In this document: one piece after another, positions 1 through 64,000 of the stretch
Layout of the letters: each line of letters begins with the position of its first letter
How positions within the stretch are numbered: position 1 is the first letter of the stretch
Notes under the pieces: generated by a model
The model's input: only the letters and a program-made list of their open reading frames with translations
Database searches by the model: none
Told to the model about the DNA's origin: nothing
NCBI RefSeq assembly: GCF_002741015.1
Contig: NZ_CP016617.1
Coordinates: 1,279,368 to 1,343,367 of the forward strand
Source: Microvirga ossetica
Lineage (GTDB): Bacteria; Pseudomonadota; Alphaproteobacteria; Rhizobiales; Beijerinckiaceae
Direction of reading: 5' to 3'
Length of the DNA stretch: 64,000 bases
Made by a program: the position numbers and the translations under genes

Positions 1-863
1 CGGCCTTCGTCCACGTCAGCGCCTCAGCCGCACGACCGCGGCTGAGGATGACGAAGTCGTCGGCATACGAGACGACATGGGCTCGGAACGTTTCGCCGCA
101 TCCGGTCAACCGCCAATGCTTCAGGAACCGGTTCATGTAGATGTTGGCCAGCAGCGGGCTCGCGACGCCGCCCTGGGGCGTGCCTCGTGAACTGCTCTTG
201 CCACCACTCATGCGTCGGGTTCCGTCAGCATCCCGCTCTTCGATCGGTGCCTTCAGCCACAGCCTGATCAGCCGCAGCACGGAACCGTCTGCAACCCGCC
301 GCGCCACCGATTGAAGGAGCTCGCGGTGCGGGATCGTATCGAAGTAGCGGGACAGGTCAGCATCAACCACATCGGTGTAGCCCCGGCAGATCAGCCGGTG
401 CACTTCCTTGACCGCATCCACCGCCCCACGTGCAGGGCGATAGCCGTAGGCATTGTCCTCGAAGTCGGCCTCGAAGATCGGCTCCAGCACGAGCTTTGCG
501 GCGGTTTTGCACGACCCGATCCCGAACGGTGGGAATGCCGAGCGCTCGCTCGCCGCCATCCGGCTTCGGGATCGTCACCCGCCGCACCGGATCGGGCCGA
601 TACGTCTTCGAGACCAGTTCCTCGCGCACCCCCGCCAGCCAGGCCTCTAGGCCCTGCGCCTCGATCTGTTCGAAACTCATCCCGTCCACCCCTGAAGCAC
701 CCGCATTGGCGCGGGCCAGCCCGTAGGCGTGACGCAGGAGGTCGTCGCGACAGATCTTGTCGTAGAGCCCATAGAAGCGGAAGGCGGGCTGCGCCTTCGC
801 CTTGCAATAGAGCTTTCTCTGAAGGATCCGGATCTTCTCAGGTGTTGCTAGACTCATCGCCAA
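1..863 (-). pseudogene. ltrA: Group II intron reverse transcriptase/maturase, frameshifted and cut by window edge
   Basis: This is an intron-encoded protein of the LtrA type, which reverse-transcribes and helps splice its intron. The likely start is TTG at 863 or ATG at 857. The N-terminal part reads normally (RFYGLYDKI, then the RT0/RT1 motifs through GIPTVRDRVVQ). The frame then breaks at the run of four T at 505-508 of the plus strand. Removing one base restores the expected continuation (AAKLVLEPIFEADFEDNAYG, then YADDFVILSRG near the window edge). The YADD catalytic box is intact in the second frame. A genuine inactivating insertion or an assembly error would look the same. The gene continues past base 1. 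Confidence 0.85.
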
Positions 864-1348
864 TCACCCTCACCTCACCATCGTCGAAAGCGCACCAGAA
901 GTCAGGGTCCTTTGCTCCGCCAGCGTTACCCGGCCTCAGCGCTCGTATGACCCTGTCCGACTCCCGCCCTGGCCGGCGTCTTACAACACCGTTGAGGCCG
1001 CTACCCTCGCGTAGGACGGGTCTCCCCCGATTACCCGCATCACCCTTCCGACGTGCCGTGCCCACTACCCCGGCGGATCGAGCGGGTGCGTGTGTCGATT
1101 GCTTCCCCGCTCGCACGGCCTTCCCCAAATGGCAGGAGGGTCGGCATCCGCATTGTCACTTTCGAGGCCTGCTCAGGCTTCACTCACGTTACGGCCCACC
1201 GGATTGCTCAGCCGCCTTACAGCGACCTTTGTCACGAGGCTCCGGCCCGTCCGGTCGCCCGGCCGAACCGCTCGTCAGCTACCAGATCAATCGACAACTC
1301 TCTGGGTGGAATCTTCCTCCACTGGTGATCCGCGCCTTCGGGGCGCAC
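1..1348 (-). mobile_element. Group II intron, 5' part (3' end outside window)
   Basis: On the minus strand a typical bacterial group II intron 5' end (GTGCGCC) starts at 1348. It is followed by about 480 nt of structured non-coding RNA (domain I to the domain IV entrance) and then a reverse transcriptase frame. The stretch around 1150-1200 (GTGAGTGAAGCCTGAGCAGG on the minus strand) closely matches the second intron at 41.6 kb, so the two introns are related. Domains V and VI would lie left of base 1. The exact 5' splice site is inferred from the consensus only. Confidence 0.8.
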
Positions 1349-1462
1349 TGCCATTTCCAGACCTTCCGCTATGGTGCAGTCCGAGATGGCGTAGCCCCTT
1401 GAGTTGGACGAACGAAACTCATGAGGTCCAATCTGGGCCCACCCGTATGGTCGCTCTCAAAT
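1349..1462. other. Intergenic: exon flank of the group II intron
   Basis: Short stretch between the intron 5' end and the depolymerase terminator. It should contain the intron-binding sites next to 1348. No gene is visible. Confidence 0.5.
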
Positions 1463-1503
1463 CAAAGCCCGCCAGATCACAACGAGGATTGGCGGGCTCT
1501 TTG
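1463..1503 (-). terminator. Rho-independent terminator, probably bidirectional
   Basis: A strong stem AAAGCCCGCCA / TGGCGGGCTCTT encloses an 18-base loop and ends in A- or T-rich arms on both sides. It lies just after the stop codon of the minus-strand PHA depolymerase gene. Confidence 0.8.
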
Positions 1504-1506
1504 TGC

Positions 1507-2775
1507 TTACACGGGAGATGGAGCTTTCGGCTTTGGGTGCTCAAGGAAGAAGCGCATCATCTCGCGGCTGGCCTCGGGCCCGTGTGGCTCAGTGTAGGAA
1601 CCAGTCGCACTTCCACCAGACCAAGCATGACCCGCCCCGTGGAGCACCCAATGCTCAAGCATTGGGTGTCCGCTGTCATCGCACCCGACTGTACGGGTGT
1701 AGCCTACTCCCCCTGGAGACTGCCCGCGGCTGACCGTCGTGCGGAGATCCGAGCTCGCCTTCGACTGAGCAATGACCTGATCGCCATTGACGGGGTTAAC
1801 AGTCGTGTCGCGATCGCCATGGAACACGATGGTCGGCACGAGCTGATTGGTTCCACTATGATGAAGCGTTCCGCCCTGTCGCATGGCAGCGAACGCGGAC
1901 GGCATGTCACGAGCCGCCCCACACGCTAGCCCGGAGTGCACCCCAACCGCCGCATAGAGGTCTGGGTAAGCCGAGCCCATGATTGCCGCGGCGGCCCCGC
2001 CGGCTGAGAGCCCAGCGACATAGATCCGTCCTGGTTCGACCGAGAAGTCGCGCATGATCTGACGCGTGATGCCGGCGATCAGCGAGGGCTCGCCCCGATC
2101 CCGCTGCTGATCGCCTGCGTTGAACCAGTTCCAGCACTTGGACACGTTGGCCGACTGGGCCTGTGCCGGATAGGCAACCAGAAACGTCTGCTCCTCGGCC
2201 AATTCGTTCATCTGCGTCCCAGCGGCAAAATCGTCCGGCGACTGGGTGCAGCCGTGCAGCATCACCACGAGCGGCACAGGCTGACCCGAGTAGCTGCTTG
2301 GGATGTAGACCTTGTAGGCACGGCTTCCCGCCTCATTGGCAAAGGACTTCTCTTCAAACCGGGCTCCCTCCGGCAGCGGGGCCGGCGCGCGGGTCGGGTC
2401 AAGCCCGACCAATCCATCGAGACCAAGCGTGGAGCCGGATTGGCCCACACGGTCGAGGAAGCCGCGTAGCGCCTCCGGCACCTGCGGATGGGCCAAGCCT
2501 CCGGCAAGACTGTCAAACGCGTTAGAAGGAGGATGCGAGGAGTCGAATTTTGGCGGGGTCCACGCCCCTCCTCCGGAGGATGGGGGCACCATATTGATGA
2601 TCCGCGAGAAATGCCCCGGTGGGCGCTTGCTTGCATCTCCTGCGGCATCGCTCGGGGCGGTTGACGGATTGGCGCCCGGAAGTTCGCCCCGAAGGACCGC
2701 CATGGCTTCGGCGAGCCGGCCTTCGCGGGTGAGGCGGGTTGCCTCGAGCATATCGATATTCGCTTTTGCGTTCAT
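1507..2775 (-). CDS. Poly(3-hydroxyalkanoate) depolymerase / PHB depolymerase family esterase
   Basis: An alpha/beta-hydrolase of the PHB depolymerase (LpqC-like) family that hydrolyses short-chain polyhydroxyalkanoate or other esters. Visible features are the family N-terminus (MLEATRLTREGRLAEAM), the oxyanion-loop region PLVVMLHGCTQSPDDF, the nucleophile elbow GLSAGGA with the catalytic Ser, FHGDRDTTVNP with the likely Asp, and GAGHAWSGG with the catalytic His. Residues 50-110 are a low-complexity Pro/Gly/Ser linker. The start was set at 2775 because AGGA lies 8 nt upstream; an in-frame ATG at 2799 has no ribosome site. No signal peptide is seen, so an intracellular role is likely. The RHH regulator at 2872 lies directly upstream on the same strand and may be co-transcribed. 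Confidence 0.85.
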   Translation of the reverse strand: MNAKANIDMLEATRLTREGRLAEAMAVLRGELPGANPSTAPSDAAGDASKRPPGHFSRIINMVPPSSGGGAWTPPKFDSSHPPSNAFDSLAGGLAHPQVPEALRGFLDRVGQSGSTLGLDGLVGLDPTRAPAPLPEGARFEEKSFANEAGSRAYKVYIPSSYSGQPVPLVVMLHGCTQSPDDFAAGTQMNELAEEQTFLVAYPAQAQSANVSKCWNWFNAGDQQRDRGEPSLIAGITRQIMRDFSVEPGRIYVAGLSAGGAAAAIMGSAYPDLYAAVGVHSGLACGAARDMPSAFAAMRQGGTLHHSGTNQLVPTIVFHGDRDTTVNPVNGDQVIAQSKASSDLRTTVSRGQSPGGVGYTRTVGCDDSGHPMLEHWVLHGAGHAWSGGSATGSYTEPHGPEASREMMRFFLEHPKPKAPSPV

Positions 2776-2871
2776 GGTTTCGGTCCTGTGGTTGGGCAAA
2801 GCGGGGCCTGCCCCTTCCGTCGGGAAGGGTTGGGCAGGTTCGAAAGTCGGGGAGACGGAGCTACCCGGTGG

Positions 2872-3291
2872 TCAGCGCATGCGGTCCTTCAGCGCCTCTT
2901 TCACGGCCGGACTGGCGTGCAAGGCGCCAAGGACGTGAAGGGAGGCAATCGTCTGCCGCGCCAGCTCGGGCGTGACATCGTTGGCGATGCTGGCAAGACC
3001 CAGAACCTGGATGTGCAGCATTTCTCCGGCTGCCTGCACGGCCTCGAGGTCCTGGCGACCGTAGTGGCGCAGGCCGAGGTCGAGCTGGTGCCGGTCCACT
3101 GATTTCTTGACGGCGTCGGTATGACGATCAAGCTGGTTTCGAATAGCGGTCCGGATGAAGTCGGTCCGGTTGGAGTAGAAACCCTCCTGCACGAGCAGAT
3201 CGATGTGGCCAAGGTCGACATAGCCCAGGTTGATCGTAATCTTCTCGCTATCGGAAGCCTTAGGTCGAAGTTCGTGCACGTTGGCCGCCAT
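2872..3291 (-). CDS. CopG-type ribbon-helix-helix regulator
   Basis: A 139-aa protein with a ribbon-helix-helix pattern near residues 17-55 (KITINLGYVDLGHIDLLVQE, then FYSNRTDFIRTAIRNQL), as in CopG/NikR-like DNA-binding dimers. The C-terminal half is helical (EAVQAAGEMLHIQVLG) and could be an effector or oligomerisation part. It sits 97 nt upstream of the PHA depolymerase gene on the same strand, so it probably controls that gene and itself. An 18-bp palindrome lies 16 bp before its start. The family assignment rests on the fold pattern; the ligand and the exact targets are unknown. Confidence 0.75.
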   Translation of the reverse strand: MAANVHELRPKASDSEKITINLGYVDLGHIDLLVQEGFYSNRTDFIRTAIRNQLDRHTDAVKKSVDRHQLDLGLRHYGRQDLEAVQAAGEMLHIQVLGLASIANDVTPELARQTIASLHVLGALHASPAVKEALKDRMR

Positions 3292-3306
3292 AGCCGCCCT
3301 CTTTTC

Positions 3307-3324
3307 ACCATCTATATGGATGGT
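3307..3324. promoter_or_regulatory. Palindromic operator-like site upstream of the RHH gene
   Basis: ACCATCTATATGGATGGT reads almost the same on both strands (16 of 18 positions). A further half-site (TCTGGATGG) follows at 3326-3334. Its place just before the RHH start fits autoregulation by that protein; the binding itself is inferred. Confidence 0.55.
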
Positions 3325-3548
3325 ATCTGGATGGCGGGCGTCGCAAGTTCAAGACCCAGTATCGTCTTTCCCTGATTTCAGCCTGCTGCTTCGCGTCTAT
3401 GTCACAGGACAGCTATCCGGATTGGGAGCACGGGCCTCAAAGGAGCCCGGAGACCAGTCTCGGGGTTAATGTGGAAAGGCCTGGAAACGTCCCTTCACAC
3501 AGCAAGAACCTGCCGACCTGATACCCTTCTGGACCTCAACGGTGCCCC

Positions 3549-4583
3549 ATGAACGAACACGGCGAAGATTGGCGCTCCAAGCTCGAAGAGGAGGCCGCTC
3601 CCGGTGTGCAACCGGACGATCTCAACCGCGCCCATGAGCCCGGTCGGGGACGGGAGGCGAATACCCCCGGGGAGATCCCGGCCCGCGGGTGGAAGGACAT
3701 TCTCTGGCGTGTGCTCTGGGGGATCTCGGAAGATCGTATCCTGTCGACCTCGGGCGGGGTTGCTTTCTTTGCCCTGCTGGCGGTCTTCCCGGCGATTGCC
3801 ACCATCGTGTCACTCTACGGGCTCTTTGCCGACACCAGCACGATCAGGGGCCACCTGTCCCTACTGGCGGGCATTTTGCCCGGCGGGGTGCTGGAGCTCA
3901 TCGGGGAGCAGATCTCCCTGATCGCCACCCAGGGCAATGATACGCTCAGCGTCGCCTTCATTATCGGCTTTCTAGTGGCACTCTGGAGCGCGAACTCGGG
4001 GGTTGCGGCCCTTTTCGATGCCCTCAACGTGGTCTACGGCGAGAAGGAGAAGCGGAGCCTGTTGCGCTTTTACGCGACCACATTCCTGCTCACCCTGGGC
4101 ATGATCGGCTTCATCATCCTGGCCATCAGTGTGGTGGTGGTCGCACCTGTCGCTCTCACCTTTGTAGGCTTCGTGACGCCGGCCGAACGGCTCCTGGCCA
4201 TCCTGCGCTGGCCGCTTCTTCTCGCGGTGGTGGGCGTGTGGCTGGCCGTCATCTATCGCTACGGCCCGAGCCGCCGTGATCCGAAGTGGCGCTGGGTGAC
4301 CTGGGGCAGTGTCACGGCGGCCGTGCTCTGGCTCGCCGCTTCGATGCTGTTTTCCTGGTACGTGGCCAACTTCGACAGCTATAACAAGACCTACGGTTCG
4401 CTGGGTGCCGGCGTTGGCTTCATGGTGTGGATCTGGCTGTCGGTGGTGATCGTCCTGCTTGGGGCCGACCTCAATGCCGAGATGGAGCACCAGACGGCTC
4501 GCGACAGCACTGAAGGGACGCCGAGGCCGCTAGGTACCCGCGGCGCCAACATGGCGGATCATGTTGGTGCGTCGCACGTCTGA
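3549..4583 (+). CDS. YihY/virulence factor BrkB family inner membrane protein
   Basis: A 344-aa polytopic membrane protein of the YihY/BrkB family, whose transport or structural role is still poorly defined. A charged cytoplasmic N-terminus of about 55 residues precedes the family motif STSGGVAFFALLAVFPAIA. About six hydrophobic segments follow, with LWSANSGVAALFDALNVVYG and YGSLGAGVGFMVWIWLSVVI as characteristic blocks. The length is somewhat above that of minimal family members because of the hydrophilic ends. It is transcribed away from the CopG/PHA pair. A hairpin (CGGGCCTC/GGAGCCCG, 3431-3452) lies in its leader. Confidence 0.85.
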   Translation: MNEHGEDWRSKLEEEAAPGVQPDDLNRAHEPGRGREANTPGEIPARGWKDILWRVLWGISEDRILSTSGGVAFFALLAVFPAIATIVSLYGLFADTSTIRGHLSLLAGILPGGVLELIGEQISLIATQGNDTLSVAFIIGFLVALWSANSGVAALFDALNVVYGEKEKRSLLRFYATTFLLTLGMIGFIILAISVVVVAPVALTFVGFVTPAERLLAILRWPLLLAVVGVWLAVIYRYGPSRRDPKWRWVTWGSVTAAVLWLAASMLFSWYVANFDSYNKTYGSLGAGVGFMVWIWLSVVIVLLGADLNAEMEHQTARDSTEGTPRPLGTRGANMADHVGASHV

Positions 4584-4679
4584 CGCGGGAGGAAACGCCG
4601 TTGCCAGAGACGCCCCCAAGCCGTTGCCGCGCCCCTGGTCAAGACGCCTGATAAAGCCAGAGCTTGTGCTGAACAAACC

Positions 4680-5749
4680 CTAAGCAGCGATTCGGTGGTT
4701 GGCCAACGGATGGCGACTTCGCTCGCAATTGAGCATCGCGACCGCCTCGTGGATGGCATCATCGAGGGTCTCTGGACCCGCGAAAGTCTGGTGAGCAAGA
4801 TGATGCTGCTTCAGATCGCGCCAGAGCTCTTCGATGGCGTTGAGTTCGGGAGCGTACTTTGGCAGCCATTCGACCGTGAGCCAGGGCGCCCGCTCGGCGA
4901 GGGCGGCGCGCGTCGCCTTGCTGGTGTGGATCGGGCCATTATCGAGGACGAGCACGATCGGCTTCGTCGCACGAGCGGACGTTGGGCCATACTGCGTGTC
5001 GATCTGGTCCAGCAGCGCGATGAAATCGGCACTGCGCTTGCTCCGGCTGGTGCGCACGATCAGGTCCCGCGGGGCCCAGTCGAGCAGACCGAGCATCGCC
5101 ACCTTGGCGGCTTGGCCGGGCGCTGGAATGCGCAGATCCGCGCCCTTCTTGGCCCAAGCATGGGCGAGATAGGGGTGGGTGAGCGCTTCGGATTCATCCC
5201 CGAACAAGAGCACGATATCGCCCGCCTCGGCCTGCGCCTTCAGGAGCTTGCGGCGCAGGCCAGCGCGGTCCACGGCGTCTGCATCCTGGCGGCCCTTCAG
5301 GGTATGGCGCGGCCGGCGCCAGCGGAAATCCCCTTTTGGCGCAACACGACCGAGAGCCGTGAGCGCGAGATGCGCACGCCGGAGCGCTTCTCGATCTCGT
5401 CGGCCAGCCGCGGCAAGGTCCAATTGGGGCGATTTGCGACCGATCCCGCCAGAACCGCCTCGGCCACCGCGAGCGCCCGCTCGGCCTTGACCGGTGCCGG
5501 TCCCGGGGCAACGGATCGCCGCAGCGCGTCGACCCCACCCGTCATGAAAGCGCTGCGCCAGAGCCGCACGGTATCCTCGCGCACGCCGAAGGCCTCGGCG
5601 ATCCGCGGGCTCGTCCAGCCCGCCAGGGTCAGCAGGAGCGCCCGCGCCCGATCCGCCTCGCCCCGATCGCGCGAGTGGCTGAGAGCCATGAGCTCACGCC
5701 GCTGCGCGGCGCTTGCGACAACAGGGGATTTGCCCGCCATGATCCGCAT
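4680..5749 (-). CDS. IS630-family transposase (two frames, likely programmed frameshift)
   Basis: Two overlapping minus-strand frames form one transposase. The first (5749-5297) carries the N-terminal helix-turn-helix (WTSPRIAEAFGVREDTVRLW). The second (5423-4680) carries the DDE core: LLFGDESEAL, VLVLDNGPIHTS and YAPELNAIEELWRDLK. The switch falls near 5325-5340 at a minus-strand CCAAAAGGGGA slippery run, as expected for IS630 elements that make full-length enzyme by frameshifting. Read this way the protein is full length. I could not identify convincing terminal inverted repeats, so the element borders (roughly 4640-5800) are not fixed. Confidence 0.85.
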
Positions 5750-6058
5750 CCCGAACCAAACTATGAGATGGAATCACAGACAGCATCCGTTGGCCACCCC
5801 GCTGAAACCTGCTTAGCACGCAAGTTCCAAGGAGTTTGGAGAACGGAACGTTATGGAGTGCAGCGTCACCGAATCTTCCGCTGCGGGTCAAACTGAGTAG
5901 TAGCGGATGTCGGTGCGAAGGTCCGCTCATCCCAGTAGTGCGGAAGTACGGCTAAGGTCAGCCTCGTGCAGCTTCTGGACCTTTGAAGCGATAAGCATGG
6001 TATGGAGGAGGCAGAGTGACTGCAGTCGACTGGCCATGTTCCGGGACTTAGCCAAGTG
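5750..6058. repeat. Intergenic; contains one copy of a short dispersed repeat
   Basis: No gene is visible. Bases about 5876-5926 (CTTCCGCTGCGGGTCAA, then GAAGGTCCGCTC) resemble stretches at 14256-14310 and 51326-51370. The three copies share a GGGTCAA block and a (G/A)A(A/T)GGTCCGCTC-like block separated by 25-35 nt, and look like a degenerate intergenic repeat. Confidence 0.45.
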
Positions 6059-6964
6059 ATGACGCAAGTCACGGTTTTCGGCGGATCGGGCTTTATCGGT
6101 CGGCATCTGGTCGAGCATCTCGCCAGGGCGGGAGCATCCGTACGGGTCGCGACGCGTCATCCTTCCCCAACAGGAGAGCCTCCAAGGTTGGCACGGATCC
6201 AACAGGTCGAGGCCGACATTCTCGATGATGTAGCTGTTCAGGCTGCGGTCCACGGGGCTGACACGGTCATCAATCTGGTCGGCATTCTCTCGCCGGCGCA
6301 ACGGCACACCTTCACGGCCATCCATGAAGACGGGGCTCGCCGGGTGGCCGCCAGCGCCAAGCACTTGGGTGTCAGGCACCTCGTTCATGTGTCGGCGCTT
6401 GGGGCCAGCCGCACCGCACCAGCGCTAGCGGACCGCTCCAAGGCAGCCGGCGAAGAGGCGGTGCGCGCCGCGTTCCCCGAGGCGGCAATCGTTCGGCCCA
6501 GCCTGGTCTTCGGGTCAGACGACCACTTCTTCAACGGCTTTGCCGCACGGGCGCGACGGCTGCCGGCCTTGCCGCTGATTGGCGGGGGCCAAACCAGGTT
6601 TCAGCCCGTTTATGTCGAAGATGTCGTGGCGGGCTTCGCGGCCATTCTGGCGAACCCGGCGAGCCGAGGGAAGATCTATGAGTTCGGAGGTCCCCGGATC
6701 TATACCTTCAAAGAGCTGCTTGAGTTTGTCTGTGCCACGATCAGGGCCCGACCGTTGCTGGTGCCCGTGCCGTTCTGGGCGGCTGAGCTGCTCAGCGGGC
6801 TGCTGCAAGTGTTTCCCGGTGCACCGCTCACCCACGATCAGGTCCGGCTGCTGAGAACGGACAAGGTGGTCAGCGGCTCCGAGCCAACATTGGGCGATGT
6901 GGGGATTGAACCAAAAGCACTCGAGACCATCGTGCCTGAGTATCTCTCGGCCTACCGAAGGTAG
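6059..6964 (+). CDS. NAD(P)-binding epimerase-like protein, complex I NDUFA9 subunit family
   Basis: An atypical short-chain dehydrogenase/epimerase of about 301 aa. The nucleotide-binding motif VTVFGGSGFIGRHLVEHL is at the N-terminus, followed by DTVINLVGIL, HLVHVSALGA, and AIVRPSLVFGSDDHFFN in the position of the active-site region. The usual YxxxK pair is replaced by SKAAGEEAVR, as in NDUFA9-like and NmrA-like members that bind NAD(P) without clear dehydrogenase activity. The start at ATG 6059 was chosen over GTG 6056; no strong ribosome site is visible for either. It is monocistronic here, between an IS630 and the ABC1-kinase pair. Confidence 0.8.
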   Translation: MTQVTVFGGSGFIGRHLVEHLARAGASVRVATRHPSPTGEPPRLARIQQVEADILDDVAVQAAVHGADTVINLVGILSPAQRHTFTAIHEDGARRVAASAKHLGVRHLVHVSALGASRTAPALADRSKAAGEEAVRAAFPEAAIVRPSLVFGSDDHFFNGFAARARRLPALPLIGGGQTRFQPVYVEDVVAGFAAILANPASRGKIYEFGGPRIYTFKELLEFVCATIRARPLLVPVPFWAAELLSGLLQVFPGAPLTHDQVRLLRTDKVVSGSEPTLGDVGIEPKALETIVPEYLSAYRR

Positions 6965-7111
6965 AAAGGGGCCGACGCCTGCGCTCCGGCTATGGCAGAC
7001 CCTGACGAATACGTACATCGCGGCTGACGAGTACGCTGGAGTGCCGTTCTGGCTGTCATAGGGACACGATTCGCGGTAAGCTGTTGGCGATGAGAAGTCA
7101 TGGAGCAGTCT

Positions 7112-7747
7112 ATGCCGGAGCCCACCACATCTTCGGGGCAGGTGTCATCCTCCCTGCCGGACGACGATCTCGCAATCAGGCAGCGGGTTCGAGACCTGAC
7201 CAGCCAGGTTCTCGAGCAGGGCCGGGTGGACACCGGGGCCGTCGCAGACATCGTTCGAGCAGTGACTGGTCAAAGGGATGCCCCACCTCACGCGAGCGAT
7301 GCCGAGGCCCGGGAGGTGTTTGCCGACGCCGTGCGGGAGCTTGACGAGGCACTGCTGAACTCGGCGAACGCGACGCACGCCACGCTCCAGCAACTCGCTG
7401 CGCGGGGGAAAGACTTCACCACCAACGATCTGAAGGAAGCACTGGCCAGTCTGAGGAAACTTGAAGAAGATTATGTGGCGGCCGCGGACTGCATTGCCGA
7501 GGCGATGAGTGGCAATCTGCGCCGCGAGATGACAGAGCTTGCAGGTCACGCTCAAGCGGTCGGCGCGGAGGCGAGCGCCCGAGCCGCGGGCATCATGGGG
7601 GAATTTGCCGGCCGCATGGGGGAAAGCGCGACCTCCGGTCTGCAAACGGTGCGCGGCACGAGCATCCGCATGGCGTTGCTCGCCAGTGGCGTGCTGGCCG
7701 GTGTCGCCGACGCGCTGCGCGATCGCGCAGAGACGCGAAAGGGGTAA
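7112..7747 (+). CDS. Helical protein of unknown function next to ABC1 kinase gene
   Basis: About 211 aa, Ala/Glu-rich and mostly helical, with no known catalytic motif. Residues 40-150 look like an amphipathic helical bundle (ARELDEALLNSAN-type spacing). The C-terminal third (AGIMGEFAGRMGESATSGLQ) is Ala/Gly-rich and ends in a short hydrophobic helix (IRMALLASGVLAGVADAL), which suggests membrane association. Start 7112 is preferred because GGAG lies 6 nt upstream; ATG 7100 is also possible. It ends 11 nt before the ABC1-kinase start, so the two are almost certainly co-transcribed. It may belong to a DUF6781-like family; I am not certain. Confidence 0.7.
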   Translation: MPEPTTSSGQVSSSLPDDDLAIRQRVRDLTSQVLEQGRVDTGAVADIVRAVTGQRDAPPHASDAEAREVFADAVRELDEALLNSANATHATLQQLAARGKDFTTNDLKEALASLRKLEEDYVAAADCIAEAMSGNLRREMTELAGHAQAVGAEASARAAGIMGEFAGRMGESATSGLQTVRGTSIRMALLASGVLAGVADALRDRAETRKG

Positions 7748-7758
7748 TAGGTTAGTCC

Positions 7759-9435
7759 GTGTTCACCGCCGTCCGCGATCTGCCGCGCCTGCGCGAGATC
7801 AGCTCGGTCCTCATTCGCCACGGACTCGGCGATCTCGTGCGTCGTACCGGCACGGCCACGCTGCTGGAGCGCGCCGGACAAATCCTGCAATGGCGAGAAG
7901 CCGGTGACGCCGCCGATCTCGAACCACAGCAGCGGGTGAGACTCGCGTTCGAGGAACTTGGGCCGACCTTCGTCAAACTCGGTCAGATGCTCTCTACCCG
8001 AGAGGACCTCCTACCGCCGGCCTGGACGGCTGAACTCGCCCGATTGCACAGCGACGTGCCGCCGGCCCCTTTCGACGAGCTCTTGCCGCAGGTCGAGCAG
8101 GCGCTCGGGTCCTCTCCGTTTGAGGTGTTTGCCGACCTGGAGCGCGCTCCCTACGCTGCAGCCTCGATCGCACAGGTGCATCGGGCCAAGCTGGCAAGTG
8201 GCACCCCGGTGATCTTGAAGATCCGCCGCCCGGGCATCGTGGCAAAAATCAACGCCGATCTCAGGATCCTCGGGTACCTTGCTCGTCTGGTCGAGCGCGA
8301 AATGCCAGAGGCGCGGTGCTACCGACCCATCCAAGTGGTGGACCAATTGCGCCGCTCGCTGGGGCGCGAACTCGATCTGGCGGTCGAGGCCCGCAACATG
8401 GAGCGTTTCGGGCGCAACTTCGCCGACGATCCCAACATCCTCGTGCCCCAAGTGTATGGGGCCTGGACGAGCACCGTGATGAATGTGCAGGAGCAAATCG
8501 TGGGCATTCGCGGCAACGATCTGGTGGCGATCGAGGCTGCCGGTCTCGATCGAACGGCACTCGCCGCGCGCGGGGCCGACGCCGTGCTCAAAATGATTCT
8601 GGTCGATGGGTTCTTCCACGCCGATCCGCATCCGGGCAACGTGATGTTTCTGCCTGGCAACCGCATTGCGCTGATCGACTTTGGCATGGTGGGACGCCTG
8701 TCGCCGACGCGCCGAAGCCAAATCGTCGATCTGCTGGCGGGGCTCGCACATCATGACGAGCAGGCCATGCTCGAGGTATTGCTCGACTGGCGCGGCGGTG
8801 CCACGGTGGACGAGGTCCGTCTCGCGGCCGATCTCGGCGAGCTCGCCTTCGATTTCGCCGACGTGCCGTTGAAGGATCTCAGGATCGGTGTGTTGCTGCA
8901 CAGGGTTTCGGCCGTCCTGCGCGAGCACACGATCATGATGCCGGCCGATCTTGCCCTCCTGTTCAAGGCACTCATCAGCCTTGAAGGACTCGGGCGCCAG
9001 TACGATCCGGAGTTCCGGTTGATCGAACGCGTCAAGCCGTTCCTCGACCGGGCCCTGCAGGAACGCTATCGGCCAGCGGAGGCCGTGCGACGGGGCAGGG
9101 CCACGTTCAGCGACCTTCTTGGCCTTGTCACGTCGATGCCGCGCGACATTGCGCGACTGATCAAAGACGCACGGCAGGGCCGCCTGCGGGTCGAGCTTGA
9201 CCTCAAGCGTCTTGACAGCTTCGGTGACCGGCTCGACAGCGCAATCGACCGCGTCACGGTCGGCGTCATGACGGCCTCGCTGGTGATCGGTTCCTCGATC
9301 GTGATGACAGTCCCAGGCGGGCCAACCCTGTTCGGCCAGCCTCTGCTCACTCTGGTGGGGCTGGTTGGCTATCTGATTGCATTCGTCAATAGCCTCTGGA
9401 TCATCCTGTCGATCTGGCGATCCGGTCGGCGCTGA
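7759..9435 (+). CDS. ABC1/AarF/UbiB-family atypical kinase
   Basis: A 558-aa UbiB-type protein-kinase-like ATPase starting at GTG, a family linked to ubiquinone and lipid metabolism. Visible motifs are the KxGQ block (FVKLGQMLSTREDLLP), the Ala-rich nucleotide loop (AAASIAQVHRAKL), the catalytic Lys in VILKIRRPG, the catalytic loop FFHADPHPGNVMF and the metal-binding ALIDFGMVGRL. The C-terminus has two hydrophobic helices (ASLVIGSSIVMTV and LLTLVGLVGYLIAFVNSLWI), the usual membrane anchor. No other ubiquinone gene is nearby, so this may be a paralogue rather than the housekeeping UbiB. Confidence 0.85.
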   Translation: MFTAVRDLPRLREISSVLIRHGLGDLVRRTGTATLLERAGQILQWREAGDAADLEPQQRVRLAFEELGPTFVKLGQMLSTREDLLPPAWTAELARLHSDVPPAPFDELLPQVEQALGSSPFEVFADLERAPYAAASIAQVHRAKLASGTPVILKIRRPGIVAKINADLRILGYLARLVEREMPEARCYRPIQVVDQLRRSLGRELDLAVEARNMERFGRNFADDPNILVPQVYGAWTSTVMNVQEQIVGIRGNDLVAIEAAGLDRTALAARGADAVLKMILVDGFFHADPHPGNVMFLPGNRIALIDFGMVGRLSPTRRSQIVDLLAGLAHHDEQAMLEVLLDWRGGATVDEVRLAADLGELAFDFADVPLKDLRIGVLLHRVSAVLREHTIMMPADLALLFKALISLEGLGRQYDPEFRLIERVKPFLDRALQERYRPAEAVRRGRATFSDLLGLVTSMPRDIARLIKDARQGRLRVELDLKRLDSFGDRLDSAIDRVTVGVMTASLVIGSSIVMTVPGGPTLFGQPLLTLVGLVGYLIAFVNSLWIILSIWRSGRR

Positions 9436-9926
9436 TAACCGAGGCTTGCATGGGGCCGGACATCGTAAATTCTCGAACTGATAACAAGCCGCACGGCTAG
9501 CGCATCGTGCGGAACCGAGGGTCCGGGTCAGCGAATAAGGGGATCGGTTTCCCCGTTCAAAACGATGCGCCATCAGACGCTCTAATGAGTAGCCGCTATG
9601 TGGCGACCGTTCTTCCCACCCTCGCTTCACTTGGCGCTACGTTCCTAACAAGGTCCGCTCCGGGTCTTGGTCGTCGTCTAATCGCTCATTTGAACGCAAG
9701 CCCTTTTTGGTGCCGAGGCTGTGGTTTGCCGGGAGCAGTGTCGTCTTCGCGGTCGACAGTAGTCGGCGCATGATGGGCTTCGCAGGAGGAACCTTCCAAG
9801 GTGTAAAACGCACGCTTCAGGCCTATAGGCTTGCCGGTGCACCAACCAAGGCGGAATGGTTCGTCCACGTTCCGGCAGGGACGCCTCAGCACGCCTCAGA
9901 ACAGGCGCATCGGAGTTTTGGGTGGG
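9436..9926. other. Gene-free stretch
   Basis: No supported gene. It contains a hairpin without T-run (CCGCAC/GTGCGG, 9489-9513), which may end the kinase transcript. Around 9510-9530 a GGAACCGAGGG..GGGTCAG stretch is reminiscent of the dispersed intergenic repeat found at 23.8, 29.1 and 50.5 kb. Short frames between 9500 and 9930 show no recognisable product. Confidence 0.4.
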
Positions 9927-10540
9927 TCAGGCGATAGCATTGCCTGCCCGAGTGAACGGCTCGCCGGATTTGAGCATCGCGTGCATGACGACGGCGAGCT
10001 TCCTCGCCACCGCAACGGCTACCCGTTTGAAGCCGATTCTCTCCCGCACCTGCAACCCCCATTGGCGCAGATAACTGTCGGCATGTGTGCGCGTCAGGAT
10101 CACGGTTGCGGCTTCATGGAGCAGCCCTCTCAGGTGACCATCGCCGCGCCGGGAGATGTGGCCGTCATAGTCGACTTCCCCGGACTGGTAGCGACGGGTC
10201 GTCAGGCCCAGCCAGGCCCCGACCGAGCACGACTTCTTGAAGTTCTCCGGATCCTCAATGGCGGCCGTAAACGAGGTGGCGGTGATCGCCCCCACCCCGG
10301 GGATCGCCATCAGCCGCTGACAGGCCGCACTCTGCCGGGCGCTGGCGAGAAGCTGGCGCCCCAGGGCTGATGCCCGGCTGCGCACGCTGCGCCAGGCCTC
10401 CAGCATCGGCAGGATGATCCAGGCAAGCTCCTCCTGACTTCCGGTTTCCTCTGAGCCTGCGGCTGGTTGAGGAGATCAACGGGTCACGTAAGTCCTGACG
10501 GTAAGCGCTTGCCATGCCGTGCCTCCATATCTGGAGACAA
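9927..10540 (-). pseudogene. IS110-family transposase remnant (C-terminal half)
   Basis: Only the C-terminal IS116/IS110/IS902 domain remains: LMAIPGVGAITATSFTAAIE, GAWLGLTTRRYQSGEVDYDG and GHLRGLLHEAATVIL. The N-terminal RuvC-like DEDD domain is missing. Upstream sequence to about 10540 reads in another frame with in-frame stops and looks like degraded transposase. It is therefore a dead copy. The two complete IS110 copies in this window (46.4 and 58.1 kb) are different subtypes. Confidence 0.75.
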
Positions 10541-10823
10541 GCAGGCCACATCAGCGCTCAGGGTGGAATCCCCGCTGACTCGGAATAACGGGAAGTGGCT
10601 CTAGCCTCCTATATCGTGCCGTCGATGAAGTGCATCATCTCAAGCCCCGATCATTAGGGACGACGGTTGCGTTCCGCTAACGGAGACTCACGGCGGCCCA
10701 TTCCGCGAGGAGCGGCAAGACGCCTGTTGCGGTGCGCAGCGCGGCGCCCTAGATCGCATTCCGTCGTCGAGCCCGTCCGGCCACGATCAGTCCAGCCTTG
10801 TCCCGTCTCCATCCGGAATCCCG
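10541..10823. other. Gene-free leader before the hybrid kinase
   Basis: No gene is seen. The region should hold the hybrid kinase promoter; no clear sigma-70 boxes could be picked out. Confidence 0.3.
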
Positions 10824-13800
10824 ATGCACGATAGAAACCCACGCCCAGCCGCGACCGACTGCGACTTCCTCTCGGGCGGCTGGGGGATGGGTGCCCGCAT
10901 GCGCTCGCACGACTGGTCGGGATCGCCTCTGGGAGAGCCCGAGACGTGGCCCCGGCCATTGCGGATGCTCGTGCGGATGATCCTCAATGCCAAGCAGCCA
11001 ATGTTCATTGCGTGGGGTCCGGATCTCGCCTTCCTCTACAACGACGAATACATCCCGATCCTCGGCGCCAAGCATCCCAACGCGCTCGGGCGCCCCTTCG
11101 CCGTGGTCTGGTCCGACATCTGGGAACAAATCAGACCGCTGGTCGACCAGACCCTCTCCGGGCAGGCGAGTTGGCACGAGGATCTGCTGATCCCAATGCA
11201 GCGGAACGGCTACCGCGAGGATGCTTGGTTCAGCTTCTCCTACAATCCCATCTGGGACGACGTCGGAGCGGTTGCCGGCCTGTTCTGTGCCGCGACGGAG
11301 ACAACCGGCAAGGTCCTCGGCCAGCGTGCGCTGCGGGAGAGCGAGGAGCGCGCCCGAGGCGTGCTCGACGGCATGGACGAGGCCTTCATCCTGCTCGATC
11401 GGGAGTTCCGCATTCTGCGAATCAACCCGGCCGGGTTGCGGCTGGACATGCGGCCCGAGGCGGAGATCATCGGACGCACCCATTGGGAGGTCTGGCCGAA
11501 CACCGAGAACTCGCCGTTGGGTAAGTTCTACAAACGGGCCATGGCCGAGCGCGTGCCGGCCACGTTTGAGAACAGGTACACGTGGCCTGACGGGCGGGAG
11601 GCCTGGACCGAGATCCGTGCCTATCCGGCTCCTGATGGCCTGGCGGTCTTCTACCGTGACATCACCGAGCGCAAGCATGCGGACGCCCAGCTTCGCGAGG
11701 CAGAGGACCACTATCGCCATACGGTCGAGCTGAATCCGCAGGTCACGTGGACTGCCCGCCCTGACGGCCAACTCGATCGTGTCGCCCAGCGTTGGCAGGA
11801 CTGGACCGGCACCACGGGATTGGGGGAGACCTGGGCGCAGGCGATGCACCCGGACGATCTAGAGCCGTCCCTGATGGCGTGGGCCCACTCTGTCTCGACC
11901 GGTGAGCCCTACAATATCGAGCATCGCGCACGCATGCGCGACGGCACCTACCGCTGGATGCACTCGCGCGCCCTTCCCCGGCGCAGTCCGGACGGGGAGA
12001 TCGTCGAATGGTACGGCAGCACCGAGGATATCTCAGAGCGTCGGTCCAGCCAGGATGCTTTGCGGGAGGAAACCCGCGCTCTGGAGATCCTCAACACGGC
12101 CTTGGCCGCCGCAGCGTCGGAGCACGATCTCGAGCGGCTTGTCCAGCGTGTGACGGACGCGGGCGTGGAGCTCACCGGAGCCCAGTTCGGCGCATTCTTC
12201 TATAACGTGCAGAACGAAGCCGGTGAGAGCTACATGCTCTACGCCATCTCAGGCGTTCCGCGCGAGTCGTTCTCGAAGTTCCCGATGCCCCGCAACACGA
12301 AGGTGTTCGCCCCGACCTTCAACGGTGAGCGCATTGTTCGCTCGGACGACATCACCCAGGATCCGGCCTACGGACACTCGAAACCGCATCGAGGCATGCC
12401 AGAAGGGCACCTACCGGTCCGCAGTTACTTGGCTGTGCCTGTGACGTCCCGGTCCGGTGAGGTGATCGGCGGCCTGTTCTTTGGACATGCGGAGGCGGGC
12501 GTCTTCCACAAGCGCTCGGAGCGGCTCATATCGGGGCTTGCCGCAGGGGGTGCCGTAGCCATCGACAACGCTCGCCTGTTCCAGAAAGCCCAACGCGAGA
12601 TCGAGGAACGTCGGCGCGCTGAGGAAGCGCTGCGGCGCCTGAATGGGACCCTGGAGGCCGAGGTCGAGGAGCGCACCAAGGAAAGGGATCAGATCTGGCA
12701 GCTCAGCACGGACCTGATGGACGTATGCCGCTCGGACGGAACGTTGGTTGCCGTCAACCCGGCCTGGACGACGATCCTCGGCTGGTCCGAGGCGGAGCTG
12801 CTCGCCAGTAACTTTCTTGGGCTCATCCATCCGGACGATGTCGAGAGCACACTCGCGGAGCTTGCCGGTCTTGACCAGGGTGCCCAGACCTTCCGGTTCG
12901 AGAACCGCTTCCGCGCCAGGGACGGTGGCTACCGGCTGATCTCGTGGACGGCAGTGCCTAAGGAGGGACTGTTCTACGCCATCGGCCGCGACATCACTGC
13001 GGAGCGGGCAGCGGCGGAGGCGCTGCGTCAGACCGAGGAGGCTCTGCGGCAGTCACAGAAGATGGAGGCAGTGGGCCAGCTCACGGGCGGCATCGCGCAC
13101 GACTTCAACAACCTGCTGACCGGGATCGTGGGTTCCCTCGACATGCTGCGTACGCGCGTCTCGCAGGGGCGCCTCGAGACCGTCGATCGCTACATCACGG
13201 CGGCAACGACGTCCGCCAACCGCGCCGCGGCCCTGACGCACCGTCTGCTCGCCTTTGCCCGCCGCCAGCCGCTCGATCCCAGGCCTGTGCAGGCAAACGC
13301 ACTCGTCGCTTCCCTTGAGGATCTATTCCGGCGCACCGTCGGTGAGGCGGTGACATTGGAGGTCGTGCTGGCGGGAGGCCTCTGGCCGACGCTCTGCGAT
13401 CCCAATCAACTGGAGAGCGCGCTTCTCAACCTCGTCATCAACGCCCGCGACGCGATGCCGGACGGCGGCAAGCTCACGATCGAGACCTGCAACGCTCACC
13501 TGGACGAGGCCTACATCGCGGCGCAGCGGGACGTGAGACCCGGCCAGTACGTCTGCATCTGCGTGACGGACACGGGAACGGGCATGCCGCAGGACGTGAT
13601 AGAGCGCGCGTTCGATCCGTTCTTCACGACGAAGCCCATTGGTCAGGGAACCGGGCTGGGGCTGTCGATGGTCTACGGGTTCGCCCGCCAGTCGGAGGGC
13701 CACGCGAAGATCTACAGCGAGGTGGGTCAAGGCACCACGATCAAGATCTACCTCCCGCGCTACCGCGGCGAAACAGACGCGGAAATCGAGGCGTCGACGC

Positions 13801-14192
13801 TTGCCGAGGCGCCCCGCGCCGAGTCAGGCGAGACCGTGCTGGTGGTCGAGGACGAGCCGGTGGTGCGCAGCCTGATCATCGAGGTGCTGGAGGACCTCGG
13901 CTACCGGACGCTGGAGGCGGCGGACGGACCAGAGGGGCTGAAGATCCTTCAGTCCCGGCGGCGCATCGACCTCCTGATTACTGACGTGGGTCTGCCAGGC
14001 CTGAACGGGCGCCAGCTCGCCGACGCCGCCCGGGAACGCCGCCGTGACCTCAAGGTGCTGTTCATTACGGGCTATGCCGAGAATGCCACCCTGGCGGCGG
14101 GCTTTTTGGAGCCCGGCATGCAGATGATCACGAAGCCGTTCGCCGTCGATGCGCTTGCGCAAAGGATCCGGTCGATCATCCGGGATGATTGA
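10824..14192 (+). CDS. Hybrid sensor histidine kinase (PAS x4, GAF, HisKA, HATPase, receiver)
   Basis: A 1122-aa soluble hybrid kinase with no membrane segment, so it senses a cytoplasmic signal. Order: divergent PAS (about 35-165), PAS (175-285, ending FYRDITERK), PAS (292-405, ending [11 protein letters not shown]), GAF (430-590), coiled coil (595-640), PAS (640-745), HisKA with phospho-acceptor H759 in [11 protein letters not shown], HATPase ([32 protein letters not shown]) and a C-terminal receiver from about 1003 with D1054 in [10 protein letters not shown]. The internal receiver suggests a phosphorelay or self-control. No response regulator is adjacent, so its output is unknown. It is flanked by an IS110 remnant and a disrupted cyclase gene. 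Confidence 0.9.
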
Positions 14193-14448
14193 TCCGGATG
14201 GAGGAGGGCGGCGCAGTCGGGCGGCGTCGGCCTTCAGCCGAGATATAGGCGTTGAACTTCCGCTGAGGGTCAAGGAGTAACGAACAACAAATGAAATGAA
14301 GGTCCGCTCGACTTCTCATGAGCAGACCCAAGCGCTTCTTCCGCCTCGTGCCAGTAGCAGGAAGTCAAACGTGTGTTCTGGAAAGACTGCGATTGGCGCG
14401 ACCGCGCCCGTTGAACGCGCTGCCCCTTCCCCCAACAAACGGCCAAGG
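14193..14448. repeat. Intergenic with short dispersed-repeat fragments
   Basis: No supported gene. Bases 14256-14310 (ACTTCCGCTGAGGGTCAA, then GAAGGTCCGCTC) match the repeat seen at 5.88 and 51.33 kb. TTCCGCCTCGTGCCA at 14340 recurs near 43477. Confidence 0.45.
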
Positions 14449-17400
14449 CTATTCCCGCCGAGCCGAGGGCGTGTCATATAGCGTAGCACGCTCCAGCTCG
14501 CTGAGCAGGGCCTCGGCCTCTCTAACGTCGGCAGTTTCGAAACCCTCGGTGAACCAGTCGCGAACGTGTGTCAGAAAACCGTGGGCTTTCTCCCCGGCGC
14601 CTCGCTCTGCCCACAGGCGTGCGAGCCGCGACGCAGCTCGCAACTCCCACCATTTGGCGGCCTGCGCCCCGGCAATCTCTACCGATTTGCCGAAAGATTC
14701 CGCCGCCAAGTCGCCGTCGCGACCAGGCTCTTGCAAAGCAAACTCCCCTTTCAGTCGGTACAGCTCGGCATCAAACCAACGCTCGCCGGTCGAAGTTGCA
14801 CGCTCGAACGAGTCGTCGAGCACGCGTCGCGCATCTTCAACGTTGCCACTACTAAGGTAAGCCTCAGCCAGAATGGACTCGTAGTACGGCATCATCACCA
14901 GGTAACCGGCGTTCACGTCGTGCTCGTAGCAGGATTTGAGGGTCTCGAGGCCTTCGGTTGCATTTCCTTCCGCGATGAGTGCGGCAGCTCGAAAGCCCCG
15001 TCCCTTGTTCAACATTGCAGGCATGGCCTTCTCGGACGCGAGAGCAATCAGGCGCTCGCTGTCGCGCCGAAGGGCGAGCCAGTCTTTGCACAAGTGGTAG
15101 TAGACGCACGTGTTGACGAGAGCCAACACGATGGCGAAGGGCTGGCGCGTTTTCTCCGCAGTTTCCAGACCCTGCCGGCACTGCCGGTACCCCTGCTCGG
15201 GGTAGCCCAGAATGAGCAGCGTCCGGGCAAGGTAGAGGTTCGGTCCGGCGTCGGCGATGTCCGCACCGAGCAGAGGGTCCAGGTCAGGTGCCCTTGTCGA
15301 GACCCGCTGCGCCAGGAAAGAGCGTGCGGTGGCAAAATCGCCCATCCAAAGGGCAACGAATCCGGCTGCGTCCGCTCCGATTGGGCCACCCTCGCCGTAT
15401 GCGCGCGCCGCCGCGCGCATCAGCTCGTTGGCGACTTCGCGCGCGATCGAGCTCCGCGCGATTGTAGTAAAAGAGAAACTCGCCATAGCCGGCCCGGAGG
15501 TTCTCGTGCTCCGCTCCCGTTTGCCCTGCCAGGAATCGGGCGCGAGCATAAGCCGTGCCCGTTTCGACCGCCGCCGTGCCCCTAGCCGCCCGGAGCGCAT
15601 CCCCGAGCGCAAGGCGGAGCCCGAGTTCAAATCGGTTGCGCTCCAAGCCTTCCGGCAGCGTTTCGAGAAGCGAGAGACCGTTATCGAGCTGGCTCAACGC
15701 TTCCCTTGTCGCCGAGCGCATGATCGCCGTGCGTGCCGCAGCCTGATAATATGGCACTGCTTGCTCGACGAGCCCGGCCCTGCCGTAGTGGCCGGCGACG
15801 AGTTCGGGATGAGCTGTGGCCGTGTCCATGAATCTGTTGACCAGCGCGTCGGCAATCGCGCCGTGCAGTTCCCGGCGGCGCCTTTTGAGGAGCGATTCGT
15901 AGGCCGCGTCCTGAATGAGAGCGTGCTTGAAGATGTGTGCCGGGCTGGCCGCGGTGCCGCCGCTCAAGATTAGCTCGGCTCCGATCAGTTCCGAGAGCGC
16001 CGTCTCCAGTTCACCGGCAGGCATGTCGCTCACGCTCGCCAGCAGCGCACGATCGAACTCCCGCCCAATCACGGCACCGACTTGCGCGGCATGCCTTGTG
16101 GAGGGCGGCAGGCGGTCGAGCCGAGCCATCAGCGCGTCCTGAAGTGTCACGGGAACCGTGACTGCAGGCAGAGATCCCAAAAGGTCGAAGTGATCTCCTG
16201 CGTCGACAAGGACGTTGAGATCGCGCATCGCCTTGGTCAATTCCTCGATGAACAGCGGAATGCCGTCGGTGTGCGCGACGATCTCGTTCAAGACTTCCTG
16301 CGGAAGACGCTTGCCCGCAACGGCCTCGGCCACTGCGGCCGCCTCAATCGGATCGAGCCGTTCGAGCACGATCCAGTCAACGTGTGCGCCGCTCCAGGCC
16401 GGCTTGAACTCCGGCCGGAAAGTGACGAGCAGCAGCACTGGCAATTGGGCGATCCGATCGTTGATCCGATCGACCAGTTCCAGCGTCGTCGGGTCGAGCC
16501 ATTGTGCGTCCTCGATGACCATGAGCAGCGGATGCCGCGTCGCGAGCCCCTCAACCCAGTTCAGCAGCGCTGCAAATGTCATGGCCTTCCTCTGCTGAGG
16601 GGTCAGATCACGTAACGAATGCTGCTCGCCGGTTCGAACGCCGAGCAGATCGGCGATGACAGGGATGGCGCCGCTGGTATCGGACAAAGCCCTTCCCAGA
16701 AGAAGCTCGAGCTTCCTGAACTGTGTTTCGTCCGGGTCAATGCGTGCAAACTCCGCGGAGCGCCGGATTTCCGAGATGACGGGCCGTAGCGCCGAGTTCG
16801 CGTAGTACGGCGAGGCGTCGAAATGGATTTCCTGGAGCCGGTCCCCTCTCAGTCGATCCCCGAGAAAGCGCACCAGTCTCGATTTTCCGATCCCGGGCTC
16901 CCCGGTTACGAGGACAACCTGGCCCATCGTTCGCCTGACCCGCCCCCAGCGCTCGAGCAGCAGATCGATCTCGCGGCCTCGGCCGACGAACGGCGTGAGC
17001 ATCGTGCCGTGAAGTCCCTCGAACCGACTTTCACTGCGCCCGATGCCGTGGACCCGCCAGAGGGCTACCGAGGAGCCGATCCCCTTGATCGGCTGCCTTC
17101 CCATGTCCTCCAGGTCGAAAATCCCTCCGACGAGATGCCGGGTGGTTTCGGAAATCACAACCTGGTCCGGCCCTGCCGCCTGCTGTAGCCGTGCTGCGAG
17201 GTTCGGCGTCGCCCCGACGATCTCGTCCGGGCGCTCTGCCTCCCCTTCCCCGAGGCTTCCGATGACCACCAACCCTGTGGCAATGCCGATGCGTGCACGA
17301 AGGTGAGGAACCTCTTGCGTCTTGATTCCACCGGCTGCTGCCACAATGCGAAGGGCAGCCTTGACCGCCCGTTCAGCCGCGTCCTCCTGTGCCTTCGGCC

Positions 17401-17842
17401 AGCCGAAATATGCAAGAATGCCATCGCCCAAGAACTTGGCAACGTGCCCCCCGAAACGGTCCACTTCTTCGGTTACCGCGCTTCGGTAACGCCGCATCAC
17501 CGCCCGCAGCTCTTCGGGGTCGAGCTGATGGCTTAGCTCGGTCGACCCGACGAGGTCGACGAACATCACCGTGAGCTGCCGCCGCTCTGCCTCTGTCGGG
17601 GCGGATAAAGGCAGCGCCGTCTTCAGCGATGCGGATGCGCCAATGGGCGCCGATCTCGAAACCAGGGCCAGTGAGGCAATCGCATCAAGCAGCTTGCGCC
17701 GGTGACCGACGGAGGTCACGCCGATTCCCGTCAAATCCTCGGCCGTCAGGTGGGCAAGAACCTCTTCACTAATATCGTTGTCGCGGAAGGCCTTCTCGTA
17801 TTGTCCCAGGCCGATACCGCGAAGCCAGGTGGCGACGTCCAG
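14449..17842 (-). pseudogene. SAM / adenylate cyclase / AAA / TPR regulator, broken by a frameshift
   Basis: A large soluble signalling protein common in Hyphomicrobiales. In order from the inferred CTG start: SAM domain (WLRGIGLGQYEKAFRDNDIS), class III cyclase domain (QLTVMFVDLVGSTELS; KFLGDGILAYFG), AAA/STAND ATPase (Walker A GEPGIGKSRL, Walker B LLMVIEDAQWLD) and TPR repeats. The first frame is sound to about 15446 and the TPR region then continues in another frame to 14449. The break lies in a CG run at 15438-15446. Two extra bases there would restore a perfect reading (ELDRAREVANEL), so replication slippage or a sequencing error is likely. Without repair the protein loses its last TPRs. 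Confidence 0.85.
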
Positions 17843-17855
17843 GTCCCCCTCCTGT
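17840..17855 (-). promoter_or_regulatory. Ribosome site pointing to a CTG start codon
   Basis: On the minus strand ACAGGAGGGGGAC is followed at once by CTG (17842-17840), giving AGGAGG with a 5-nt spacer. The reading from this CTG begins exactly where the SAM domain begins (DVATWLRGIGLGQY). No ATG lies near. The in-frame GTG at 17875 and TTG at 17878 have no ribosome site. Confidence 0.6.
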
Positions 17856-18292
17856 ATGAAAGTACAATAATACACCAAAAGCCCATCATGGACACGTGAA
17901 AACGGGTCCGACAAGAGTCGATTCGGCCTCAGCCTGAAGGTCCACTTAATAGGACCAGAAATGTCGGGAAATGGCGGCGCAAGAATGTCCTTTCGGAACC
18001 GGAACTGATGACCCAAGTCGGCCATCCGCTGCGCAGCGGAAACGTCGCGAGAGGGTCAATGAATGCCGGAGAGCAGGCTCAGTGAAGGTCAGCTTTTCGG
18101 CCGGACACAGAAGTCAGGGTAAGGGCTGCCCCGTGCCAATTGGAGACATTCCGGTTACATGAAACGCAAATTCGCAGAAGCGCCTTTATGGAACAGGAGA
18201 GGGGCGATCCGCCGCTGCCACCGCCCGAAAGGGTTGTTGCGGGTCCCATGAAACCAACTAGGCTGATCATTATCAGGCAAGGATCTGTCGCC
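17856..18292. other. Intergenic between divergent genes
   Basis: Shared upstream region of the minus-strand cyclase gene and the plus-strand small genes. Frames extending the cyclase upstream to 18025 or the small gene upstream to 18140 look non-coding. No promoter could be assigned. Confidence 0.35.
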
Positions 18293-18547
18293 ATGGAACG
18301 GATTGTGGTGACCCACATACGAGACGACCTCTGCCTGGTCTCGCATCAGGACCAGACCCTGTCGGCCTATACCACCGAGCACGAGGCGCTCTCGGCGGCG
18401 TTCGCTTTCGCCTCGCGCTGCATCCAGAACGGCGACAAGACAGTGGTTGTTCTCACGAAAGAGCAAGGCCCCGGACGAGCGTCGCGCAGGCGCGCCGTCG
18501 CCGGATGCTTGCTCGATGGTAACTGGTGGCACCACAGCCATCGTTAG
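18293..18547 (+). CDS. Small protein of unknown function
   Basis: An 84-aa protein with no recognised family. The first half alternates beta and helix (MERIVVTHIRDDLCLVSHQD, then a short helix EHEALSAAFAFASRCIQ), and the second half is basic and ends WWHHSHR. Start 18293 is supported by AAGGA about 10 nt upstream. It lies 9 nt before the next small gene, so they probably form a two-gene transcript. The fold could suit a small regulatory or stress protein; nothing in the sequence decides this. Confidence 0.55.
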   Translation: MERIVVTHIRDDLCLVSHQDQTLSAYTTEHEALSAAFAFASRCIQNGDKTVVVLTKEQGPGRASRRRAVAGCLLDGNWWHHSHR

Positions 18548-18556
18548 AGGAACACG

Positions 18557-18838
18557 ATGATGCAAAGCATGGGGCACAAGTCCAAGGCAAAGCATCGGTG
18601 GGATACCCCAAGCCTGATCCTCCTCGGGGGACTCGTGGGCCTGTTCGCCGCCATCATGCATAACTTCTACGCTGCCTTCCGGGACGCAATTCCCGAGGGC
18701 AATCCGTTCGTTGACGCAATTCCCGAGGGCAACCCATTCGTTCATGTCGTGTCAGGGGTGGTGATTTACGTACTCGCCGGCGCCCTGGTGCTCGGTGTGA
18801 TTTCCGCCATCCGTAACTGGCTCATGCAGGATAGGTAA
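18557..18838 (+). CDS. Small membrane protein with internal tandem duplication
   Basis: A 93-aa protein with two hydrophobic segments, about residues 18-34 (SLILLGGLVGLFAAIM) and 64-85 (VVSGVVIYVLAGALVLGVIS), a likely helical hairpin in the inner membrane. Between them a 10-residue unit, DAIPEGNPFV, occurs twice in tandem, encoded by two 30-nt units differing at only two bases. The ribosome site AGAGG lies 6 nt before ATG 18557; an ATG at 18560 is equally possible. It follows the 84-aa gene by 9 nt. No family is recognised. Confidence 0.65.
   Translation: MMQSMGHKSKAKHRWDTPSLILLGGLVGLFAAIMHNFYAAFRDAIPEGNPFVDAIPEGNPFVHVVSGVVIYVLAGALVLGVISAIRNWLMQDR
18683..18742 (+). repeat. 30-bp in-frame tandem duplication
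   Basis: Two head-to-tail 30-nt units (18683-18712 and 18713-18742), each starting GACGCAATTCCCGAGGGCAA, differ at two positions. It lies inside the loop of the small membrane protein. Confidence 0.9.
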
Positions 18839-18879
18839 GGTCGCATAATGCCCAGTATGGAAAGATGAGCAGACGGTGC

Positions 18880-19047
18880 TCAGACGCGGCCGAAGAGTAG
18901 GTAGGCCAGCAGGGCGACGATCACGACATTCAGGAGGACGACCACGAGCAGAGTGACACGGATTTTCCGTTCATGTTGGGTCAGTCGGGCGTTGATCGCC
19001 TTGAGCTCCCGCTGCTTGGCGAGTTCATCGCGTTCTCGGGGCTTCAC
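18880..19047 (-). CDS. 55-aa single-pass membrane protein
   Basis: A short minus-strand frame starting at GTG 19047 with a strong ribosome site (GGAGGAGAACCG before GTG). The first 30 residues are charged and helical (KPRERDELAKQRELKAINAR). A hydrophobic segment follows (VTLLVVVLLNVVIVALLAYL) before the end FGRV. It has the layout of a small N-in membrane protein with a coiled-coil head. It is convergent with the two-gene unit at 18.3-18.8 kb. No family is recognised. Confidence 0.6.
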   Translation of the reverse strand: MKPRERDELAKQRELKAINARLTQHERKIRVTLLVVVLLNVVIVALLAYLLFGRV

Positions 19048-19389
19048 CGGTTCTCCTCCAACAGCACAGCCTCATCGACCGGATATAGGAAGATAAACGC
19101 AGGCCAAATGTTCCACGCTGCTGCGTCTACACGCGCGCATGAGGCAGCTCAATTTCGCATAATCCCTCGTGTGGAACGCGTTTTGAAGGTTTCAGGAAGT
19201 CCTCGCGGCGCCTTATGGACCGACGCACCGGATACTCAGAAAAACCGCTCCGCAGCAGGGCCTCAGTCAGCACGCGAATACTGGCGAATGCTTGGTAAGG
19301 AAGGGGCCGGGATGAGCACGTTTTCCCGGCCTCTCCCCCGCCTGGCCGAGGCACGGGTCACCACGAAGGCTGCATCATCCTGCCGGCCG
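19048..19389. other. Gene-free stretch
   Basis: No supported gene on either strand. Frames here show no recognisable motif or ribosome site. Confidence 0.4.
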
Positions 19390-19535
19390 TCAGCCCTGGG
19401 AGGCCCGTGCAAGGTTTGGCAGGCTGGCGGCCAGCTCATTCTGCCGGATCGGCTTAGTCAGCCGAGGCAGGTCAGGGGCAGGCCTGCGTCCCCCGCGTAG
19501 GTGAAAACATCAGGATCGGCATGCCGGCCGCATCA
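19390..19535 (-). pseudogene. Degraded receiver-domain remnant
   Basis: Immediately downstream of the response regulator stop, the minus strand reads GMPILMFS and, after a frame change, LTKPIRQNELAASL before a stop at 19390. These two pieces look like the end of a receiver domain (a beta-4-like strand, then the conserved K-P pair and last helix). The middle is frameshifted, so this is at most a relic of a third gene of the two-component cluster. The call rests on two short motifs only. Confidence 0.4.
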
Positions 19536-20165
19536 GGGCTCCACGACCCTGGTGCGGACTGCATAGCGCACGAGGTGCGCCGTCGAATTCACCTTGGCCT
19601 TGCGCATGGCCGCGGCGCGGTGGCCCTCCACGGTCTTTTGGCTGACGCCCAGGATCTGGGCCGCCGCCCTGTTGCTGTGGCCCTCCGCGATGAGCTGGAC
19701 GACGCTGCGTTCCCGCGCCGTCAGCGCGCCGTCACCGGCAGGCCCCCTGGACAGATATGCCGTCAGCAGGGTCTCCGAGACGCCACCGGTGAAGAATGGC
19801 TTGTGCTGCGCCAGCGCCGCCACCGCCGCGATCAGGAACTGCCTGGCATCGGACTTGAGCAGATAGCCGCGTGCCCCAGCCTCGAGCAGCTCGCGCAGCA
19901 GGGGCTCGCTCTCCTGCATGGTGAAGATCAGCACCTCCGTCCGGGGCTGGCACGACCGGATCTCGCGGGTCGCGTCGACGCCGTTCAAGACGGGAAGCTG
20001 ACAGTCGAGGATGGCGACGTCCGGCTGCGTCTCGACGGCGAGGTCGACTGCCTGCCGACCGTCCTCGGCCTCGGCGACGACCACCCATCCGGATTGACCG
20101 CTCAGGATGGCGCGCAGCCCGGTGCGGACCACGTCATAGTCGTCGGCGATCAGGATGCGCGTCAT
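19533..20165 (-). CDS. NarL/FixJ-family response regulator
   Basis: A 210-aa response regulator. The receiver spans residues 3-120 (ILIADDYDVVR; phospho-acceptor D54 in AILDCQLP; conserved Thr in LIFTMQES; Lys in YLLKSDARQ). A LuxR-type helix-turn-helix occupies about 140-200 (LTARERSVVQLIAEGHSNRA, then VSQKTVEGHRAAAM). The natural partner is the HisKA_3-type kinase at 22365-23468, on the same strand and upstream. The two are now separated by a 2.0-kb recombinase element whose inverted-repeat end lies 27 bp before this start codon. Expression may therefore have lost its native promoter or come from the element. Confidence 0.9.
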   Translation of the reverse strand: MTRILIADDYDVVRTGLRAILSGQSGWVVVAEAEDGRQAVDLAVETQPDVAILDCQLPVLNGVDATREIRSCQPRTEVLIFTMQESEPLLRELLEAGARGYLLKSDARQFLIAAVAALAQHKPFFTGGVSETLLTAYLSRGPAGDGALTARERSVVQLIAEGHSNRAAAQILGVSQKTVEGHRAAAMRKAKVNSTAHLVRYAVRTRVVEP

Positions 20166-20192
20166 CGTCCCGTGCCTCCCGCAACGTCTCTC

Positions 20193-20218
20193 TATGATCG
20201 CCCGTACAATGGTGCCAA
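20193..20218 (+). repeat. Left inverted repeat of the recombinase element
   Basis: Begins TATGATCGCCCGTACAATGG. It matches the reverse complement of 22183-22208 at 24 of 26 positions by eye. It lies 27 bp upstream of the response regulator start. Confidence 0.8.
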
Positions 20219-20349
20219 CAGCCGCTTTGACTGGTTTGTCCTCCTGGACCGCTGTGACTTGCGTCCGGCGAGACGCATGGACGGGAGTTGTGGCAGGCTA
20301 AAGCCGCGTCAGGCGGCGGACGTCGGGAGCGCCGCCAAGGGAGGCGCCG

Positions 20350-20547
20350 ATGACCCGGCAGACGCGTCATCCGCTCCTGCAGGTGCAGGAGTCCTTCGAG
20401 ATCACGCGGTTCAGCCCCGAATGCCTGATCGAGGCCTACCGCCGCGTCGTACCCATCCAAACCAAAGCCATCCGGAGAGCCGCCGAACACCGCCGATCCC
20501 AAACTCCCGTCCACACCACCCGAAGTCAGGGAGGTAAGCATGTCTGA
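20350..20547 (+). CDS. Small basic protein coupled to the serine recombinase
   Basis: A 65-aa basic protein that starts at ATG 20350 after GGGAGGCGCCG. Its stop overlaps the recombinase start (ATGTCTGA at 20540-20547), which indicates translational coupling. The middle has a helical patch (SPECLIEAYRRVVPI) and the C-terminus is Arg/Thr-rich and probably disordered. No family is recognised. Position and coupling suggest an accessory factor of the recombinase, for example a directionality or DNA-binding factor; this is inference from context only. Confidence 0.6.
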   Translation: MTRQTRHPLLQVQESFEITRFSPECLIEAYRRVVPIQTKAIRRAAEHRRSQTPVHTTRSQGGKHV

Positions 20548-22234
20548 TCGCCGCATTGCCCTTTACGCGCGGGTCTCCACCGAACAGCAGGCCCGGGATC
20601 ACACCATCGCCAGCCAAGTCGCCGCCCTGCACGAGCGGATCACCGCCGACGAACAATCCCTCGCGCCGGAGGATGCCTACGTGGATGAGGGCTACAGCGG
20701 GTCCGTCCTGGTCCGTCCGGCATTGGAGCGCTTGCGGGATGCGGTCGCGACCGGAGAGATCGAGCGGGTTTATGTTCTCGCGCCGGATCGGCTCGCCCGC
20801 CGCTATGCCCATCAGGTGCTTCTGATGGAGGAGTTCCGCCGGGCCGGAGCGGAGGTGATCTTTCTGAACCATGCCATTGGCGGCACCGCCGAGGACGACT
20901 TGCTGCTGCAGATCCAGGGCGTCATCGCCGAATACGAGCGCTCCAAAATCCTCGAGCGCAGCCGCCGTGGACGGCGCCACGCGGCGCAATCTGGCCTGGT
21001 CAGCGCCTTCACCACCGGCCCTTATGGCTACCGCTACGTGCCCAAGGCTCTCGGTGGGGGTGTGGCACGCTTTGAAGTGGTGCCGGAGGAAGCCCGCGTG
21101 GTTCGGTTGATCTTTGCCTGGGTCGGGCTGGAGCGGATCAGCCTGCGGGAGGTCTGCCGCCGGTTGCAGCAGGCGGGTGTCGTCACCCGTCGCGGATCGA
21201 CCCGCTGGTATGCCTCGACGCTTGGCGGGATGCTGACGAACACGACCTACATTGGGCGCGCCATCTACGGGCATGCCCGCTATGTGTTCGGGCCACCCAA
21301 GCTCCTGCGGCCCCTACGGGGGCATCCTCACCCATGCCGCCGGCCGAGTGTGCGGGTGAAGGTGCCGCGCGAGGAGTGGATCGAGGTTCCGGTGCCGGCC
21401 ATGGTTGACCCAGCGGTGTTTGAGGCCGCTCAGATGCAGTTGCAGGAGAACCGCCAGCGCAAGCGGGAATCCCGGGCAGGACCGCGTTGGCTGCTGCAGG
21501 GTCTGACGGTGTGCCGCCGCTGCGGCTATGCTTATTATGGCAAGACGGCTCCGCAGTCGAAGCGGGATCCGGCGAAGGGCGTGTACTGCTATTATCGCTG
21601 CATCGGAACGGACGGGTATCGGTTCGATGACCATGCGGTGTGTGACAATCCCCAGATCCGAGGCGATTATCTGGAGCAGGCGGTCTGGGACCGGGTGCGT
21701 GCGCTGCTGGAGGACCCGGATCGGATGGCGGGTGAATATCACCGGCGCTTGACGCAAACCCAAGACCGCACAGGCAGTTCTGACTACGTACTGCAACTTG
21801 AACGCCAAATCGCGCGTCTCCAGCGTGGAATCGGGCGATTGATTGACAGTTACGCCGAGGGGGTAATCGAACCTGCCGAATTCCAGCCGCGCATCGCGGG
21901 CCTGAAGACGCGGCGAGCCCGCCTCGAAGAGCAGCGTCGGGTGGCGGTGGAGGAAGCCCAAGCCGAGCGTGAATTGACCCTGATGATTGGGCGCCTCGAA
22001 GAGTTTGCCACCCGGGTGAGTGACGGACTGGACGAGTTGGACTTTGCTGGCAAGCAAGCCCTGATCCGAACCTTGGTGCGACGGATCGAGATCGACCGCA
22101 ACCACGTTGAAGTCATCTTCCGAGTGCCACCTCCGACGCCTGAGGGCTCAAGCCCGTCGGAACCTCACCCGCATTCGGAAACTTGGCACCATTGTACGAG
22201 CGATAATACAGCAACAGCTCGGCTCTGGAACTGA
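20540..22234 (+). CDS. Large serine recombinase (resolvase/recombinase/zinc-ribbon)
   Basis: A 564-aa site-specific recombinase. The resolvase domain (4-150) carries catalytic S13 in ALYARVSTEQQ, with YVDEGYSG, LAPDRLARR and the long E-helix AEYERSKILERSRRG. The recombinase DNA-binding domain covers about 165-300. A zinc ribbon follows (VCRRCGYAYYGK paired with DHAVCDNP) and a coiled coil lies near 410-500. This architecture is that of phage or element integrases that cut both strands through phosphoserine. The last residues (after about 555) are read from DNA beyond the right inverted repeat, so the C-terminus depends on the insertion site. No other phage gene is nearby. Confidence 0.9.
   Translation: MSDRRIALYARVSTEQQARDHTIASQVAALHERITADEQSLAPEDAYVDEGYSGSVLVRPALERLRDAVATGEIERVYVLAPDRLARRYAHQVLLMEEFRRAGAEVIFLNHAIGGTAEDDLLLQIQGVIAEYERSKILERSRRGRRHAAQSGLVSAFTTGPYGYRYVPKALGGGVARFEVVPEEARVVRLIFAWVGLERISLREVCRRLQQAGVVTRRGSTRWYASTLGGMLTNTTYIGRAIYGHARYVFGPPKLLRPLRGHPHPCRRPSVRVKVPREEWIEVPVPAMVDPAVFEAAQMQLQENRQRKRESRAGPRWLLQGLTVCRRCGYAYYGKTAPQSKRDPAKGVYCYYRCIGTDGYRFDDHAVCDNPQIRGDYLEQAVWDRVRALLEDPDRMAGEYHRRLTQTQDRTGSSDYVLQLERQIARLQRGIGRLIDSYAEGVIEPAEFQPRIAGLKTRRARLEEQRRVAVEEAQAERELTLMIGRLEEFATRVSDGLDELDFAGKQALIRTLVRRIEIDRNHVEVIFRVPPPTPEGSSPSEPHPHSETWHHCTSDNTATARLWN
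22183..22208 (-). repeat. Right inverted repeat of the recombinase element
   Basis: Its reverse complement begins TATTATCGCTCGTACAATGG. It lies inside the last codons of the recombinase gene, so the last nine or so codons of that gene come from flanking DNA. Confidence 0.8.
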
Positions 22235-22364
22235 GAGGAAACCCCGAAATTCACCGGGGGAAGACCTCAGCGAGGGGCAGTTCGGCCTCGTCAGACCCTG
22301 AAATCCATTATCTTCTGTCCATCTGCCTCCACCAGGTCGGCAGCCGACAGCCTGCGGCTCCTGG
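22235..22364. other. Intergenic between recombinase and sensor kinase ends
   Basis: Former spacer of the two-component operon. It holds a GC-rich hairpin-like CCCCGAAATTCACCGGGG (22242-22259) without a T-run. Confidence 0.35.
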
Positions 22365-23468
22365 TCAACCGCCGCCAGCCGGCCGCAACCCGAGCGGCAG
22401 GTTGGCCACAACCATCGTTCCCCGGGCGCCACTCAGGAACCGCAGGCTGCCGCCGAACCGCAGCATGCGGGCCCGCATGCCGGTGACACCCACCCCATGC
22501 AGTGCCGCGCGCCCAGCCGCCTTCCGGACCCCACCGGACAACCCGCAGCCATCATCGAGCACGCGCAGCTTCAGGGCATTGGCCCCGACCCGCAGGTCGA
22601 TGGTGATCCGGGAGGCGGCGGCATGGCGATGGGTGTTGGTCAGCGCCTCCTGGATGATCCGAAGAAGCGAGCGCTGGACATCGAACGGAAGGTCGTTGGC
22701 CCTTTCCGGCATCCGGACGGATGCGTCCAAGCCGGTCCGGCGCGCGAAGCCGTCCACGAAGGTCCGCACAGTTCCGGCAAGACCGCCATTCTCCAAGGCT
22801 GGTGGATGCAGCAGGTAGGTGAAGACGCGAAGCTCCCTGGCGGCTTCGTCCACCGCGTCCGCCGCCTCGTCGAGCACCTTCTGGCCCTCACCGGGGATGA
22901 CGAACTGCTTCAGCCGCATGAGGTTCAGGCCGACCGCCACCAGATGTTGGGCCGTCGAGTCGTGCAACTCCTCGGCGATGCGTTGCCGTTCCTCGTCCTG
23001 CAAGATCAGGACGCGTCCGGCGAGTTCGTCCAGGGCCGCCGCGGCTGCATGGCGCTCCGTGACGTCGGTGAAGAACACGCTCAGGCCATCCGTCGCGGGG
23101 CGGACCTGGAGATCGAGCCAGTGGCCCGGCCGCAGGCCGGACATCACCTCGCGCCGAATGCGGCACCGCCGCTCCATGCCCTCCCGGATGAGGAGACTGC
23201 ACTCAGCATCGGGACTGCACAGATCCCACAGACAGGCCCCGAGGATCCGGTTCGGATCGGACCCCGTCCAGTCCACAGTCGCCTCGTTGAGATCGGTGAT
23301 GCGATAGGCGCCATTCAGCGTGAAGTAACAATCGCTGACGCTGGCCAGGATGGACCGGAGCCGGGCGTTCGCGTCCTCGACCTCTCCCGGAGCCACCCTC
23401 GGGCGGCCCCGCAAGCCATGCCACAACCATCTCTCCAGGGCCTTCCGCGGCGAGGACAGGTCATCCAT
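22365..23468 (-). CDS. PAS sensor histidine kinase, NarX/DegS-like (HisKA_3)
   Basis: A 367-aa soluble sensor kinase. A PAS domain (about 35-140, RLRSILASVSDCYFTLNG; ending FFTDVTERHA) precedes a HisKA_3 dimerisation helix with phospho-acceptor H169 in RIAEELHDSTAQH. The HATPase follows (LLRIIQEALTNTHRHA; VLDDGCGL; GVGVTGMRARM). HisKA_3 kinases normally pair with NarL-type regulators such as the one at 19533-20165, which is downstream on the same strand behind the recombinase element. No membrane segment is seen, so the signal is cytoplasmic or a bound cofactor. Confidence 0.88.
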   Translation of the reverse strand: MDDLSSPRKALERWLWHGLRGRPRVAPGEVEDANARLRSILASVSDCYFTLNGAYRITDLNEATVDWTGSDPNRILGACLWDLCSPDAECSLLIREGMERRCRIRREVMSGLRPGHWLDLQVRPATDGLSVFFTDVTERHAAAAALDELAGRVLILQDEERQRIAEELHDSTAQHLVAVGLNLMRLKQFVIPGEGQKVLDEAADAVDEAARELRVFTYLLHPPALENGGLAGTVRTFVDGFARRTGLDASVRMPERANDLPFDVQRSLLRIIQEALTNTHRHAAASRITIDLRVGANALKLRVLDDGCGLSGGVRKAAGRAALHGVGVTGMRARMLRFGGSLRFLSGARGTMVVANLPLGLRPAGGG

Positions 23469-23790
23469 GACTCAACTCCAGGACGAACGGACAACCGAAT
23501 GGCGGGAATTTTCCCGCCATGCCGTCCGCCAGGTATGGTGTGATGATCGGTATCCGATCGGCCCGAAAGCCTAACATAGAGCAATGGTGATCGGGGTCGA
23601 TGAGATCTTTAGCCAACCTGTTCGTGCCGGCTCCAATGGCTGATCGTGCATTGACTGTCTCGGTGAGGTGCGCCGCGATGCCGGCAGGAAACCTCCAACC
23701 GGGTCCGCGATCGTCAGAAAACTCGCCTGCCCTATAAAGTCACACCTCATATACGGCGGCGGGAGCGGATCGGCTCTATAGGATACTTCG
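23469..23790. other. Upstream region of the sensor kinase
   Basis: No gene is visible on either strand. The region should carry the promoter of the two-component operon; no boxes could be assigned with confidence. Confidence 0.3.
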
Positions 23791-23930
23791 ACTCGGCTAC
23801 GGTTTGGAAAGGTCTGGAACGGGTCAGGCAGGGAAATTCGCGTACCTTGAGGAATGTCTGGTTACGCGAGGATTGCTGCCCTCAGGCTCTGGTCTCAAGA
23901 GTGCCAGGAACCGACAGTCATCTCATATGA
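23791..23930 (+). repeat. Dispersed intergenic repeat, copy A
   Basis: Shares GGGTCAGGCA, a GTCTGGTTACGCGAGGATTG core and GCTGCCCTCAGGCT, then GTCTCA..GTGCCA, with copies at 29134 and 50514. No coding potential is seen. Confidence 0.7.
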
Positions 23931-23967
23931 CGGCCTCTCACTATTCCCGCTAGCCGTGCAACTGCTC

Positions 23968-24332
23968 TCAGCGCCGAGGAACTCTGCTGCCATGGGTGTG
24001 CAAGGGCAACAGGCGCTTGAGCAGGGCTTTCGACCTGCGCAGCTCGGGAATATCGAAGCCTTCGCCGAACCAGCCATGGATCGGCGCAAGGAGATCACGT
24101 GCTTCTGCCTCTCGTCCCCACTCACACAGCATCTCGGCCAGATCACAGGCGGCTCGTAACTCCCACATCCGAGCCATCTGGTCCCGCGCGACTTCAAGGG
24201 CATCCCGGTAACGGCATTCGGCCTCGTCCGTGCACCGCATGAGCAGGAGTAGACCGGCCCGTATACGAAGCAATTCGGCGTTGAAGAACCGACTGCCGGT
24301 CTCTTCCGTCCAACGTTTGAGAGCCGGAATCT
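23968..24332 (-). pseudogene. C-terminal TPR fragment of a cyclase-type regulator
   Basis: The minus strand reads WTEETGSRFFNAELLRIRAG, then a TPR-like stretch ending AEARDLLAPIHGWFGEGFDI PELRRSKALL. This matches the final part of the SAM-cyclase-AAA-TPR family, whose full-length relative at 14449 ends similarly (GFLTHVRDWFTEGFETADVR). Upstream parts are absent, cut off at about 24332 where IS-like repeats begin. It is a remnant of a second such gene and cannot be functional alone. Confidence 0.7.
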
Positions 24333-24380
24333 CACGTTAACTGCCCAAAGCCAACGAGAATCTCAGGTTAAGTGCCCAAA
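24327..24380 (+). repeat. Direct repeats resembling an IS end
   Basis: GAATCTCACGTTAACTGCCC (24327) recurs as GAATCTCAGGTTAAGTGCCC (24358), 31 bp apart, and a third partial AAGTGCCCAG lies at 24441. Repeated subterminal motifs of this kind occur in some IS families, such as IS21. They sit exactly where the TPR fragment is truncated. Confidence 0.5.
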
Positions 24381-24463
24381 CTTTCGTCTCAGCACCCAAG
24401 CTAAGTCACTGAAATGGTTAGATCGCCTGTCTCACGCCAAAGTGCCCAGTGACAAAGGTCAGG

Positions 24464-26254
24464 TCAGATTGTCACGCGGCTGCCGTCGAAGCGCGTAAAG
24501 GAGAAGCCGTCGAAGGGTTCGCGCAGGGTCATGCGCTCGTCCCGCAGCATGCCGATAGCCACTTCCTCGCCGAGCGCCATTGAGGCGGAAGCGTCAGAAC
24601 GCCAGTGGATGCCCGCCCAATTCCGTCCGAACCCGAAATTCACCGCGAGCTTGTTCAACTCTCCACCAACCGTGAGCGGCGGGCCGCTATAGGGTACGAG
24701 CCTCGTCGGGTCAACCGGATCAGGCTGTACCGGGTTGGCGATGACGCGGCTCTCGTCGAAAAACGCCTTCAATATGGTAGCCGTGACGGCACCAACGCTC
24801 GTGGCACCGCCGGGATAGGTAGAGTGGAGGGGCGCGGCCTCTGGATAAGTTTGTGACAAAAGATAGGTGCCGTATTTGGCTTTACTGCGATTGAGGGCTT
24901 CCGATTTCAGGAAGTTATCATGCAACGGGTAGTCGCTCACGCCATTGGCGAGGCGATGGTGCGCCAGACCGCCGTAGGCTTCTGGTCGCACAGCCCGGTG
25001 CACGAAATACTTCTGCCAGTAGGACGCGCGGACGGAGTTACTGATCCCCGTGGCGAGTAGTGCCTGCACATAGCCCAACCCGAAGGTGGCACCCGCAGGG
25101 GTTTGGGTTTTCGATTTCCGATACGGGTTCGATGGGTAGGACACGGCCTCTGCCGGCGGATACATTCCGGAGTAGTGTTGGTCCGTCCCGCCACTGGGGG
25201 TCGCAAGGATCAGTGCTGCCGCCCACCCGAGGGCAGGACCACTGTGGATGTACTCCGCGAGATCTCTTCCTGTCGTTATGTATCGCGGTGTCGCGTCGAA
25301 CTGCAACTGGCGTTTCGGTGCGGCGCCGTTCTGGATCGCCAGCCAATCCTCGTATTCGGTCAGGAATTCGTTGGCGGGCACCGCGGTGCGGATTTGAGCA
25401 CTCATCCACTGTGCGGCATAGGGCACGTCCCGGAGCAGGAATTGCGAGATCAGCGGGCCGTCCAAAACGCCTGGAGGCGTGACGGAGCGGCCCTTCGGGT
25501 CAGCCGGGTCGAAATAAAGCACATTGGCACGGAACAGCGTCCCGGGCGTAACCCGCCCACCAGACTTCGGCCCCCGGAAATCGGCAAGCTTGTTGAGTTC
25601 TTCGGTTGCCGCAAGCACGTCGCGATTGGAGGTGTCGTCGCGCAATTCGTTAAGCGGAACATCACGAAGCAGGGATTGCCAATATACCTCGACCGCCTCG
25701 CCGCCGCGCTCCGCACTTGCAAGGGCTGGTGCCGGCGGTATCGCAATCTGAGTAGGATTTATGCCGCTAAGACTAACGGCCAGTGTGCCTATGGGGTTGA
25801 CCAGTTTGCGAGTGCCGCCAAGCGGGATTTTCTCGAAATCAGCGGAATCGCCCGACTGGCAAGCGGTATAGAGGGCCTGCCATGCCGCTTGCTCCACTTC
25901 GCCGCGTTTGTCGTGCGGCAGGCCCCGTGAATCGGAACCGATCTTGTTGGGGTAGCGCGCCTCATCGCCATTCGTCGGATGGGGTGCGATGGGAATTTTC
26001 TCGGTGTTGCTCGCGCAGACCTCTCGGACTTCGAAGGCGCGGCGCTTGAACACCGCATCGAGCGGTCGCGGGTCCGCGCTCACAGGCTGCGCCGCGGCCG
26101 GGGCGATTCCGGGCATGCTCGGCGGAGACGCAAGCACGGCGACGCCAACCGCGATGCTTGCCCCGCCGAGCAGCGAGCGGCGAGTGACCGCGGTGTGCGG
26201 CAGGGCCGGCGATGCCAGATCGGATTCAGTCGAAATGGTGGGGTGGTCAGCCAT
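24464..26254 (-). CDS. Vanadium-dependent haloperoxidase-like PAP2-fold protein, Tat-exported, active-site His apparently missing
   Basis: A 596-aa protein with a twin-arginine signal (TRRSLLGGASIAVGVAVLAS), so it is exported folded. The C-terminal half has the haloperoxidase/PAP2 vanadate site: WQKYFVHRAVRPEAYGG (Lys and Arg), the loop YPGGATSVGA, and FGRNWAGIHWRSDASA (Arg and His). In characterised enzymes the loop reads P-[SA]-G-H-A; here the His is absent because the codons run TAT CCC GGC GGT GCC ACG (about 24800-24817). The enzyme may therefore be altered or inactive, or use another residue. Start 26254 has GAGGAG 6 nt upstream. The gene is monocistronic between IS-like repeats and an ISNCY element. 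Confidence 0.8.
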   Translation of the reverse strand: MADHPTISTESDLASPALPHTAVTRRSLLGGASIAVGVAVLASPPSMPGIAPAAAQPVSADPRPLDAVFKRRAFEVREVCASNTEKIPIAPHPTNGDEARYPNKIGSDSRGLPHDKRGEVEQAAWQALYTACQSGDSADFEKIPLGGTRKLVNPIGTLAVSLSGINPTQIAIPPAPALASAERGGEAVEVYWQSLLRDVPLNELRDDTSNRDVLAATEELNKLADFRGPKSGGRVTPGTLFRANVLYFDPADPKGRSVTPPGVLDGPLISQFLLRDVPYAAQWMSAQIRTAVPANEFLTEYEDWLAIQNGAAPKRQLQFDATPRYITTGRDLAEYIHSGPALGWAAALILATPSGGTDQHYSGMYPPAEAVSYPSNPYRKSKTQTPAGATFGLGYVQALLATGISNSVRASYWQKYFVHRAVRPEAYGGLAHHRLANGVSDYPLHDNFLKSEALNRSKAKYGTYLLSQTYPEAAPLHSTYPGGATSVGAVTATILKAFFDESRVIANPVQPDPVDPTRLVPYSGPPLTVGGELNKLAVNFGFGRNWAGIHWRSDASASMALGEEVAIGMLRDERMTLREPFDGFSFTRFDGSRVTI

Positions 26255-26587
26255 GGAGATCTCCTCCCTCGCAGGCACCGCTCTGGGACCCGCGTTTTTC
26301 CCGTTTCGGGATTCCAACCGGTATTCCCCCGATAGACGGGCAACCAACCAGAGCGTCAAATCGCTCGTGGGGTGAGAAGGCTATCGGCGCGGCGGGGCGA
26401 CACTACCCACGCTGCGGCGTCGGGAAGTCCACTCACACGAGGAGCGACCACCATCATTAAACGCCTCTTCGCTCCCGTAGGGAACTGCGAATCTGTCCGG
26501 GATGTGTGCTGAGACACATCTGTATTACGCGGGAGAGAAATCGCCCGCGCGATGTCAGAACTCGTTAGACAAGTCGCTGATTGTCCT
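26255..26587. other. Gene-free stretch upstream of haloperoxidase gene
   Basis: No supported gene. It contains the haloperoxidase leader and possibly its promoter. An AT-richer stretch with GTGTGCTGAGACACA (imperfect palindrome) lies near 26502-26517. Confidence 0.35.
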
Positions 26588-27997
26588 CATTAGAGATGTC
26601 ACCTCCGGGGAGTGACTGCTGAGAGCTCAACCCACCTTGAACAGGCTCTTGCCTTGGCCGCGCCGCCGCGGGGCGCTGTTGCTCCGGCTCATGTCGAGCT
26701 CCTTCTGCCGCTCGGCAATGTAGGCCAGAACCGGACCCAGCCGCTTGTTCTCGACGACCGCCGCCTGATCCACCTGCTGGCGTCGGTCAAAGGGCCTGTA
26801 GGGCAGCTCCAGGCCCTTGTGCTTGATGGCAAAGCGCCCATCCGGATAGTCGTAGACGGTCACCCGCTGGCGGGCGAGGGACAGCGTGATCGCGTTCGGC
26901 TCGAGGATGAACAGCACCTGGTCGTACTGCAGGGTCAGATTGCGCGAGACCGTCCGCTCCTCCCGCCAGGCGAACACGTCATCCAGCTCATCGTCCTCGC
27001 TGAGCGGGCGATGCAGGTCCTTGTCGCTGTAGGGCGCCTTGGCAAAGCGGCGGTTGAAGTCCGCCATGAATGCCGGCAGGAAGGCATTGCCCGCCTCAAG
27101 GGTCGAGATCCCAGCCAGTCGCATCTCCTTGACCAGGCGGTCCTGCAAGGTGCCGTTGGCGCGCTCGACGCGGCCTTTGGCTTGGGGCGAGTTGGCGCAG
27201 ATGATGTCGATGTTGAGCTGATGCAGGGCTCGCCCGAACTGGGTCATGCCGTCACCGCCCACCGCTCCTTTGCCGTTGACGCGGAAGACGGCATGCTTGT
27301 CGGAGTAGAACGCCACCGGCTTGCCGTAGGCCTCCAGGTACTCCCGGGTCGATCGGAAATAATCAAAGGTCGACTCGGTCTCGACGAACTTCAGGTGCAT
27401 CAGCCGGCTGGTGGCATCGTCAATGTAGACCAGAAGCGTGCAGGGTGGGCCGCGATCCTCGAACCAGTAGTGCTCGGAGCCGTCGATCTGGACGAGTTCG
27501 CCGACGCAGTCGCGCCGATAGCGCGGCTGGTGCACCCCTTTGAGCTTCTGCCGGCGCTCCTGCCAGAGACCCGCCGCGATCATCCAGCGCCGGATCGTCT
27601 CGACACCCAGATCGATGCCGTGCCGCTCGGCGAGCTTCTCGCAGGCGAGCGTCGGGCCGAAATCGGCATAGTTGGCTGTGATCAGCGCCAGCACCTCGGT
27701 CCGCAGCGCCGCCGGGTAGGAGCGGTTGCTGGGCTTGCCGCGCCGGCGCGACACCAAGGCCGTGGGACCACCGGTCTGATAGGCCTTGAGTAATCGGAAC
27801 ACTTGGCGCCGTGTGATCCGCAGCAGTTGGGCAGCTTCGCGCACCGTAATTCGCTCCGCCACGACGTCCCGCAGAATGTGAACCCGATCGATCTCCGGCC
27901 GGCTCATCCCGATCACCGTCATCAGACCCAATCTCCCCAGCACCATCACCCAGGGAGAGTGACATTTGTAACGGGGAGAGGAGTGACCTTTCTAACG
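26588..27997. mobile_element. ISNCY (IS1202-like) insertion sequence
   Basis: The transposase is bracketed by matching ends: CATTAGAGATGTCACCTCC at 26588-26606 and, on the opposite strand, CGTTAGAAAGGTCACTCCT at 27979-27997. They agree at 14 of 19 positions. Outer limits may extend a few bases. Confidence 0.7.
26627..27949 (-). CDS. ISNCY/IS1202-type transposase
   Basis: A 440-aa transposase. The N-terminus has a helix-turn-helix (ERITVREAAQLLRITRRQVF). A DDE/RNase H-like core follows: VQIDGSEHYWFED, then AFYSDKHAVFRVN and the E-containing NSPQAKGRVERANGTLQDRL. The C-terminal region (about 330-440) is typical of the ISNCY group with a basic tail ending KSLFKVG. It appears intact. Starts at 27949, 27946 or 27907 are all possible; conserved sequence begins near 27907 (MSRPEIDRVHILRD). 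It lies between the haloperoxidase and an IS630, with no relation to either. Confidence 0.85.
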   Translation of the reverse strand: MMVLGRLGLMTVIGMSRPEIDRVHILRDVVAERITVREAAQLLRITRRQVFRLLKAYQTGGPTALVSRRRGKPSNRSYPAALRTEVLALITANYADFGPTLACEKLAERHGIDLGVETIRRWMIAAGLWQERRQKLKGVHQPRYRRDCVGELVQIDGSEHYWFEDRGPPCTLLVYIDDATSRLMHLKFVETESTFDYFRSTREYLEAYGKPVAFYSDKHAVFRVNGKGAVGGDGMTQFGRALHQLNIDIICANSPQAKGRVERANGTLQDRLVKEMRLAGISTLEAGNAFLPAFMADFNRRFAKAPYSDKDLHRPLSEDDELDDVFAWREERTVSRNLTLQYDQVLFILEPNAITLSLARQRVTVYDYPDGRFAIKHKGLELPYRPFDRRQQVDQAAVVENKRLGPVLAYIAERQKELDMSRSNSAPRRRGQGKSLFKVG

Positions 27998-28067
27998 GGG
28001 TTCTACACGCGAACTTCCGATAAGCCCATTTACGGAACCATGGCAGACGAGAACTATGTTGGAACAG

Positions 28068-29133
28068 CTAGAGCAACGGCGGTTCAGACGAATCCATAAC
28101 CTGCGTTGGTGAAGTAGTTTCGGCATTCCTCGGCCTCGATCCCATCGCAGATGTCCCCAATGGTCCGCCAGAGCGCGTCAAAGGTGCGGGCTTCGGCTTT
28201 GCGCAGGTGCGCCTTGATCTTGGCGAAGAGTTGCTCAATTGGGTTCAAATCCGGACTGTACGGCGGCAGGAACAGAAACCAGGCGCCGCGTTGCTTCAGG
28301 CAGTCCGCCGCCCTCTCACTCTTGTGCACCGGCAGGTTGTCAAGGATCACCACGTCGCCCGTGGACAGCCTCGGAGCAAGCTGGGTCTCCACATAAGTCT
28401 CGAAGATCTGCCGGGTCATCGGGCCGTCGATCACCCAAGGGGCCGTCAGACCACAGTAGCGCAGCCCCGCCACAAAGGTCTGGGTCAACCAGTGGCCGAA
28501 CGGCGCCTTGGCATGCAGACGCTGCCCTTTGAGGCAGCGGCCGCGCAGGCGCGTCATCTTGGTCGAGGTGCCGGTCTCATCGAGAAACACGAGCCGCTGC
28601 GGCTCGTGGCGCATGCGCGGCTGGCGCTTGGTGTGCCAGTGCTCGCGGGCCTGACGCACGTCGGAGCGTTCTTGTTCGCTGGCCCACAGCGTTTTTTTTG
28701 AAGCGGTAGCCTTGGCGGCGGAACCAGTGCGAGATCGAAGCGGGCGTGACCTTGGTGCCGCGGGCCAGGAGTTCGGCGGCCAGTTGGGGCATGGTGATGT
28801 CGCCCTTCTCGGCGACACGCTGGAGCAGGAACTCCCGGTGCGGGTCGAGCTTGGAGTAGCGCCAGCCGCCCTCCGGCTTGGCGGCCAGGCTGCCGGTGGC
28901 CCGATACGCCGCCATCAGCCGCACCACGAACGCGACCGAGACCTCGAAGTGGCGGGCGGCTTCATGGCAGGAATGCCCGGCCTCAACAAAGCGCGCTACC
29001 CGGCGGCGCAGATCCAGCGAGTAGGACTTGGTCATCGCTCATCTCCTCCCAGAAAGAAGGGTGAGAGGAGTGAATCACGAAGCCGCCACGCCGCATAGCC
29101 CCAACGACTCCGTCAGAACTGCCGTTGCTCTAG
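28068..29133. mobile_element. IS630-family element with clear ends, inserted in a dispersed repeat
   Basis: Terminal repeats CTAGAGCAACGGCGGTTCAG (28068) and, inverted, CTAGAGCAACGGCAGTTCTG (from 29133) bound the transposase. The flanks GTTGGAACAG on the left and AGTCAGCTCTGGGTCAGG on the right together match the uninterrupted repeat at 50.5 kb, which fits insertion at a TA dinucleotide. Confidence 0.85.
28084..29035 (-). CDS. IS630-family transposase (frameshift at an A8 run)
   Basis: Two overlapping frames: 29035-28577 with the helix-turn-helix region ([20 protein letters not shown]) and 28818-28084 with the DDE core ([49 protein letters not shown]). They join at a run of eight A on the minus strand (28692-28699), a textbook slippage site, so full-length enzyme is probably made by frameshifting. 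A closely similar element on the plus strand at 56.6 kb has an A7 run at the same place. Confidence 0.87.
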
Positions 29134-29250
29134 AGTCAGCTCTGGGTCAGGAACCGAGATTCCCTGCGCTTTCGGAACGTCCGGTTCGATGAGGATTGCT
29201 GCCTTTGCGCTCAGGTCTCAGGCGTGCCAAATCGAGACCTTCGAGCATAT
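29134..29250 (+). repeat. Dispersed intergenic repeat, copy B (right part)
   Basis: Right-hand portion of the repeat: GGGTCAGGAACCGAGATTCC, CGGAACGTCCGGTTCGATGA, GGATTGCTGCC and GTCTCAGGCGTGCC. The left portion lies on the other side of the IS630 at about 28045-28070. Confidence 0.7.
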
Positions 29251-29307
29251 GAAGGCAAGGGGCATCTCGACGGCAGTCAGATCTGACTGCGCAACCCTCG
29301 CGATGCA

Positions 29308-30051
29308 TCAGGTCTCAGCGTCATCGATGTCCGCGTTCTGTTCGGCAGGCGCGCCGGGAAAGACAGATTCGTCCTTCAGGAGAACCTCTGCGGTCGCTGC
29401 GAAGTGGGAGCTCAGGAGGTCCGCTGCTTTATCGGCATCCCCACTGAGAACCGCACTGAGAATGGCTTGATGCTCATCGGCCACATGCCGGGTTGGGAAG
29501 GCTTTCCTGATCGACAATCGCCTGTAGCGGTAGAGCTGGTCTGCGAGTTGATCGCAAAATCCAACCAAGGACCTCGATCCGCACTGACTGATCAGGGTTC
29601 GATGGAATGTCCGATGGAGCCGCTCCCACTCCGGATTGTCCTCGAACCGCTCGGCGCTGAGAGACCGCGGAGCTCGGCTGAGCCTGTGATGGGCCACGAT
29701 GAGGCCTTCCTCCCATTCGGGGGTCGCGGCTACCATGGCCTTGCGCAACGCCAAGCTTTCGACCCAGCATCGTGTCTGGGTCAGCTCTGCAAGTTCCGCC
29801 TGGCTGATACCCCTGACATAGAAGCCGCGCTGCTCCCGCGACTCCACCAGCCCCTCGGCCGTGAGCCGGTTGAGAGCCTCCCGAAGCGGGGTCTGGCCGG
29901 CTTGGTAGGCATCCATCAGGAACCGCATCTGGAGCTTCCGCCCAGGCTTAAGGTGCCCCGACAGCAGATCTTCCCGCAGCCTGTCGTACAGGTTAGCGGT
30001 CTGCGTGGAAGGTGGGGACGCCACAAGCCGGACCGACGACACTCTGCTCAT
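29308..30051 (-). CDS. GntR-family regulator with FCD domain
   Basis: A 247-aa regulator with an N-terminal winged helix (YDRLREDLLSGHLKPGRKLQ, then TPLREALNRLTAEGLVE) and an all-helical FCD ligand domain (about 95-225). The FCD metal or ligand residues are likely in HRTFHRTL and ADEHQAIL. Members sense small acids and usually repress a divergent catabolic operon. Start 30051 has AGGGA before it. The gene diverges from the aromatic operon starting at 30296, and the shared 244-bp region contains palindromes, so local control and autoregulation are likely. Confidence 0.85.
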   Translation of the reverse strand: MSRVSSVRLVASPPSTQTANLYDRLREDLLSGHLKPGRKLQMRFLMDAYQAGQTPLREALNRLTAEGLVESREQRGFYVRGISQAELAELTQTRCWVESLALRKAMVAATPEWEEGLIVAHHRLSRAPRSLSAERFEDNPEWERLHRTFHRTLISQCGSRSLVGFCDQLADQLYRYRRLSIRKAFPTRHVADEHQAILSAVLSGDADKAADLLSSHFAATAEVLLKDESVFPGAPAEQNADIDDAET

Positions 30052-30130
30052 GCTCTTGTCCCTGCCGGGCCGATCACAAGAGGGCCCATCTCCATGCTGC
30101 ATGTTTATACTAATGTTCACCCAAAAGCAA

Positions 30131-30154
30131 AAATTTATAAATTTGTCTTGCAAG
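30131..30154. promoter_or_regulatory. AT-rich palindromes in the divergent promoter region
   Basis: AAATTTATAAATTT (30131-30144) is a perfect palindrome and CTTGCAAG (30147-30154) a second. They lie in an unusually AT-rich patch between the GntR gene and the catabolic operon, a plausible operator region. Confidence 0.45.
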
Positions 30155-30295
30155 GAGAAAAATTTGTATTGATAGTCCCTGTCAGATCTGAATCTGTAGC
30201 CGAGAGCGCCGATCTAAGGGGGCTAATCGCGGCAGGAGAGAACAACGCCCGATGCCGAAATCCGTAACATGCAGTCTTCCAGGAAACATTCCGCA

Positions 30296-31213
30296 ATGAC
30301 GCGCTTTCCCGTGACTGCTTTGCGCAGCGTCGACATTGGCACGCCGGATCTGGCGCTGTCGGAGCACTTCTATACATCGATCTGGGGACTCGACGTGGTC
30401 GCCAGGAATGAAGAAGCTGTCTACCTTCGCGCGAGCGGGACGGATCACCACGTCCTCGCGCTCCACAGCAGCGGCAGGCCCGAGATCCTCTCGGTGACCT
30501 TCCGAGCCGCGTCGGCCGACGATCTCGTGATGATCGCCAACAACGTCGTTCAGCACGGAGCGCGGGTCCTGTCCGGCCCCTGCCCGAACGAGGGCCCCGA
30601 CGGCGGCACGATCCTGACGATCCGCGAGCCGCAGGGCGGGATTTTGCGCTTCGTTCATGGCGACCGGCAGCATGAGACCGGTGCGGAAGTGGCCGACCGG
30701 CCGTTCCGGCTCGCCCATGTCAATCTCAACAGCACCGACGTGGATGCGGAAGCGGCGTTCTATGAGAAGGCTCTCGGCTTTCGCCTCACCGACCGCTCCA
30801 AGATGATGGCTTTCGTGCGCTGCAACAGCGATCATCATGCCGTCGTGTTGGCGGAGGCCAAGGTCAATGGCCTCAATCACATCGCCTTTCTCGTCCCGGA
30901 TTGGGAATCCGTAATGCGCGCCTCCGGCCGCATGAGCGATGCCGGCTATTCCATTGCGTGGGGGGTCGGACGCCACGGGCCGGGCGACAACGTCTTCGCC
31001 TACTTCATCGATCCTGTTGGTTTCGTGATCGAGTACACGGCCGAAGTCCTTCGGGTCGACGATACGTACAGGGTTCGTGGCCCTGACGAATGGGTCTGGC
31101 CGCCCGGCCGCACCGATCAGTGGGGCATTGCTCCGCCGAAAGCCGAACATGTGAAGGCGGCTCAGACCGCGATCACCTATACGGCCGACGCGCCGTCGCA
31201 AAACGCACAATGA
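30296..31213 (+). CDS. VOC-family extradiol dioxygenase
   Basis: A 305-aa two-domain vicinal-oxygen-chelate protein similar to type I extradiol (catechol 2,3- or biphenyl-2,3-diol) dioxygenases. The first domain covers about 5-120. The catalytic second domain holds the metal ligands: His in RLAHVNLNSTD, His in GLNHIAFLVPDW and Glu in GFVIEYTAEV. An RHGPGDNVFAYF stretch lies in the usual active-site region. It probably cleaves the catechol made by the next gene's hydroxylase. Start 30296 is preferred (AGGAA about 10 nt upstream) over ATG 30269. It is first in a same-strand run of five catabolic genes. Confidence 0.82.
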   Translation: MTRFPVTALRSVDIGTPDLALSEHFYTSIWGLDVVARNEEAVYLRASGTDHHVLALHSSGRPEILSVTFRAASADDLVMIANNVVQHGARVLSGPCPNEGPDGGTILTIREPQGGILRFVHGDRQHETGAEVADRPFRLAHVNLNSTDVDAEAAFYEKALGFRLTDRSKMMAFVRCNSDHHAVVLAEAKVNGLNHIAFLVPDWESVMRASGRMSDAGYSIAWGVGRHGPGDNVFAYFIDPVGFVIEYTAEVLRVDDTYRVRGPDEWVWPPGRTDQWGIAPPKAEHVKAAQTAITYTADAPSQNAQ

Positions 31214-31244
31214 GATCCACACTCCACCAGGCCGGAGTTCCAGC

Positions 31245-32909
31245 GTGACCCCTTTGAGCAACAAGAGCCCCAATGACTATCAGGTTGTCGTGGTTGGCTT
31301 TGGTCCGGCCGGCGCCGTTGCAACGAGCCTGCTCGGGAGCAATGGCATCCGCACCTTGACGATTGACCGTCTCCGGACCGTCTATGACAAGCCGCGTGCT
31401 ATTGCCATCGATCATGAGATCCTTCGTCTCTTCGACAATCTCGGCGTAGCTGAACGCGTCCTGCCCCACGTGGCCCCATTCCCGGCCTCGCAGCACTTCG
31501 GGGCCGAGGGCCAGTTGATCCGGCGCATCGACATGGTCCCGGAGCCCTACCCGCTTGGCTACACCCCCAGCATGGTGTTTACGCAGCCGCCTGTTGAGGA
31601 GGCTCTGCGTGACCATGCAGCCTCCTACGGATGCGTCGAAATCTCTCTCGGCACGGAACTGCTGAACTTGGAGCAGTTTGAGACAGGCGTCACGCTCAAC
31701 CTGCGCAGCGATGATGGCCGGACGCGGACCGTGACGGCGGGCTACGTGATCGCCTGCGACGGCGCGTCCAGCGGTGTTCGCGAGCAGCTCGGGATCGTCC
31801 TTGAGGATCTGGTGTTCGACGAGCCCTGGCTCGTGGTCGACGTCCTTGTGAACGGGGAGGCCCTCGGCAAGCTGCCGCAGACGGCCGCCCAGTACTGCGA
31901 TCCCGCACGCCCGACCACGTTCATCATCGGCCCCGGCAATCACCGCCGCTGGGAGATCATGCTGTTGCCAGATGAGGATCCCCGCGAGGCGCAGCAGCCT
32001 GAACAGGTTTGGAAGCTTCTCTCGAAATGGCTCACTCCAAATGATGCCACCCTGTGGCGGGCAGCAAGCTATCGCTTCCATGCCCTTGTCGCGCGGGAGT
32101 GGCGGCGTGGTCGGATCTTCCTTGCCGGTGACGCCGCGCATCAGCAGCCGCCCTTCATCGGCCAGGGCATGTGCCAGGGCCTGCGTGACGTCTCAAACCT
32201 GATCTGGAAGCTTGACCGGGTTCTCAAAGGCCAGTCTGGCGATGCTCTCCTCGACACCTACGAGGAGGAGCGCAGCGAGCATGTTCGCCATCTCACGACC
32301 CGGATCAAGGCTATTGGCAAGGTGATCTGCGAACGCGATCCCGAAGCAGCGCGCGAGCGCGATGCACGCATTCTTGCCGAGGGTGGCGGACAGCCCCAGA
32401 CGATCACGCGTCAGGAGATCGTGCCGCCTTTGCAGAAGGGATTGCTGTCGTCGCAAGACAGCAAGGCTATTGGCACACTGTTCCCGCAGCCCTGGGTGCG
32501 AACTGAGGCTGGCCGCAACCTGCTCGATGCTGTGGTTGGAGCTGGCTGGCGCCTGATCATCGACGGCCGACATTCGCCGCATACCTCCCAATCTATATGG
32601 AAGAAAGCTGAAGATCTCGGCTTGCATGTCATCAAGGTTAGCTTTTCAAGCGATGCTTCCTCCGGCGCAGACCGTAATGCGCATGATTCCGCCATTGAGC
32701 TGGATGGCGTACTCGCCCGATGGTTCGATGCACACCAATGCCATGCCGCCATCGTCCGGCCCGATCACTACGTCTTTGGCACGGCGTCCGACGAGGAATC
32801 CCTCTCAGAGCTAATGGCGGATCTTCAAGCCCGTCTTCGGCCCACGGCAGCGGGAAGCCCGTATTCCGACCAGCCCCCTGTTTCTCTTCACGCAAGGACC
32901 GCCTCATGA
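31245..32909 (+). CDS. FAD-dependent aromatic hydroxylase, MhpA-like
   Basis: A 554-aa class A flavoprotein monooxygenase resembling 3-(3-hydroxyphenyl)propionate hydroxylase. It shows the dinucleotide fold VVVVGFGPAGAVATSLLG, the CDGASSGVREQLG motif and the second FAD motif RIFLAGDAAHQQPPFIGQGM. The C-terminal thioredoxin-like extension is present. It would add a hydroxyl ortho to a phenolic OH, giving a catechol for the dioxygenase upstream. The start is GTG at 31245 with GGAG 8 nt before it. Its stop overlaps the next start (ATGA at 32906), so the two are translationally coupled. The exact substrate cannot be read from sequence. Confidence 0.87.
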   Translation: MTPLSNKSPNDYQVVVVGFGPAGAVATSLLGSNGIRTLTIDRLRTVYDKPRAIAIDHEILRLFDNLGVAERVLPHVAPFPASQHFGAEGQLIRRIDMVPEPYPLGYTPSMVFTQPPVEEALRDHAASYGCVEISLGTELLNLEQFETGVTLNLRSDDGRTRTVTAGYVIACDGASSGVREQLGIVLEDLVFDEPWLVVDVLVNGEALGKLPQTAAQYCDPARPTTFIIGPGNHRRWEIMLLPDEDPREAQQPEQVWKLLSKWLTPNDATLWRAASYRFHALVAREWRRGRIFLAGDAAHQQPPFIGQGMCQGLRDVSNLIWKLDRVLKGQSGDALLDTYEEERSEHVRHLTTRIKAIGKVICERDPEAARERDARILAEGGGQPQTITRQEIVPPLQKGLLSSQDSKAIGTLFPQPWVRTEAGRNLLDAVVGAGWRLIIDGRHSPHTSQSIWKKAEDLGLHVIKVSFSSDASSGADRNAHDSAIELDGVLARWFDAHQCHAAIVRPDHYVFGTASDEESLSELMADLQARLRPTAAGSPYSDQPPVSLHARTAS

Positions 32910-33754
32910 AGTTCGCAACATTCAAAGCCAACCGGACCACTACCTGGGGATTGATCGATGGTGACGAAGCCATTGATCTTGGGGCAACTCTTCGGGATCG
33001 CTGTCCGGATCTGAAGTCGGCGATCGCTGCCAGTGCCCTCCAAGAGGCCGCCGGAAGAGGGGGAGATGCCAAGCGGTACCCGCTCTCCGGAATCGAATGG
33101 CTCCCGGTCATTCCCAATCCCGACAAGATCCTGTGCGTCGGATTGAATTACGAGATGCACCGCAAGGAGACCGGCCGCGCCGAAGTGGACAACCCCACGA
33201 TCTTTACCCGATTTGCCAACAGCCAAACGGGTCATCTGGCCAACATCGTTCGTCCGCGTGTTTCGCGCGAGCTCGACTTTGAAGGCGAACTCGCCATCAT
33301 CATCGGCAAGGCCGGACGCTACATCTCCAAGGCAGACGCGTGGGGCCACATTGCGGGCTACGCCTGCTACAACGATGGCAGTGTGCGGGACTTCCAGCGC
33401 CATACCCACCAGTTCACGCCGGGCAAGAACTTCCCTGATACCGGTGCGTTCGGGCCGTGGATGATGACGCCCGATGAACTGGGCGAGTTGGGACCGCTCA
33501 GGATCCAGACGCGGGTGAACGGCCAGGTTGTGCAGGATGCCACCTTCGAGCAGATGATCTTCGATATCCCGCGCATCATCGAGTACTGCTCATCCTTCAC
33601 CAGGCTTGAGCCCGGCGATGTGATTGCGACCGGCACTCCCGGTGGCGTGGGGGCGAAGCGGACCCCTCCCCTGTGGCTCAAACCGGGTGACACCGTCGAG
33701 GTCGAGATCGACCGCTTAGGTATTTTACGAAACGGCATCGCTGACGAGGCCTGA
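32906..33754 (+). CDS. Fumarylacetoacetate hydrolase family protein
   Basis: A 282-aa FAH-fold enzyme. Metal ligands are visible in RELDFEGELAIIIGK (two Glu) and CYNDGSVRDFQ (Asp); IATGTPGGVGAKRTPP is the C-terminal family block and ILCVGLNYEMHRKE the entry to the domain. These enzymes hydrolyse or isomerise ring-cleavage products such as 2-hydroxy-6-oxo-dienoates or acylpyruvates. The N-terminal 60 residues form the usual small domain. It overlaps the hydroxylase stop by ATGA, which places it firmly in the pathway after ring opening. Confidence 0.87.
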   Translation: MKFATFKANRTTTWGLIDGDEAIDLGATLRDRCPDLKSAIAASALQEAAGRGGDAKRYPLSGIEWLPVIPNPDKILCVGLNYEMHRKETGRAEVDNPTIFTRFANSQTGHLANIVRPRVSRELDFEGELAIIIGKAGRYISKADAWGHIAGYACYNDGSVRDFQRHTHQFTPGKNFPDTGAFGPWMMTPDELGELGPLRIQTRVNGQVVQDATFEQMIFDIPRIIEYCSSFTRLEPGDVIATGTPGGVGAKRTPPLWLKPGDTVEVEIDRLGILRNGIADEA

Positions 33755-33876
33755 CCTGTCGCCACCGAAGCCTGGCCGCATCCGCCGGGCTTCCGCACCT
33801 CTGCTCAAATAAAGGTGTCCGAGGAAGGCGCCGATTCCATCAATTCACCGCATGCCAATTTCCAAGGAGGAAAAAC

Positions 33877-34854
33877 ATGACCACCTTCACCCGGCGAGTT
33901 CTTCTGGCGGGCGTAGCGCTCCTGGCCACGGCCACAGCCCATGCCGAGTCCTGGCCGCAGCGGCCAGTGACCGTCGTTGTGCCTCAGGCCGCGGGAAACA
34001 GCCCCGACGTTCTTTGCCGCATCATCGCCGACAAGCTCTCTCGTAGCTTTGGACAGCAGTTCGTTGTCGAGAACCGTCCTGGCGCCGCGAACGTCGTCGG
34101 CACACAATCGGTCGCGCGTGCTGCACCTGACGGTTACACGTTCCTGTTCGCGACCTCGGCCTCGCTGGTCACCAATCCCTATACCTTCAAGAACCTCTCG
34201 TACGATCCGGTCAAGGATTTCACGCCGGTCGCCATGGTGGCGAAAAGCCATCATGTGCTCCTGGTGAATAAGGATGTGAAGGCCAAGACTCTCCCCGAGC
34301 TGATTGCGCTCGAGAAGGCTGCCCCCGGTTCATTGAGCCTTGCGGTTGATGGCCCGCGGAATATCTCGGGGCTGATTGCGCAATCGATCAACAAGCAGGC
34401 TGGCACCAAGTTCGTGCTCGTGCCCTACAACACCATCTCAAACGCGGTGCAGGACAGCATCACGGGCCGCACCCAGGTCACGATCCAATCGGCATCCGTG
34501 GTCGAACCCTTCATCAAGGAAGGCTCTCTCCGGCCGATCGCAGTTGCTGGAACCAAGCGCATCTCCTCGCTCCCCGAAGTGCCTGCCATTTCCGAAACCT
34601 TGAAGAGCGTCGATCTCCAAGGCTGGTTCATGGTCTTGGCTCCGGCCAACACGCCCACTGACATCGTTCAGAAACTGAGTTCGGAGATCGCCCGGGTCCT
34701 GAAGGAGCCTGATGTTCAGGAGCGGGCTCCAACTCTGGGCTTCGAGGTCGATCCGGGCGAGGCTGTGACGCCTGACGGAGCCAAGAAGTTCCTGGAAGCG
34801 GAGCTTGCCTCGACCGGCAAGGTCATTCGGGAGCTCGGTATCGAGCCACAATGA
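33877..34854 (+). CDS. Bug-family (TctC-like) solute-binding protein
   Basis: A 325-aa periplasmic binding protein of the tripartite tricarboxylate transporter type. The signal peptide is FTRRVLLAGVALLATATAHA with cleavage after AHA. The mature part begins with the family pattern WPQRPVTVVVPQAAGNSPD and contains NRPGAANVVGTQSVARAAPD. A strong ribosome site (AAGGAGG) precedes ATG 33877. Genes for the TctA and TctB membrane parts are not nearby, as is common for Bug proteins. In this operon it probably binds the aromatic acid or ester that the enzymes use. Confidence 0.88.
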   Translation: MTTFTRRVLLAGVALLATATAHAESWPQRPVTVVVPQAAGNSPDVLCRIIADKLSRSFGQQFVVENRPGAANVVGTQSVARAAPDGYTFLFATSASLVTNPYTFKNLSYDPVKDFTPVAMVAKSHHVLLVNKDVKAKTLPELIALEKAAPGSLSLAVDGPRNISGLIAQSINKQAGTKFVLVPYNTISNAVQDSITGRTQVTIQSASVVEPFIKEGSLRPIAVAGTKRISSLPEVPAISETLKSVDLQGWFMVLAPANTPTDIVQKLSSEIARVLKEPDVQERAPTLGFEVDPGEAVTPDGAKKFLEAELASTGKVIRELGIEPQ

Positions 34855-34970
34855 CCAGCGTCATGCTCTAGCAGAGGGCAGTTCAACTGTCCTCTCTCAG
34901 GACGCTCATAGTGACGGCATAGACCCGAGCGACTTTCCCCTTTGAGAGCTCAACTAGCCAAGGACAAGAT

Positions 34971-35948
34971 ATGTCACCGTCGAAAGTGCCCGTGATTGCA
35001 TTGTGTCTGGCAGTCTTGGCGCTCGCAGGCCAAGCCCATGCTCAGCAGGCCTCATCAGGGCCATCACCCGAGATCGCGGCGCAGATCCGCGCTCTCGGCC
35101 CTGTCGTGAACGTGCCGGCGGTAAACAAGCTCTACGAACCGCTTCTGGCACGGCAGCCGACCGCAAATGTCACCCGCACGAATGACATCGCATACGGTCC
35201 TGACGAGCGCCACAAGCTCGATACCTACAAGCCTGAACAGGCCTCATCCGAGAGGCGCCCGGCCGTCATCTTCTTTCATGGCGGTGGCTTTATCCGCGGC
35301 GATAAGGCGGAGCGTTCCAACATCGGATACTTCCTTGCCCGCAATGGCGTAGTGGCAATCCTGAGCAGCTATCGGCTCGCTCCCAAGAACCCATGGCCTG
35401 CGGGCCCTGAGGACGTTGTCGCCGCCTTGAACTGGGTCAAAGCCAATGCGGATGCTTTGGGAATTGACCCGAGCCGGACCTTTCTGATGGGCGAGTCCGC
35501 GGGTGCTGCCCATGTAGCGAGCGCCGTGACCATGCCCCGGTTTAGGCCAGCAGACGGGTTGGGAATAGCAGGTGCGGTGCTCCTGTCTGGTGTGTACGAT
35601 GCCGATCTTGAGTTTCGGGCCAAGAAGCAACTTGGCCTTCCAACACCGGACCCGCGAAACGATGCCTACTTCGGAACTGACCCCGAGCGCTTGGGAGCAA
35701 TGTCGATCGTCCTGAGCCTAAAAGCTCCCTTGCCACCAATCCTGCTCGCCTATGCGGAACTCGACCCACCTCAGATGCAGATCCAGGCTGGTGAAATGTT
35801 TGGTGCCCTTTGCAGAGCCCAGAATACCTGCCCTGACCTCCTATGGATGAAGGCTCACAATCACGGGTCGGCTGGGAGTTCCTTCAATACAGAGGATGAC
35901 ACCGTCAGTCGACCGGTGCTGGATTTCATTCTGTCAAAGCAGAGGTAG
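34971..35948 (+). CDS. Exported alpha/beta-hydrolase, HSL-type esterase
   Basis: A 325-aa esterase with a signal peptide (VIALCLAVLALAGQAHA), so it acts outside the cytoplasm. It has the hormone-sensitive-lipase-type oxyanion motif IFFHGGGFIRGD, the nucleophile elbow FLMGESAGAAH (catalytic Ser), likely Asp in LAYAELDPPQM and His in MKAHNHGSAGSS. It is last in the aromatic cluster. A secreted esterase beside a Bug binding protein and ring-cleavage enzymes suggests that an aromatic ester is hydrolysed in the periplasm before uptake; this is inference from context. Confidence 0.85.
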   Translation: MSPSKVPVIALCLAVLALAGQAHAQQASSGPSPEIAAQIRALGPVVNVPAVNKLYEPLLARQPTANVTRTNDIAYGPDERHKLDTYKPEQASSERRPAVIFFHGGGFIRGDKAERSNIGYFLARNGVVAILSSYRLAPKNPWPAGPEDVVAALNWVKANADALGIDPSRTFLMGESAGAAHVASAVTMPRFRPADGLGIAGAVLLSGVYDADLEFRAKKQLGLPTPDPRNDAYFGTDPERLGAMSIVLSLKAPLPPILLAYAELDPPQMQIQAGEMFGALCRAQNTCPDLLWMKAHNHGSAGSSFNTEDDTVSRPVLDFILSKQR

Positions 35949-36169
35949 ATGCGCCGATACCAAGGTGCCTGGCTCAGCTCGGCTTCGCCGAACGAGGTCG
36001 CTGCGGAAGGACTGCTCTGGGTCACGAGCAGGAGATCGGCGCAAAGTAAGGGACGTCCGGCCTACCCTGGTAAGCTGACGAAGACCTTTGGAGGAATGCT
36101 CAGTCTGGCTTTCCTGTCGGCATAGACTGCCAAGGTTCATTGCGGGGGTTTCGCTTCAGGAGCACTGCA
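35949..36169. other. Intergenic
   Basis: No gene is seen. A boundary between the catabolic cluster and the integrase region. Confidence 0.35.
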
Positions 36170-36802
36170 ATGCAAGACAGGATCGCTGACCGTCCTTGGC
36201 GAACCAACTCCCCTTGGAACCGGGGCAAGCTGATTGGACCCAAGCCGCCTCTGAAAGCCAAGGAGATCTGGTCCATTCGGGTCAGGCTCCAGGTTGCCAA
36301 CCGCATCCGAGATTTGGCTCTGTTCAACCTCGCTCTCGACAGCAAGCTGCGAGCCTGTGACCTGGTCGCGCTCCGGGTCGATGATGTAGCCCTGAATGGA
36401 CGGGTGCGATCCCGAGCCACTATCATGCAGAGAAAGACCGGCCGGCCCGTTCAGTTCGAGATCACCGAGCAGACCCGCGAGGCTGTGGGACGCTGGCTCG
36501 AGAAGATGGAGTTGCACAAAGGAGAGCCACTCTTTCCCAGCCGTATCAATCGGCGAAGGTCGATGACAACGCGCCAGTACGCCCGCCTACTTGGGTCCTG
36601 GCTTCGCTCAATCGGGCTCGATCCCTTGTCCTACGGCCCACATTCCCTGCGACGGACCAAAGCTTCGATGATTTATCGACGAACAGGCAATCTCCGCGCC
36701 GTCCAGCTCCTGCTGGGCCACACCAAGATCGAGAGTACCGTGCGGTACCTGGGCATCGATGTCGACGATGCCCTTCTGATTGCGGAGCAGGTTGAAATCT
36801 AA
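36170..36802 (+). CDS. Tyrosine-type recombinase/integrase (short form)
   Basis: A 210-aa integrase consisting of little more than the catalytic domain. The conserved residues appear in order: Arg in SKLRACDLVALRVDD, Lys in MQRKTGRPVQFE, His-x-x-Arg in GPHSLRRTKASM, His in LLLGHTKIESTVRYLG and Tyr in that last block. The N-terminal core-binding domain is short. Start 36170 follows AGGAG. Short integrases of this type are frequent in Hyphomicrobiales accessory DNA. It lies 296 bp upstream of the vWA-kinase operon, which may have been acquired with it. Confidence 0.85.
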   Translation: MQDRIADRPWRTNSPWNRGKLIGPKPPLKAKEIWSIRVRLQVANRIRDLALFNLALDSKLRACDLVALRVDDVALNGRVRSRATIMQRKTGRPVQFEITEQTREAVGRWLEKMELHKGEPLFPSRINRRRSMTTRQYARLLGSWLRSIGLDPLSYGPHSLRRTKASMIYRRTGNLRAVQLLLGHTKIESTVRYLGIDVDDALLIAEQVEI

Positions 36803-36807
36803 CTGCC

Positions 36808-36834
36808 TGAGGCGGCTCCCGACGAGCCGCCTCA
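36808..36834 (+). terminator. Hairpin after the integrase gene
   Basis: Perfect 10-bp stem TGAGGCGGCT / AGCCGCCTCA with a 7-nt loop, 5 bases after the stop codon. There is no T-run, so termination efficiency is uncertain. Confidence 0.5.
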
Positions 36835-37098
36835 CAGCCTACGCTCGCTACGAGACAAGGTCCGGATGTGAGGCTCAAGCAGCCACAAGACAAACGACCG
36901 GCGCGTGCTAGAAGGCGACATTCGTAACATTGGCTCACCCAACAACTTACCTTCTTCGAAAAAGCCTGCGGCTCACCTGGGCAGGCTTCCATCTCTGAGC
37001 GCCCTGTGCGCAGCCGGGAACTTCGGTCTGGCCGCCCTGTTGTTGGATAGCTCGGTTCATCGAACCGAGACCAAGGTTACGCTAACTGGAGCTGACGC

Positions 37099-38019
37099 AT
37101 GAGTGATATGGAGCATTCCGACCAACCGACTCCGGTGACGCCTGGGAACCCGCGTTCAACGGAGACGACAGGTTCGACGGAAGCAGCGCTCGGAACACCC
37201 ACGGAAGCGGCTGGATTCACACCGGATGTCTCGACGGAGACAGCTCCAGGAGAAAATGCGCCCGCTGAAGTCGCCACTCCGCCGAGCGTTCAGGAGCGAC
37301 CGAAGACCAAGGGTGTGGCCGATATCGTATTCCTCGTTGACGTCAGTGGCAGCATGTCGCCCTGCATCGATGCGCTCCGCCGAAACATTGAGGCATTCAT
37401 CGACTCCCTGAGCCGGGGCGATGCCAACAACGCCGCTCCTGTCCGGGACTGGCGCGGCAAGGTCGTCGGATATCGTGACATCGAAGCTGCCCAAGCCGAG
37501 GGGCTGCCCTGGATCGTCGACAACCCCTTCGTGCGCGACGCCGGAGCACTCAAGGCGCAGCTTGGCACCTTGCAGGCGAACGGTGGCGGCGATGAACCGG
37601 AGTCGCTTCTCGATGCCCTCTACAAGGTTGCTTCCATGGAGGCGGTTCCAAAGGGTTCACAAAGCGAAGATCCGGCAAAATGGCGTTACAGGAGCGATGC
37701 GGCACGGGTTGTCATCGTCTTCACCGATGCGTCGTTCAAGGAAACCATGAGCCTTCCCGAGGCGAAGGGAGGCTCGCTCCAGGATGTGGCAAACCTTGTC
37801 ATGGCCAATCGGATCATCCTCAGCCTCTTCGCCCCGAACTTCGAGGGCTATGATCGCCTGAGCCAGATCGACAAGTCGGAATGGGAGGTCGTGGAGTACG
37901 AAGGATTGAACCCGCAGGAAGCATTGCAGAAATTTACGTCCGATCCAGTCAATTTCCGCAACACCCTGAAGCAACTGGCCGCCAGCGTCTCGCGCTCGGC
38001 AGCGACTGTGGCGCTGTAG
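37099..38019 (+). CDS. vWA-domain protein, first gene of the kinase-phosphatase operon
   Basis: A 306-aa protein. Residues 1-70 are a Thr/Pro/Glu-rich disordered tail. A von Willebrand A domain follows with an intact MIDAS (D81-V-S83-G-S85 in FLVDVSGSMSPCIDAL) and a second acidic site at D165 in GGGDEPESLLDAL, plus VVIVFTDASFKETM. It is soluble with no signal peptide. Start 37099 has GGAG 8 nt upstream. The gene lies 32 bp before the kinase gene. vWA proteins paired with kinases and phosphatases (TerY-P type) are thought to act as metal-dependent scaffolds or substrates. The Thr-rich tail is a natural candidate for phosphorylation and FHA binding; that part is inference. Confidence 0.88.
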   Translation: MSDMEHSDQPTPVTPGNPRSTETTGSTEAALGTPTEAAGFTPDVSTETAPGENAPAEVATPPSVQERPKTKGVADIVFLVDVSGSMSPCIDALRRNIEAFIDSLSRGDANNAAPVRDWRGKVVGYRDIEAAQAEGLPWIVDNPFVRDAGALKAQLGTLQANGGGDEPESLLDALYKVASMEAVPKGSQSEDPAKWRYRSDAARVVIVFTDASFKETMSLPEAKGGSLQDVANLVMANRIILSLFAPNFEGYDRLSQIDKSEWEVVEYEGLNPQEALQKFTSDPVNFRNTLKQLAASVSRSAATVAL

Positions 38020-38051
38020 ACGCTCCGCCTCTGGCACGCTGAGCGCAAGCC

Positions 38052-39359
38052 ATGGCCAAGAAGCTGAAAGTCGGGGATCGGATCCGGCACTACCGCGTCA
38101 CGAAGGTCTTCGGACCAGGCATGATGGCGATCTCCTATGGAGCTGGGGCCCCGACAGGAGAGAAGGTCTTTCTGAAGCAGTACAAGTCACCTGCTCCTAG
38201 CGTTGTTTGGTACAAGGCATTCGTTGCCTACCAGAACGAGCTCGGAGCCCGCGTCCGGAATGGGCGGGCGGCTCAGTTCGCGGTGCGCCAGGTGGATGCG
38301 TTCGAAGAGGTCTGGGGCGGACCCTGCTACTTCCAGGCCTTCGAGTTCGTCGAGAACGGCGCCGACCTCCAGCAAATGCTCGATGAGGAGCGGGAGCAGC
38401 ATCGCCGCACCAAGGTGCCCGCCACCAACAACCCCGCCGTCTGGGCCCGTCACGTCACCTGGGCCAAGGTCTTCATGACCGGAATGGCGGCGCTGCACGA
38501 ATCCAAGATTGTCCATGCCGATCTGAAGCCGGCGAATGCGTATCTGATCCAGGACCCGACGATCAGCTCCGGCTACCAGCTCAAGCTGATCGACATGGAC
38601 TTCTCGCTCCTGGCTGACCGGCGTGCGCCCTGGCACGGCCATCAAGGATATGTCGGCACCGATAACTATCGCTCGCCCGAGCATATGACGCGGGGGGCTG
38701 TGCCCGGCCTTGCCTCCGATGTCTTTACCTGTGGGCTAATGCTCTACGAGCTGCTCGCCGGCTACCATCCCTACTGGGTCGAGGACCAGGCGGAGTATGC
38801 AAAGCTCGTGCAGAGCTATGCGGCCAAACCTCCGACGCTTGCCGGGGTGATGCCGGCGCCGGCGAGCAATGCCGAGGTCAGCTCCTTCCTGCACCGCTGC
38901 CTTGCACCGGACCCCGCCGCCAGACCGACGGCTGCGGAACTGCGGGCCATTTTGAGCGGGCGCGGCCCAGGGTCGTCCATCGCCAAAGAAGGTTCTGCTA
39001 CGACAGCGGGCGAAAGCGCTCCTCGACCTGACGCCGAGTTGATCCTGTCCGACAGGATCGAGCTGCTGGGCCCGGACGGACGCTCCCTGCAAATCGGAGT
39101 CAGGACGGAACTCGGAAAATCCCTGGTGCGGCAGTTCGGGCCGGACAGCGAGTTCTGGGACAATCGCCAATGTGTCCTCGAACGGCATTCCGAGCGGCAA
39201 TGGGTAATATCGCCTGTGGCGGGCACAACCAACGAAACTCTCGTGAACGGTGCAGCGCTCACGGCTCCTCGCCCGCTCAGGCAGGGCGATCGGATCGCTG
39301 TTGGACGCCAGGCCAAAGGCATTGCCAAGATGCCGCTCACAGCGCGGGCACTCACATGA
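38052..39359 (+). CDS. Ser/Thr protein kinase with C-terminal FHA-like domain
   Basis: A 435-aa soluble kinase. The kinase domain (10-300) has an unusual glycine loop (VFGPGMMAISYGAG), the ATP-binding K42 in VFLKQYK, a catalytic loop H155-A-D157-LKPAN (HRD becomes HAD) and the metal motif D183-F-S in DMDFS. GTDNYRSPEH follows in the activation segment. After a linker (300-330) the C-terminus resembles an FHA fold (LVRQFGPDSEFWDNRQCVLE; TNETLVNGAALTAPRPLRQG), which would read phosphothreonine. No membrane segment is seen. It starts 32 bp after the vWA stop and overlaps the phosphatase start by ATGA. Confidence 0.88.
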   Translation: MAKKLKVGDRIRHYRVTKVFGPGMMAISYGAGAPTGEKVFLKQYKSPAPSVVWYKAFVAYQNELGARVRNGRAAQFAVRQVDAFEEVWGGPCYFQAFEFVENGADLQQMLDEEREQHRRTKVPATNNPAVWARHVTWAKVFMTGMAALHESKIVHADLKPANAYLIQDPTISSGYQLKLIDMDFSLLADRRAPWHGHQGYVGTDNYRSPEHMTRGAVPGLASDVFTCGLMLYELLAGYHPYWVEDQAEYAKLVQSYAAKPPTLAGVMPAPASNAEVSSFLHRCLAPDPAARPTAAELRAILSGRGPGSSIAKEGSATTAGESAPRPDAELILSDRIELLGPDGRSLQIGVRTELGKSLVRQFGPDSEFWDNRQCVLERHSERQWVISPVAGTTNETLVNGAALTAPRPLRQGDRIAVGRQAKGIAKMPLTARALT

Positions 39360-40735
39360 GCCTGCCTGGCGAACCTGAAGCGCCTGAGCCCGTTCCTCCG
39401 GGTGAGAAGCCGGAGAAGCGGGAAGCGGCTTCAACATTGGCGGATGTGCCCAAGGATGAACCTGCGACACAGGATCCTGCACAACCGCCAGATGCCCTTG
39501 CCTCGGATGCTCCCGTTGTGGGCGCTGAATCGTTATCGGAAGCTGCGGTACCTCCACCAGTCAGCGAAGAGCCCCCGCAGAGCATGGGCAGCCTGTCTTC
39601 GGATGCGGCTCCGACCGCCGTCATGACGCAAACCCCCTTGCAGATCGTGGAGGTGGAACACGTGGACTGGCAGGCTGTCCGCGATGCGGCCAACCCGTCC
39701 TCCATCCGCTCCAATATGCGATCGACGGTGGAGTGCATGGAGGCGCTGCTCGATAAAGCCGACGGACCCGGCCTGTTGTTCGACAAGGACCGCACCGATC
39801 CCGCCGACAAGGTGATCCAGGTCTCTGACTTGGATACCGGAAGTCCGTTGTGGATCATCGGTGATTTGCATGGCGATCTCTTGGCGCTCGAGGCCGCACT
39901 GGCGGCGATGCGCGATCTGCCGCTGCAACCCAACGGGGGCCAGTCCCGGATCGTGTTTCTCGGCGATCTCTTCGATGATGAAGGTTTCGGGCTCGAAGTT
40001 CTTCTCCGCGTGTTCGAGCTGATCGTGGACGCTCCGGATCGCGTGTGCCTCATCGCAGGCAACCACGACGAGGCGCTCTCCTATGACGGCGTGCGGTTTG
40101 CCTCGAGCGTGACCCCGTCGGACTTCGCGGATTTCCTGAACGCCAATCTCGCGCATGAATGGATCGAGCGGGCCGGCAAGGTGGCCGTGCGTCTGTTCGC
40201 GCGTGCTCCCCGTGCGCTCTTCTTTCCCGACGGTCTACTGATAGTTCATGGAGGCTTCCCGCTGGCGGATCTGCACGCTCGGCTTGCCGAAACGGGAGAT
40301 TGGAATGACCCAAAGTGCCTGTCGGACTTCGTGTGGACCAGGGCGCATCCGAAAGCCCGCAAGAAGCTCCCGAACCGCTTTTCGCGGGGGAGCCAGTTCG
40401 GGTATGAGGACTTCGCCGCCTTCTGTGTCCTGAGCACCAGTTTAGGACGCCCCGTCACGCGCATGGTGCGCGGCCACGATCATGTGGAGGAGAGATACGC
40501 CGCCTATCCGGCCTATTGGGCTCATCCGGTGCTGACGACCGTGGCCCTCTCCCGCCGATTGAGCCGTGAGAGCTTCGGCCCCTACGAGCGCGTTCCCACC
40601 ATGGCGCAATTTGTCGAAGGGACGCTCCCCCGGGTGTATCGGCTGCACATTCCTGCGGACATGATCCGCGAGACCTATCCGGAACTCACCCCCGGCAACC
40701 CTGAGAGTGAAACGATCCAGGAACCTCATCGATGA
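39356..40735 (+). CDS. PPP-family metallophosphatase (Ser/Thr phosphatase-like)
   Basis: A 459-aa protein. Residues 1-110 are Pro/Glu-rich and disordered. The metallophosphoesterase domain shows the PPP signature in order: GDLHGDLL (D170, H172), FLGDLFDDEG, AGNHDEALSY, LIVHGGFPL and RGHDHVEE. The GDxHG..GDxxDxG..GNHD set is that of PPP serine/threonine phosphatases, suggesting it reverses the action of the upstream kinase. ATG 39356 overlaps the kinase stop, and its own stop overlaps the next start, so the operon is fully coupled. A PPP enzyme here replaces the PP2C-type phosphatase usual in TerY-P triads. Confidence 0.87.
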   Translation: MSLPGEPEAPEPVPPGEKPEKREAASTLADVPKDEPATQDPAQPPDALASDAPVVGAESLSEAAVPPPVSEEPPQSMGSLSSDAAPTAVMTQTPLQIVEVEHVDWQAVRDAANPSSIRSNMRSTVECMEALLDKADGPGLLFDKDRTDPADKVIQVSDLDTGSPLWIIGDLHGDLLALEAALAAMRDLPLQPNGGQSRIVFLGDLFDDEGFGLEVLLRVFELIVDAPDRVCLIAGNHDEALSYDGVRFASSVTPSDFADFLNANLAHEWIERAGKVAVRLFARAPRALFFPDGLLIVHGGFPLADLHARLAETGDWNDPKCLSDFVWTRAHPKARKKLPNRFSRGSQFGYEDFAAFCVLSTSLGRPVTRMVRGHDHVEERYAAYPAYWAHPVLTTVALSRRLSRESFGPYERVPTMAQFVEGTLPRVYRLHIPADMIRETYPELTPGNPESETIQEPHR

Positions 40736-41319
40736 CCGGCGTAATCCTGCGTTGCCCGAACTGCGGTACCTCGAAGACGACTCCTGGCGAATGCGAAGCC
40801 TGTCACGAGGCGCAGGTCCGCTACTACTGCACGAACCACAAGCCCGGGCGATGGCTCGATGACTCCGTATGTCCGCAATGCGGCGCGAAATTCGGCGATC
40901 CGATCCGTCCGGCAGCAAGGCCCGTTGCGCCTGCCACTCCGCCTCGTCCACGGACGACGATCACGTCCACTGCACCGCCGCGCGCCGATCCTCCGCCGAT
41001 GCCCCCCAGAACCAGTGCCAAACCCTGGGGCCGCAGAGAACGGGAGAGATCTCCCGATCCGGATCCAGGTGCGAGCGATGAGAGCGCTTCGGTACGCGAT
41101 ATCCGTACGGCAAGAATGCTGGAGATCCTCAGGGCCGCTTCGCGCGCCGGCCGCATGTCCCGAGGAGCAACCTACACCGCTCCGGAGGCCCCACCGGTTG
41201 GGGCGGCGCTGAGCGGCTGCCTGATGCGCTTCGTGATCCTCGCGATGTTCCTGCTCATCAGCTTTTTCGTGATGGTGTCGCTTGTAGGTGGATCCCTGTT
41301 CGGGGGTTATTACTACTGA
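40732..41319 (+). CDS. Zinc-ribbon, C-terminal-anchored membrane protein
   Basis: A 195-aa protein. The N-terminal 60 residues hold two zinc-binding clusters (RCPNCGTSKTTPGECEACHE and CTNHKPGRW..SVCPQCGAKFG). A Pro/Arg-rich disordered linker of about 100 residues follows. One hydrophobic segment near the C-terminus (FVILAMFLLISFFVMVSLVG) makes it a tail-anchored protein with the zinc ribbons in the cytoplasm. It is coupled to the phosphatase by ATGA. In the operon it could tether the kinase complex to the membrane or act as an effector. No family name is recognised. Confidence 0.8.
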   Translation: MTGVILRCPNCGTSKTTPGECEACHEAQVRYYCTNHKPGRWLDDSVCPQCGAKFGDPIRPAARPVAPATPPRPRTTITSTAPPRADPPPMPPRTSAKPWGRRERERSPDPDPGASDESASVRDIRTARMLEILRAASRAGRMSRGATYTAPEAPPVGAALSGCLMRFVILAMFLLISFFVMVSLVGGSLFGGYYY

Positions 41320-41423
41320 AGCGGTGAAGTACCGGGGCGGCAGATTTGCGAGGAGTGCTCGGACCTAGAACTGCGGCACCAGACGATCTCATGAGTGATA
41401 GCGTTCGAAGGTCCATGTTGGGT
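41320..41423. other. Intergenic between the operon and the group II intron
   Basis: No gene and no terminator hairpin are evident. It contains the upstream exon-binding region of the intron insertion. Confidence 0.35.
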
Positions 41424-41915
41424 GTGCGCCGTGACAAGGCGGCGCTTTCCAGTGGGTGCAAGTCCCACCCGGCAAAAGCTCCAGCCGGAAGCAACCGGAG
41501 CAGTCATGGAGGTAACGAAATGGCTGAAGCCTTCGGATAGCGGGTCACGAATTGGTGACCGCGCGAGTGTGCAGGCCGCAACGTGAGTGAACGCTGAGCA
41601 AGCCTCGAAAAGGACGATGTGCAGGCCGACCCGACAACCCTTTCGGGGAAGGCTGATACGGCTGGGTGAATGAGCAAGGAGTACGCCCAGGCGCTGCACC
41701 GGGGTAGTGGCGGCAGCATGTACACAAGGAAAGCGCACGCAACACGGGAAGCCCCAGGACGTGGTCAGGGATGACCAACCGGAGGCCCGCGAGGGACAGA
41801 CCGGGCGCCCTGGGGTGGCGGAGAGGCTCGTAGGACCTTGGAAGCCGGGTAATGCCGGTGGAGGAAAGGGGCCTCAGTTCAAGACAGACGCACGACGTGG
41901 TGAGGGACCTGGAGA

Positions 41916-43247
41916 TTGGGCAACCTATCAACTCCGAAGAGTGTTCAGAAACTGCAGACGGCGTTGCACGCGAAAGCGAAGGCAGAAGCCGGTTATCGCT
42001 TCTACGCCCTGTACGACAAGATCAGCCGCGAGGACATTCTGGCGCATGCCTATGCCCAGTGCCGCTCCAATAAGGGCGCACCGGGTGGCGACGGTCAGGA
42101 CTTTGCGGACATCGAGGCGTATGGGGTCGAGCGGTGGCTGGGTGAACTGGCGCTGGCGCTCAGGCAGGAGACTTACCGACCGGACCCGATCAGACGCGTG
42201 TTCATCCCGAAGGCCAACGGCAAACTCAGGCCGCTGGGCATCTCGACCGTGCGGGATCGGGTCTGCATGACGGCAGCGATGCTGGTGCTGGACCCGATCT
42301 TCGAGGCCGACCTTCCACCAGAACTCTACGCCTACCGGACCGGGCGCAATGCCCAGCAGGCGGTGATCGAGGTGGAAGAGCTGCTGTTCCGAGGCCATCC
42401 GGACGTCGTGGACGCCGACCTCGCGGACTACTTCGGGAGCATTCCCCATGCCGAGCTGATGACGTCAGTGGCGCGCCGCATCGTTGATCGGCGCGTGCTG
42501 CACCTGATCAGAGGGTGGCTGGACTGCCCCGTGGAAGAAACCGACACACGAGGACAGACGACACGGACAACGGAGGCGCGCGATCAACGGCGCGGCATCC
42601 CGCAGGGCTCACCCCTCTCACCCTTGCTGGCCAATCTGTACATGCGCCGGTTTGTGCTGGGATGGAAGAAGCTCGGGCTGGAGCACAGCCTCGGCAGTCG
42701 CATCGTGACCTATGCGGACGACCTCGTGATCCTGTGCAGGAAGGGCAAAGCCGAAGAGGCCTTGCACCGGCTGCGCGAGATCATGGGCAAGCTGAAGCTG
42801 ACGGTGAACGAGGAGAAGACACGCATCTGCAAGGTGCCGGAAGGCGAGTTCGACTTCCTGGGGTACACGTTCGGACGGATGTATTCGGCGAGAACCGGCC
42901 AGGCCCGCCTGGCGCAACGGCCCTCGAAGAAGAGCATCCGGCGCGCGGTCGAGAAGATCCATGCGCTGACCGCCCGAGCGGGAACATGGCAAGAGACCAC
43001 AGTGCTGGTGGGCAAGTTGAACCGCACGCTACGCGGATGGGCGAACTACTTCTCAGTAGGCACCGTCAACCCGGCGTACCGGGCGCTCGACACCTATACA
43101 GCGGTGCGGTTGCGCCGGTGGTTGCGCTCCAAGCATAAGGTCAGGCGACGCAAGGGCGGGGCTTATCCCCTCTCGCATCTTTACGGGCACTTCGGGCTCG
43201 TCCGCCTGAGCCGGCTTGGGCACGACGTGCCGTGGGTGAAGGCGTGA
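41916..43247 (+). CDS. ltrA: Group II intron reverse transcriptase/maturase
   Basis: A 443-aa intron-encoded protein starting at TTG 41916. It has the RT domain ([55 protein letters not shown]; catalytic YADDLVIL), the X/maturase domain ([15 protein letters not shown]) and a basic C-terminus. No HNH endonuclease domain is present, so mobility would rely on single-stranded target DNA. It appears intact, unlike the frameshifted copy at the left window edge. It probably promotes splicing and retrohoming of its own intron. Confidence 0.9.
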
Positions 43248-43259
43248 GGTCTTGTCCGA

Positions 43260-43292
43260 GAGCCGGATGCGGGAGATCTGCATGTCCGGTTC
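43260..43292 (+). ncRNA. Group II intron domain V
   Basis: AGCCGGATGCGGGAGATCTG and the following CATGTCCGGTTC form the short catalytic hairpin expected just after the intron protein gene, with the AGC-triad region in the lower stem. Confidence 0.8.
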
Positions 43293-43406
43293 GATGAGCG
43301 GGGTGTGGAAACGGAGCAACGGCTCGGCTAGTGAGGCACCGCCAGGCGAAAGCGGCGGAAACAGATAGGCCGATCCTACCGCCACCGCGCCACACCTCGA
43401 CTCTAC

Positions 43407-43642
43407 CAACTCGCGAATTCTGCTGCCCGCCAGGAACGTCCGGTGTTCCCTTCCAGAGCTGCCATTCGGTTTACTTCCGCCTCGTGCCAATGAACGAACC
43501 CGCTCGCGCGGGAGGGCACTGCGGCTGGGGCGGTGCCATGGCTTGGGGGCGGTAACCCGCTGAACGGCACACGATGACAGGGCTGGGTCCTGTCTTGAGG
43601 ATCGAGGGGTTTGGTGCCTCCACCTCACGACAGGAGCCTTCG
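43407..43642. other. Intergenic between intron and IS91 genes
   Basis: No gene is seen. It holds GAACGTCCGGTGTTCCC near 43434, reminiscent of the dispersed repeats, and presumably the left end of the IS91-type element. Confidence 0.35.
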
Positions 43643-44518
43643 ATGTCCGAGACAGCCATCAGCCCGCTGCGCCAGCGCATGATCGATGACATGACGGTGC
43701 GCCATTTCGTCGAGAAGACCTGCACTGATTACATCCGCCAGGTCAGACGCTTCGCGGCCTTCCTCGGCCGCTCGCCGGAGACCGCCTCGCCTGAGGATGT
43801 GCGGCAGTTCCAGTTGCACCTGACCGAAAGCGGCGTGACCCCACCGAGCCGCACCGCGGCGGTCGCGGCCCTGCGCTTCTTCTTCACCGTCACCCTCGAT
43901 CGGATCGATCTGGCTCGGCGTCTCACCTTGGTCCACGAGCCGCGCAAAGTACCCCTCGTCCTGAGCCCGGCGGAAGTGGCTCGCCTTCTCGAGGCGGCCC
44001 CGGGCCCCAAGTACAAGGCAGCTCTGAGCGCGGCCTATGGCGCTGGGCTGCGGGTGTCGGAAGTCGTGTCGCTCAAGGTCTGCGATATCGACTCTCAGCG
44101 CATGCTCATCCGCATCGAGCAGGGCAAGGGCCGCAAGGATCGCTATGCGATGCTCTCCCCGCAATTGCTCGAACTCTTGCGCGACTGGTGGCGGATCGCG
44201 CGGCCCCTGGTCTGGCTCTTTCCCGGCCAGAACCCGGTCAACCCGCTCACCACGCGCCAGCTCAACCGCGCCTTCCATGCGGCCGCGCAGCAGGCCGGGA
44301 TCACCAAGCGCGTGAGCCCGCACACGCTCAGGCATAGCTTCGCCACGCATCTGCTGGAACAGAACATCGACATTCGCGTGATCCAGGTCCTGCTCGGGCA
44401 TGCCAAACTCGAGACCACTGCGCTCTACACCCGTGTCGCCACCTCCACGATCCGCGCCGTCATGAGCCCACTCGATCGGCTTACCCTGCTGAGACCGGAG
44501 CATCAGCCGCCCGCGTAA
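43643..44518 (+). CDS. Tyrosine recombinase of the IS91-type element
   Basis: A 291-aa tyrosine recombinase with a core-binding domain (YIRQVRRFAAFLGRSPE) and catalytic residues in order: Arg in YGAGLRVSEVVSLK, Lys in GKGRKDRYAML, His/Arg in SPHTLRHSFATHLLE, His in VLLGHAKLETTALYTRV with the nucleophile Tyr. Start 43643 has AGGAG 7 nt upstream. This gene regularly accompanies IS91-family transposases in proteobacteria, and its role in transposition is not established. It is followed after 12 bp by the transposase gene, so the two are co-transcribed. Confidence 0.87.
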   Translation: MSETAISPLRQRMIDDMTVRHFVEKTCTDYIRQVRRFAAFLGRSPETASPEDVRQFQLHLTESGVTPPSRTAAVAALRFFFTVTLDRIDLARRLTLVHEPRKVPLVLSPAEVARLLEAAPGPKYKAALSAAYGAGLRVSEVVSLKVCDIDSQRMLIRIEQGKGRKDRYAMLSPQLLELLRDWWRIARPLVWLFPGQNPVNPLTTRQLNRAFHAAAQQAGITKRVSPHTLRHSFATHLLEQNIDIRVIQVLLGHAKLETTALYTRVATSTIRAVMSPLDRLTLLRPEHQPPA

Positions 44519-44530
44519 GGCGAGGTCGTC

Positions 44531-45745
44531 TTGGCCCGTCCAGGGCCGGAGGTCGCGGACATCTTCCGCGACCATGGACCGGCGTGGCGCCGCGCCAATG
44601 CCGGGCATATGAGCCTCGGCCAGCTCAAGGTGATGAGCGCAATCGAGACCTGCCGCACGGCGGCTCTCGGCGGGCACGTCGCGCGCTGCGCAGACTGCAC
44701 GTACACGACCATCGCCTATAACTCCTGCCGCAATCGGCACTGCCCCAAATGCCAGGGCGCGGCGGCCCGGGACTGGCTCGCACAGCGCGAAGCCGAACTG
44801 CTGCCCGTGCCCTACTTCCCCGTGGTGTTCACACTGCCAGCCGCTCTCGCCGCTCTCGCCTTTCCCAACAAGGCCGTGATCTACGATCTCCTGTTCAAGG
44901 CCGCGGCCGAGACGACCCTTACCATCGCGGCCGATCCCAAGCATCTCGGGGCGCGGATCGGCCTCACCGCCGTGCTGCACACCTGGGGCTCGGCGATGAC
45001 GCATCACCCGCACGTGCACATGATCGTGCCGGGCGGTGGGCTGTCCCCTGACGGCACGCGATGGATCGCATGCCGGCCGAACTTCTTCCTGCCCGTGCGG
45101 ATCCTTTCAAAGCTGTTCCGGCGGCTGATCCTGGAGAAGCTCGCCACGGCCTATGCGGCCGGGCAACTGCGGTTCTTCGGCGACCACGCGGATCTGACCG
45201 GTCCCAAAGCGTTCGCAGCTTTCCTGGCTCGTCTGCGCAAGATCAGGTGGTTCGTCTATGCCAAGCGGCCGTTTGCCGGACCGGAGGCCGTTCTGGCCTA
45301 CCTCGCCCGCTACACGCACCGGGTTGCGATCTCGAACAGCCGGCTGATCCGCGCCGACGACAGCGGCGTGACGTTCACCTGGAAGGACTATCGGGTTGAG
45401 GGTCGCGCCCGCTGCAAGACGATGACGCTGGCTGTCGACGAGTTCATCCGCCGCTTCCTGCTTCACGTGCTCCCGCGCGGCTTTCATCGCATCCGGCATT
45501 ATGGCCTCTTCGCTCACGGCTCACGCGCCGCCAACCTGACGCGAGCCCGCGCGCTGCTTGGTGCGCGTGAGCCCTGTGCAACGGTGACCGCAGACCCGAC
45601 TGGCGCCACAGCTCCACCATGCCTGACGCAGCCCTGTCCCTGCTGCGGCGGGCGCATGATCATCATCGAGCGGTTCGCGCGCGGGTCTTCGCCAATACAC
45701 CGGCCATCGTCCCCGAGTGCTGTGATCCGGGTCGACACCTCATGA
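44531..45745 (+). CDS. IS91-family rolling-circle transposase
   Basis: A 404-aa Y1/HUH-type transposase starting at TTG 44531. The N-terminal zinc-binding region (ARCADCTYTTIAYNSCRNRHC) is followed by the HUH motif HHPHVHMIVPGGG and the catalytic Tyr region LAYLARYTHRVAIS. A C-terminal CPCCGGRM zinc pair is present. It appears complete. Such enzymes move a single strand by rolling-circle transposition and can mobilise neighbouring DNA at one end, which may have helped assemble this region. Confidence 0.88.
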   Translation: MARPGPEVADIFRDHGPAWRRANAGHMSLGQLKVMSAIETCRTAALGGHVARCADCTYTTIAYNSCRNRHCPKCQGAAARDWLAQREAELLPVPYFPVVFTLPAALAALAFPNKAVIYDLLFKAAAETTLTIAADPKHLGARIGLTAVLHTWGSAMTHHPHVHMIVPGGGLSPDGTRWIACRPNFFLPVRILSKLFRRLILEKLATAYAAGQLRFFGDHADLTGPKAFAAFLARLRKIRWFVYAKRPFAGPEAVLAYLARYTHRVAISNSRLIRADDSGVTFTWKDYRVEGRARCKTMTLAVDEFIRRFLLHVLPRGFHRIRHYGLFAHGSRAANLTRARALLGAREPCATVTADPTGATAPPCLTQPCPCCGGRMIIIERFARGSSPIHRPSSPSAVIRVDTS

Positions 45746-46416
45746 AACCGATGGCCCCACGACGCTGCCGCCCTGCTGTTCGTCACCGCCGTTGGTCCTG
45801 CGCCAGCCACCCGGGCACTCGGCCGAATGAGGCGTATACCCCGCGAATGGAGCATCAATGGTCACCGTCGCGCCAACTCGGCCACGGCGATGATGCCCCG
45901 CTCCGGCTCATCGCCGCCACTCCGCTGGCTTGGACGCGTCGACGCCGATCCAGTCCCCGATCCAAAGCGCCCAAATCCCCATAGATGAGCGCACCACGCG
46001 CGGCGCCCAACTGTTCCGCAGGTTCCTTGTATGGGACGTTTGTTGTCAAGAGCGACGTGGTCTGCCTCTCTTTCTTGCTCCTTGGCCAAGCGTCCAGGAC
46101 CGGAATGCGGAGCATTCCCAGCCGATCTGCCCGCGACGGGATCAGCCGTGTCAAACCGACCGAGGATAGAGCGGAGCCATGCCACGGGCGCCGAGTCATC
46201 GCGCCACAGCCTTGTATTCGGTGGGTCCAATGACCCCGAACCATGATGCAGTCATGCGCATCGGCGGCGAAGCTCCAAAGCAGCGGACCCATTCTTCCCT
46301 TCGGCATGAAAGCCAAGGAACCACATCGGGATCCCGCCACCTCGAACCGTCAGCGGCGAACCGTCACAAGAGGACGGACCGGGCTGAAATTGCTGGGGAT
46401 TTTGAGCGTCCTCCGA
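45746..46416. other. Gene-free stretch between IS91 and IS110
   Basis: About 670 bp without a supported gene. The left part should contain the IS91 end. The right part (about 46240-46416) is the downstream non-coding end of the IS110 element. Short frames here lack motifs and ribosome sites. Confidence 0.4.
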
Positions 46417-47580
46417 TCATTGTGCAGGGCGCAGAACGACGCCGTCAGGCACAATTCCCTCTCGCACGAACCGCCACAGGGCGACCAGGAGCTTGCGCGC
46501 CAGAGCCACAATCATGGTCTTGCGCGTGCCGCGAGCGTTCTCGGTGCGGGCTCGAAACCATTGTGCCAAGGCGCTGTTCTTCTGGAAGATGAGAAAGCGC
46601 CAGGCCAATTGGATCATGCCGCGCCGAACGCGAGCGTTACCAGAACGGGCCAGCCCTTTCTCCCGACGTCTTGTGCCGCTCTCATCGGGCGAGCCTGTGA
46701 GGCCCCCATAACGCGCGACGGCTCGTCGGTCGCGCAAGTGCCGCGCCAGCACCTCTTGCACCAGCATGTCGGCCGTCTCAATGCCAACCCCCATGATGCG
46801 CCCCAACAGGCGCACCATGGCATGGGGCCCGTCGCAGGGTGCTTGCTCGAGACGGTCCAGGCGGGCATCCTCGATCTGGCGGATCTGCTCGCGCACGAGC
46901 CGCCGGCGTTCGATGTCGCGACGGAGCTCAGCCAAGGTATTGGGCGGGATCGCCTCGCCCTCGGGGGTGAGCAGTCCTTCAAGGCGTTCGGCGGCCTTCT
47001 TCAGCTTGGGATTGAAGCTGCGGATGCCGAGCCGGATCAACGTGGCTTTCATGCGGTTGATGATCCGGCTCTGCTCTCGCACGAGGCGCTCGCGGTTGGG
47101 CCGCTTGGCATCTTCCTCCCTGATGGTCGGGATTGCGACCATCTTGCAGTGATCGCGCTCGCCACGCAGCCAGCCGAGAAAGGCGCGTTTGAGCAGCTCG
47201 GTGTCCAGTCGGTCGGTCTTAGCGCGGCGGTGTTCACGCGATACGGCGACGCTCGATCCGTGAATGACATGGGCCTCGATGTCGCGCGCCCTGAGCCAGC
47301 GCGCCAGCCAGAAGCCGTCCCGGCCAGCCTCGAAGGCGACAGCGATGCGCTTGATCCTGCGGCCCGCCTTCTCTGCTTCGTCTCGCCATCGATGCAGCAG
47401 CTTCAGCAAGGCGTCCTCGTCGATCGCGAGCTTCTTCAACGGCTGGCGCTCGACGCCAGGCACGATGCCGGCGACGAGCCAGCTCTTCAGGCTCAGTTCG
47501 ATCACGCAGATCAGTGTGCTGTCCGGTTCGAGGGGAGCGAGGGACCGGCTCAGGTCGTTCAGCTTCTGCATGGGAGACAC
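46417..47580 (-). CDS. IS110-family transposase
   Basis: A 387-aa IS110-type recombinase. The N-terminal RuvC-like DEDD domain includes CVIELSLKSW, VAFEAGRDGFWLARWL and KTDRLDTELLKRAF. A coiled coil covers about 160-265. The C-terminal transposase_20 domain has the catalytic-Ser region (LLGRIMGVGIETADMLVQEV; GLTGSPDESGTRRREKGLAR). It is apparently intact. IS110 enzymes act with a bridge RNA encoded in the element's non-coding end; the flanks 47581-47700 or 46240-46416 are the places to look. It is unrelated to the neighbouring HNH gene. Confidence 0.87.
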   Translation of the reverse strand: MSPMQKLNDLSRSLAPLEPDSTLICVIELSLKSWLVAGIVPGVERQPLKKLAIDEDALLKLLHRWRDEAEKAGRRIKRIAVAFEAGRDGFWLARWLRARDIEAHVIHGSSVAVSREHRRAKTDRLDTELLKRAFLGWLRGERDHCKMVAIPTIREEDAKRPNRERLVREQSRIINRMKATLIRLGIRSFNPKLKKAAERLEGLLTPEGEAIPPNTLAELRRDIERRRLVREQIRQIEDARLDRLEQAPCDGPHAMVRLLGRIMGVGIETADMLVQEVLARHLRDRRAVARYGGLTGSPDESGTRRREKGLARSGNARVRRGMIQLAWRFLIFQKNSALAQWFRARTENARGTRKTMIVALARKLLVALWRFVREGIVPDGVVLRPAQ

Positions 47581-47773
47581 TCCATCGGTTCATCTCAGCG
47601 CCGATGGATATGATATCCTCGCCGCCGGTCCCATAGCATCTTCCCTGGAGGCTTCCGGACGCCGGCCCCAGTGCATGTGCCTACGTCGCGATGGCCGGCA
47701 TCCGAAACCCTTCACAGAAGGAGACCTTCGTCAAAGGTTTGCAGGTAGATGCCTAGATCTCTTAGGGTCCTGG
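47581..47773. other. Upstream non-coding end of IS110; possible bridge RNA region
   Basis: Hairpin-rich sequence (CCATCGG near 47583 pairs with CCGATGG near 47601; CCGGACGCCGGCC near 47657). In IS110 elements this side often encodes the bridge RNA. No gene is visible. Confidence 0.35.
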
Positions 47774-48529
47774 TTACTCTACACTGTTCTCTATCAGGCC
47801 TAATGCGTTCTCTATCAGGCCTAATGTGGCGACGCGGAGTTTGGCCCGCCCGGCAGCTTCGTCGGCGCATTTCTCCAGATGCGCCTTCTTGTTGATCACC
47901 TGGAGATTGGGTGCGCCCCAGAAGGCGAGCAGCTCGGGCCATGGCCGTGAGCGGTGCTCGGACCAGACGGCGAAGAGCGGAACCCGGTGGTCCACCTCGG
48001 CGGTCTTGAGCAGGCGACGGCCCGTGGTGACGCATTTCCGCTTCTGGCGCAGCTTCAGCGCCCGCAGATGGTCAGGTGGAGCGGTCCAGAGTTGCCAAGC
48101 CACGACGCAGGCCGCATGCCAAGTGGCATTCCGGTTCGGCTTGCCGTCGTCCCAGAGGTCGCAATGCCAGCCCAGCCGATAAACCGGCTGGCCGCAGACG
48201 CAGCAATGCCCCGGTCCGCGGGTGAAGGCGGCCTCCCGGTAGGGCGCCGGCGGCGTGCGGAAGGAGAGCGGCAGACCCGTCTCCTTGTCGGACCCCAGTC
48301 GCCATTGCCATCCTGTGGGCTGTCCGCTTTTCGCGGCGAGCGCCCGCGCCAGCCGGTCTGCCAGGAGCGGCCGGTGCCGCCAGTACGACTCCACAGCCCG
48401 GCGCTGGGTTGGCGGGATCAGCGGCTGCCGGAGGGCGTGGGAGAGAACACAGGGTGGAAAAAGCGCCGAGAGGCGCTTTTCGAGTCGGGATCGCGCCTTC
48501 TGGTTCTTTTCGTCTCGCCAAGTGGACAT
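47774..48529 (-). CDS. HNH-endonuclease-like protein
   Basis: A 251-aa protein. Two zinc-type Cys patterns appear: GHCCVCGQPVYRLGWHCD in the middle, and a C-terminal HNH-like core, CVTTGRRLLKTAEVDHRVPL, then NLQVINKKAHLEKCADEA, with His and Asn in the expected spacing. The N-terminus is basic and helical with no signal. It may cut nucleic acid; HNH proteins of this layout occur as homing, restriction or phage-type nucleases, and the role here is unknown. The last residues contain a tandem duplication (LGLIENALGLIENS). It stands alone between an IS110 and a reductase gene. Confidence 0.7.
   Translation of the reverse strand: MSTWRDEKNQKARSRLEKRLSALFPPCVLSHALRQPLIPPTQRRAVESYWRHRPLLADRLARALAAKSGQPTGWQWRLGSDKETGLPLSFRTPPAPYREAAFTRGPGHCCVCGQPVYRLGWHCDLWDDGKPNRNATWHAACVVAWQLWTAPPDHLRALKLRQKRKCVTTGRRLLKTAEVDHRVPLFAVWSEHRSRPWPELLAFWGAPNLQVINKKAHLEKCADEAAGRAKLRVATLGLIENALGLIENSVE
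47786..47826 (-). repeat. 21-bp tandem duplication at the HNH gene 3' end
   Basis: GTTCTCTATCAGGCCTAATG occurs at 47786 and again at 47807. It duplicates LGLIEN at the protein C-terminus and keeps the frame. Confidence 0.85.
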
Positions 48530-48819
48530 TCCGGATCGGCCGCCTCGTGTGAATCGCCTTCAGGTCTGTAGCGGCAAGACCCATCGAAGGGAACCGCGCG
48601 AGATGAGGTCCGCACATGGTGAGATTGTAGTTCATCGTCTCCTGAATTTTTGCGAGAACCCAACCCAAAAGGCCGAGCAGCGCCAGCCCTGAAAGAATCC
48701 CGCACCGGCGCCTCAGGGCACACCAGAAGCCTCCATGACAAGATGCCCGACGCGGGCCACCCACGATGAACAACGCGAGAGGCGCCAGACATCCGATTCC
48801 AGTCATTCCAGCAAGTCGA
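48530..48819. other. Intergenic
   Basis: About 290 bp with no gene recognised on either strand. Confidence 0.35.
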
Positions 48820-49830
48820 TTACGCCGAGACGGCCGGGATATCTTTGACTGCTTCTGGGTACAGGCCGCGGCTGCGGCCAAAGAGCCGCGCGAGGCCCAG
48901 CAGGCCGTCCATCGCAGGCGTCTCAATGCCAAGCCACTGAGCGATCTCCCTCGGAGCGCTCAGAAGGACATCTAGCTCGATTGGGCGCCCTGCCTCCACG
49001 TCCTGCAACATCGAAGTCTTGAAGGCGCCAAGCTTCCTTGTGACCGCATTGCGGTCCTCGCCGCTCTCCGTAATGGGGCACCCGATCTTGTCGCCGATCT
49101 GAGCGGCTTCGGCCATCACCCGAAGGATGAAGGCTCGTACCAAGGGATCGTCCAGGATCCGGTCCGCTGTTGCACCGGTGATGGCTGAGATCGGGTTCAT
49201 GGTCATGTTGCCCCACAGCTTGTACCAGATCGCCTGCTGGATCCGTGAACTGACCTCCACATCGAAGCCACTGCCGCGCAGCACTTCTGTCACGCGGTCC
49301 AAGCGTGCGGAGCCTCCGCCGTGGGACTCGCCCACGATCAGGCCGTTGCCGGCGCGCTGAACAGTCACTCCGGGCTCTGACGTCGTGCAGGCCGCATGAA
49401 CAACGCAGCCGATAACATGGCGGGCTGGCATGGCGACATCGATCTGCCCGTCGGGGTCGATGGCGGTGAGCCGCCTTCCGCTGAAGGGGCCGGGCAGCCC
49501 CTCGAAGAACCACCATGGCACGCCGTTCATAGCTGGCAGGACAATCGTGTCGGGGCCCAGCAGGGCAGATGCCGCCGGAGCTGCCGCCGCGAGCGCCGGC
49601 CCCTTGACGGCGAGAACGACCAGATCCTGCTTCCCCAGCGCCGAGGCGTTGTCGCTGGCCTTGATCGGGTAGGAGCCCACCTCATCGCCACGCCTGAGGC
49701 GAACCCCATATTCGCGCAGAGCGGTGAGCGTGGCGCCGCGGGCCAAGGCACTCACCTCGAAGCCAGCCTGGGCCATCTTGAAGGCCATCCAACCACCAAT
49801 GGCGCCAACGCCGACTACGGCCACTCGCAT
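48820..49830 (-). CDS. 2-dehydropantoate 2-reductase-like (ketopantoate reductase family)
   Basis: A 336-aa NADPH-dependent reductase of the ApbA/PanE family. The Rossmann motif VAVVGVGAIGGWMAFKM is at the N-terminus, followed by LVVLAVKGPAL and AMNGVPWWFFE. The C-terminal domain contains KLWGNMTMNPISAITGATAD with the catalytic Lys, and GRPIELDVLL. Start 49830 replaces a longer reading from 49887 because the Rossmann motif begins there. Such paralogues often sit in catabolic loci and need not make pantoate. The cupin gene upstream on the same strand may be its partner. Confidence 0.85.
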   Translation of the reverse strand: MRVAVVGVGAIGGWMAFKMAQAGFEVSALARGATLTALREYGVRLRRGDEVGSYPIKASDNASALGKQDLVVLAVKGPALAAAAPAASALLGPDTIVLPAMNGVPWWFFEGLPGPFSGRRLTAIDPDGQIDVAMPARHVIGCVVHAACTTSEPGVTVQRAGNGLIVGESHGGGSARLDRVTEVLRGSGFDVEVSSRIQQAIWYKLWGNMTMNPISAITGATADRILDDPLVRAFILRVMAEAAQIGDKIGCPITESGEDRNAVTRKLGAFKTSMLQDVEAGRPIELDVLLSAPREIAQWLGIETPAMDGLLGLARLFGRSRGLYPEAVKDIPAVSA

Positions 49831-50092
49831 CGCATCTGGTTCCCTTGAGCTGTCCGAGTTCTGGCGACTTCGTCTGTAACCTAACATTCTCCCGGCAGAC
49901 CTGTCGCTGCTTAGTCTCGCGGGAGAGCAGCTCGGCTCCTTCCGTGAACAGGCCCAAGCCCCAGATCACACCGAAGTTCGTTGGGTAGTCACCGACTTCA
50001 TTCCCTGGAGTGGGGCAACATGAGAGTTGAAGCGGAAACCTGGCGGGGCCTCGCTCACCTCATGAGGGCGAAAATCCGACGCCCAGAGGTCC

Positions 50093-50461
50093 TTACGGCT
50101 CGGACGTCTTGAACTCGATCCGGATGCCCCGAAAGCCGTGCGGCGCGTCGGCCGCGACCTCAATGGCGTGCAGCCGCTGCGGTGGCAGGCGCAGAGCCCG
50201 TGGAAGCGCAGGACTGGTCGGCGTTCCGCCAGATGGAGGGATCTCATTGCCGTCCGCGTCGAAGTTTCGATAGTCCGGCCGGGCCAGTACGACCATGAGG
50301 CTTGGCCAACAGTGGTGATGAAGGTTCTCGCGCTCGCCAGGCTCGACGGTGACCTCCAGCACCCGCATGGTGCCATCCTCAAAGAGGAGGCAGTGGTTTG
50401 CTGGCGCGGCGACCAGCGCATCCAGGTGGGGAGGCCACTCCGTATCGTTGGTCTTAGGCAT
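50093..50461 (-). CDS. Small cupin-fold protein
   Basis: A 122-aa cytoplasmic protein with a single cupin-like barrel. HCLLFEDGTMRVLEVTVEPG leads into ENLHHHCWPSLMVVL, which contains a His cluster that could bind metal. LRLPPQRLHAIEV near the C-terminus is the second cupin motif. Start 50461 has GGAGG 5 nt upstream. It could be a sensor or an oxidative/isomerase enzyme; sequence does not tell. It is on the same strand as the reductase, 262 bp upstream of it. Confidence 0.7.
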   Translation of the reverse strand: MPKTNDTEWPPHLDALVAAPANHCLLFEDGTMRVLEVTVEPGERENLHHHCWPSLMVVLARPDYRNFDADGNEIPPSGGTPTSPALPRALRLPPQRLHAIEVAADAPHGFRGIRIEFKTSEP

Positions 50462-50513
50462 GTGGTCCTCCAATAAGAGAGACACACATGACGCCATAAG
50501 TGCCGTACGCAAA

Positions 50514-50655
50514 CGATGTTGCCTCGGAGCGGCTAAGGTCAGCTCGGGGTCAGGCATAGAAATTCCCACTCCCGACGGAACGTCTGGTTCCGCGAGGATT
50601 GCTGCCCTCAGGCTAAGGTCTCAGGTGTGCCAGAACGAGACGTTCCAGATGCACA
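50514..50655 (+). repeat. Dispersed intergenic repeat, copy C (uninterrupted)
   Basis: The most complete copy. It contains GATGTTGCCTCGGAGCGGCT, GGGGTCAGGCATAG, GGAACGTCTGGTTCCGCGAG, GATTGCTGCCCTCAGG and GGTCTCAGGTGTGCCAGAAC. Confidence 0.7.
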
Positions 50656-50807
50656 GACGAACAGGCCCTCTCCGGTCCAACTGCGAAGCCGATCGTCGTT
50701 GTGCCCTGACGCTTGTGGAAGACGGAACCACTCTGCCTGTGATGTCGCTCACAGATCCCGGATGGAGCACATCGTAAGCTCCTCACTTGTCGAAGAGGAG
50801 CCCTCCC

Positions 50808-51161
50808 ATGAAGTCTGGTACTACAACATTGACCCGAGTTGCCGTCGCGCTCTCCGCCTGTCTGGTTTTCGTTGCCACCCACGACGGAGCTGCAGCACGA
50901 GACCGCGGCTACGATGGCAGCGGCTTCGTGGTGCGCGATCATCGCATGCCACCTGTGGTCCGTGATCATCGTGCGCCTGTGATCGTCCGAGATCATCGGG
51001 CAGAACCAGTGATCAGAGACCATCGCAGTGATCCGATCGTGCGGGATCACCGAGTGCCAAGAGGGCCGCAGGGTGGAGTGAGCGTCACATCCTCTGGGGG
51101 CAGGCGTGGTGGATCGTCCTGCATTCGCTCAGTCTTCGGCGGGCCTTGCTTCGGTTTGTGA
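50808..51161 (+). CDS. Small secreted protein with RDHR repeats
   Basis: A 117-aa protein with a signal peptide (TRVAVALSACLVFVATHDGAAA). The mature part has five imperfect repeats of about 8-9 residues built on V[VI]RDHR (VVRDHRMPP, VVRDHRAPV, IVRDHRAEP, VIRDHRSDP, IVRDHRVPR), encoded by 24- to 27-nt units around 50926-51055. A Gly/Ser-rich stretch and a C-terminal pair of Cys (SSCIRSVFGGPCFGL) follow and could form a disulfide. Start 50808 has GAGGAG just upstream. No family is recognised. The His/Arg/Asp repeats might bind metal or a polyanion. Confidence 0.7.
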   Translation: MKSGTTTLTRVAVALSACLVFVATHDGAAARDRGYDGSGFVVRDHRMPPVVRDHRAPVIVRDHRAEPVIRDHRSDPIVRDHRVPRGPQGGVSVTSSGGRRGGSSCIRSVFGGPCFGL

Positions 51162-51524
51162 TGTGAAGCCGGGGGCGAGCGCGAATTTCCCGCCGCCCCC
51201 GTTCTGAATGCGACGGCTTGATTTGACGAGCAAGTCGAGCGGTGTCGCTGAATGGACTTTTGAAATCAAGGCCAAGGGGTCAATCGCTCCGTCAGCCCCG
51301 TGTCCCGGTCTCAGGATAGTCCGGAGTGGGTCAATGTGTAACGTAACGCGGATTGAATGAATGTCCGCTCTGCGCGCGATCGTGGAACTCAGAACAGAGG
51401 TAGCTCAGTGCCAGCTCCTGACGTTCCCTTCTGGTGGCGTCCTGCGCAGTTGCTGCTCCGGATTAACGTGTCGCTTACTCGCCTGCCCGATAGTGCCGGT
51501 CACGGTACGGCAAAAGGAGAAGCC
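51162..51524. repeat. Gene-free stretch with a short dispersed-repeat copy
   Basis: No gene is visible. Bases about 51326-51370 (GTGGGTCAATGTG, then GCGGATTGAATGAATGTCCG) match the repeat seen near 5.88 and 14.26 kb. The right end holds the GapR leader. Confidence 0.4.
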
Positions 51525-51797
51525 ATGAGTGACGTCGTTGGAATTCCGGGCACCCGGATCCGCTCGTTCGTGGAGCGCATCGAGCAGATCGAGAACGAGA
51601 TCAAGGAGCTGAACGAGGCCAAGAAGGAGGTCTTCTCCGAAGCCAAGGGCGAGGGATTCGATGTGAAGATCCTCAAGGAGATCATCAAGCTGCGCAGGCA
51701 GGATCAGGACGAGCGCGACGAGCACGAGAGCCTGCTCGACGTCTACATGCGGGCCATGGACGAAGCCGGTCCCGCGCCGGTCGCCGAGGCGGCCTGA
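51525..51797 (+). CDS. gapR: GapR-family (DUF2312) nucleoid-associated protein
   Basis: A 90-aa helical protein of the alphaproteobacterial GapR/DUF2312 family, which binds AT-rich and overtwisted DNA. The signature RSFVERIEQIENEIKELNEA is followed by KGEGFDVKILKEIIKLRRQD and DEHESLLDVYMRAM, nearly invariant in the family. The N-terminal MSDVVGIPGTRI extension and Ala-rich tail vary. Start 51525 follows AAAAGGAG. It has its own terminator. An extra copy of GapR in an accessory region may be a paralogue of a chromosomal one. Confidence 0.92.
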   Translation: MSDVVGIPGTRIRSFVERIEQIENEIKELNEAKKEVFSEAKGEGFDVKILKEIIKLRRQDQDERDEHESLLDVYMRAMDEAGPAPVAEAA

Positions 51798-51821
51798 TAA
51801 CGTCTGAGAGCACCCGACAAC

Positions 51822-51856
51822 GAGAAGGCCGCCTACCAAGGGCGGCCTTCTTTCTC
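51822..51856 (+). terminator. Rho-independent terminator of the GapR gene
   Basis: Stem GAAGGCCGCC / GGCGGCCTTC with a short loop and a TTTCTC tail, 25 bases after the stop codon. Confidence 0.9.
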
Positions 51857-51892
51857 ATGGAATGCAGAGCCGCCCGACCGATCATCCGGCGG

Positions 51893-52552
51893 CTAGCCAC
51901 CAACCGCCGATGAATTCCGCCGCGAGGAGGATCGCCTGCCGCCCTTCCGGCTGTTGCCGGTGCCGCGCTCCTCGCCTGATGAACCGCCGAGTGCGCTCGT
52001 CACGACCTCCCCTGCGGCTCCGATGGCAGCCGCCGCGACCTCCAGCGGAGCGGCAACGATCTCGGCGCCAAGACTTCCGGCCGCCGACACGGCGTCCCGG
52101 CCTTCCCGCGTTCGGCGGCCCTGTCCCTGCTCGCCGCCCTGCGGCCTTTCAAGCACGTTCGCAACTGCCCTGAGGGCCTCCACCATCACCGCGCGGGCCT
52201 GCGGCGAGGTGAGTGTTGTCTCCAAGGTCGCGAGCCACGCCATCGGGTTCAGTAGGCCACCCTGCGCCCGTGAGCGAGAGATGGAGCGGGCTTGTGTCGT
52301 GGAACGCGTCCGCGAGGCACCGGAGGTCGAGCGTGCCGCCGTGCGCAATTCTGCGGAGGTCCGGGATGTCGCGGGAACAGCCTGAGACTTCGGCGCAGAC
52401 CGGGAGCCGGTCTTCGCCTTGGGCTGCGCACGCTTAGGAGCGGCGGTCCCTCTCTTGGTGGCCGATCGGGAGGCAGCCTGCGACGCCGACTTCTTCGGCG
52501 CCTTCCGGCTCCTGCTGGGTTGTGAAGTACCGTCCTTCTTGCTCGTAGCCAT
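51893..52552 (-). CDS. Basic low-complexity protein of unknown function
   Basis: A 219-aa protein. Residues 1-95 are Lys/Arg/Ser/Ala-rich and histone-like ([20 protein letters not shown]). A short ordered segment follows ([20 protein letters not shown]) with the helix [14 protein letters not shown], then an Ala-rich hydrophobic region ([20 protein letters not shown]) and a basic Ser/Arg tail. Start 52552 follows AAAGGA. The composition suggests DNA or polyphosphate granule association, possibly like PHA-granule or phasin-type proteins; this is weak inference. It is convergent with the GapR gene. Confidence 0.6.
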
Positions 52553-52814
52553 TGTCGTTCCTTTGTCTGCTGTGGCCGCAAGCCGGCCCCGCCGAGGAGC
52601 AGTGGTCCTCAGCGATGACAATGACGACATGGCCGTTCGGTTCGCACGCACAAGCAGTCGAAGACGCAGGAACCTGTCTCCGAACTGTTCGAGCAGGTTC
52701 GTGATCAGCAGAAGGTCTGCATCGATCAGACTAAAGGTCCCACCTTTTCAAAGCCTGCCAAGGCCCTGACGAGCAGACCCATGCGCTGGTTCCAAGAAGG
52801 ACCAGTGCAACCAA

Positions 52815-53252
52815 TTACGCTTGAGGTTCTCTGTAGCGTTCGGGCACCTGCGGGTTATTCGCCGGATTGGTGTCATGCCGCGAGATCCGCAGGATGGATG
52901 TGCCGTCCACCACGGGCTGCAAGTCAGCCTCAAGGGCGTCTGCTTCCTGCACTGGATACACGGCCTCGCCTTTGATGTGGAGGGTAAATGACCTGAGGTG
53001 CTTTACCCTCTTCACGGGATCTTCGATCGTCGCCTTCGTCCACGCGTAGAGCGGATAGTCTTCGATCCCGACCGCTTCAGCTTCCGCCACATAATCGGCA
53101 AAGGCATCGAGCTGGCATTTCATGGTCGCGCTGTGCTTCTCCAGCACGCGGGGCAAAGGCCCGAGCGCGGGGGCGGCGAAGTCACGGCGGGCAACCTCAG
53201 CAAGCTCATCAGCCAGATAGATCCGCAATTGGTACTGCCACTGGTCACTCAT
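52815..53252 (-). CDS. Protein of unknown function
   Basis: A 145-aa soluble acidic protein with no recognised motif. The N-terminal part (YQLRIYLADELAEVAR) is strand-helix, the middle (LDAFADYVAEAEAVGIEDYP) helical, and the C-terminal part (LRSFTLHIKGEAVYPVQEAD) contains strands. Codon use and length look genuine. It has a start ATG at 53252. It stands alone between the basic protein and a gene-free stretch. Confidence 0.5.
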   Translation of the reverse strand: MSDQWQYQLRIYLADELAEVARRDFAAPALGPLPRVLEKHSATMKCQLDAFADYVAEAEAVGIEDYPLYAWTKATIEDPVKRVKHLRSFTLHIKGEAVYPVQEADALEADLQPVVDGTSILRISRHDTNPANNPQVPERYREPQA

Positions 53253-53612
53253 GCTTCAGCTCCGTCGGGAATGTCAGCCGGATCCGGATCGCAGGGAAGT
53301 CTAACACTGTTCTCCATACCAATCCGGGTCTGGTCGGCCCTGTGGTAAAGCGTGATGTAGAGCAGTGGCCTGTGAAGGTCCGCACGCCGCGCAAACGCGC
53401 ATGTTCGCCCTACTTTCGGGGAAGTGCCATTAGCGGTCCTTATTATCCGAGCCACCAGCACAGGTCGTGGTCCCGGGACACCGGCGCTGCGGCGCGATCC
53501 AAGTGCGATGAAGCATAAGAGAGACCCGGCGGACGGGCGCGACCTCTGAATGGTGTCAGTATATTTCGGACCTCGTGCAGGACTGGTTCGCGGGCGACTC
53601 CACCATCAGGCA
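53253..53612. other. Gene-free stretch
   Basis: About 360 bp with no supported gene on either strand. Confidence 0.35.
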
Positions 53613-53981
53613 TCAGCCCCATTTGGAGGCAGTCCACCGTCCCGAACAGTCGATCCTTCCGGCGACGATCCAGTGACCGGAACCCGATTGCCCCGCGAGA
53701 GTCCCTGTCACGTCAACCTGGGCCCCACGGCGTTGGAGGCCGACCCGAACGCGTCCGTCCGGCTCCAGCCCGCCAGTGACATTGGCCCTCGTCCGCCCGG
53801 ATGCATTGCGGGCCACTCCCTTCTCAACCACGATCGCATAATGATGCTTCCTGCGACAGGCGCCCTTCTCGGGGATGGTCGTCACAGTCCAGCGCCCATC
53901 GAACTGCGACTGCGCCATGCCCGTGGTGCTGACCGGGATCAATGGCGCGGCAAGGACAAGGCTGAGCAGCAGGCGGTTCAT
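53613..53981 (-). CDS. Small exported protein of unknown function
   Basis: A 122-aa protein with a signal peptide (LLLSLVLAAPLIPVSTTGMA). The mature domain starts FDGRWTVTTIPEKGACRRKH and ends GSGHWIVAGRIDCSGRWTAS, with two Cys that may pair. This pattern (FDGRW, then G..V.G, then CSGRW) recurs in small periplasmic proteins of Hyphomicrobiales that have no assigned function. It probably forms a single beta domain. It is on the same strand as the AraC-type gene at 54113 and downstream of it, about 130 bp away. Confidence 0.65.
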   Translation of the reverse strand: MNRLLLSLVLAAPLIPVSTTGMAQSQFDGRWTVTTIPEKGACRRKHHYAIVVEKGVARNASGRTRANVTGGLEPDGRVRVGLQRRGAQVDVTGTLAGQSGSGHWIVAGRIDCSGRWTASKWG

Positions 53982-54112
53982 GACACGGTCTCCCTTTGGC
54001 GTTCGGACATTGTCAGTGCGGCAACGCGGTCGTCGCCACCGCGATCCCGCAGCCGCTTGCCTGCTTCAGGCGACTGGGGCCGATCCCTCGACGGCTTAGG
54101 CCGCCGGGGCAA

Positions 54113-55216
54113 TCAGTCATGATCGCCTTCGGTCCGCCAGGCGGTCGGCGTCTGGCCCGACCAGCGCCGGAAGGCCCGGGTGAAGGCGCTCGCTTCGGAA
54201 TACCCGAGAGCGGCCGCAATCTGGGCGAGCGGCACTTGCGTGTCCTGCAGCAACTGCCGCGCGATCTCGAACCGGATCTCGTTCGTGATCGCCCTGTAAC
54301 CCAGGCCACTCTCCTTCAGGCGGCGGCTCAGGGTGCGGCGGTGTATCGTCAGCAAATGGGCGATGTCGTCGGCCGAGCAGTGATTGCTCGTCAGTCGCGT
54401 GCGCAGCAACTGCCGAATGTCGTCCGAGAATTCGGTGCCCTGCGCACCCTTCAGTTGCTGGATCCGTTCTTCCAGAAGGGCGCGCATCATCGGATCGGCC
54501 CCCGCAATCCGCAGATCCAAATCACGGGCAGAAAAGATGATGCTGGCGCTCTCCTGGTTAAACCGGAGCGGGGCTCTGAAATGGTGCCGGTACAGCGTCT
54601 GGTCTGCTGGGGCGGCCCGGGGCAACAGAACCTCATCCGGTCTCCAGCCAGAGCCGCACAACGTCCGCAGGATGTTGACTGTCACGCCCAGTGCGGCGTC
54701 GAGGATTTGCGGCCCGCTCCGGCTCTCCGCCTGGTAGGCCGCAAACGTGAGCAGGGCAATGCCGTCGCGGCCCGTCAGCGCAGGGACCACCACCCGGTCC
54801 TGAGTGCTCAGGTTCGAGACGAGCGCGCGCACTGCCTCGCCGACGGTGTGCGAGTGCCGCATCAGGCGCCCGACCAGGCCCAGCGACAGGATGCTCGCCC
54901 GCCGGCCGACCAGGAGCCCGAAATGCGTGCAGCCCGTGCGGGCCACGCACAGGGTGTACAGCCGGCCCAGGGCGGCGAACGGGATCATACTCATCGCATC
55001 GTCGAACAGATGCGGATCCAGTCCGGCCGCCCGGATCACCGGATCGGGCTCGACGCCGAGTTCGCGCAGGGTCGGGACGATTTCCTTGGAGACGCCAAGG
55101 TGAATGAAGCCGGGCGGCAGCGTTCGCCTGATGGTTGCCGGGACAGTCTGGGACACCTGGCTTGGTGGCCGGCTGTCACCCCCTGTCAGACATTCGGTGC
55201 CATCAACTTGCGTCAT
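54113..55216 (-). CDS. AraC-family regulator, OruR/ArgR-like
   Basis: A 367-aa regulator with an N-terminal effector domain of the Arabinose_bd (OruR-type) family (PTLRELGVEPDPVIRAAGLD; HFGLLVGRRASILSLGLVGR) and a C-terminal AraC double helix-turn-helix (HLLTIHRRTLSRRLKESGLG; LAQIAAALGYSEASAFTRAF then RWSGQTPTAWR). Such regulators activate catabolic or stress genes on binding an amino-acid-like or lipid-like ligand. No obvious target operon is adjacent; the downstream small exported protein is the closest candidate. Confidence 0.88.
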   Translation of the reverse strand: MTQVDGTECLTGGDSRPPSQVSQTVPATIRRTLPPGFIHLGVSKEIVPTLRELGVEPDPVIRAAGLDPHLFDDAMSMIPFAALGRLYTLCVARTGCTHFGLLVGRRASILSLGLVGRLMRHSHTVGEAVRALVSNLSTQDRVVVPALTGRDGIALLTFAAYQAESRSGPQILDAALGVTVNILRTLCGSGWRPDEVLLPRAAPADQTLYRHHFRAPLRFNQESASIIFSARDLDLRIAGADPMMRALLEERIQQLKGAQGTEFSDDIRQLLRTRLTSNHCSADDIAHLLTIHRRTLSRRLKESGLGYRAITNEIRFEIARQLLQDTQVPLAQIAAALGYSEASAFTRAFRRWSGQTPTAWRTEGDHD

Positions 55217-55469
55217 GAGAACCTCATGCCAGTCGATCGGATACCCTTACGCAAGCAACCTGATGATGTCCCGACATCCTCAGTCACACCTTCGTGCCTG
55301 GGACACTCGCGGCTCCATCAACAGCCCAACCCTGGCCTTCAACGGTGCAGAATGGAAGCAGGTTCATGTCCCTAAGTGTCAACGCGAGACTAACAGGACT
55401 GCCAAACTGCACCATCAGGTAAAACCCTGGAAATCGGCCGGGCAAACTCTGAGAACGGCAGATCAGACA

Positions 55470-55501
55470 CAAAAAACCCTGCCCTCTGGGAGGGCAGGGT
55501 G
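55470..55501 (-). terminator. Strong terminator for minus-strand transcription, no assigned gene
   Basis: On the minus strand ACCCTGCCCTCCCAGAGGGC forms the stem, followed by AGGGTTTTTTGTG. It is in the right orientation to end a transcript coming from 55720 to 55500, where no convincing gene lies. Confidence 0.75.
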
Positions 55502-55725
55502 AGTTCTCCTCGCCTTCGGGGTCTCCGAAAACATGACCATTAGGGCGTGAAACTATGCGGGAGTCAAACCAATCTATGCATACGTTACGGCATAGGCATG
55601 TATTCATGGCAGCAATACTGACGGAAAACAGCAATTTCATTCCGGTGTTGCTTTTAAGCCATAGCCAGAACGCGCCACTGCTTCATACTTGACTGTGCGA
55701 CTCCTCGCACAAGGGATGCAAGCCT
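55502..55725. other. Intergenic; possible minus-strand small RNA
   Basis: No convincing gene. The minus strand ends in a strong terminator at 55470-55501, so a non-coding transcript of up to about 200 nt is possible. Confidence 0.35.
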
Positions 55726-56508
55726 ATGAGAACACGAATTCTTGGCCTCTTGGCCGCAACGGCGCTCACTACCGCTGGACTGTCCGCTGCCTCCGCTGCC
55801 GACCTGCCGGTCCGTGCGGCTCCGCCGGTCATCGCGGTGGCTCCGATCTTCACCTGGACCGGCTTCTATGTCGGCGGCAACCTCGGCTGGGGCTGGCGCG
55901 ACAGCAACAACGACCCGGTGATCCTGACGGGGCCCGGCGTTCCGGGCGGCCTGGAGGGCGGCACGCTCCTCTTCGGCAACAGCAACGACGCCACCTTCAC
56001 CGGCGGTGGCCAGATCGGCTACAACTACCAGATCGGCTCGTGGGTGATCGGTGCCGAGGCCGACATCCAGGGGATCAATAACGACAACAACTCCAATGTG
56101 GTGTTCATCCCCGGTCCGGGCTTTGCTGGCGGGGACTTTGTGCCCGGCGAGTTCGAGAACGGTGCGGATTGGTGGGGCTCGGTGCGCCTGCGCGCCGGTG
56201 TCGCCTTCGACCGCGTCCTGGTCTACGCCACCGGTGGTCTGGCCTACACGGAGGACAACACCGGCTGGGCGCTCGGCGGTGGTGTCGAGTGGGCCATGCC
56301 GGTGAACTGGTTCGGCTCCTCGGCGGTCACCCTCGGCCTCGAGGGTCTGTGGGTCAGCATCGATCAAGACGACGACAGCACTCGCCCCACCGGGACCTTT
56401 ACTCCGGTTGGCGGAGCGCCGGTCAATGTGTTCCTGCCGCGGAGCAATGACGAGCAGGACTTCTTCGTCGCGCGCGCCAAGCTGAACTTCAAGTTCGGCA
56501 CCTACTGA
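55726..56508 (+). CDS. Outer membrane beta-barrel protein, Omp25/Omp31-like
   Basis: A 260-aa outer membrane protein typical of Hyphomicrobiales. The signal peptide is ILGLLAATALTTAGLSAASA with mature start ADLPVRA. Family motifs are WTGFYVGGNLGWGWRD, GGGQIGYNYQIGSWVIGAEA, WWGSVRLRAGVAFDRVLVYA, and a C-terminal strand ending in FKFGTY with the terminal aromatic residue used by the BAM machinery. An eight-strand barrel is likely. Its terminator follows within 30 bp. It is monocistronic. Confidence 0.9.
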   Translation: MRTRILGLLAATALTTAGLSAASAADLPVRAAPPVIAVAPIFTWTGFYVGGNLGWGWRDSNNDPVILTGPGVPGGLEGGTLLFGNSNDATFTGGGQIGYNYQIGSWVIGAEADIQGINNDNNSNVVFIPGPGFAGGDFVPGEFENGADWWGSVRLRAGVAFDRVLVYATGGLAYTEDNTGWALGGGVEWAMPVNWFGSSAVTLGLEGLWVSIDQDDDSTRPTGTFTPVGGAPVNVFLPRSNDEQDFFVARAKLNFKFGTY

Positions 56509-56529
56509 GCACCCACGACACAACAAGGA

Positions 56530-56559
56530 AAAGGCCCGGACCGCTCCGGGCCTTTTTTA
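56530..56559 (+). terminator. Rho-independent terminator of the outer membrane protein gene
   Basis: Stem AGGCCCGGA / TCCGGGCCT followed by TTTTTT, about 20 bases after the stop codon. Confidence 0.92.
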
Positions 56560-56566
56560 TGCGTGT

Positions 56567-57621
56567 TAGAGCCTCGGACCGGAAATGAGACTCCTGGCTT
56601 CTGTGCGAGGCCGAGCTGTGATTCACTGCCTGGACTGGGAGGTGGATTATGGGTCATTGCTATTCCCTGGATCTGCGGGTGCGCGTCGCCGACTTTGTCG
56701 ATGCAGGTCATTCCTGCCGGGCGGCAGCCCAGCACTTTGACGTCAGCGAGAGTTTCGCCATCAAGCTGGTGCAGCGGAAGCGGCGGTTCGGCTCGCCGGC
56801 ACCGGCCCGGCAAGGCCGTCCGCCCGGACGCAGCAAGCTGGTGCCCTATGAGAGCTTCTTGATCCAGACGGTCGAGGCCGAGCCGGCCATCACCATGCCC
56901 GAGCTGGCCGCAAGGCTGCTGACTGAGCATGGGATCGTTGCGGCTCCCGCGATGCTCTCGCGCTTCCTGTGCCGGCACGGCTTCTCATATAAAAAAATGC
57001 CTGATGGCGGCGGAGTGCGCACGCGCCGATGTGCGGGATGAGCGCCGGGTCTGGCATGCCCAGCGCCAGCCGCGCATGCGCCAGGAGACGCACCGGCTGG
57101 TGTTCCTGGACGAGACGTATGTCAACACCAAGATGACGCGCCTGCGCGGGCGGAGCCGCAGGGGCCAGCGCCTACGCATGAAAGCTCCCTTTGGACACTG
57201 GAAAACCCATACCTTTCTGGCTGGGCTACGGTGCAACGAGTTGTGCGCGCCGTGGATCATCGATGGCCCGATCACCCGGTTGGCGTTCGAGGCTTACATT
57301 GAGACGCAGCTCGCGCCGACGCTGCGCAAAGGCGATGTGGTGATTCTCGACAACCTGGCTGTCCACAAGAGCGAGAAGGCCGCTCAGTGTCTGAAGCAAC
57401 GCGGAGCCTGGTTCCTGTTTTTACCTGCTTATTCGCCTGATCTTAATCCAATTGAACAGGCCTTTGCCAAGATCAAAGCGCACTTGCGCAAGGCCGAGGC
57501 CCGAACGTTCGACGCGCTCTGGCGAGCGCTCGGTGAGATCTGCAACCTGTTCGAACCACAAGAGTGCTGGAACTACCTTAAGGCTGCCGGATATGCGTCC
57601 GTTTAACCGTCCGATGCTCTA
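56567..57621. mobile_element. IS630-family element (same group as 28068-29133)
   Basis: Ends TAGAGCCTCGGACCG (56567) and, inverted, TAGAGCATCGGACGG (from 57621). The left end abuts the terminator of the outer membrane protein gene. Confidence 0.75.
56649..57606 (+). CDS. IS630-family transposase (frameshift at an A7 run)
   Basis: Two overlapping plus-strand frames. The first (56649-57041) has the helix-turn-helix ([20 protein letters not shown]). The second, ending at 57606, has [35 protein letters not shown] and [20 protein letters not shown] with the DDE residues. They join at the A-rich run ATAAAAAAATG (about 56990-57000). The element is closely related to the minus-strand copy at 28 kb. 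Confidence 0.85.
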
Positions 57622-58108
57622 GGGATTGAGCTGGAAAAACACAGGGTAAAATTATCGCACAAAATTTACAGTATTGAGCCTTGGCTTCCGCATGCAACCA
57701 TTCCTATGTTGCGCGCAACAAAGTTGCTGCGTCGGAAGTACAGTATTGAGCCTGCCGCTGTAGATGTTTGATCCCAGGGTTTGATGGTGCATTCTTATCG
57801 CCGGAATGGAGGGATGCGCTTCTCTATTCGGCCCCTCCAAGTCAAGCGCTTTTAAGGCATCGGCCATCCCACCTCCAGGCAGTCGTCTCTCGCAGGGCCT
57901 TGCTTCTCTCCGGGATCGGCACATTTGCCCTCCCACCATGGGATTCGTAGGATGAGGTGGCTCAATCTATGGGGCGTTCTGGCCGCGGCAGCGCGGCCGA
58001 TACAAGCGCATCCACGAGCTCGCCTGATCCATCGTCCTGCGAAGGACGTCTTTCTTCCGCCTTCTGGCGGAATTCGAGTTATCTCATTGCCCGTTCCGGT
58101 ATGGCATC
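57622..58108. repeat. Gene-free stretch with a repeated 14-mer
   Basis: No supported gene. TACAGTATTGAGCC occurs at 57667 and again at 57739 (72 bp apart), each followed by T or C-rich sequence. It borders the IS110 element at 58109. Confidence 0.5.
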
Positions 58109-59149
58109 TTAGACAGCTGCGGGTATGCTTTCCCTCGTCCAGCGGAATACGGTGCCATCGCTCCAGATGCGGTGCATGATCACGCCCAGACGCCGGGCCA
58201 GCGCAACAATGGCTTTTCGCCCACCACGCCGTTTGGCGATATTCATCGCCCATGCTTTCAACCACGACCACTTCACGTGAACATTCGTCAGCATGACTTG
58301 AGCGGCTTCGTACAACAGCGTTCGCATCATGCCATCCCCGCAGAGGGAGACGCGGCCGATCCGGTTGCTCTCACCCGACTGATGAAGCACCGGCGTTAAC
58401 CCCAGGGAGGCACCCACGGCTTTGGAGTTCCGGAAGCGAGCCGGAACGTCGATAGTACTGGCATAGGCTAAAGCGACAACGGGACCGACCCCTGGAATGG
58501 TCATCAGGCGTCGACAAACACCGTCGTCGCGGACAATCGATAGCAGCTTTCGATGAAGACGCTCGAACTCCTCTCGAAGCTTTCGCCGGCTGGCCAGCAG
58601 CGGCTCTATGATCTCTGCCAGGTCAGGCAGACAGTCAAGGAGTTCGCGAATGCGGATGTCGAATTTGGCTGCGCCAACGATGCCGACTTTGAGGCCGAAG
58701 TTGCGCAGCAGGCCGCGAATATCATTCTCAAATGCAATCGCCTTCTCCTGCAGCAACTTGCGGGCGGTCAGGAGGGCGCGCCGCTTTTGGCTGGTCAGGG
58801 TTTTTACATGAACCGGTCGGAACAGATTCACCCGCATCATCTGCGCAATGCCACGTGCGTCGTTGCGGTCACTCTTGTTCACCTGTGCCTTGAGGAATGC
58901 CTTCGTATGGCGGGTCTCGATGCAGACGATAGGCAGACCGGCTTCTGCAAGCCCACTGAACAGCCATTGCGACAAAGGGCCAGCCTCAAGGCCGATCCGC
59001 TCGAGCCGCCAAGCAGGATCGTGGAGGACTTGCGCGAGATCGTCTGGGTGGCTCGGCACCTTTGTCTCGCGACAGATCCTACCCGTTTCATCCACAATGC
59101 ACACCGACGTCTCTTTCACCGAGACGTCCAGTCCAGCATAGTGCTTCAT
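58109..59149 (-). CDS. IS110-family transposase
   Basis: A 346-aa transposase starting MKHYAGLDVSVKETSVCIVD, the usual RuvC-like start. KSDRNDARGIAQMMR carries the DxxD metal residues of the DEDD domain. The C-terminal domain has RLMTIPGVGPVVALAYASTI, GASLGLTPVLHQSGESNRIG (catalytic Ser region) and MMRTLLYEAAQVML. It is apparently intact. The bridge RNA is expected in a flanking non-coding end; upstream only about 115 bp separate it from the IS481 gene. Confidence 0.88.
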   Translation of the reverse strand: MKHYAGLDVSVKETSVCIVDETGRICRETKVPSHPDDLAQVLHDPAWRLERIGLEAGPLSQWLFSGLAEAGLPIVCIETRHTKAFLKAQVNKSDRNDARGIAQMMRVNLFRPVHVKTLTSQKRRALLTARKLLQEKAIAFENDIRGLLRNFGLKVGIVGAAKFDIRIRELLDCLPDLAEIIEPLLASRRKLREEFERLHRKLLSIVRDDGVCRRLMTIPGVGPVVALAYASTIDVPARFRNSKAVGASLGLTPVLHQSGESNRIGRVSLCGDGMMRTLLYEAAQVMLTNVHVKWSWLKAWAMNIAKRRGGRKAIVALARRLGVIMHRIWSDGTVFRWTRESIPAAV

Positions 59150-59265
59150 GCTAGGCTTCCTTTCCTGATGCTTGTGCTTGATCCAACAGACCAGGTTTCA
59201 TCATCGTCCCGCGGCGCGCGCCTTTCTAGCCCAAGCCATGGGATGGCAGGCCGAATACTCCATCT

Positions 59266-60258
59266 ATGGGCCAGGTTCTCCATGGGAGCGCCACAACGCT
59301 CGATCCAGTCCGTCGAGCAATACAAAATAGTCAAGCGAGCCTGAGGGCCCTGGCCGAGCGCCATGGCATCAACCCGAAGACGGTCGCCAAATGGAAGAAG
59401 CGGGATACCACCGCAGATCGCCCGACGGGGCCGAGAGCACCGCATTCCACGGTGCTCTCGGTTTCGGAAGAGGCGATCGTCGTCGCCTTCCGCAAGCACA
59501 CCCTGCTGCCGTTGGACGATTGCCTTTACGCCCTTCAGCCCACCATCCCGCACCTGACGCGCTCATCCCTGCATCGCTGTCTGCAGCGGCATGGTATCAG
59601 CCGCTTGCCAGAGGTGACCGGTGACAAGCCCGCCAAGAAGAAGTTCAAGAGCTACCCGATCGGCTACTTCCACATCGACATCGCCGAGGTGCACACGGAA
59701 GAAGGCCGGCTTTATCTGTTCGTGGCCATTGATCGCACGTCTAAATTCGCCTTTGCCCAACTGCATGAGAAAGCCACAAGGCGCGTGGCGGGTGACTTCC
59801 TGCGGGCGCTGATCGCGGCCGTGCCTTACAAGATCCACACGGTTCTCACCGACAACGGCACTCACTTCACCACACCCGGCAACACCAGTTCGGCTGCCCC
59901 TCTGATCAAAGAGGCGATGGCCCACGGCGAGATCTTCCGGGCCCATTCGTTCGAGCTCGCCTGTGCGCAGAACGACATCGAGCACCGCCTGACCAAACCA
60001 CGCCATCCCTGGACGAACGGACAGGTTGAGCGCATGAACCGGACCCTCAAGGACGCGACCGTCAGGCGCTACTACTACGACACCCACGACCAGCTGCAGG
60101 GGCACCTGGGCGACTTCCTCGCCGCCTACAACTTCGCCCGAAGGCTCAAGACCCTGCGCGGCCTCACGCCCTACGAGTACATCTGCAAGATCTGGACAAG
60201 CGAGCCTCAACGCTTCAGGCTCGACCCGCTCCACCAAATGCCGGGACTAAACATCTAG
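59266..60258 (+). CDS. IS481-family transposase
   Basis: A 330-aa DDE transposase. The N-terminal helix-turn-helix (SLRALAERHGINPKTVAKWK) is followed by the rve core: YFHIDIAEVHTEEGRLYLFV (first Asp), VLTDNGTHFT (second Asp) and KPRHPWTNGQVERMNRTLKD (Glu). The C-terminal YNFARRLKTLRGLTPYEYI is typical of the family. It appears complete. The inverted repeats expected at each end were not found by eye, so the left end may have been lost to the adjacent IS110. The stop at 60258 overlaps the end of a small minus-strand gene. Confidence 0.87.
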   Translation: MGQVLHGSATTLDPVRRAIQNSQASLRALAERHGINPKTVAKWKKRDTTADRPTGPRAPHSTVLSVSEEAIVVAFRKHTLLPLDDCLYALQPTIPHLTRSSLHRCLQRHGISRLPEVTGDKPAKKKFKSYPIGYFHIDIAEVHTEEGRLYLFVAIDRTSKFAFAQLHEKATRRVAGDFLRALIAAVPYKIHTVLTDNGTHFTTPGNTSSAAPLIKEAMAHGEIFRAHSFELACAQNDIEHRLTKPRHPWTNGQVERMNRTLKDATVRRYYYDTHDQLQGHLGDFLAAYNFARRLKTLRGLTPYEYICKIWTSEPQRFRLDPLHQMPGLNI

Positions 60259-60408
60259 CGACCGAGCCCATTTGGAGGGTTCAGAAGGGTCATAGCCGTA
60301 GCGCTTCCGGAATTCTGCAAAGGTCTGCTCTCGGGCAAGGATCTGCCGCAGTTCCTCCAAGGTCGGATGCAGGGAATGTGGGTTTGGATCGGGCTTCGTC
60401 TGGCTCAT
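60247..60408 (-). CDS. Small protein of unknown function
   Basis: A 53-aa protein starting at ATG 60408 with AAGG about 10 nt upstream. TLEELRQILAREQTFAEFRK forms a helix, followed by RYGYDPSEPSKWARSLDV. A longer reading from 60492 exists. It overlaps the end of the IS481 gene by 12 bp on the other strand. No family is recognised. It may be a fragment of a longer gene cut by the IS. Confidence 0.4.
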   Translation of the reverse strand: MSQTKPDPNPHSLHPTLEELRQILAREQTFAEFRKRYGYDPSEPSKWARSLDV

Positions 60409-60514
60409 GCGCGATGCCTTTTGCTGGAGGCGCAAGATCGACTGCAAACATATGGCGAATTCATCCGCCACGACGTCAGACAACATCCCCATGAGCTCTT
60501 AACAAATCCTTTAT

Positions 60515-60775
60515 GTGTGCGGCCGACACCGGCGGATGTGCCCCCATGCTACCGTCCTCCGGTCCGAGGCGGATTCGGTGCCGCCTTCACAGTGGTGCGC
60601 GGAGGGCAAGTGCAATGGCAACTGGAAGGGCGGCCGATATAGCCGGGTGGCCACTCCCGAGCAGAGACGGCAAGCTTGGAAAGATTATTGGGCAGCCAAG
60701 AGGGCCAAGAACACGGTCTTGGCAGACATTCCTAACATCAGCGATGGGCTACAGACCCTATGGCTGCAATCGTGA
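60515..60775 (+). CDS. Possible small protein with NWKGG motif
   Basis: An 86-aa reading (a start at 60536 is also possible). The C-terminal part, CNGNWKGGRYSRVATPEQR, then AWKDYWAAKR, resembles phage or HNH-associated N-W-K-G-G segments and has a genuine-looking composition. The N-terminal 25 residues look non-coding. It could be the tail of a lost gene. Low confidence. Confidence 0.3.
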   Translation: MCGRHRRMCPHATVLRSEADSVPPSQWCAEGKCNGNWKGGRYSRVATPEQRRQAWKDYWAAKRAKNTVLADIPNISDGLQTLWLQS

Positions 60776-60794
60776 GCCAGAATACAGATCGGAA

Positions 60795-61043
60795 CTATGC
60801 GCTCCACGAGTCATACTGCTTTGTGCTCGATGTCTGCTCCTCGAATGGGGCGACATAGGCGAGCGCTAGTCTGATTACCTGCGCGATCCTGACCGAAATG
60901 CCATCGAACTGCTCAAGCTGGTCCGCATTCGCCCTAAGTTGGTCAAGGGTTTGGATATTCTCTCTCCGCAGCACCTCCCAGGCGACGGGAGGCAGATAGA
61001 GACCCTCAATGTGTCCTGCGCAGGTGTCATAAAAATGGGGCAT
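60795..61043 (-). CDS. Small protein resembling the RNA polymerase alpha C-terminal domain
   Basis: An 82-aa protein starting at ATG 61043 with AGGAGC just upstream. The middle, VLRRENIQTLDQLRANADQL and EQFDGISVRIAQVIRLALAY, has the helix-hairpin-helix layout of the RpoA C-terminal domain or related HhH folds. This could bind DNA or a transcription factor. The tail (FEEQTSSTKQYDSWSA) is polar. Whether it is a true RpoA-CTD relative needs a profile search. It is transcribed away from the IS481 side. Confidence 0.55.
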   Translation of the reverse strand: MPHFYDTCAGHIEGLYLPPVAWEVLRRENIQTLDQLRANADQLEQFDGISVRIAQVIRLALAYVAPFEEQTSSTKQYDSWSA

Positions 61044-61378
61044 AGGAAGCTCCTAAGCCTTGCAAGCGGGAGCATGCGCATCTCCCAGCCTTCAGGGCCG
61101 GATCATTTAAGCCGGCGATGGCCTCTTATACGCCGTTGCCGAACATACCACTAGCAGGTCCATAAGCGTCATATCGGAAATTGGCAGCCCGCTGCTCAAT
61201 CTTTGCGGGTGAGGCAGCGGCATTCGCGGATCAGCCCAACTCTATGGCATCGCTTCAGCTTCCCTGATCCGGCCAGAACATAAAAACGCACGGCTCATGT
61301 TTCTGAGTCGTCCGTATGATCCCTGAGGAAGGTTCCTCTCCGGTCATTCATAACCGGCGACCAAGACTATGTCTCTGG
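61044..61378. other. Gene-free stretch
   Basis: About 330 bp with no supported gene or clear regulatory feature. Confidence 0.35.
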
Positions 61379-61525
61379 TTAAGGCTTCGGCCCGGAGTTG
61401 TTGGCGTGAGCCTTGCGTTCCTCTTCATCCGCCAGCGTCTCAAGGCGTTCGGCTGTCTCTAGGAACTGCTCGCGCTGAGCCGACTGAGATGCACCCTCAC
61501 CTAACGCGCACCTCAGCCGATCATT
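61379..61525 (-). pseudogene. Remnant of a small Rhizobiales-type helical protein
   Basis: In the frame just after the phosphodiesterase stop the minus strand reads GASQSAQREQFLETAERLET then LADEEERKAHANNSGPKP and a stop at 61379. The pattern REQFL..AERLE.LADEEERKA recalls the many short rhizobial proteins with a REQLL..A..WE.LA.E..R helix. No ATG, GTG or TTG start exists in this frame, so the 5' part has been lost. Confidence 0.4.
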
Positions 61526-61528
61526 GAA

Positions 61529-62329
61529 TCACTTGCTCAGGAAACTCTGCAAGCCCGCAAGATCGTCGGTATTGATCTTGTCGACGCTCGCCGCCTTCAG
61601 CTCTTTCCAGATTGCCTCGCGCTGTGGCCCGGGCTGGTCCGGGGTTGCCCAGAATCGAAGGGTCCATCCCTTTCCATGGGCCGTCTTAACAATATCCTGC
61701 AATTTGGCCCTCTCGGCAGAGGGCATCTCTCCCTCGCCCTTCCAAGTAAAGACCTTGGTCCAGTTGTCGCTCAGGAGCGGCATGAAGGATGCCGGCATGT
61801 CGGAGGTCAGATCAGGCATGCGGCCATCATACCCGGCAAAGCGAACCTTCTCCGAAAGCATGTAATCTTTCGGGCGATTGCCAGACACGACCGCCGTAAT
61901 GGCTCCTGCCTGAACCTTGCCGTCCCGAACGACTGTCAGGATGTCCGGATATTTAGAAAGCACCTCCGCCAAAGCCTTGTAGGTCGGCTCACCCTCGGTT
62001 TTGAGATCAATGAGAAGCGTAAATCCCTCACTCGCGGGGTAGACCTTCCCGCCATTCGCGGTAACGCGCTTTTTCAGCGGTTCCAGGTACAGCGCCTCCA
62101 AGGTCCTCTCAGGCTTGATATGAGCCTCTTCATGCGCCACCAGAAGCTTGCCGTTCACAAGCCAAATGTCGGCCTCGACGCCGGTAAAGCCATGGTCGAG
62201 GGCATCGAGAAGCGGCCGCTGATGCTCATAGTCGTTGTGAGCATGAGCTTGAGCAAGGGGCTTCACGTCGGCAGCAGAGACCATCGCCGGCGCAAGGGCG
62301 AGGGCAGCGGCCAGGAATAGGGCTCTCAT
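61529..62329 (-). CDS. Exported PI-PLC/GDPD-like phosphodiesterase
   Basis: A 266-aa protein with a signal peptide (LFLAAALALAPAMVSA) and a TIM-barrel of the glycerophosphodiester phosphodiesterase / PI-PLC-like superfamily. Catalytic residues appear in AHAHNDYEHQRPLLDAL (first His), GFTGVEADIWLVNGKL (Glu-x-Asp) and LLVAHEEAHIKPE (second His). GKGWTLRFWATPDQPGP and NTDDLAGLQSFL are the C-terminal barrel strands. The likely role is periplasmic cleavage of phosphodiester head groups; the specific substrate is unknown. Monocistronic. Confidence 0.85.
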   Translation of the reverse strand: MRALFLAAALALAPAMVSAADVKPLAQAHAHNDYEHQRPLLDALDHGFTGVEADIWLVNGKLLVAHEEAHIKPERTLEALYLEPLKKRVTANGGKVYPASEGFTLLIDLKTEGEPTYKALAEVLSKYPDILTVVRDGKVQAGAITAVVSGNRPKDYMLSEKVRFAGYDGRMPDLTSDMPASFMPLLSDNWTKVFTWKGEGEMPSAERAKLQDIVKTAHGKGWTLRFWATPDQPGPQREAIWKELKAASVDKINTDDLAGLQSFLSK

Positions 62330-62616
62330 GTTTCCTCCAGTAAATCCGTCTACTTGTCAGGGGTGCTGGTCTTCCAAGGATCGGTGACATACTGATGACG
62401 GCATGGTCCTTAGCCGGCGCACACCCAGGCATCGGAGATAGGTCCAGACCGTATGGAAACAACTCTTGCGAGGTTCTTCCAGCCGTTAACGGGCCTTCCG
62501 CCACTTTCTTGCCACGGTTCCCATGACCAACTGGTCCCCTTCGCGTGATAGATCAGTCACCGGAGGGCGGAACACGACGTTCCGCCGGAGGGAACTTTAA
62601 GGGACTAGAGACGAGA
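62330..62616. other. Shared upstream region; cold-shock 5' leader
   Basis: Divergent promoter region of the phosphodiesterase and the cold-shock gene. The part from about 62540 to 62616 (GC-rich, CGGAGGGCGGAACA / TTCCGCCGGAGG hairpin-like) would be the structured leader of the cold-shock mRNA. Confidence 0.4.
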
Positions 62617-62826
62617 ATGGCGACAGGCACGGTCAAGTGGTTTAATGAAACCAAAGGATATGGATTCATCCAGCCGGACAATGGCGGCAAGGACGTGTTC
62701 GTTCATATTTCAGCAGTGGAGCGCGCAGGCCTCCGGAGTCTGAAAGACGGTCAGAAGATCTCCTACGAGGTTGAACAGGACCGTCGCTCGGGGAAAGAGT
62801 CGGCGACCAACCTGCAGCAGGCCTAA
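62617..62826 (+). CDS. Cold-shock protein, CspA family
   Basis: A 69-aa single cold-shock domain with intact RNP1 (GYGFIQ) and RNP2 (VFVHIS) RNA-binding motifs, starting [20 protein letters not shown]. It acts as an RNA chaperone. Start 62617 was chosen by family alignment; an upstream in-frame ATG at 62545 lies in the leader. It has its own terminator. Several such paralogues are usual per genome, so specific cold induction is not certain. Confidence 0.93.
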
Positions 62827-62858
62827 GACCTCGCACATTTGCGGATTGCTCCGCCTCA

Positions 62859-62895
62859 ACAATGAGCCGCTCCATTTTGGGGCGGCTCATTGTTT
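62859..62895 (+). terminator. Terminator of the cold-shock gene
   Basis: Stem AATGAGCCGC / GCGGCTCATT with a loop of about 12 bases and a following TGTTT, 35 bases after the stop codon. Confidence 0.85.
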
Positions 62896-62934
62896 GGGTT
62901 TCACGCGGCTGAACAAATTCCAAATGAGGTCACG

Positions 62935-63225
62935 ATGTCCGAATTCCTCAAAGATGAGCGGCTCTTAAAAGTACACCTAAACGTCTTCGTGATGTTTATG
63001 GGCCGAGACGGCTACTCGGACATAATGTCGACAGAGGAGTTCCCGCGTTTGCGCGAAACCGTCAAACTCGATGCCTGCCCTAAGGCCTACCTGCACCTGC
63101 AGCGTACTGGATCCCGCTTCGCTCTCGATAGGCGCAAGAAAATGGAGATTGCGGAGATTTACCATAAGGCAGGAGAGCATGCGTTCTACGGCTACTGTAA
63201 AGCGGTCGGCATCAAGCCGAAGTAG
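62935..63225 (+). CDS. Small protein of unknown function
   Basis: A 96-aa soluble protein. Start 62935 follows GAGG. VHLNVFVMFMGRDGYSDIMS, then FPRLRETVKLDACPKAYLHL and EIAEIYHKAGEHAFYGYCKA suggest a compact helical domain with two Cys. No family is recognised. It lies between the cold-shock gene and the restriction-endonuclease-like gene, on the same strand as both. Confidence 0.6.
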   Translation: MSEFLKDERLLKVHLNVFVMFMGRDGYSDIMSTEEFPRLRETVKLDACPKAYLHLQRTGSRFALDRRKKMEIAEIYHKAGEHAFYGYCKAVGIKPK

Positions 63226-63369
63226 TTGCCTGCTCTTGGAAGGGCGCGGTGGCGAAATAATCCTGTGGGTTCCCCATAGGTTAGCTCCGCCGGAAGCTGC
63301 CGGTAACTCCGCTACGGTATCAGAGATGAATGATAAGCATGGCGATGACCGCCGGACGCGGCGAAGGAA
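63226..63369. other. Intergenic
   Basis: No gene is seen; leader of the membrane-anchored endonuclease gene. Confidence 0.3.
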
Positions 63370-64000
63370 ATGTTTCGATACCTCTGGAGACATAAGGCGT
63401 TCAGCGCCGTACTGCTCTTCCTATTCGGCGTCGGCCTGTATCTGAAGCCGATCGCCGCTTGGTCCGGGCTTGCGCTGCTGCTGTTCTTCCGCCTCACCAA
63501 GGTTCACGCGCGTCTGCTGATCTATGATCTGACAGACCAGGCCGCGCTAAAACATGTCCGAACCCTGGCTACCAAACGCGCCCATATGCTCTCACCTGAC
63601 GAATATGGGAACGTCTCTGAGGAGGCTTGGGACAAGCACATCAACACCTTCATCAAGAAGACACTTCTACCGGAGTTCCAGCGTAGGAAAGTCGAGCATC
63701 TCCTAGCCAAAGATCCGAAGCGGTACGTTGTCCGCCTCAGGACCCGCATTAACCGGATCATCGATCGGTACCAGCCAGCCGAGCCAGCGGACGCGTTGGA
63801 CGATACTATGACAGGCAGGGAATTCGAGCTCTACTGCCGGGACGTCCTGCAGGAGGCCGGCTGGCGCGCTGCGCTTACCCCCGGGTCAGGCGATCAGGGC
63901 GCCGACATCATTGCAGAGAAGGAGGACCGGCGGGTTGTCATCCAGTGCAAATTTTACAACGGCACGGTCGGCAACAAGGCCGTTCAGGAAGCATATGCTG
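63370..64000 (+). CDS. Membrane-anchored Mrr-type restriction endonuclease (5' part)
   Basis: Incomplete at the right window edge; 210 codons are visible without a stop. The N-terminus has two hydrophobic segments (AFSAVLLFLFGVGLYL and AAWSGLALLLFFRL), so the protein is membrane-bound. A charged helical linker leads to a PD-(D/E)XK domain of the Mrr type: GREFELYCRDVLQEAGWRAA, then GDQGADIIAEKEDRRVVIQC and KFYNGTVGNKAVQEAYA, with the D-G-AD..QCK catalytic core. GAAGG lies only 2-3 nt before ATG 63370, so a slightly different start is possible. Membrane-tethered Mrr proteins are often defence-related. Confidence 0.75.
   Translation, partial: MFRYLWRHKAFSAVLLFLFGVGLYLKPIAAWSGLALLLFFRLTKVHARLLIYDLTDQAALKHVRTLATKRAHMLSPDEYGNVSEEAWDKHINTFIKKTLLPEFQRRKVEHLLAKDPKRYVVRLRTRINRIIDRYQPAEPADALDDTMTGREFELYCRDVLQEAGWRAALTPGSGDQGADIIAEKEDRRVVIQCKFYNGTVGNKAVQEAYA

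Follow-up and report, generated by a model that had tools for sequence, protein, structure and literature searches.

Within the 64-kb stretch of Microvirga ossetica DNA analysed here (the window) lie four adjacent genes, encoding a vWA-domain protein, a Ser/Thr kinase, a phosphatase and a zinc-ribbon protein, and the question they raise is whether this set is a signalling device in its own right or a variant of a known stress or defence system. The gene set and its order, the domain folds (Pfam and structural models), the conserved catalytic residues and an upstream promoter element are directly supported, and our joint reading of them, which we hold to be somewhat probable, is that of a horizontally moving, stand-alone Ser/Thr switch that is transcribed by EcfG in Alphaproteobacteria and acts as a four-protein complex at the inner membrane.

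A conserved four-gene operon

The ORF coordinates (Table 1) confirm the layout given by the first-pass annotation, namely four genes on one strand with a 32 bp gap between the vWA and kinase genes and 4-bp ATGA overlaps at both later junctions. Overlaps of 4 bp recur among relatives, most often at the phosphatase/zinc-ribbon protein junction.

Table 1. Positions of the operon genes and the promoter element in the window.
Feature	Coordinates	Strand	Remarks
EcfG-type (general stress response) promoter element GGAAC-N17-GTT	37017..37041	+	82 bp 5' of the vWA start codon
vWA-domain protein	37099..38019	+	306 aa; Pfam VWA_4/VWA above cut-off; conservation
Ser/Thr protein kinase with C-terminal FHA domain	38052..39359	+	435 aa; Pfam Pkinase and FHA above cut-off
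PPP-type metallophosphatase, N-terminus long and variable	39356..40735	+	459 aa
Double zinc-ribbon protein with C-terminal transmembrane tail anchor	40732..41319	+	195 aa; ligand and transmembrane-segment conservation

A scan of species genomes for the same neighbourhood recovered the order vWA, kinase-FHA, PPP-like phosphatase, zinc-ribbon/transmembrane protein in 33 of 37 true relatives, one of the 33 having two additional genes inserted, while in the other four the cassette is interrupted by a contig end. The hosts belong to the Alpha- and Betaproteobacteria, Myxococcota, Acidobacteriota and Gemmatimonadota. Because the order is the same in 33 of the 37 relatives and the four exceptions are contig-end cuts, the recurrence of the set is far beyond chance, and the operon is a real, conserved unit. 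The Gemmatimonadota versions encode in addition a solo FHA protein and a zinc-ribbon/FHA-like protein.

The flanks vary between copies and the cassette moves between genomes. Trees of the vWA protein, kinase and phosphatase agree in placing Microvirga beside Rhizobium rather than Methylobacterium, a genus of its own family. The cassette is patchily distributed, being present in 5 of 36 congeners, and carriers include Rhizobium and Microvirga megaplasmids. A phage origin was considered and set aside. The vWA protein matched no phage records; a scan of viral contigs gave two weak vWA matches (32% and 25% identity). No conserved fifth gene travelling with the four was found in the first 40 flank clusters. 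A larger cassette was considered on account of one mixed cluster (15 loci, scattered positions) and rejected, as this looks like a set of unrelated multidomain proteins; the search otherwise returned ORFs overlapping the four genes themselves.

Domains and conserved residues of the four proteins

Profile searches with each protein identified vWA (both VWA_4 and VWA), Pkinase, FHA and Metallophos domains above the curated Pfam cut-offs, whereas the zinc ribbons scored below cut-off only. The vWA protein had been described as carrying an intact MIDAS (D81, S83, S85), which needs qualification, since S83 is replaced by Thr in 8 of 39 copies and, in our reading, the sequence shows no clear Thr at the middle MIDAS position. 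Its N-terminal tail is rich in Pro, Ala and Thr and variable, and its C-terminus is an invariant tail of the SVSRSAxTVAL type. The earlier proposal that the Thr-rich N-terminus is the kinase substrate and FHA ligand was rejected for lack of conservation; that region may be a flexible linker or hold a non-conserved phosphosite. The Ser/Thr-containing C-terminal tail is the better candidate target because it is invariant and the N-terminus is not.

Kinase residues K42, E63, D157, N162 and D181 are kept in all 38 copies. The first-pass assignment of K42 and D157 stands, but the Asp at the DFG position reads as D181 (within DMD instead of DFG) and not D183, which is conserved as well (38/38). The suggestion that the kinase C-terminus is FHA-like is borne out by the Pfam FHA score (28.3 bits against a cut-off of 20.7) and by the predicted model of residues 326-435, which matches the FHA fold of GarA and others. 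The canonical FHA phosphothreonine pocket contains Arg and Ser. Both are absent from the pocket of the cassette FHA domain, where K356 is found in 33 of 36 copies (R in two, Q in one) and D370 in 36 of 36; N394 is likewise kept in all 36. This K and D in place of the usual R and S sets the domain apart from that of GarA/OdhI signalling in Actinobacteria, for which no vWA or PPP partner is known either.

The phosphatase scores 50.2 bits with Pfam Metallophos (cut-off 21.5), keeps six metal ligands in 34 of 34 copies and matches the PPP fold, in a model that is weak overall (mean pLDDT 60). The full PPP signature reads GDxHG / GDxVDRG / GNHE. The cassette family reads GDLHG / GDxxDD / GNHD, so the signature claimed for it earlier holds for fold and ligands but departs in two places, GD-x-x-DD for GDxVDRG and GNHD for GNHE; distant relatives (L077 and L080) carry DRG and GNHE. 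For the zinc-ribbon protein the claim of zinc ribbons with a tail anchor was upheld despite the Pfam scores: all eight ligands (C8, C11, C21, C24, C33, H36, C47 and C50) are invariant across the 35 aligned copies, and a transmembrane-like segment is present in 34 of 34 full-length proteins, lying at most 19 residues from the C-terminus in 32 of these.

An EcfG-type promoter element in Alphaproteobacteria

New here is the element GGAAC-N17-GTT a short way upstream of all 25 alphaproteobacterial copies tested. It is exact in 20 of the 25, the window copy included, and no copy has more than one mismatch, always with the same 17-nt spacing; the five Acetobacteraceae/Rhodospirillales copies have one mismatch in the -35. 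It is found in none of 15 non-alphaproteobacterial copies, the tested regions being placed from vWA start codons of which several in that group are unsure (e.g., L028, L036, and L046), and among background ORFs in 5 of 191 exactly and 14 of 191 with one mismatch. These counts span related genomes and are thus non-independent samples. Two loci outside the 25 and 15 were examined separately with other distant loci: the exact element is present in L007, a Microvirga copy, and absent from L081, as it is from L080 and, as far as tried, L073-L078.

The element matches, at sequence level, the promoter type of EcfG, which is the general stress sigma factor of Alphaproteobacteria. A point against the match is that the window copy has TGTT at the -10, where the Rhizobium etli consensus reads GGAAC-N16-CGTT. 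Eight copies lie within 8 kb at the phyR-nepR-ecfG locus of this genome against 0.3 expected; across the 64-kb window, where five were observed and 2.3 expected, the exact pattern is not rare. Of the host genomes searched, 14 of the 16 from Alphaproteobacteria and none of the 8 others have a NepR match above cut-off. A link between a second copy of the cassette and a nearby nepR-sigma pair was discarded, since the exact pattern is absent from the 12-kb stretch around the pair, and their closeness may be due to chance.

In Alphaproteobacteria the operon is thus probably transcribed by EcfG, in which case the cassette would be made when the PhyR-NepR-EcfG cascade fires; because copies elsewhere have no EcfG site, stress control is proposed for Alphaproteobacteria only. 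The operon was not found in published transcriptomes or phosphoproteomes of the literature searched, and in the paper on the S. melonis regulon the main text contains no vWA entry.

Relation to known systems and proposed function

The TerY-P triad consists of a vWA protein, a PP2C phosphatase and a Ser/Thr kinase with a zinc ribbon or OB fold, and yegL, pphC and yegI of E. coli are related parts. With this triad the cassette shares a co-encoded vWA protein, Ser/Thr kinase and phosphatase and the presence of a zinc ribbon in the set, and SVSRS occurs in the tails of both YegL and the cassette vWA protein. At profile level the similarity to YegL and YegI was weak, the hhalign alignment to YegL covering no more than 31 columns (probability 61%). 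The cassette phosphatase, by Pfam Metallophos and PPP fold matches, belongs to a different class from PP2C, the kinase is fused to FHA instead of a zinc ribbon or OB fold, and, unlike in TerY-P, the zinc ribbons reside on a separate membrane-anchored protein and the operon has an EcfG-type promoter. Assignment to TerY-P was therefore ruled out by the PPP phosphatase and the FHA domain. TerY-P-like modules are described as able to stand alone (PMC11090510), a capability that they have in common with the cassette.

In the Arn switch of Sulfolobus, the zinc finger-FHA protein ArnA and the vWA protein ArnB are joined by the kinases ArnC and ArnD and the phosphatase PP2A; an ArnB homologue combines vWA, a beta-sandwich and a helix bundle (PMC6509490, PMC7472852). 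A vWA partner, a Ser/Thr kinase and a PPP phosphatase are shared with the cassette at the level of domain types, and a PDB profile search with the cassette vWA protein returned nothing significant that would support kinship. Unlike Arn, the cassette is a single bacterial operon with FHA fused to the kinase and without a motility link, and in the window the FHA domain and the zinc ribbons belong to separate proteins, the ArnA-like zinc-ribbon and FHA layout occurring only in the Gemmatimonadota versions. Bacteria are not known to have archaella. The cassette parts resemble both the Arn switch and the TerY-P triads, yet the cassette is assigned to neither. A kinase gene also adjoins a vWA gene in the (p)ppGpp-induced PrkA-vWA-SpoVR stress operon of Rhizobium etli (PMC3188799), in which the kinase is of the PrkA family, the third gene is SpoVR-like and the passages on the operon mention neither a phosphatase gene nor one for an FHA or zinc-ribbon protein.

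Since TerY-P and its OB-fold variants are described as defence (PMC11090510, PMC7699616), and a TerY-P triad is reported active against T7-like phages, the cassette might be a stand-alone anti-phage system of the same kind. Its stand-alone vWA, kinase and phosphatase, its movement between genomes, the resemblance of its kinase domain to the MAD6 and PD-T4-6 kinases and the strong matches of single flanking ORFs to AbiEii, PDC-S02 and PD-T4-6/mad6 models would favour this. However, PADLOC matched the kinase alone and through its kinase domain, generically (63 bits against a 460-bit MADS6 cut-off), no PADLOC model matched the other three proteins at E ≤ 1, PPP and FHA replace the triad's PP2C and zinc ribbon or OB fold, and the EcfG element predicts stress induction. 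The resemblance of the mobile neighbourhood to defence loci, to which the first-pass annotation had pointed, found no support either: in raw counts, made without a control ORF set on 133 of 165 flanking ORFs (L012, L014 and scattered short or outlying ORFs excluded), each of the 25 most-matched PADLOC families of 67 matched only one ORF, and neither these nor the 25 most-matched Pfam families of 122 included recurrent ter, restriction or nuclease neighbours. Sensory histidine kinases accounted for the most frequent Pfam families in the flanks (7 of 133 ORFs). A defence function was thus set aside as unlikely.

We consider it similarly improbable that the cassette is a Ter-type sensor of metal or oxidative stress, in which the zinc-ribbon protein senses a metal or redox change and the kinase and phosphatase relay it. 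The eight invariant ligands, the membrane anchor and the stress promoter fit such a role, as does the hypothesis that TerY-P is a metal-sensing phospho-switch (PMC11090510). The 25 most-matched Pfam families of the flanks contained no ter gene family, however, and similarity to YegL is limited. Such zinc ribbons, moreover, are more commonly structural than sensing. Regulation of a surface structure or secretion system (motility, exopolysaccharide or type VI secretion) through assembly that depends on phosphorylation, in the way that ArnA/ArnB control the archaellum, would suit the membrane tether and the set of components in common with Arn (an FHA domain with a zinc finger, a vWA protein, a kinase and PP2A). 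It is a doubtful alternative, with no recurrent surface or secretion gene among those Pfam families or the first 40 flank clusters, and with a patchy distribution where such a target would need to be widely present in the hosts.

The cassette is best read as a self-contained, horizontally moving, membrane-tethered Ser/Thr phosphorylation switch, and of the original proposal of a phospho-signalling module the conserved stand-alone gene set is retained, while the defence context and the Thr-rich N-terminus are not. The four proteins may assemble into a single inner-membrane signalling complex, in which the kinase-FHA protein would phosphorylate its partners and the PPP enzyme would reset them. 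The vWA protein would serve as adaptor, switched most probably at its C-terminal Ser/Thr tail; the zinc-ribbon protein would anchor the complex in the membrane and may also be a sensor of metal or redox state. By analogy with Arn, the output would be a vWA-FHA complex that assembles reversibly and in doing so captures a regulator or sets it free; mutating pairs of mapped ArnB sites left the Arn interaction intact (PMC6509490, PMC7472852), which by the same analogy would count against such a switch.

More tentatively, the cassette may represent a PPP-type class of vWA-kinase-phosphatase switches, found in at least four phyla, that is the bacterial counterpart of Arn, is wired to EcfG in Alphaproteobacteria and switches through phosphorylation of the SVSRSAxTVAL tail of the vWA protein, bound in the kinase's atypical FHA pocket. 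Such a class, if true, is undescribed, and the invariant tail offers one precise site to test. It would place the Arn network and the TerY-P triads in a common framework of vWA adaptor, kinase, phosphatase and FHA/zinc reader, which soil bacteria amenable to experiment could put to the test. The general stress response governed by EcfG is treated chiefly as a programme of transcription, many of whose targets have no known role. Were the cassette wired into it, EcfG output would therefore include a eukaryote-like Ser/Thr phospho-relay, and a portable kinase-phosphatase switch behind an EcfG promoter would add a protein-phosphorylation arm to the general stress response.

Organization and recurrence of the four-gene cassette

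The four same-strand genes of the cassette, whose coordinates are listed in the table, are separated by 32 bp between the vWA and kinase-FHA genes and by an ATGA overlap at each of the next two junctions; this layout, proposed in the first-pass annotation, is borne out by the ORF coordinates, and the vWA, kinase and FHA-like domains recognized there all exceed Pfam cut-offs. For the zinc-ribbon membrane protein the Pfam zinc-ribbon scores fall below cut-off, but each of the 35 copies aligned retains all eight Cys/His ligands, and a TM-like segment is present in 34 of 34 full-length proteins. This segment lies at most 19 residues from the C-terminus in 32 of these, and is followed by 48 and 181 residues in relatives L026 and L040, respectively. 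None of the four proteins reaches an NCBIfam cut-off, and no recognizable description of the set was found in the open-licence literature, which omits most subscription papers, such that a prior mention is possible.

Features of the cassette, its surroundings and selected related loci
Feature	Record	Position	Strand	Remark
vWA gene	window	37099-38019	+	Pfam vWA above cut-off
Kinase-FHA gene	window	38052-39359	+	Pfam Pkinase and FHA above cut-offs
Phosphatase gene	window	39356-40735	+	Pfam Metallophos above cut-off
Zinc-ribbon/TM gene	window	40732-41319	+	sub-threshold Pfam zinc ribbons; ligand conservation; TM-like segment
GGAAC-N17-GTT element	window	37017-37041		82 bp ahead of the vWA ATG
Possible tricarboxylate-transporter receptor-like protein	window	33877-34854		product presumably resembles the periplasmic receptor
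Tyrosine recombinase	window	36140-36802		one side of cassette; matches catalytic-domain model only
Tyrosine recombinase	window	43574-44518		other side of cassette
Group II intron RNA match	window	41450-43385		
Group II intron RNA match	window	1184-1324		
Reverse transcriptase/maturase ORF	window	41916-43247		within first intron match, directly downstream of cassette
nepR and ECF sigma pair	L089 (own genome)	5028-5989		contig C1, about 843.0-844.0 kb; ~9 kb downstream of second cassette copy
Zinc-ribbon-like protein	L080 (Acidobacteriota)	4823-7966		1047 aa, with FGE-sulfatase domain; continues the module
Transglutaminase-core protein	L077 (Myxococcota)	9719-10846		next in module; its C-terminal part looks similar, by eye, to the unusual C-terminal domain of the module's kinase

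The four-gene cassette is a conserved unit. A scan limited to one genome per species returned 38 loci, 37 of them true relatives (L049, unrelated at 26% identity, was dropped), and the gene-neighbourhood comparison suggested by the first-pass annotation found the set recurring in identical order in 33 of the 37, the other four being interrupted by a contig end. Among the 33 is L046, which has two extra genes inside. The relatives derive from Alphaproteobacteria, Betaproteobacteria, Myxococcota (one with the record title Deltaproteobacteria), Acidobacteriota and Gemmatimonadota, with kinase identities of 54-92%. Clustering of flanking ORFs revealed no fifth gene travelling with the four-gene copies among the first 40 clusters listed. 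Protein databases contain many more: of 8000 candidates scored per protein, 1334 (phosphatase) and 2057 (vWA) were relatives at E <= 0.001, the best 120 of which were inspected. The nearest named cassette copies are from Microvirga. The 9.63-Mb genome itself carries a second copy on contig C1, which shares 90% (vWA), 89% (kinase) and 74% (phosphatase and zinc protein) identity with that in the window.

An EcfG-type promoter element

Only a short stretch upstream of the cassette is conserved between flanks, and it holds the sequence GGAAC-N17-GTT. The motif of the general stress sigma factor EcfG is given as GGAAC-N17-20-GTT in Sphingomonas melonis (PMC6599016) and GGAAC-N16-CGTT in Rhizobium etli, and EcfG is described as restricted to Alphaproteobacteria (PMC3892343). 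In the 120-bp region preceding the vWA gene, the exact element was detected in 20 of 25 alphaproteobacterial copies (shuffle mean 0.08), and in all 25 when one mismatch was allowed (shuffle mean 1.3, at most 5 over 300 shuffles), always with a 17-nt spacing, and in none of 15 copies from other groups. The 25 comprise Microvirga (8), Rhizobium or unnamed Rhizobiales (6), Methylobacterium (1), Sphingomonas (3), Bradyrhizobium (2) and Acetobacteraceae/Rhodospirillales (5), the last being precisely the five one-mismatch copies; L007, from a different Microvirga, provides a 26th copy with an exact element. For comparison, 191 other ORFs from these loci included 5 with an exact element and 14 with at most one mismatch (Fisher p = 3e-19 and 4e-23, respectively, with related genomes counted as independent).

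The phyR-nepR-ecfG locus of the same genome, in which PhyR and EcfG were identified by our reading of the ORFs and NepR by family search, contains 8 occurrences of the element within 8 kb, versus 0.30 expected. Of the alphaproteobacterial host genomes searched, 14 of 16 contain NepR above its cut-off, as opposed to none of 8 others; the genome of L034 falls slightly under the cut-off and that of L048 has no match. Speaking against an EcfG promoter, the -10 part of the window element is TGTT rather than CGTT (one of the eight control sites also has TGTT), and the pattern by itself is not unusual, with 5 occurrences in the window versus 2.3 expected.

The M. ossetica genome matches the NepR family in 20 places (E <= 0.01), many above the curated cut-off, a high number for a general-stress anti-sigma factor. 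A nepR-sigma pair lies near the C1 copy, and, as a further contrary point, the exact EcfG pattern is absent from the 12-kb stretch holding this pair. The betaproteobacterial copies L024, L025, L039 and L044 (Polaromonas) lack the EcfG element but have in common a stretch resembling TAAATT(T) ahead of the vWA gene, possibly another type of promoter.

Mobility and the question of defence

The cassette moves between genomes. At E <= 1e-40 it is present in 5 of 36 congeners besides its own genome and in none of 24 genomes from the order's other families; at E <= 1e-50 it is absent from 384 further genomes sampled from the class. When eight Microvirga copies are compared over flanks of up to 8 kb, the first shared piece is mostly 39-227 bp long and adjoins the operon start; exceptions include a 1,031-bp piece whose offset differs between L013 and L017, as well as a few pieces of 140-400 bp elsewhere. 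The vWA gene occurs at 81-94% identity on eight plasmid records, seven from Rhizobium and one from Microvirga, all larger than 1.1 Mb; six more match at <60%. In trees of the vWA, kinase and phosphatase proteins (34 rows each, after omission of L034, L037 and the loci lacking the phosphatase gene), Microvirga clusters with Rhizobium (support 100/99 or better), while Methylobacterium, of the same family as Microvirga, is placed elsewhere. Many minor forks are weakly supported, and L046 forms a long branch.

An analogy with defence loci had been drawn from the neighbouring integrase, intron and IS elements, but flanking-ORF families and phage records lend it no support, and a defence role is retained as an unlikely alternative. 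Single flanking ORFs do strongly match AbiEii, PDC-S02 and PD-T4-6/mad6 models; however, no defence family recurs in the 133 flanking ORFs using either PADLOC (among 25 of 67 families listed) or Pfam (among 25 of 122), phage records contain no vWA homologue, and the conserved promoter element points toward stress. Three of the four cassette proteins match no PADLOC model.

Distant relatives and a proposed phospho-switch

A vWA profile search (E <= 1e-15) was positive in 8 of 298 genomes from Gemmatimonadota, 2 of 282 from Myxococcota and 4 of 247 from Acidobacteriota, each count including the starting genome. Gemmatimonadota L081-L083 have the four-gene version, and L046 and L073-L075 a six-gene version encoding vWA, kinase-FHA, solo FHA, zinc-ribbon/FHA-like, PPP and zinc proteins (in L046 the zinc protein gene is cut by the contig end; the contig of L076 stops inside the kinase). 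The solo FHA exceeds the Pfam cut-off in all three scanned (24.4-27.3 bits); the FHA part of the zinc-ribbon/FHA-like protein, at best 13.7 bits and below cut-off, is assigned because it aligns with the kinase FHA at 30-32% identity. Acidobacterial L078 encodes two vWA proteins, a kinase whose FHA match falls below threshold, an FHA-like protein and PPP; L080 encodes PPP, three vWA proteins, a kinase and a zinc-ribbon-like/FGE-sulfatase protein; and myxococcal L077 encodes PPP, kinase, vWA and zinc-ribbon-like proteins. Pfam reported no FHA in the L077 and L080 kinases, which on our reading of their sequences appear to carry one. Across this older and wider family, the PPP, vWA and kinase genes thus remain linked, whereas gene order and the reader proteins differ.

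TerY-P triads offer a bacterial comparison (PMC11090510, PMC4978471, PMC7699616), and the closest system with a worked-out mechanism is the Arn network of Sulfolobus. There, ArnA (FHA/zinc-finger) binds ArnB (vWA), both are phosphorylated in vitro by the kinase ArnC, and phosphorylation of ArnB in the complex yields higher oligomers, which dissociate upon PP2A association and dephosphorylation; the phosphorylated residues found are in the ArnB C-terminal bundle, and, as a caution, the interaction survived mutation of pairs of ArnB phosphosites (PMC7472852, PMC6509490). For the cassette we infer stress induction, complex formation, phosphorylation sites and an output, whereby it would constitute a stress-induced, membrane-tethered kinase-phosphatase switch centred on the vWA adaptor.
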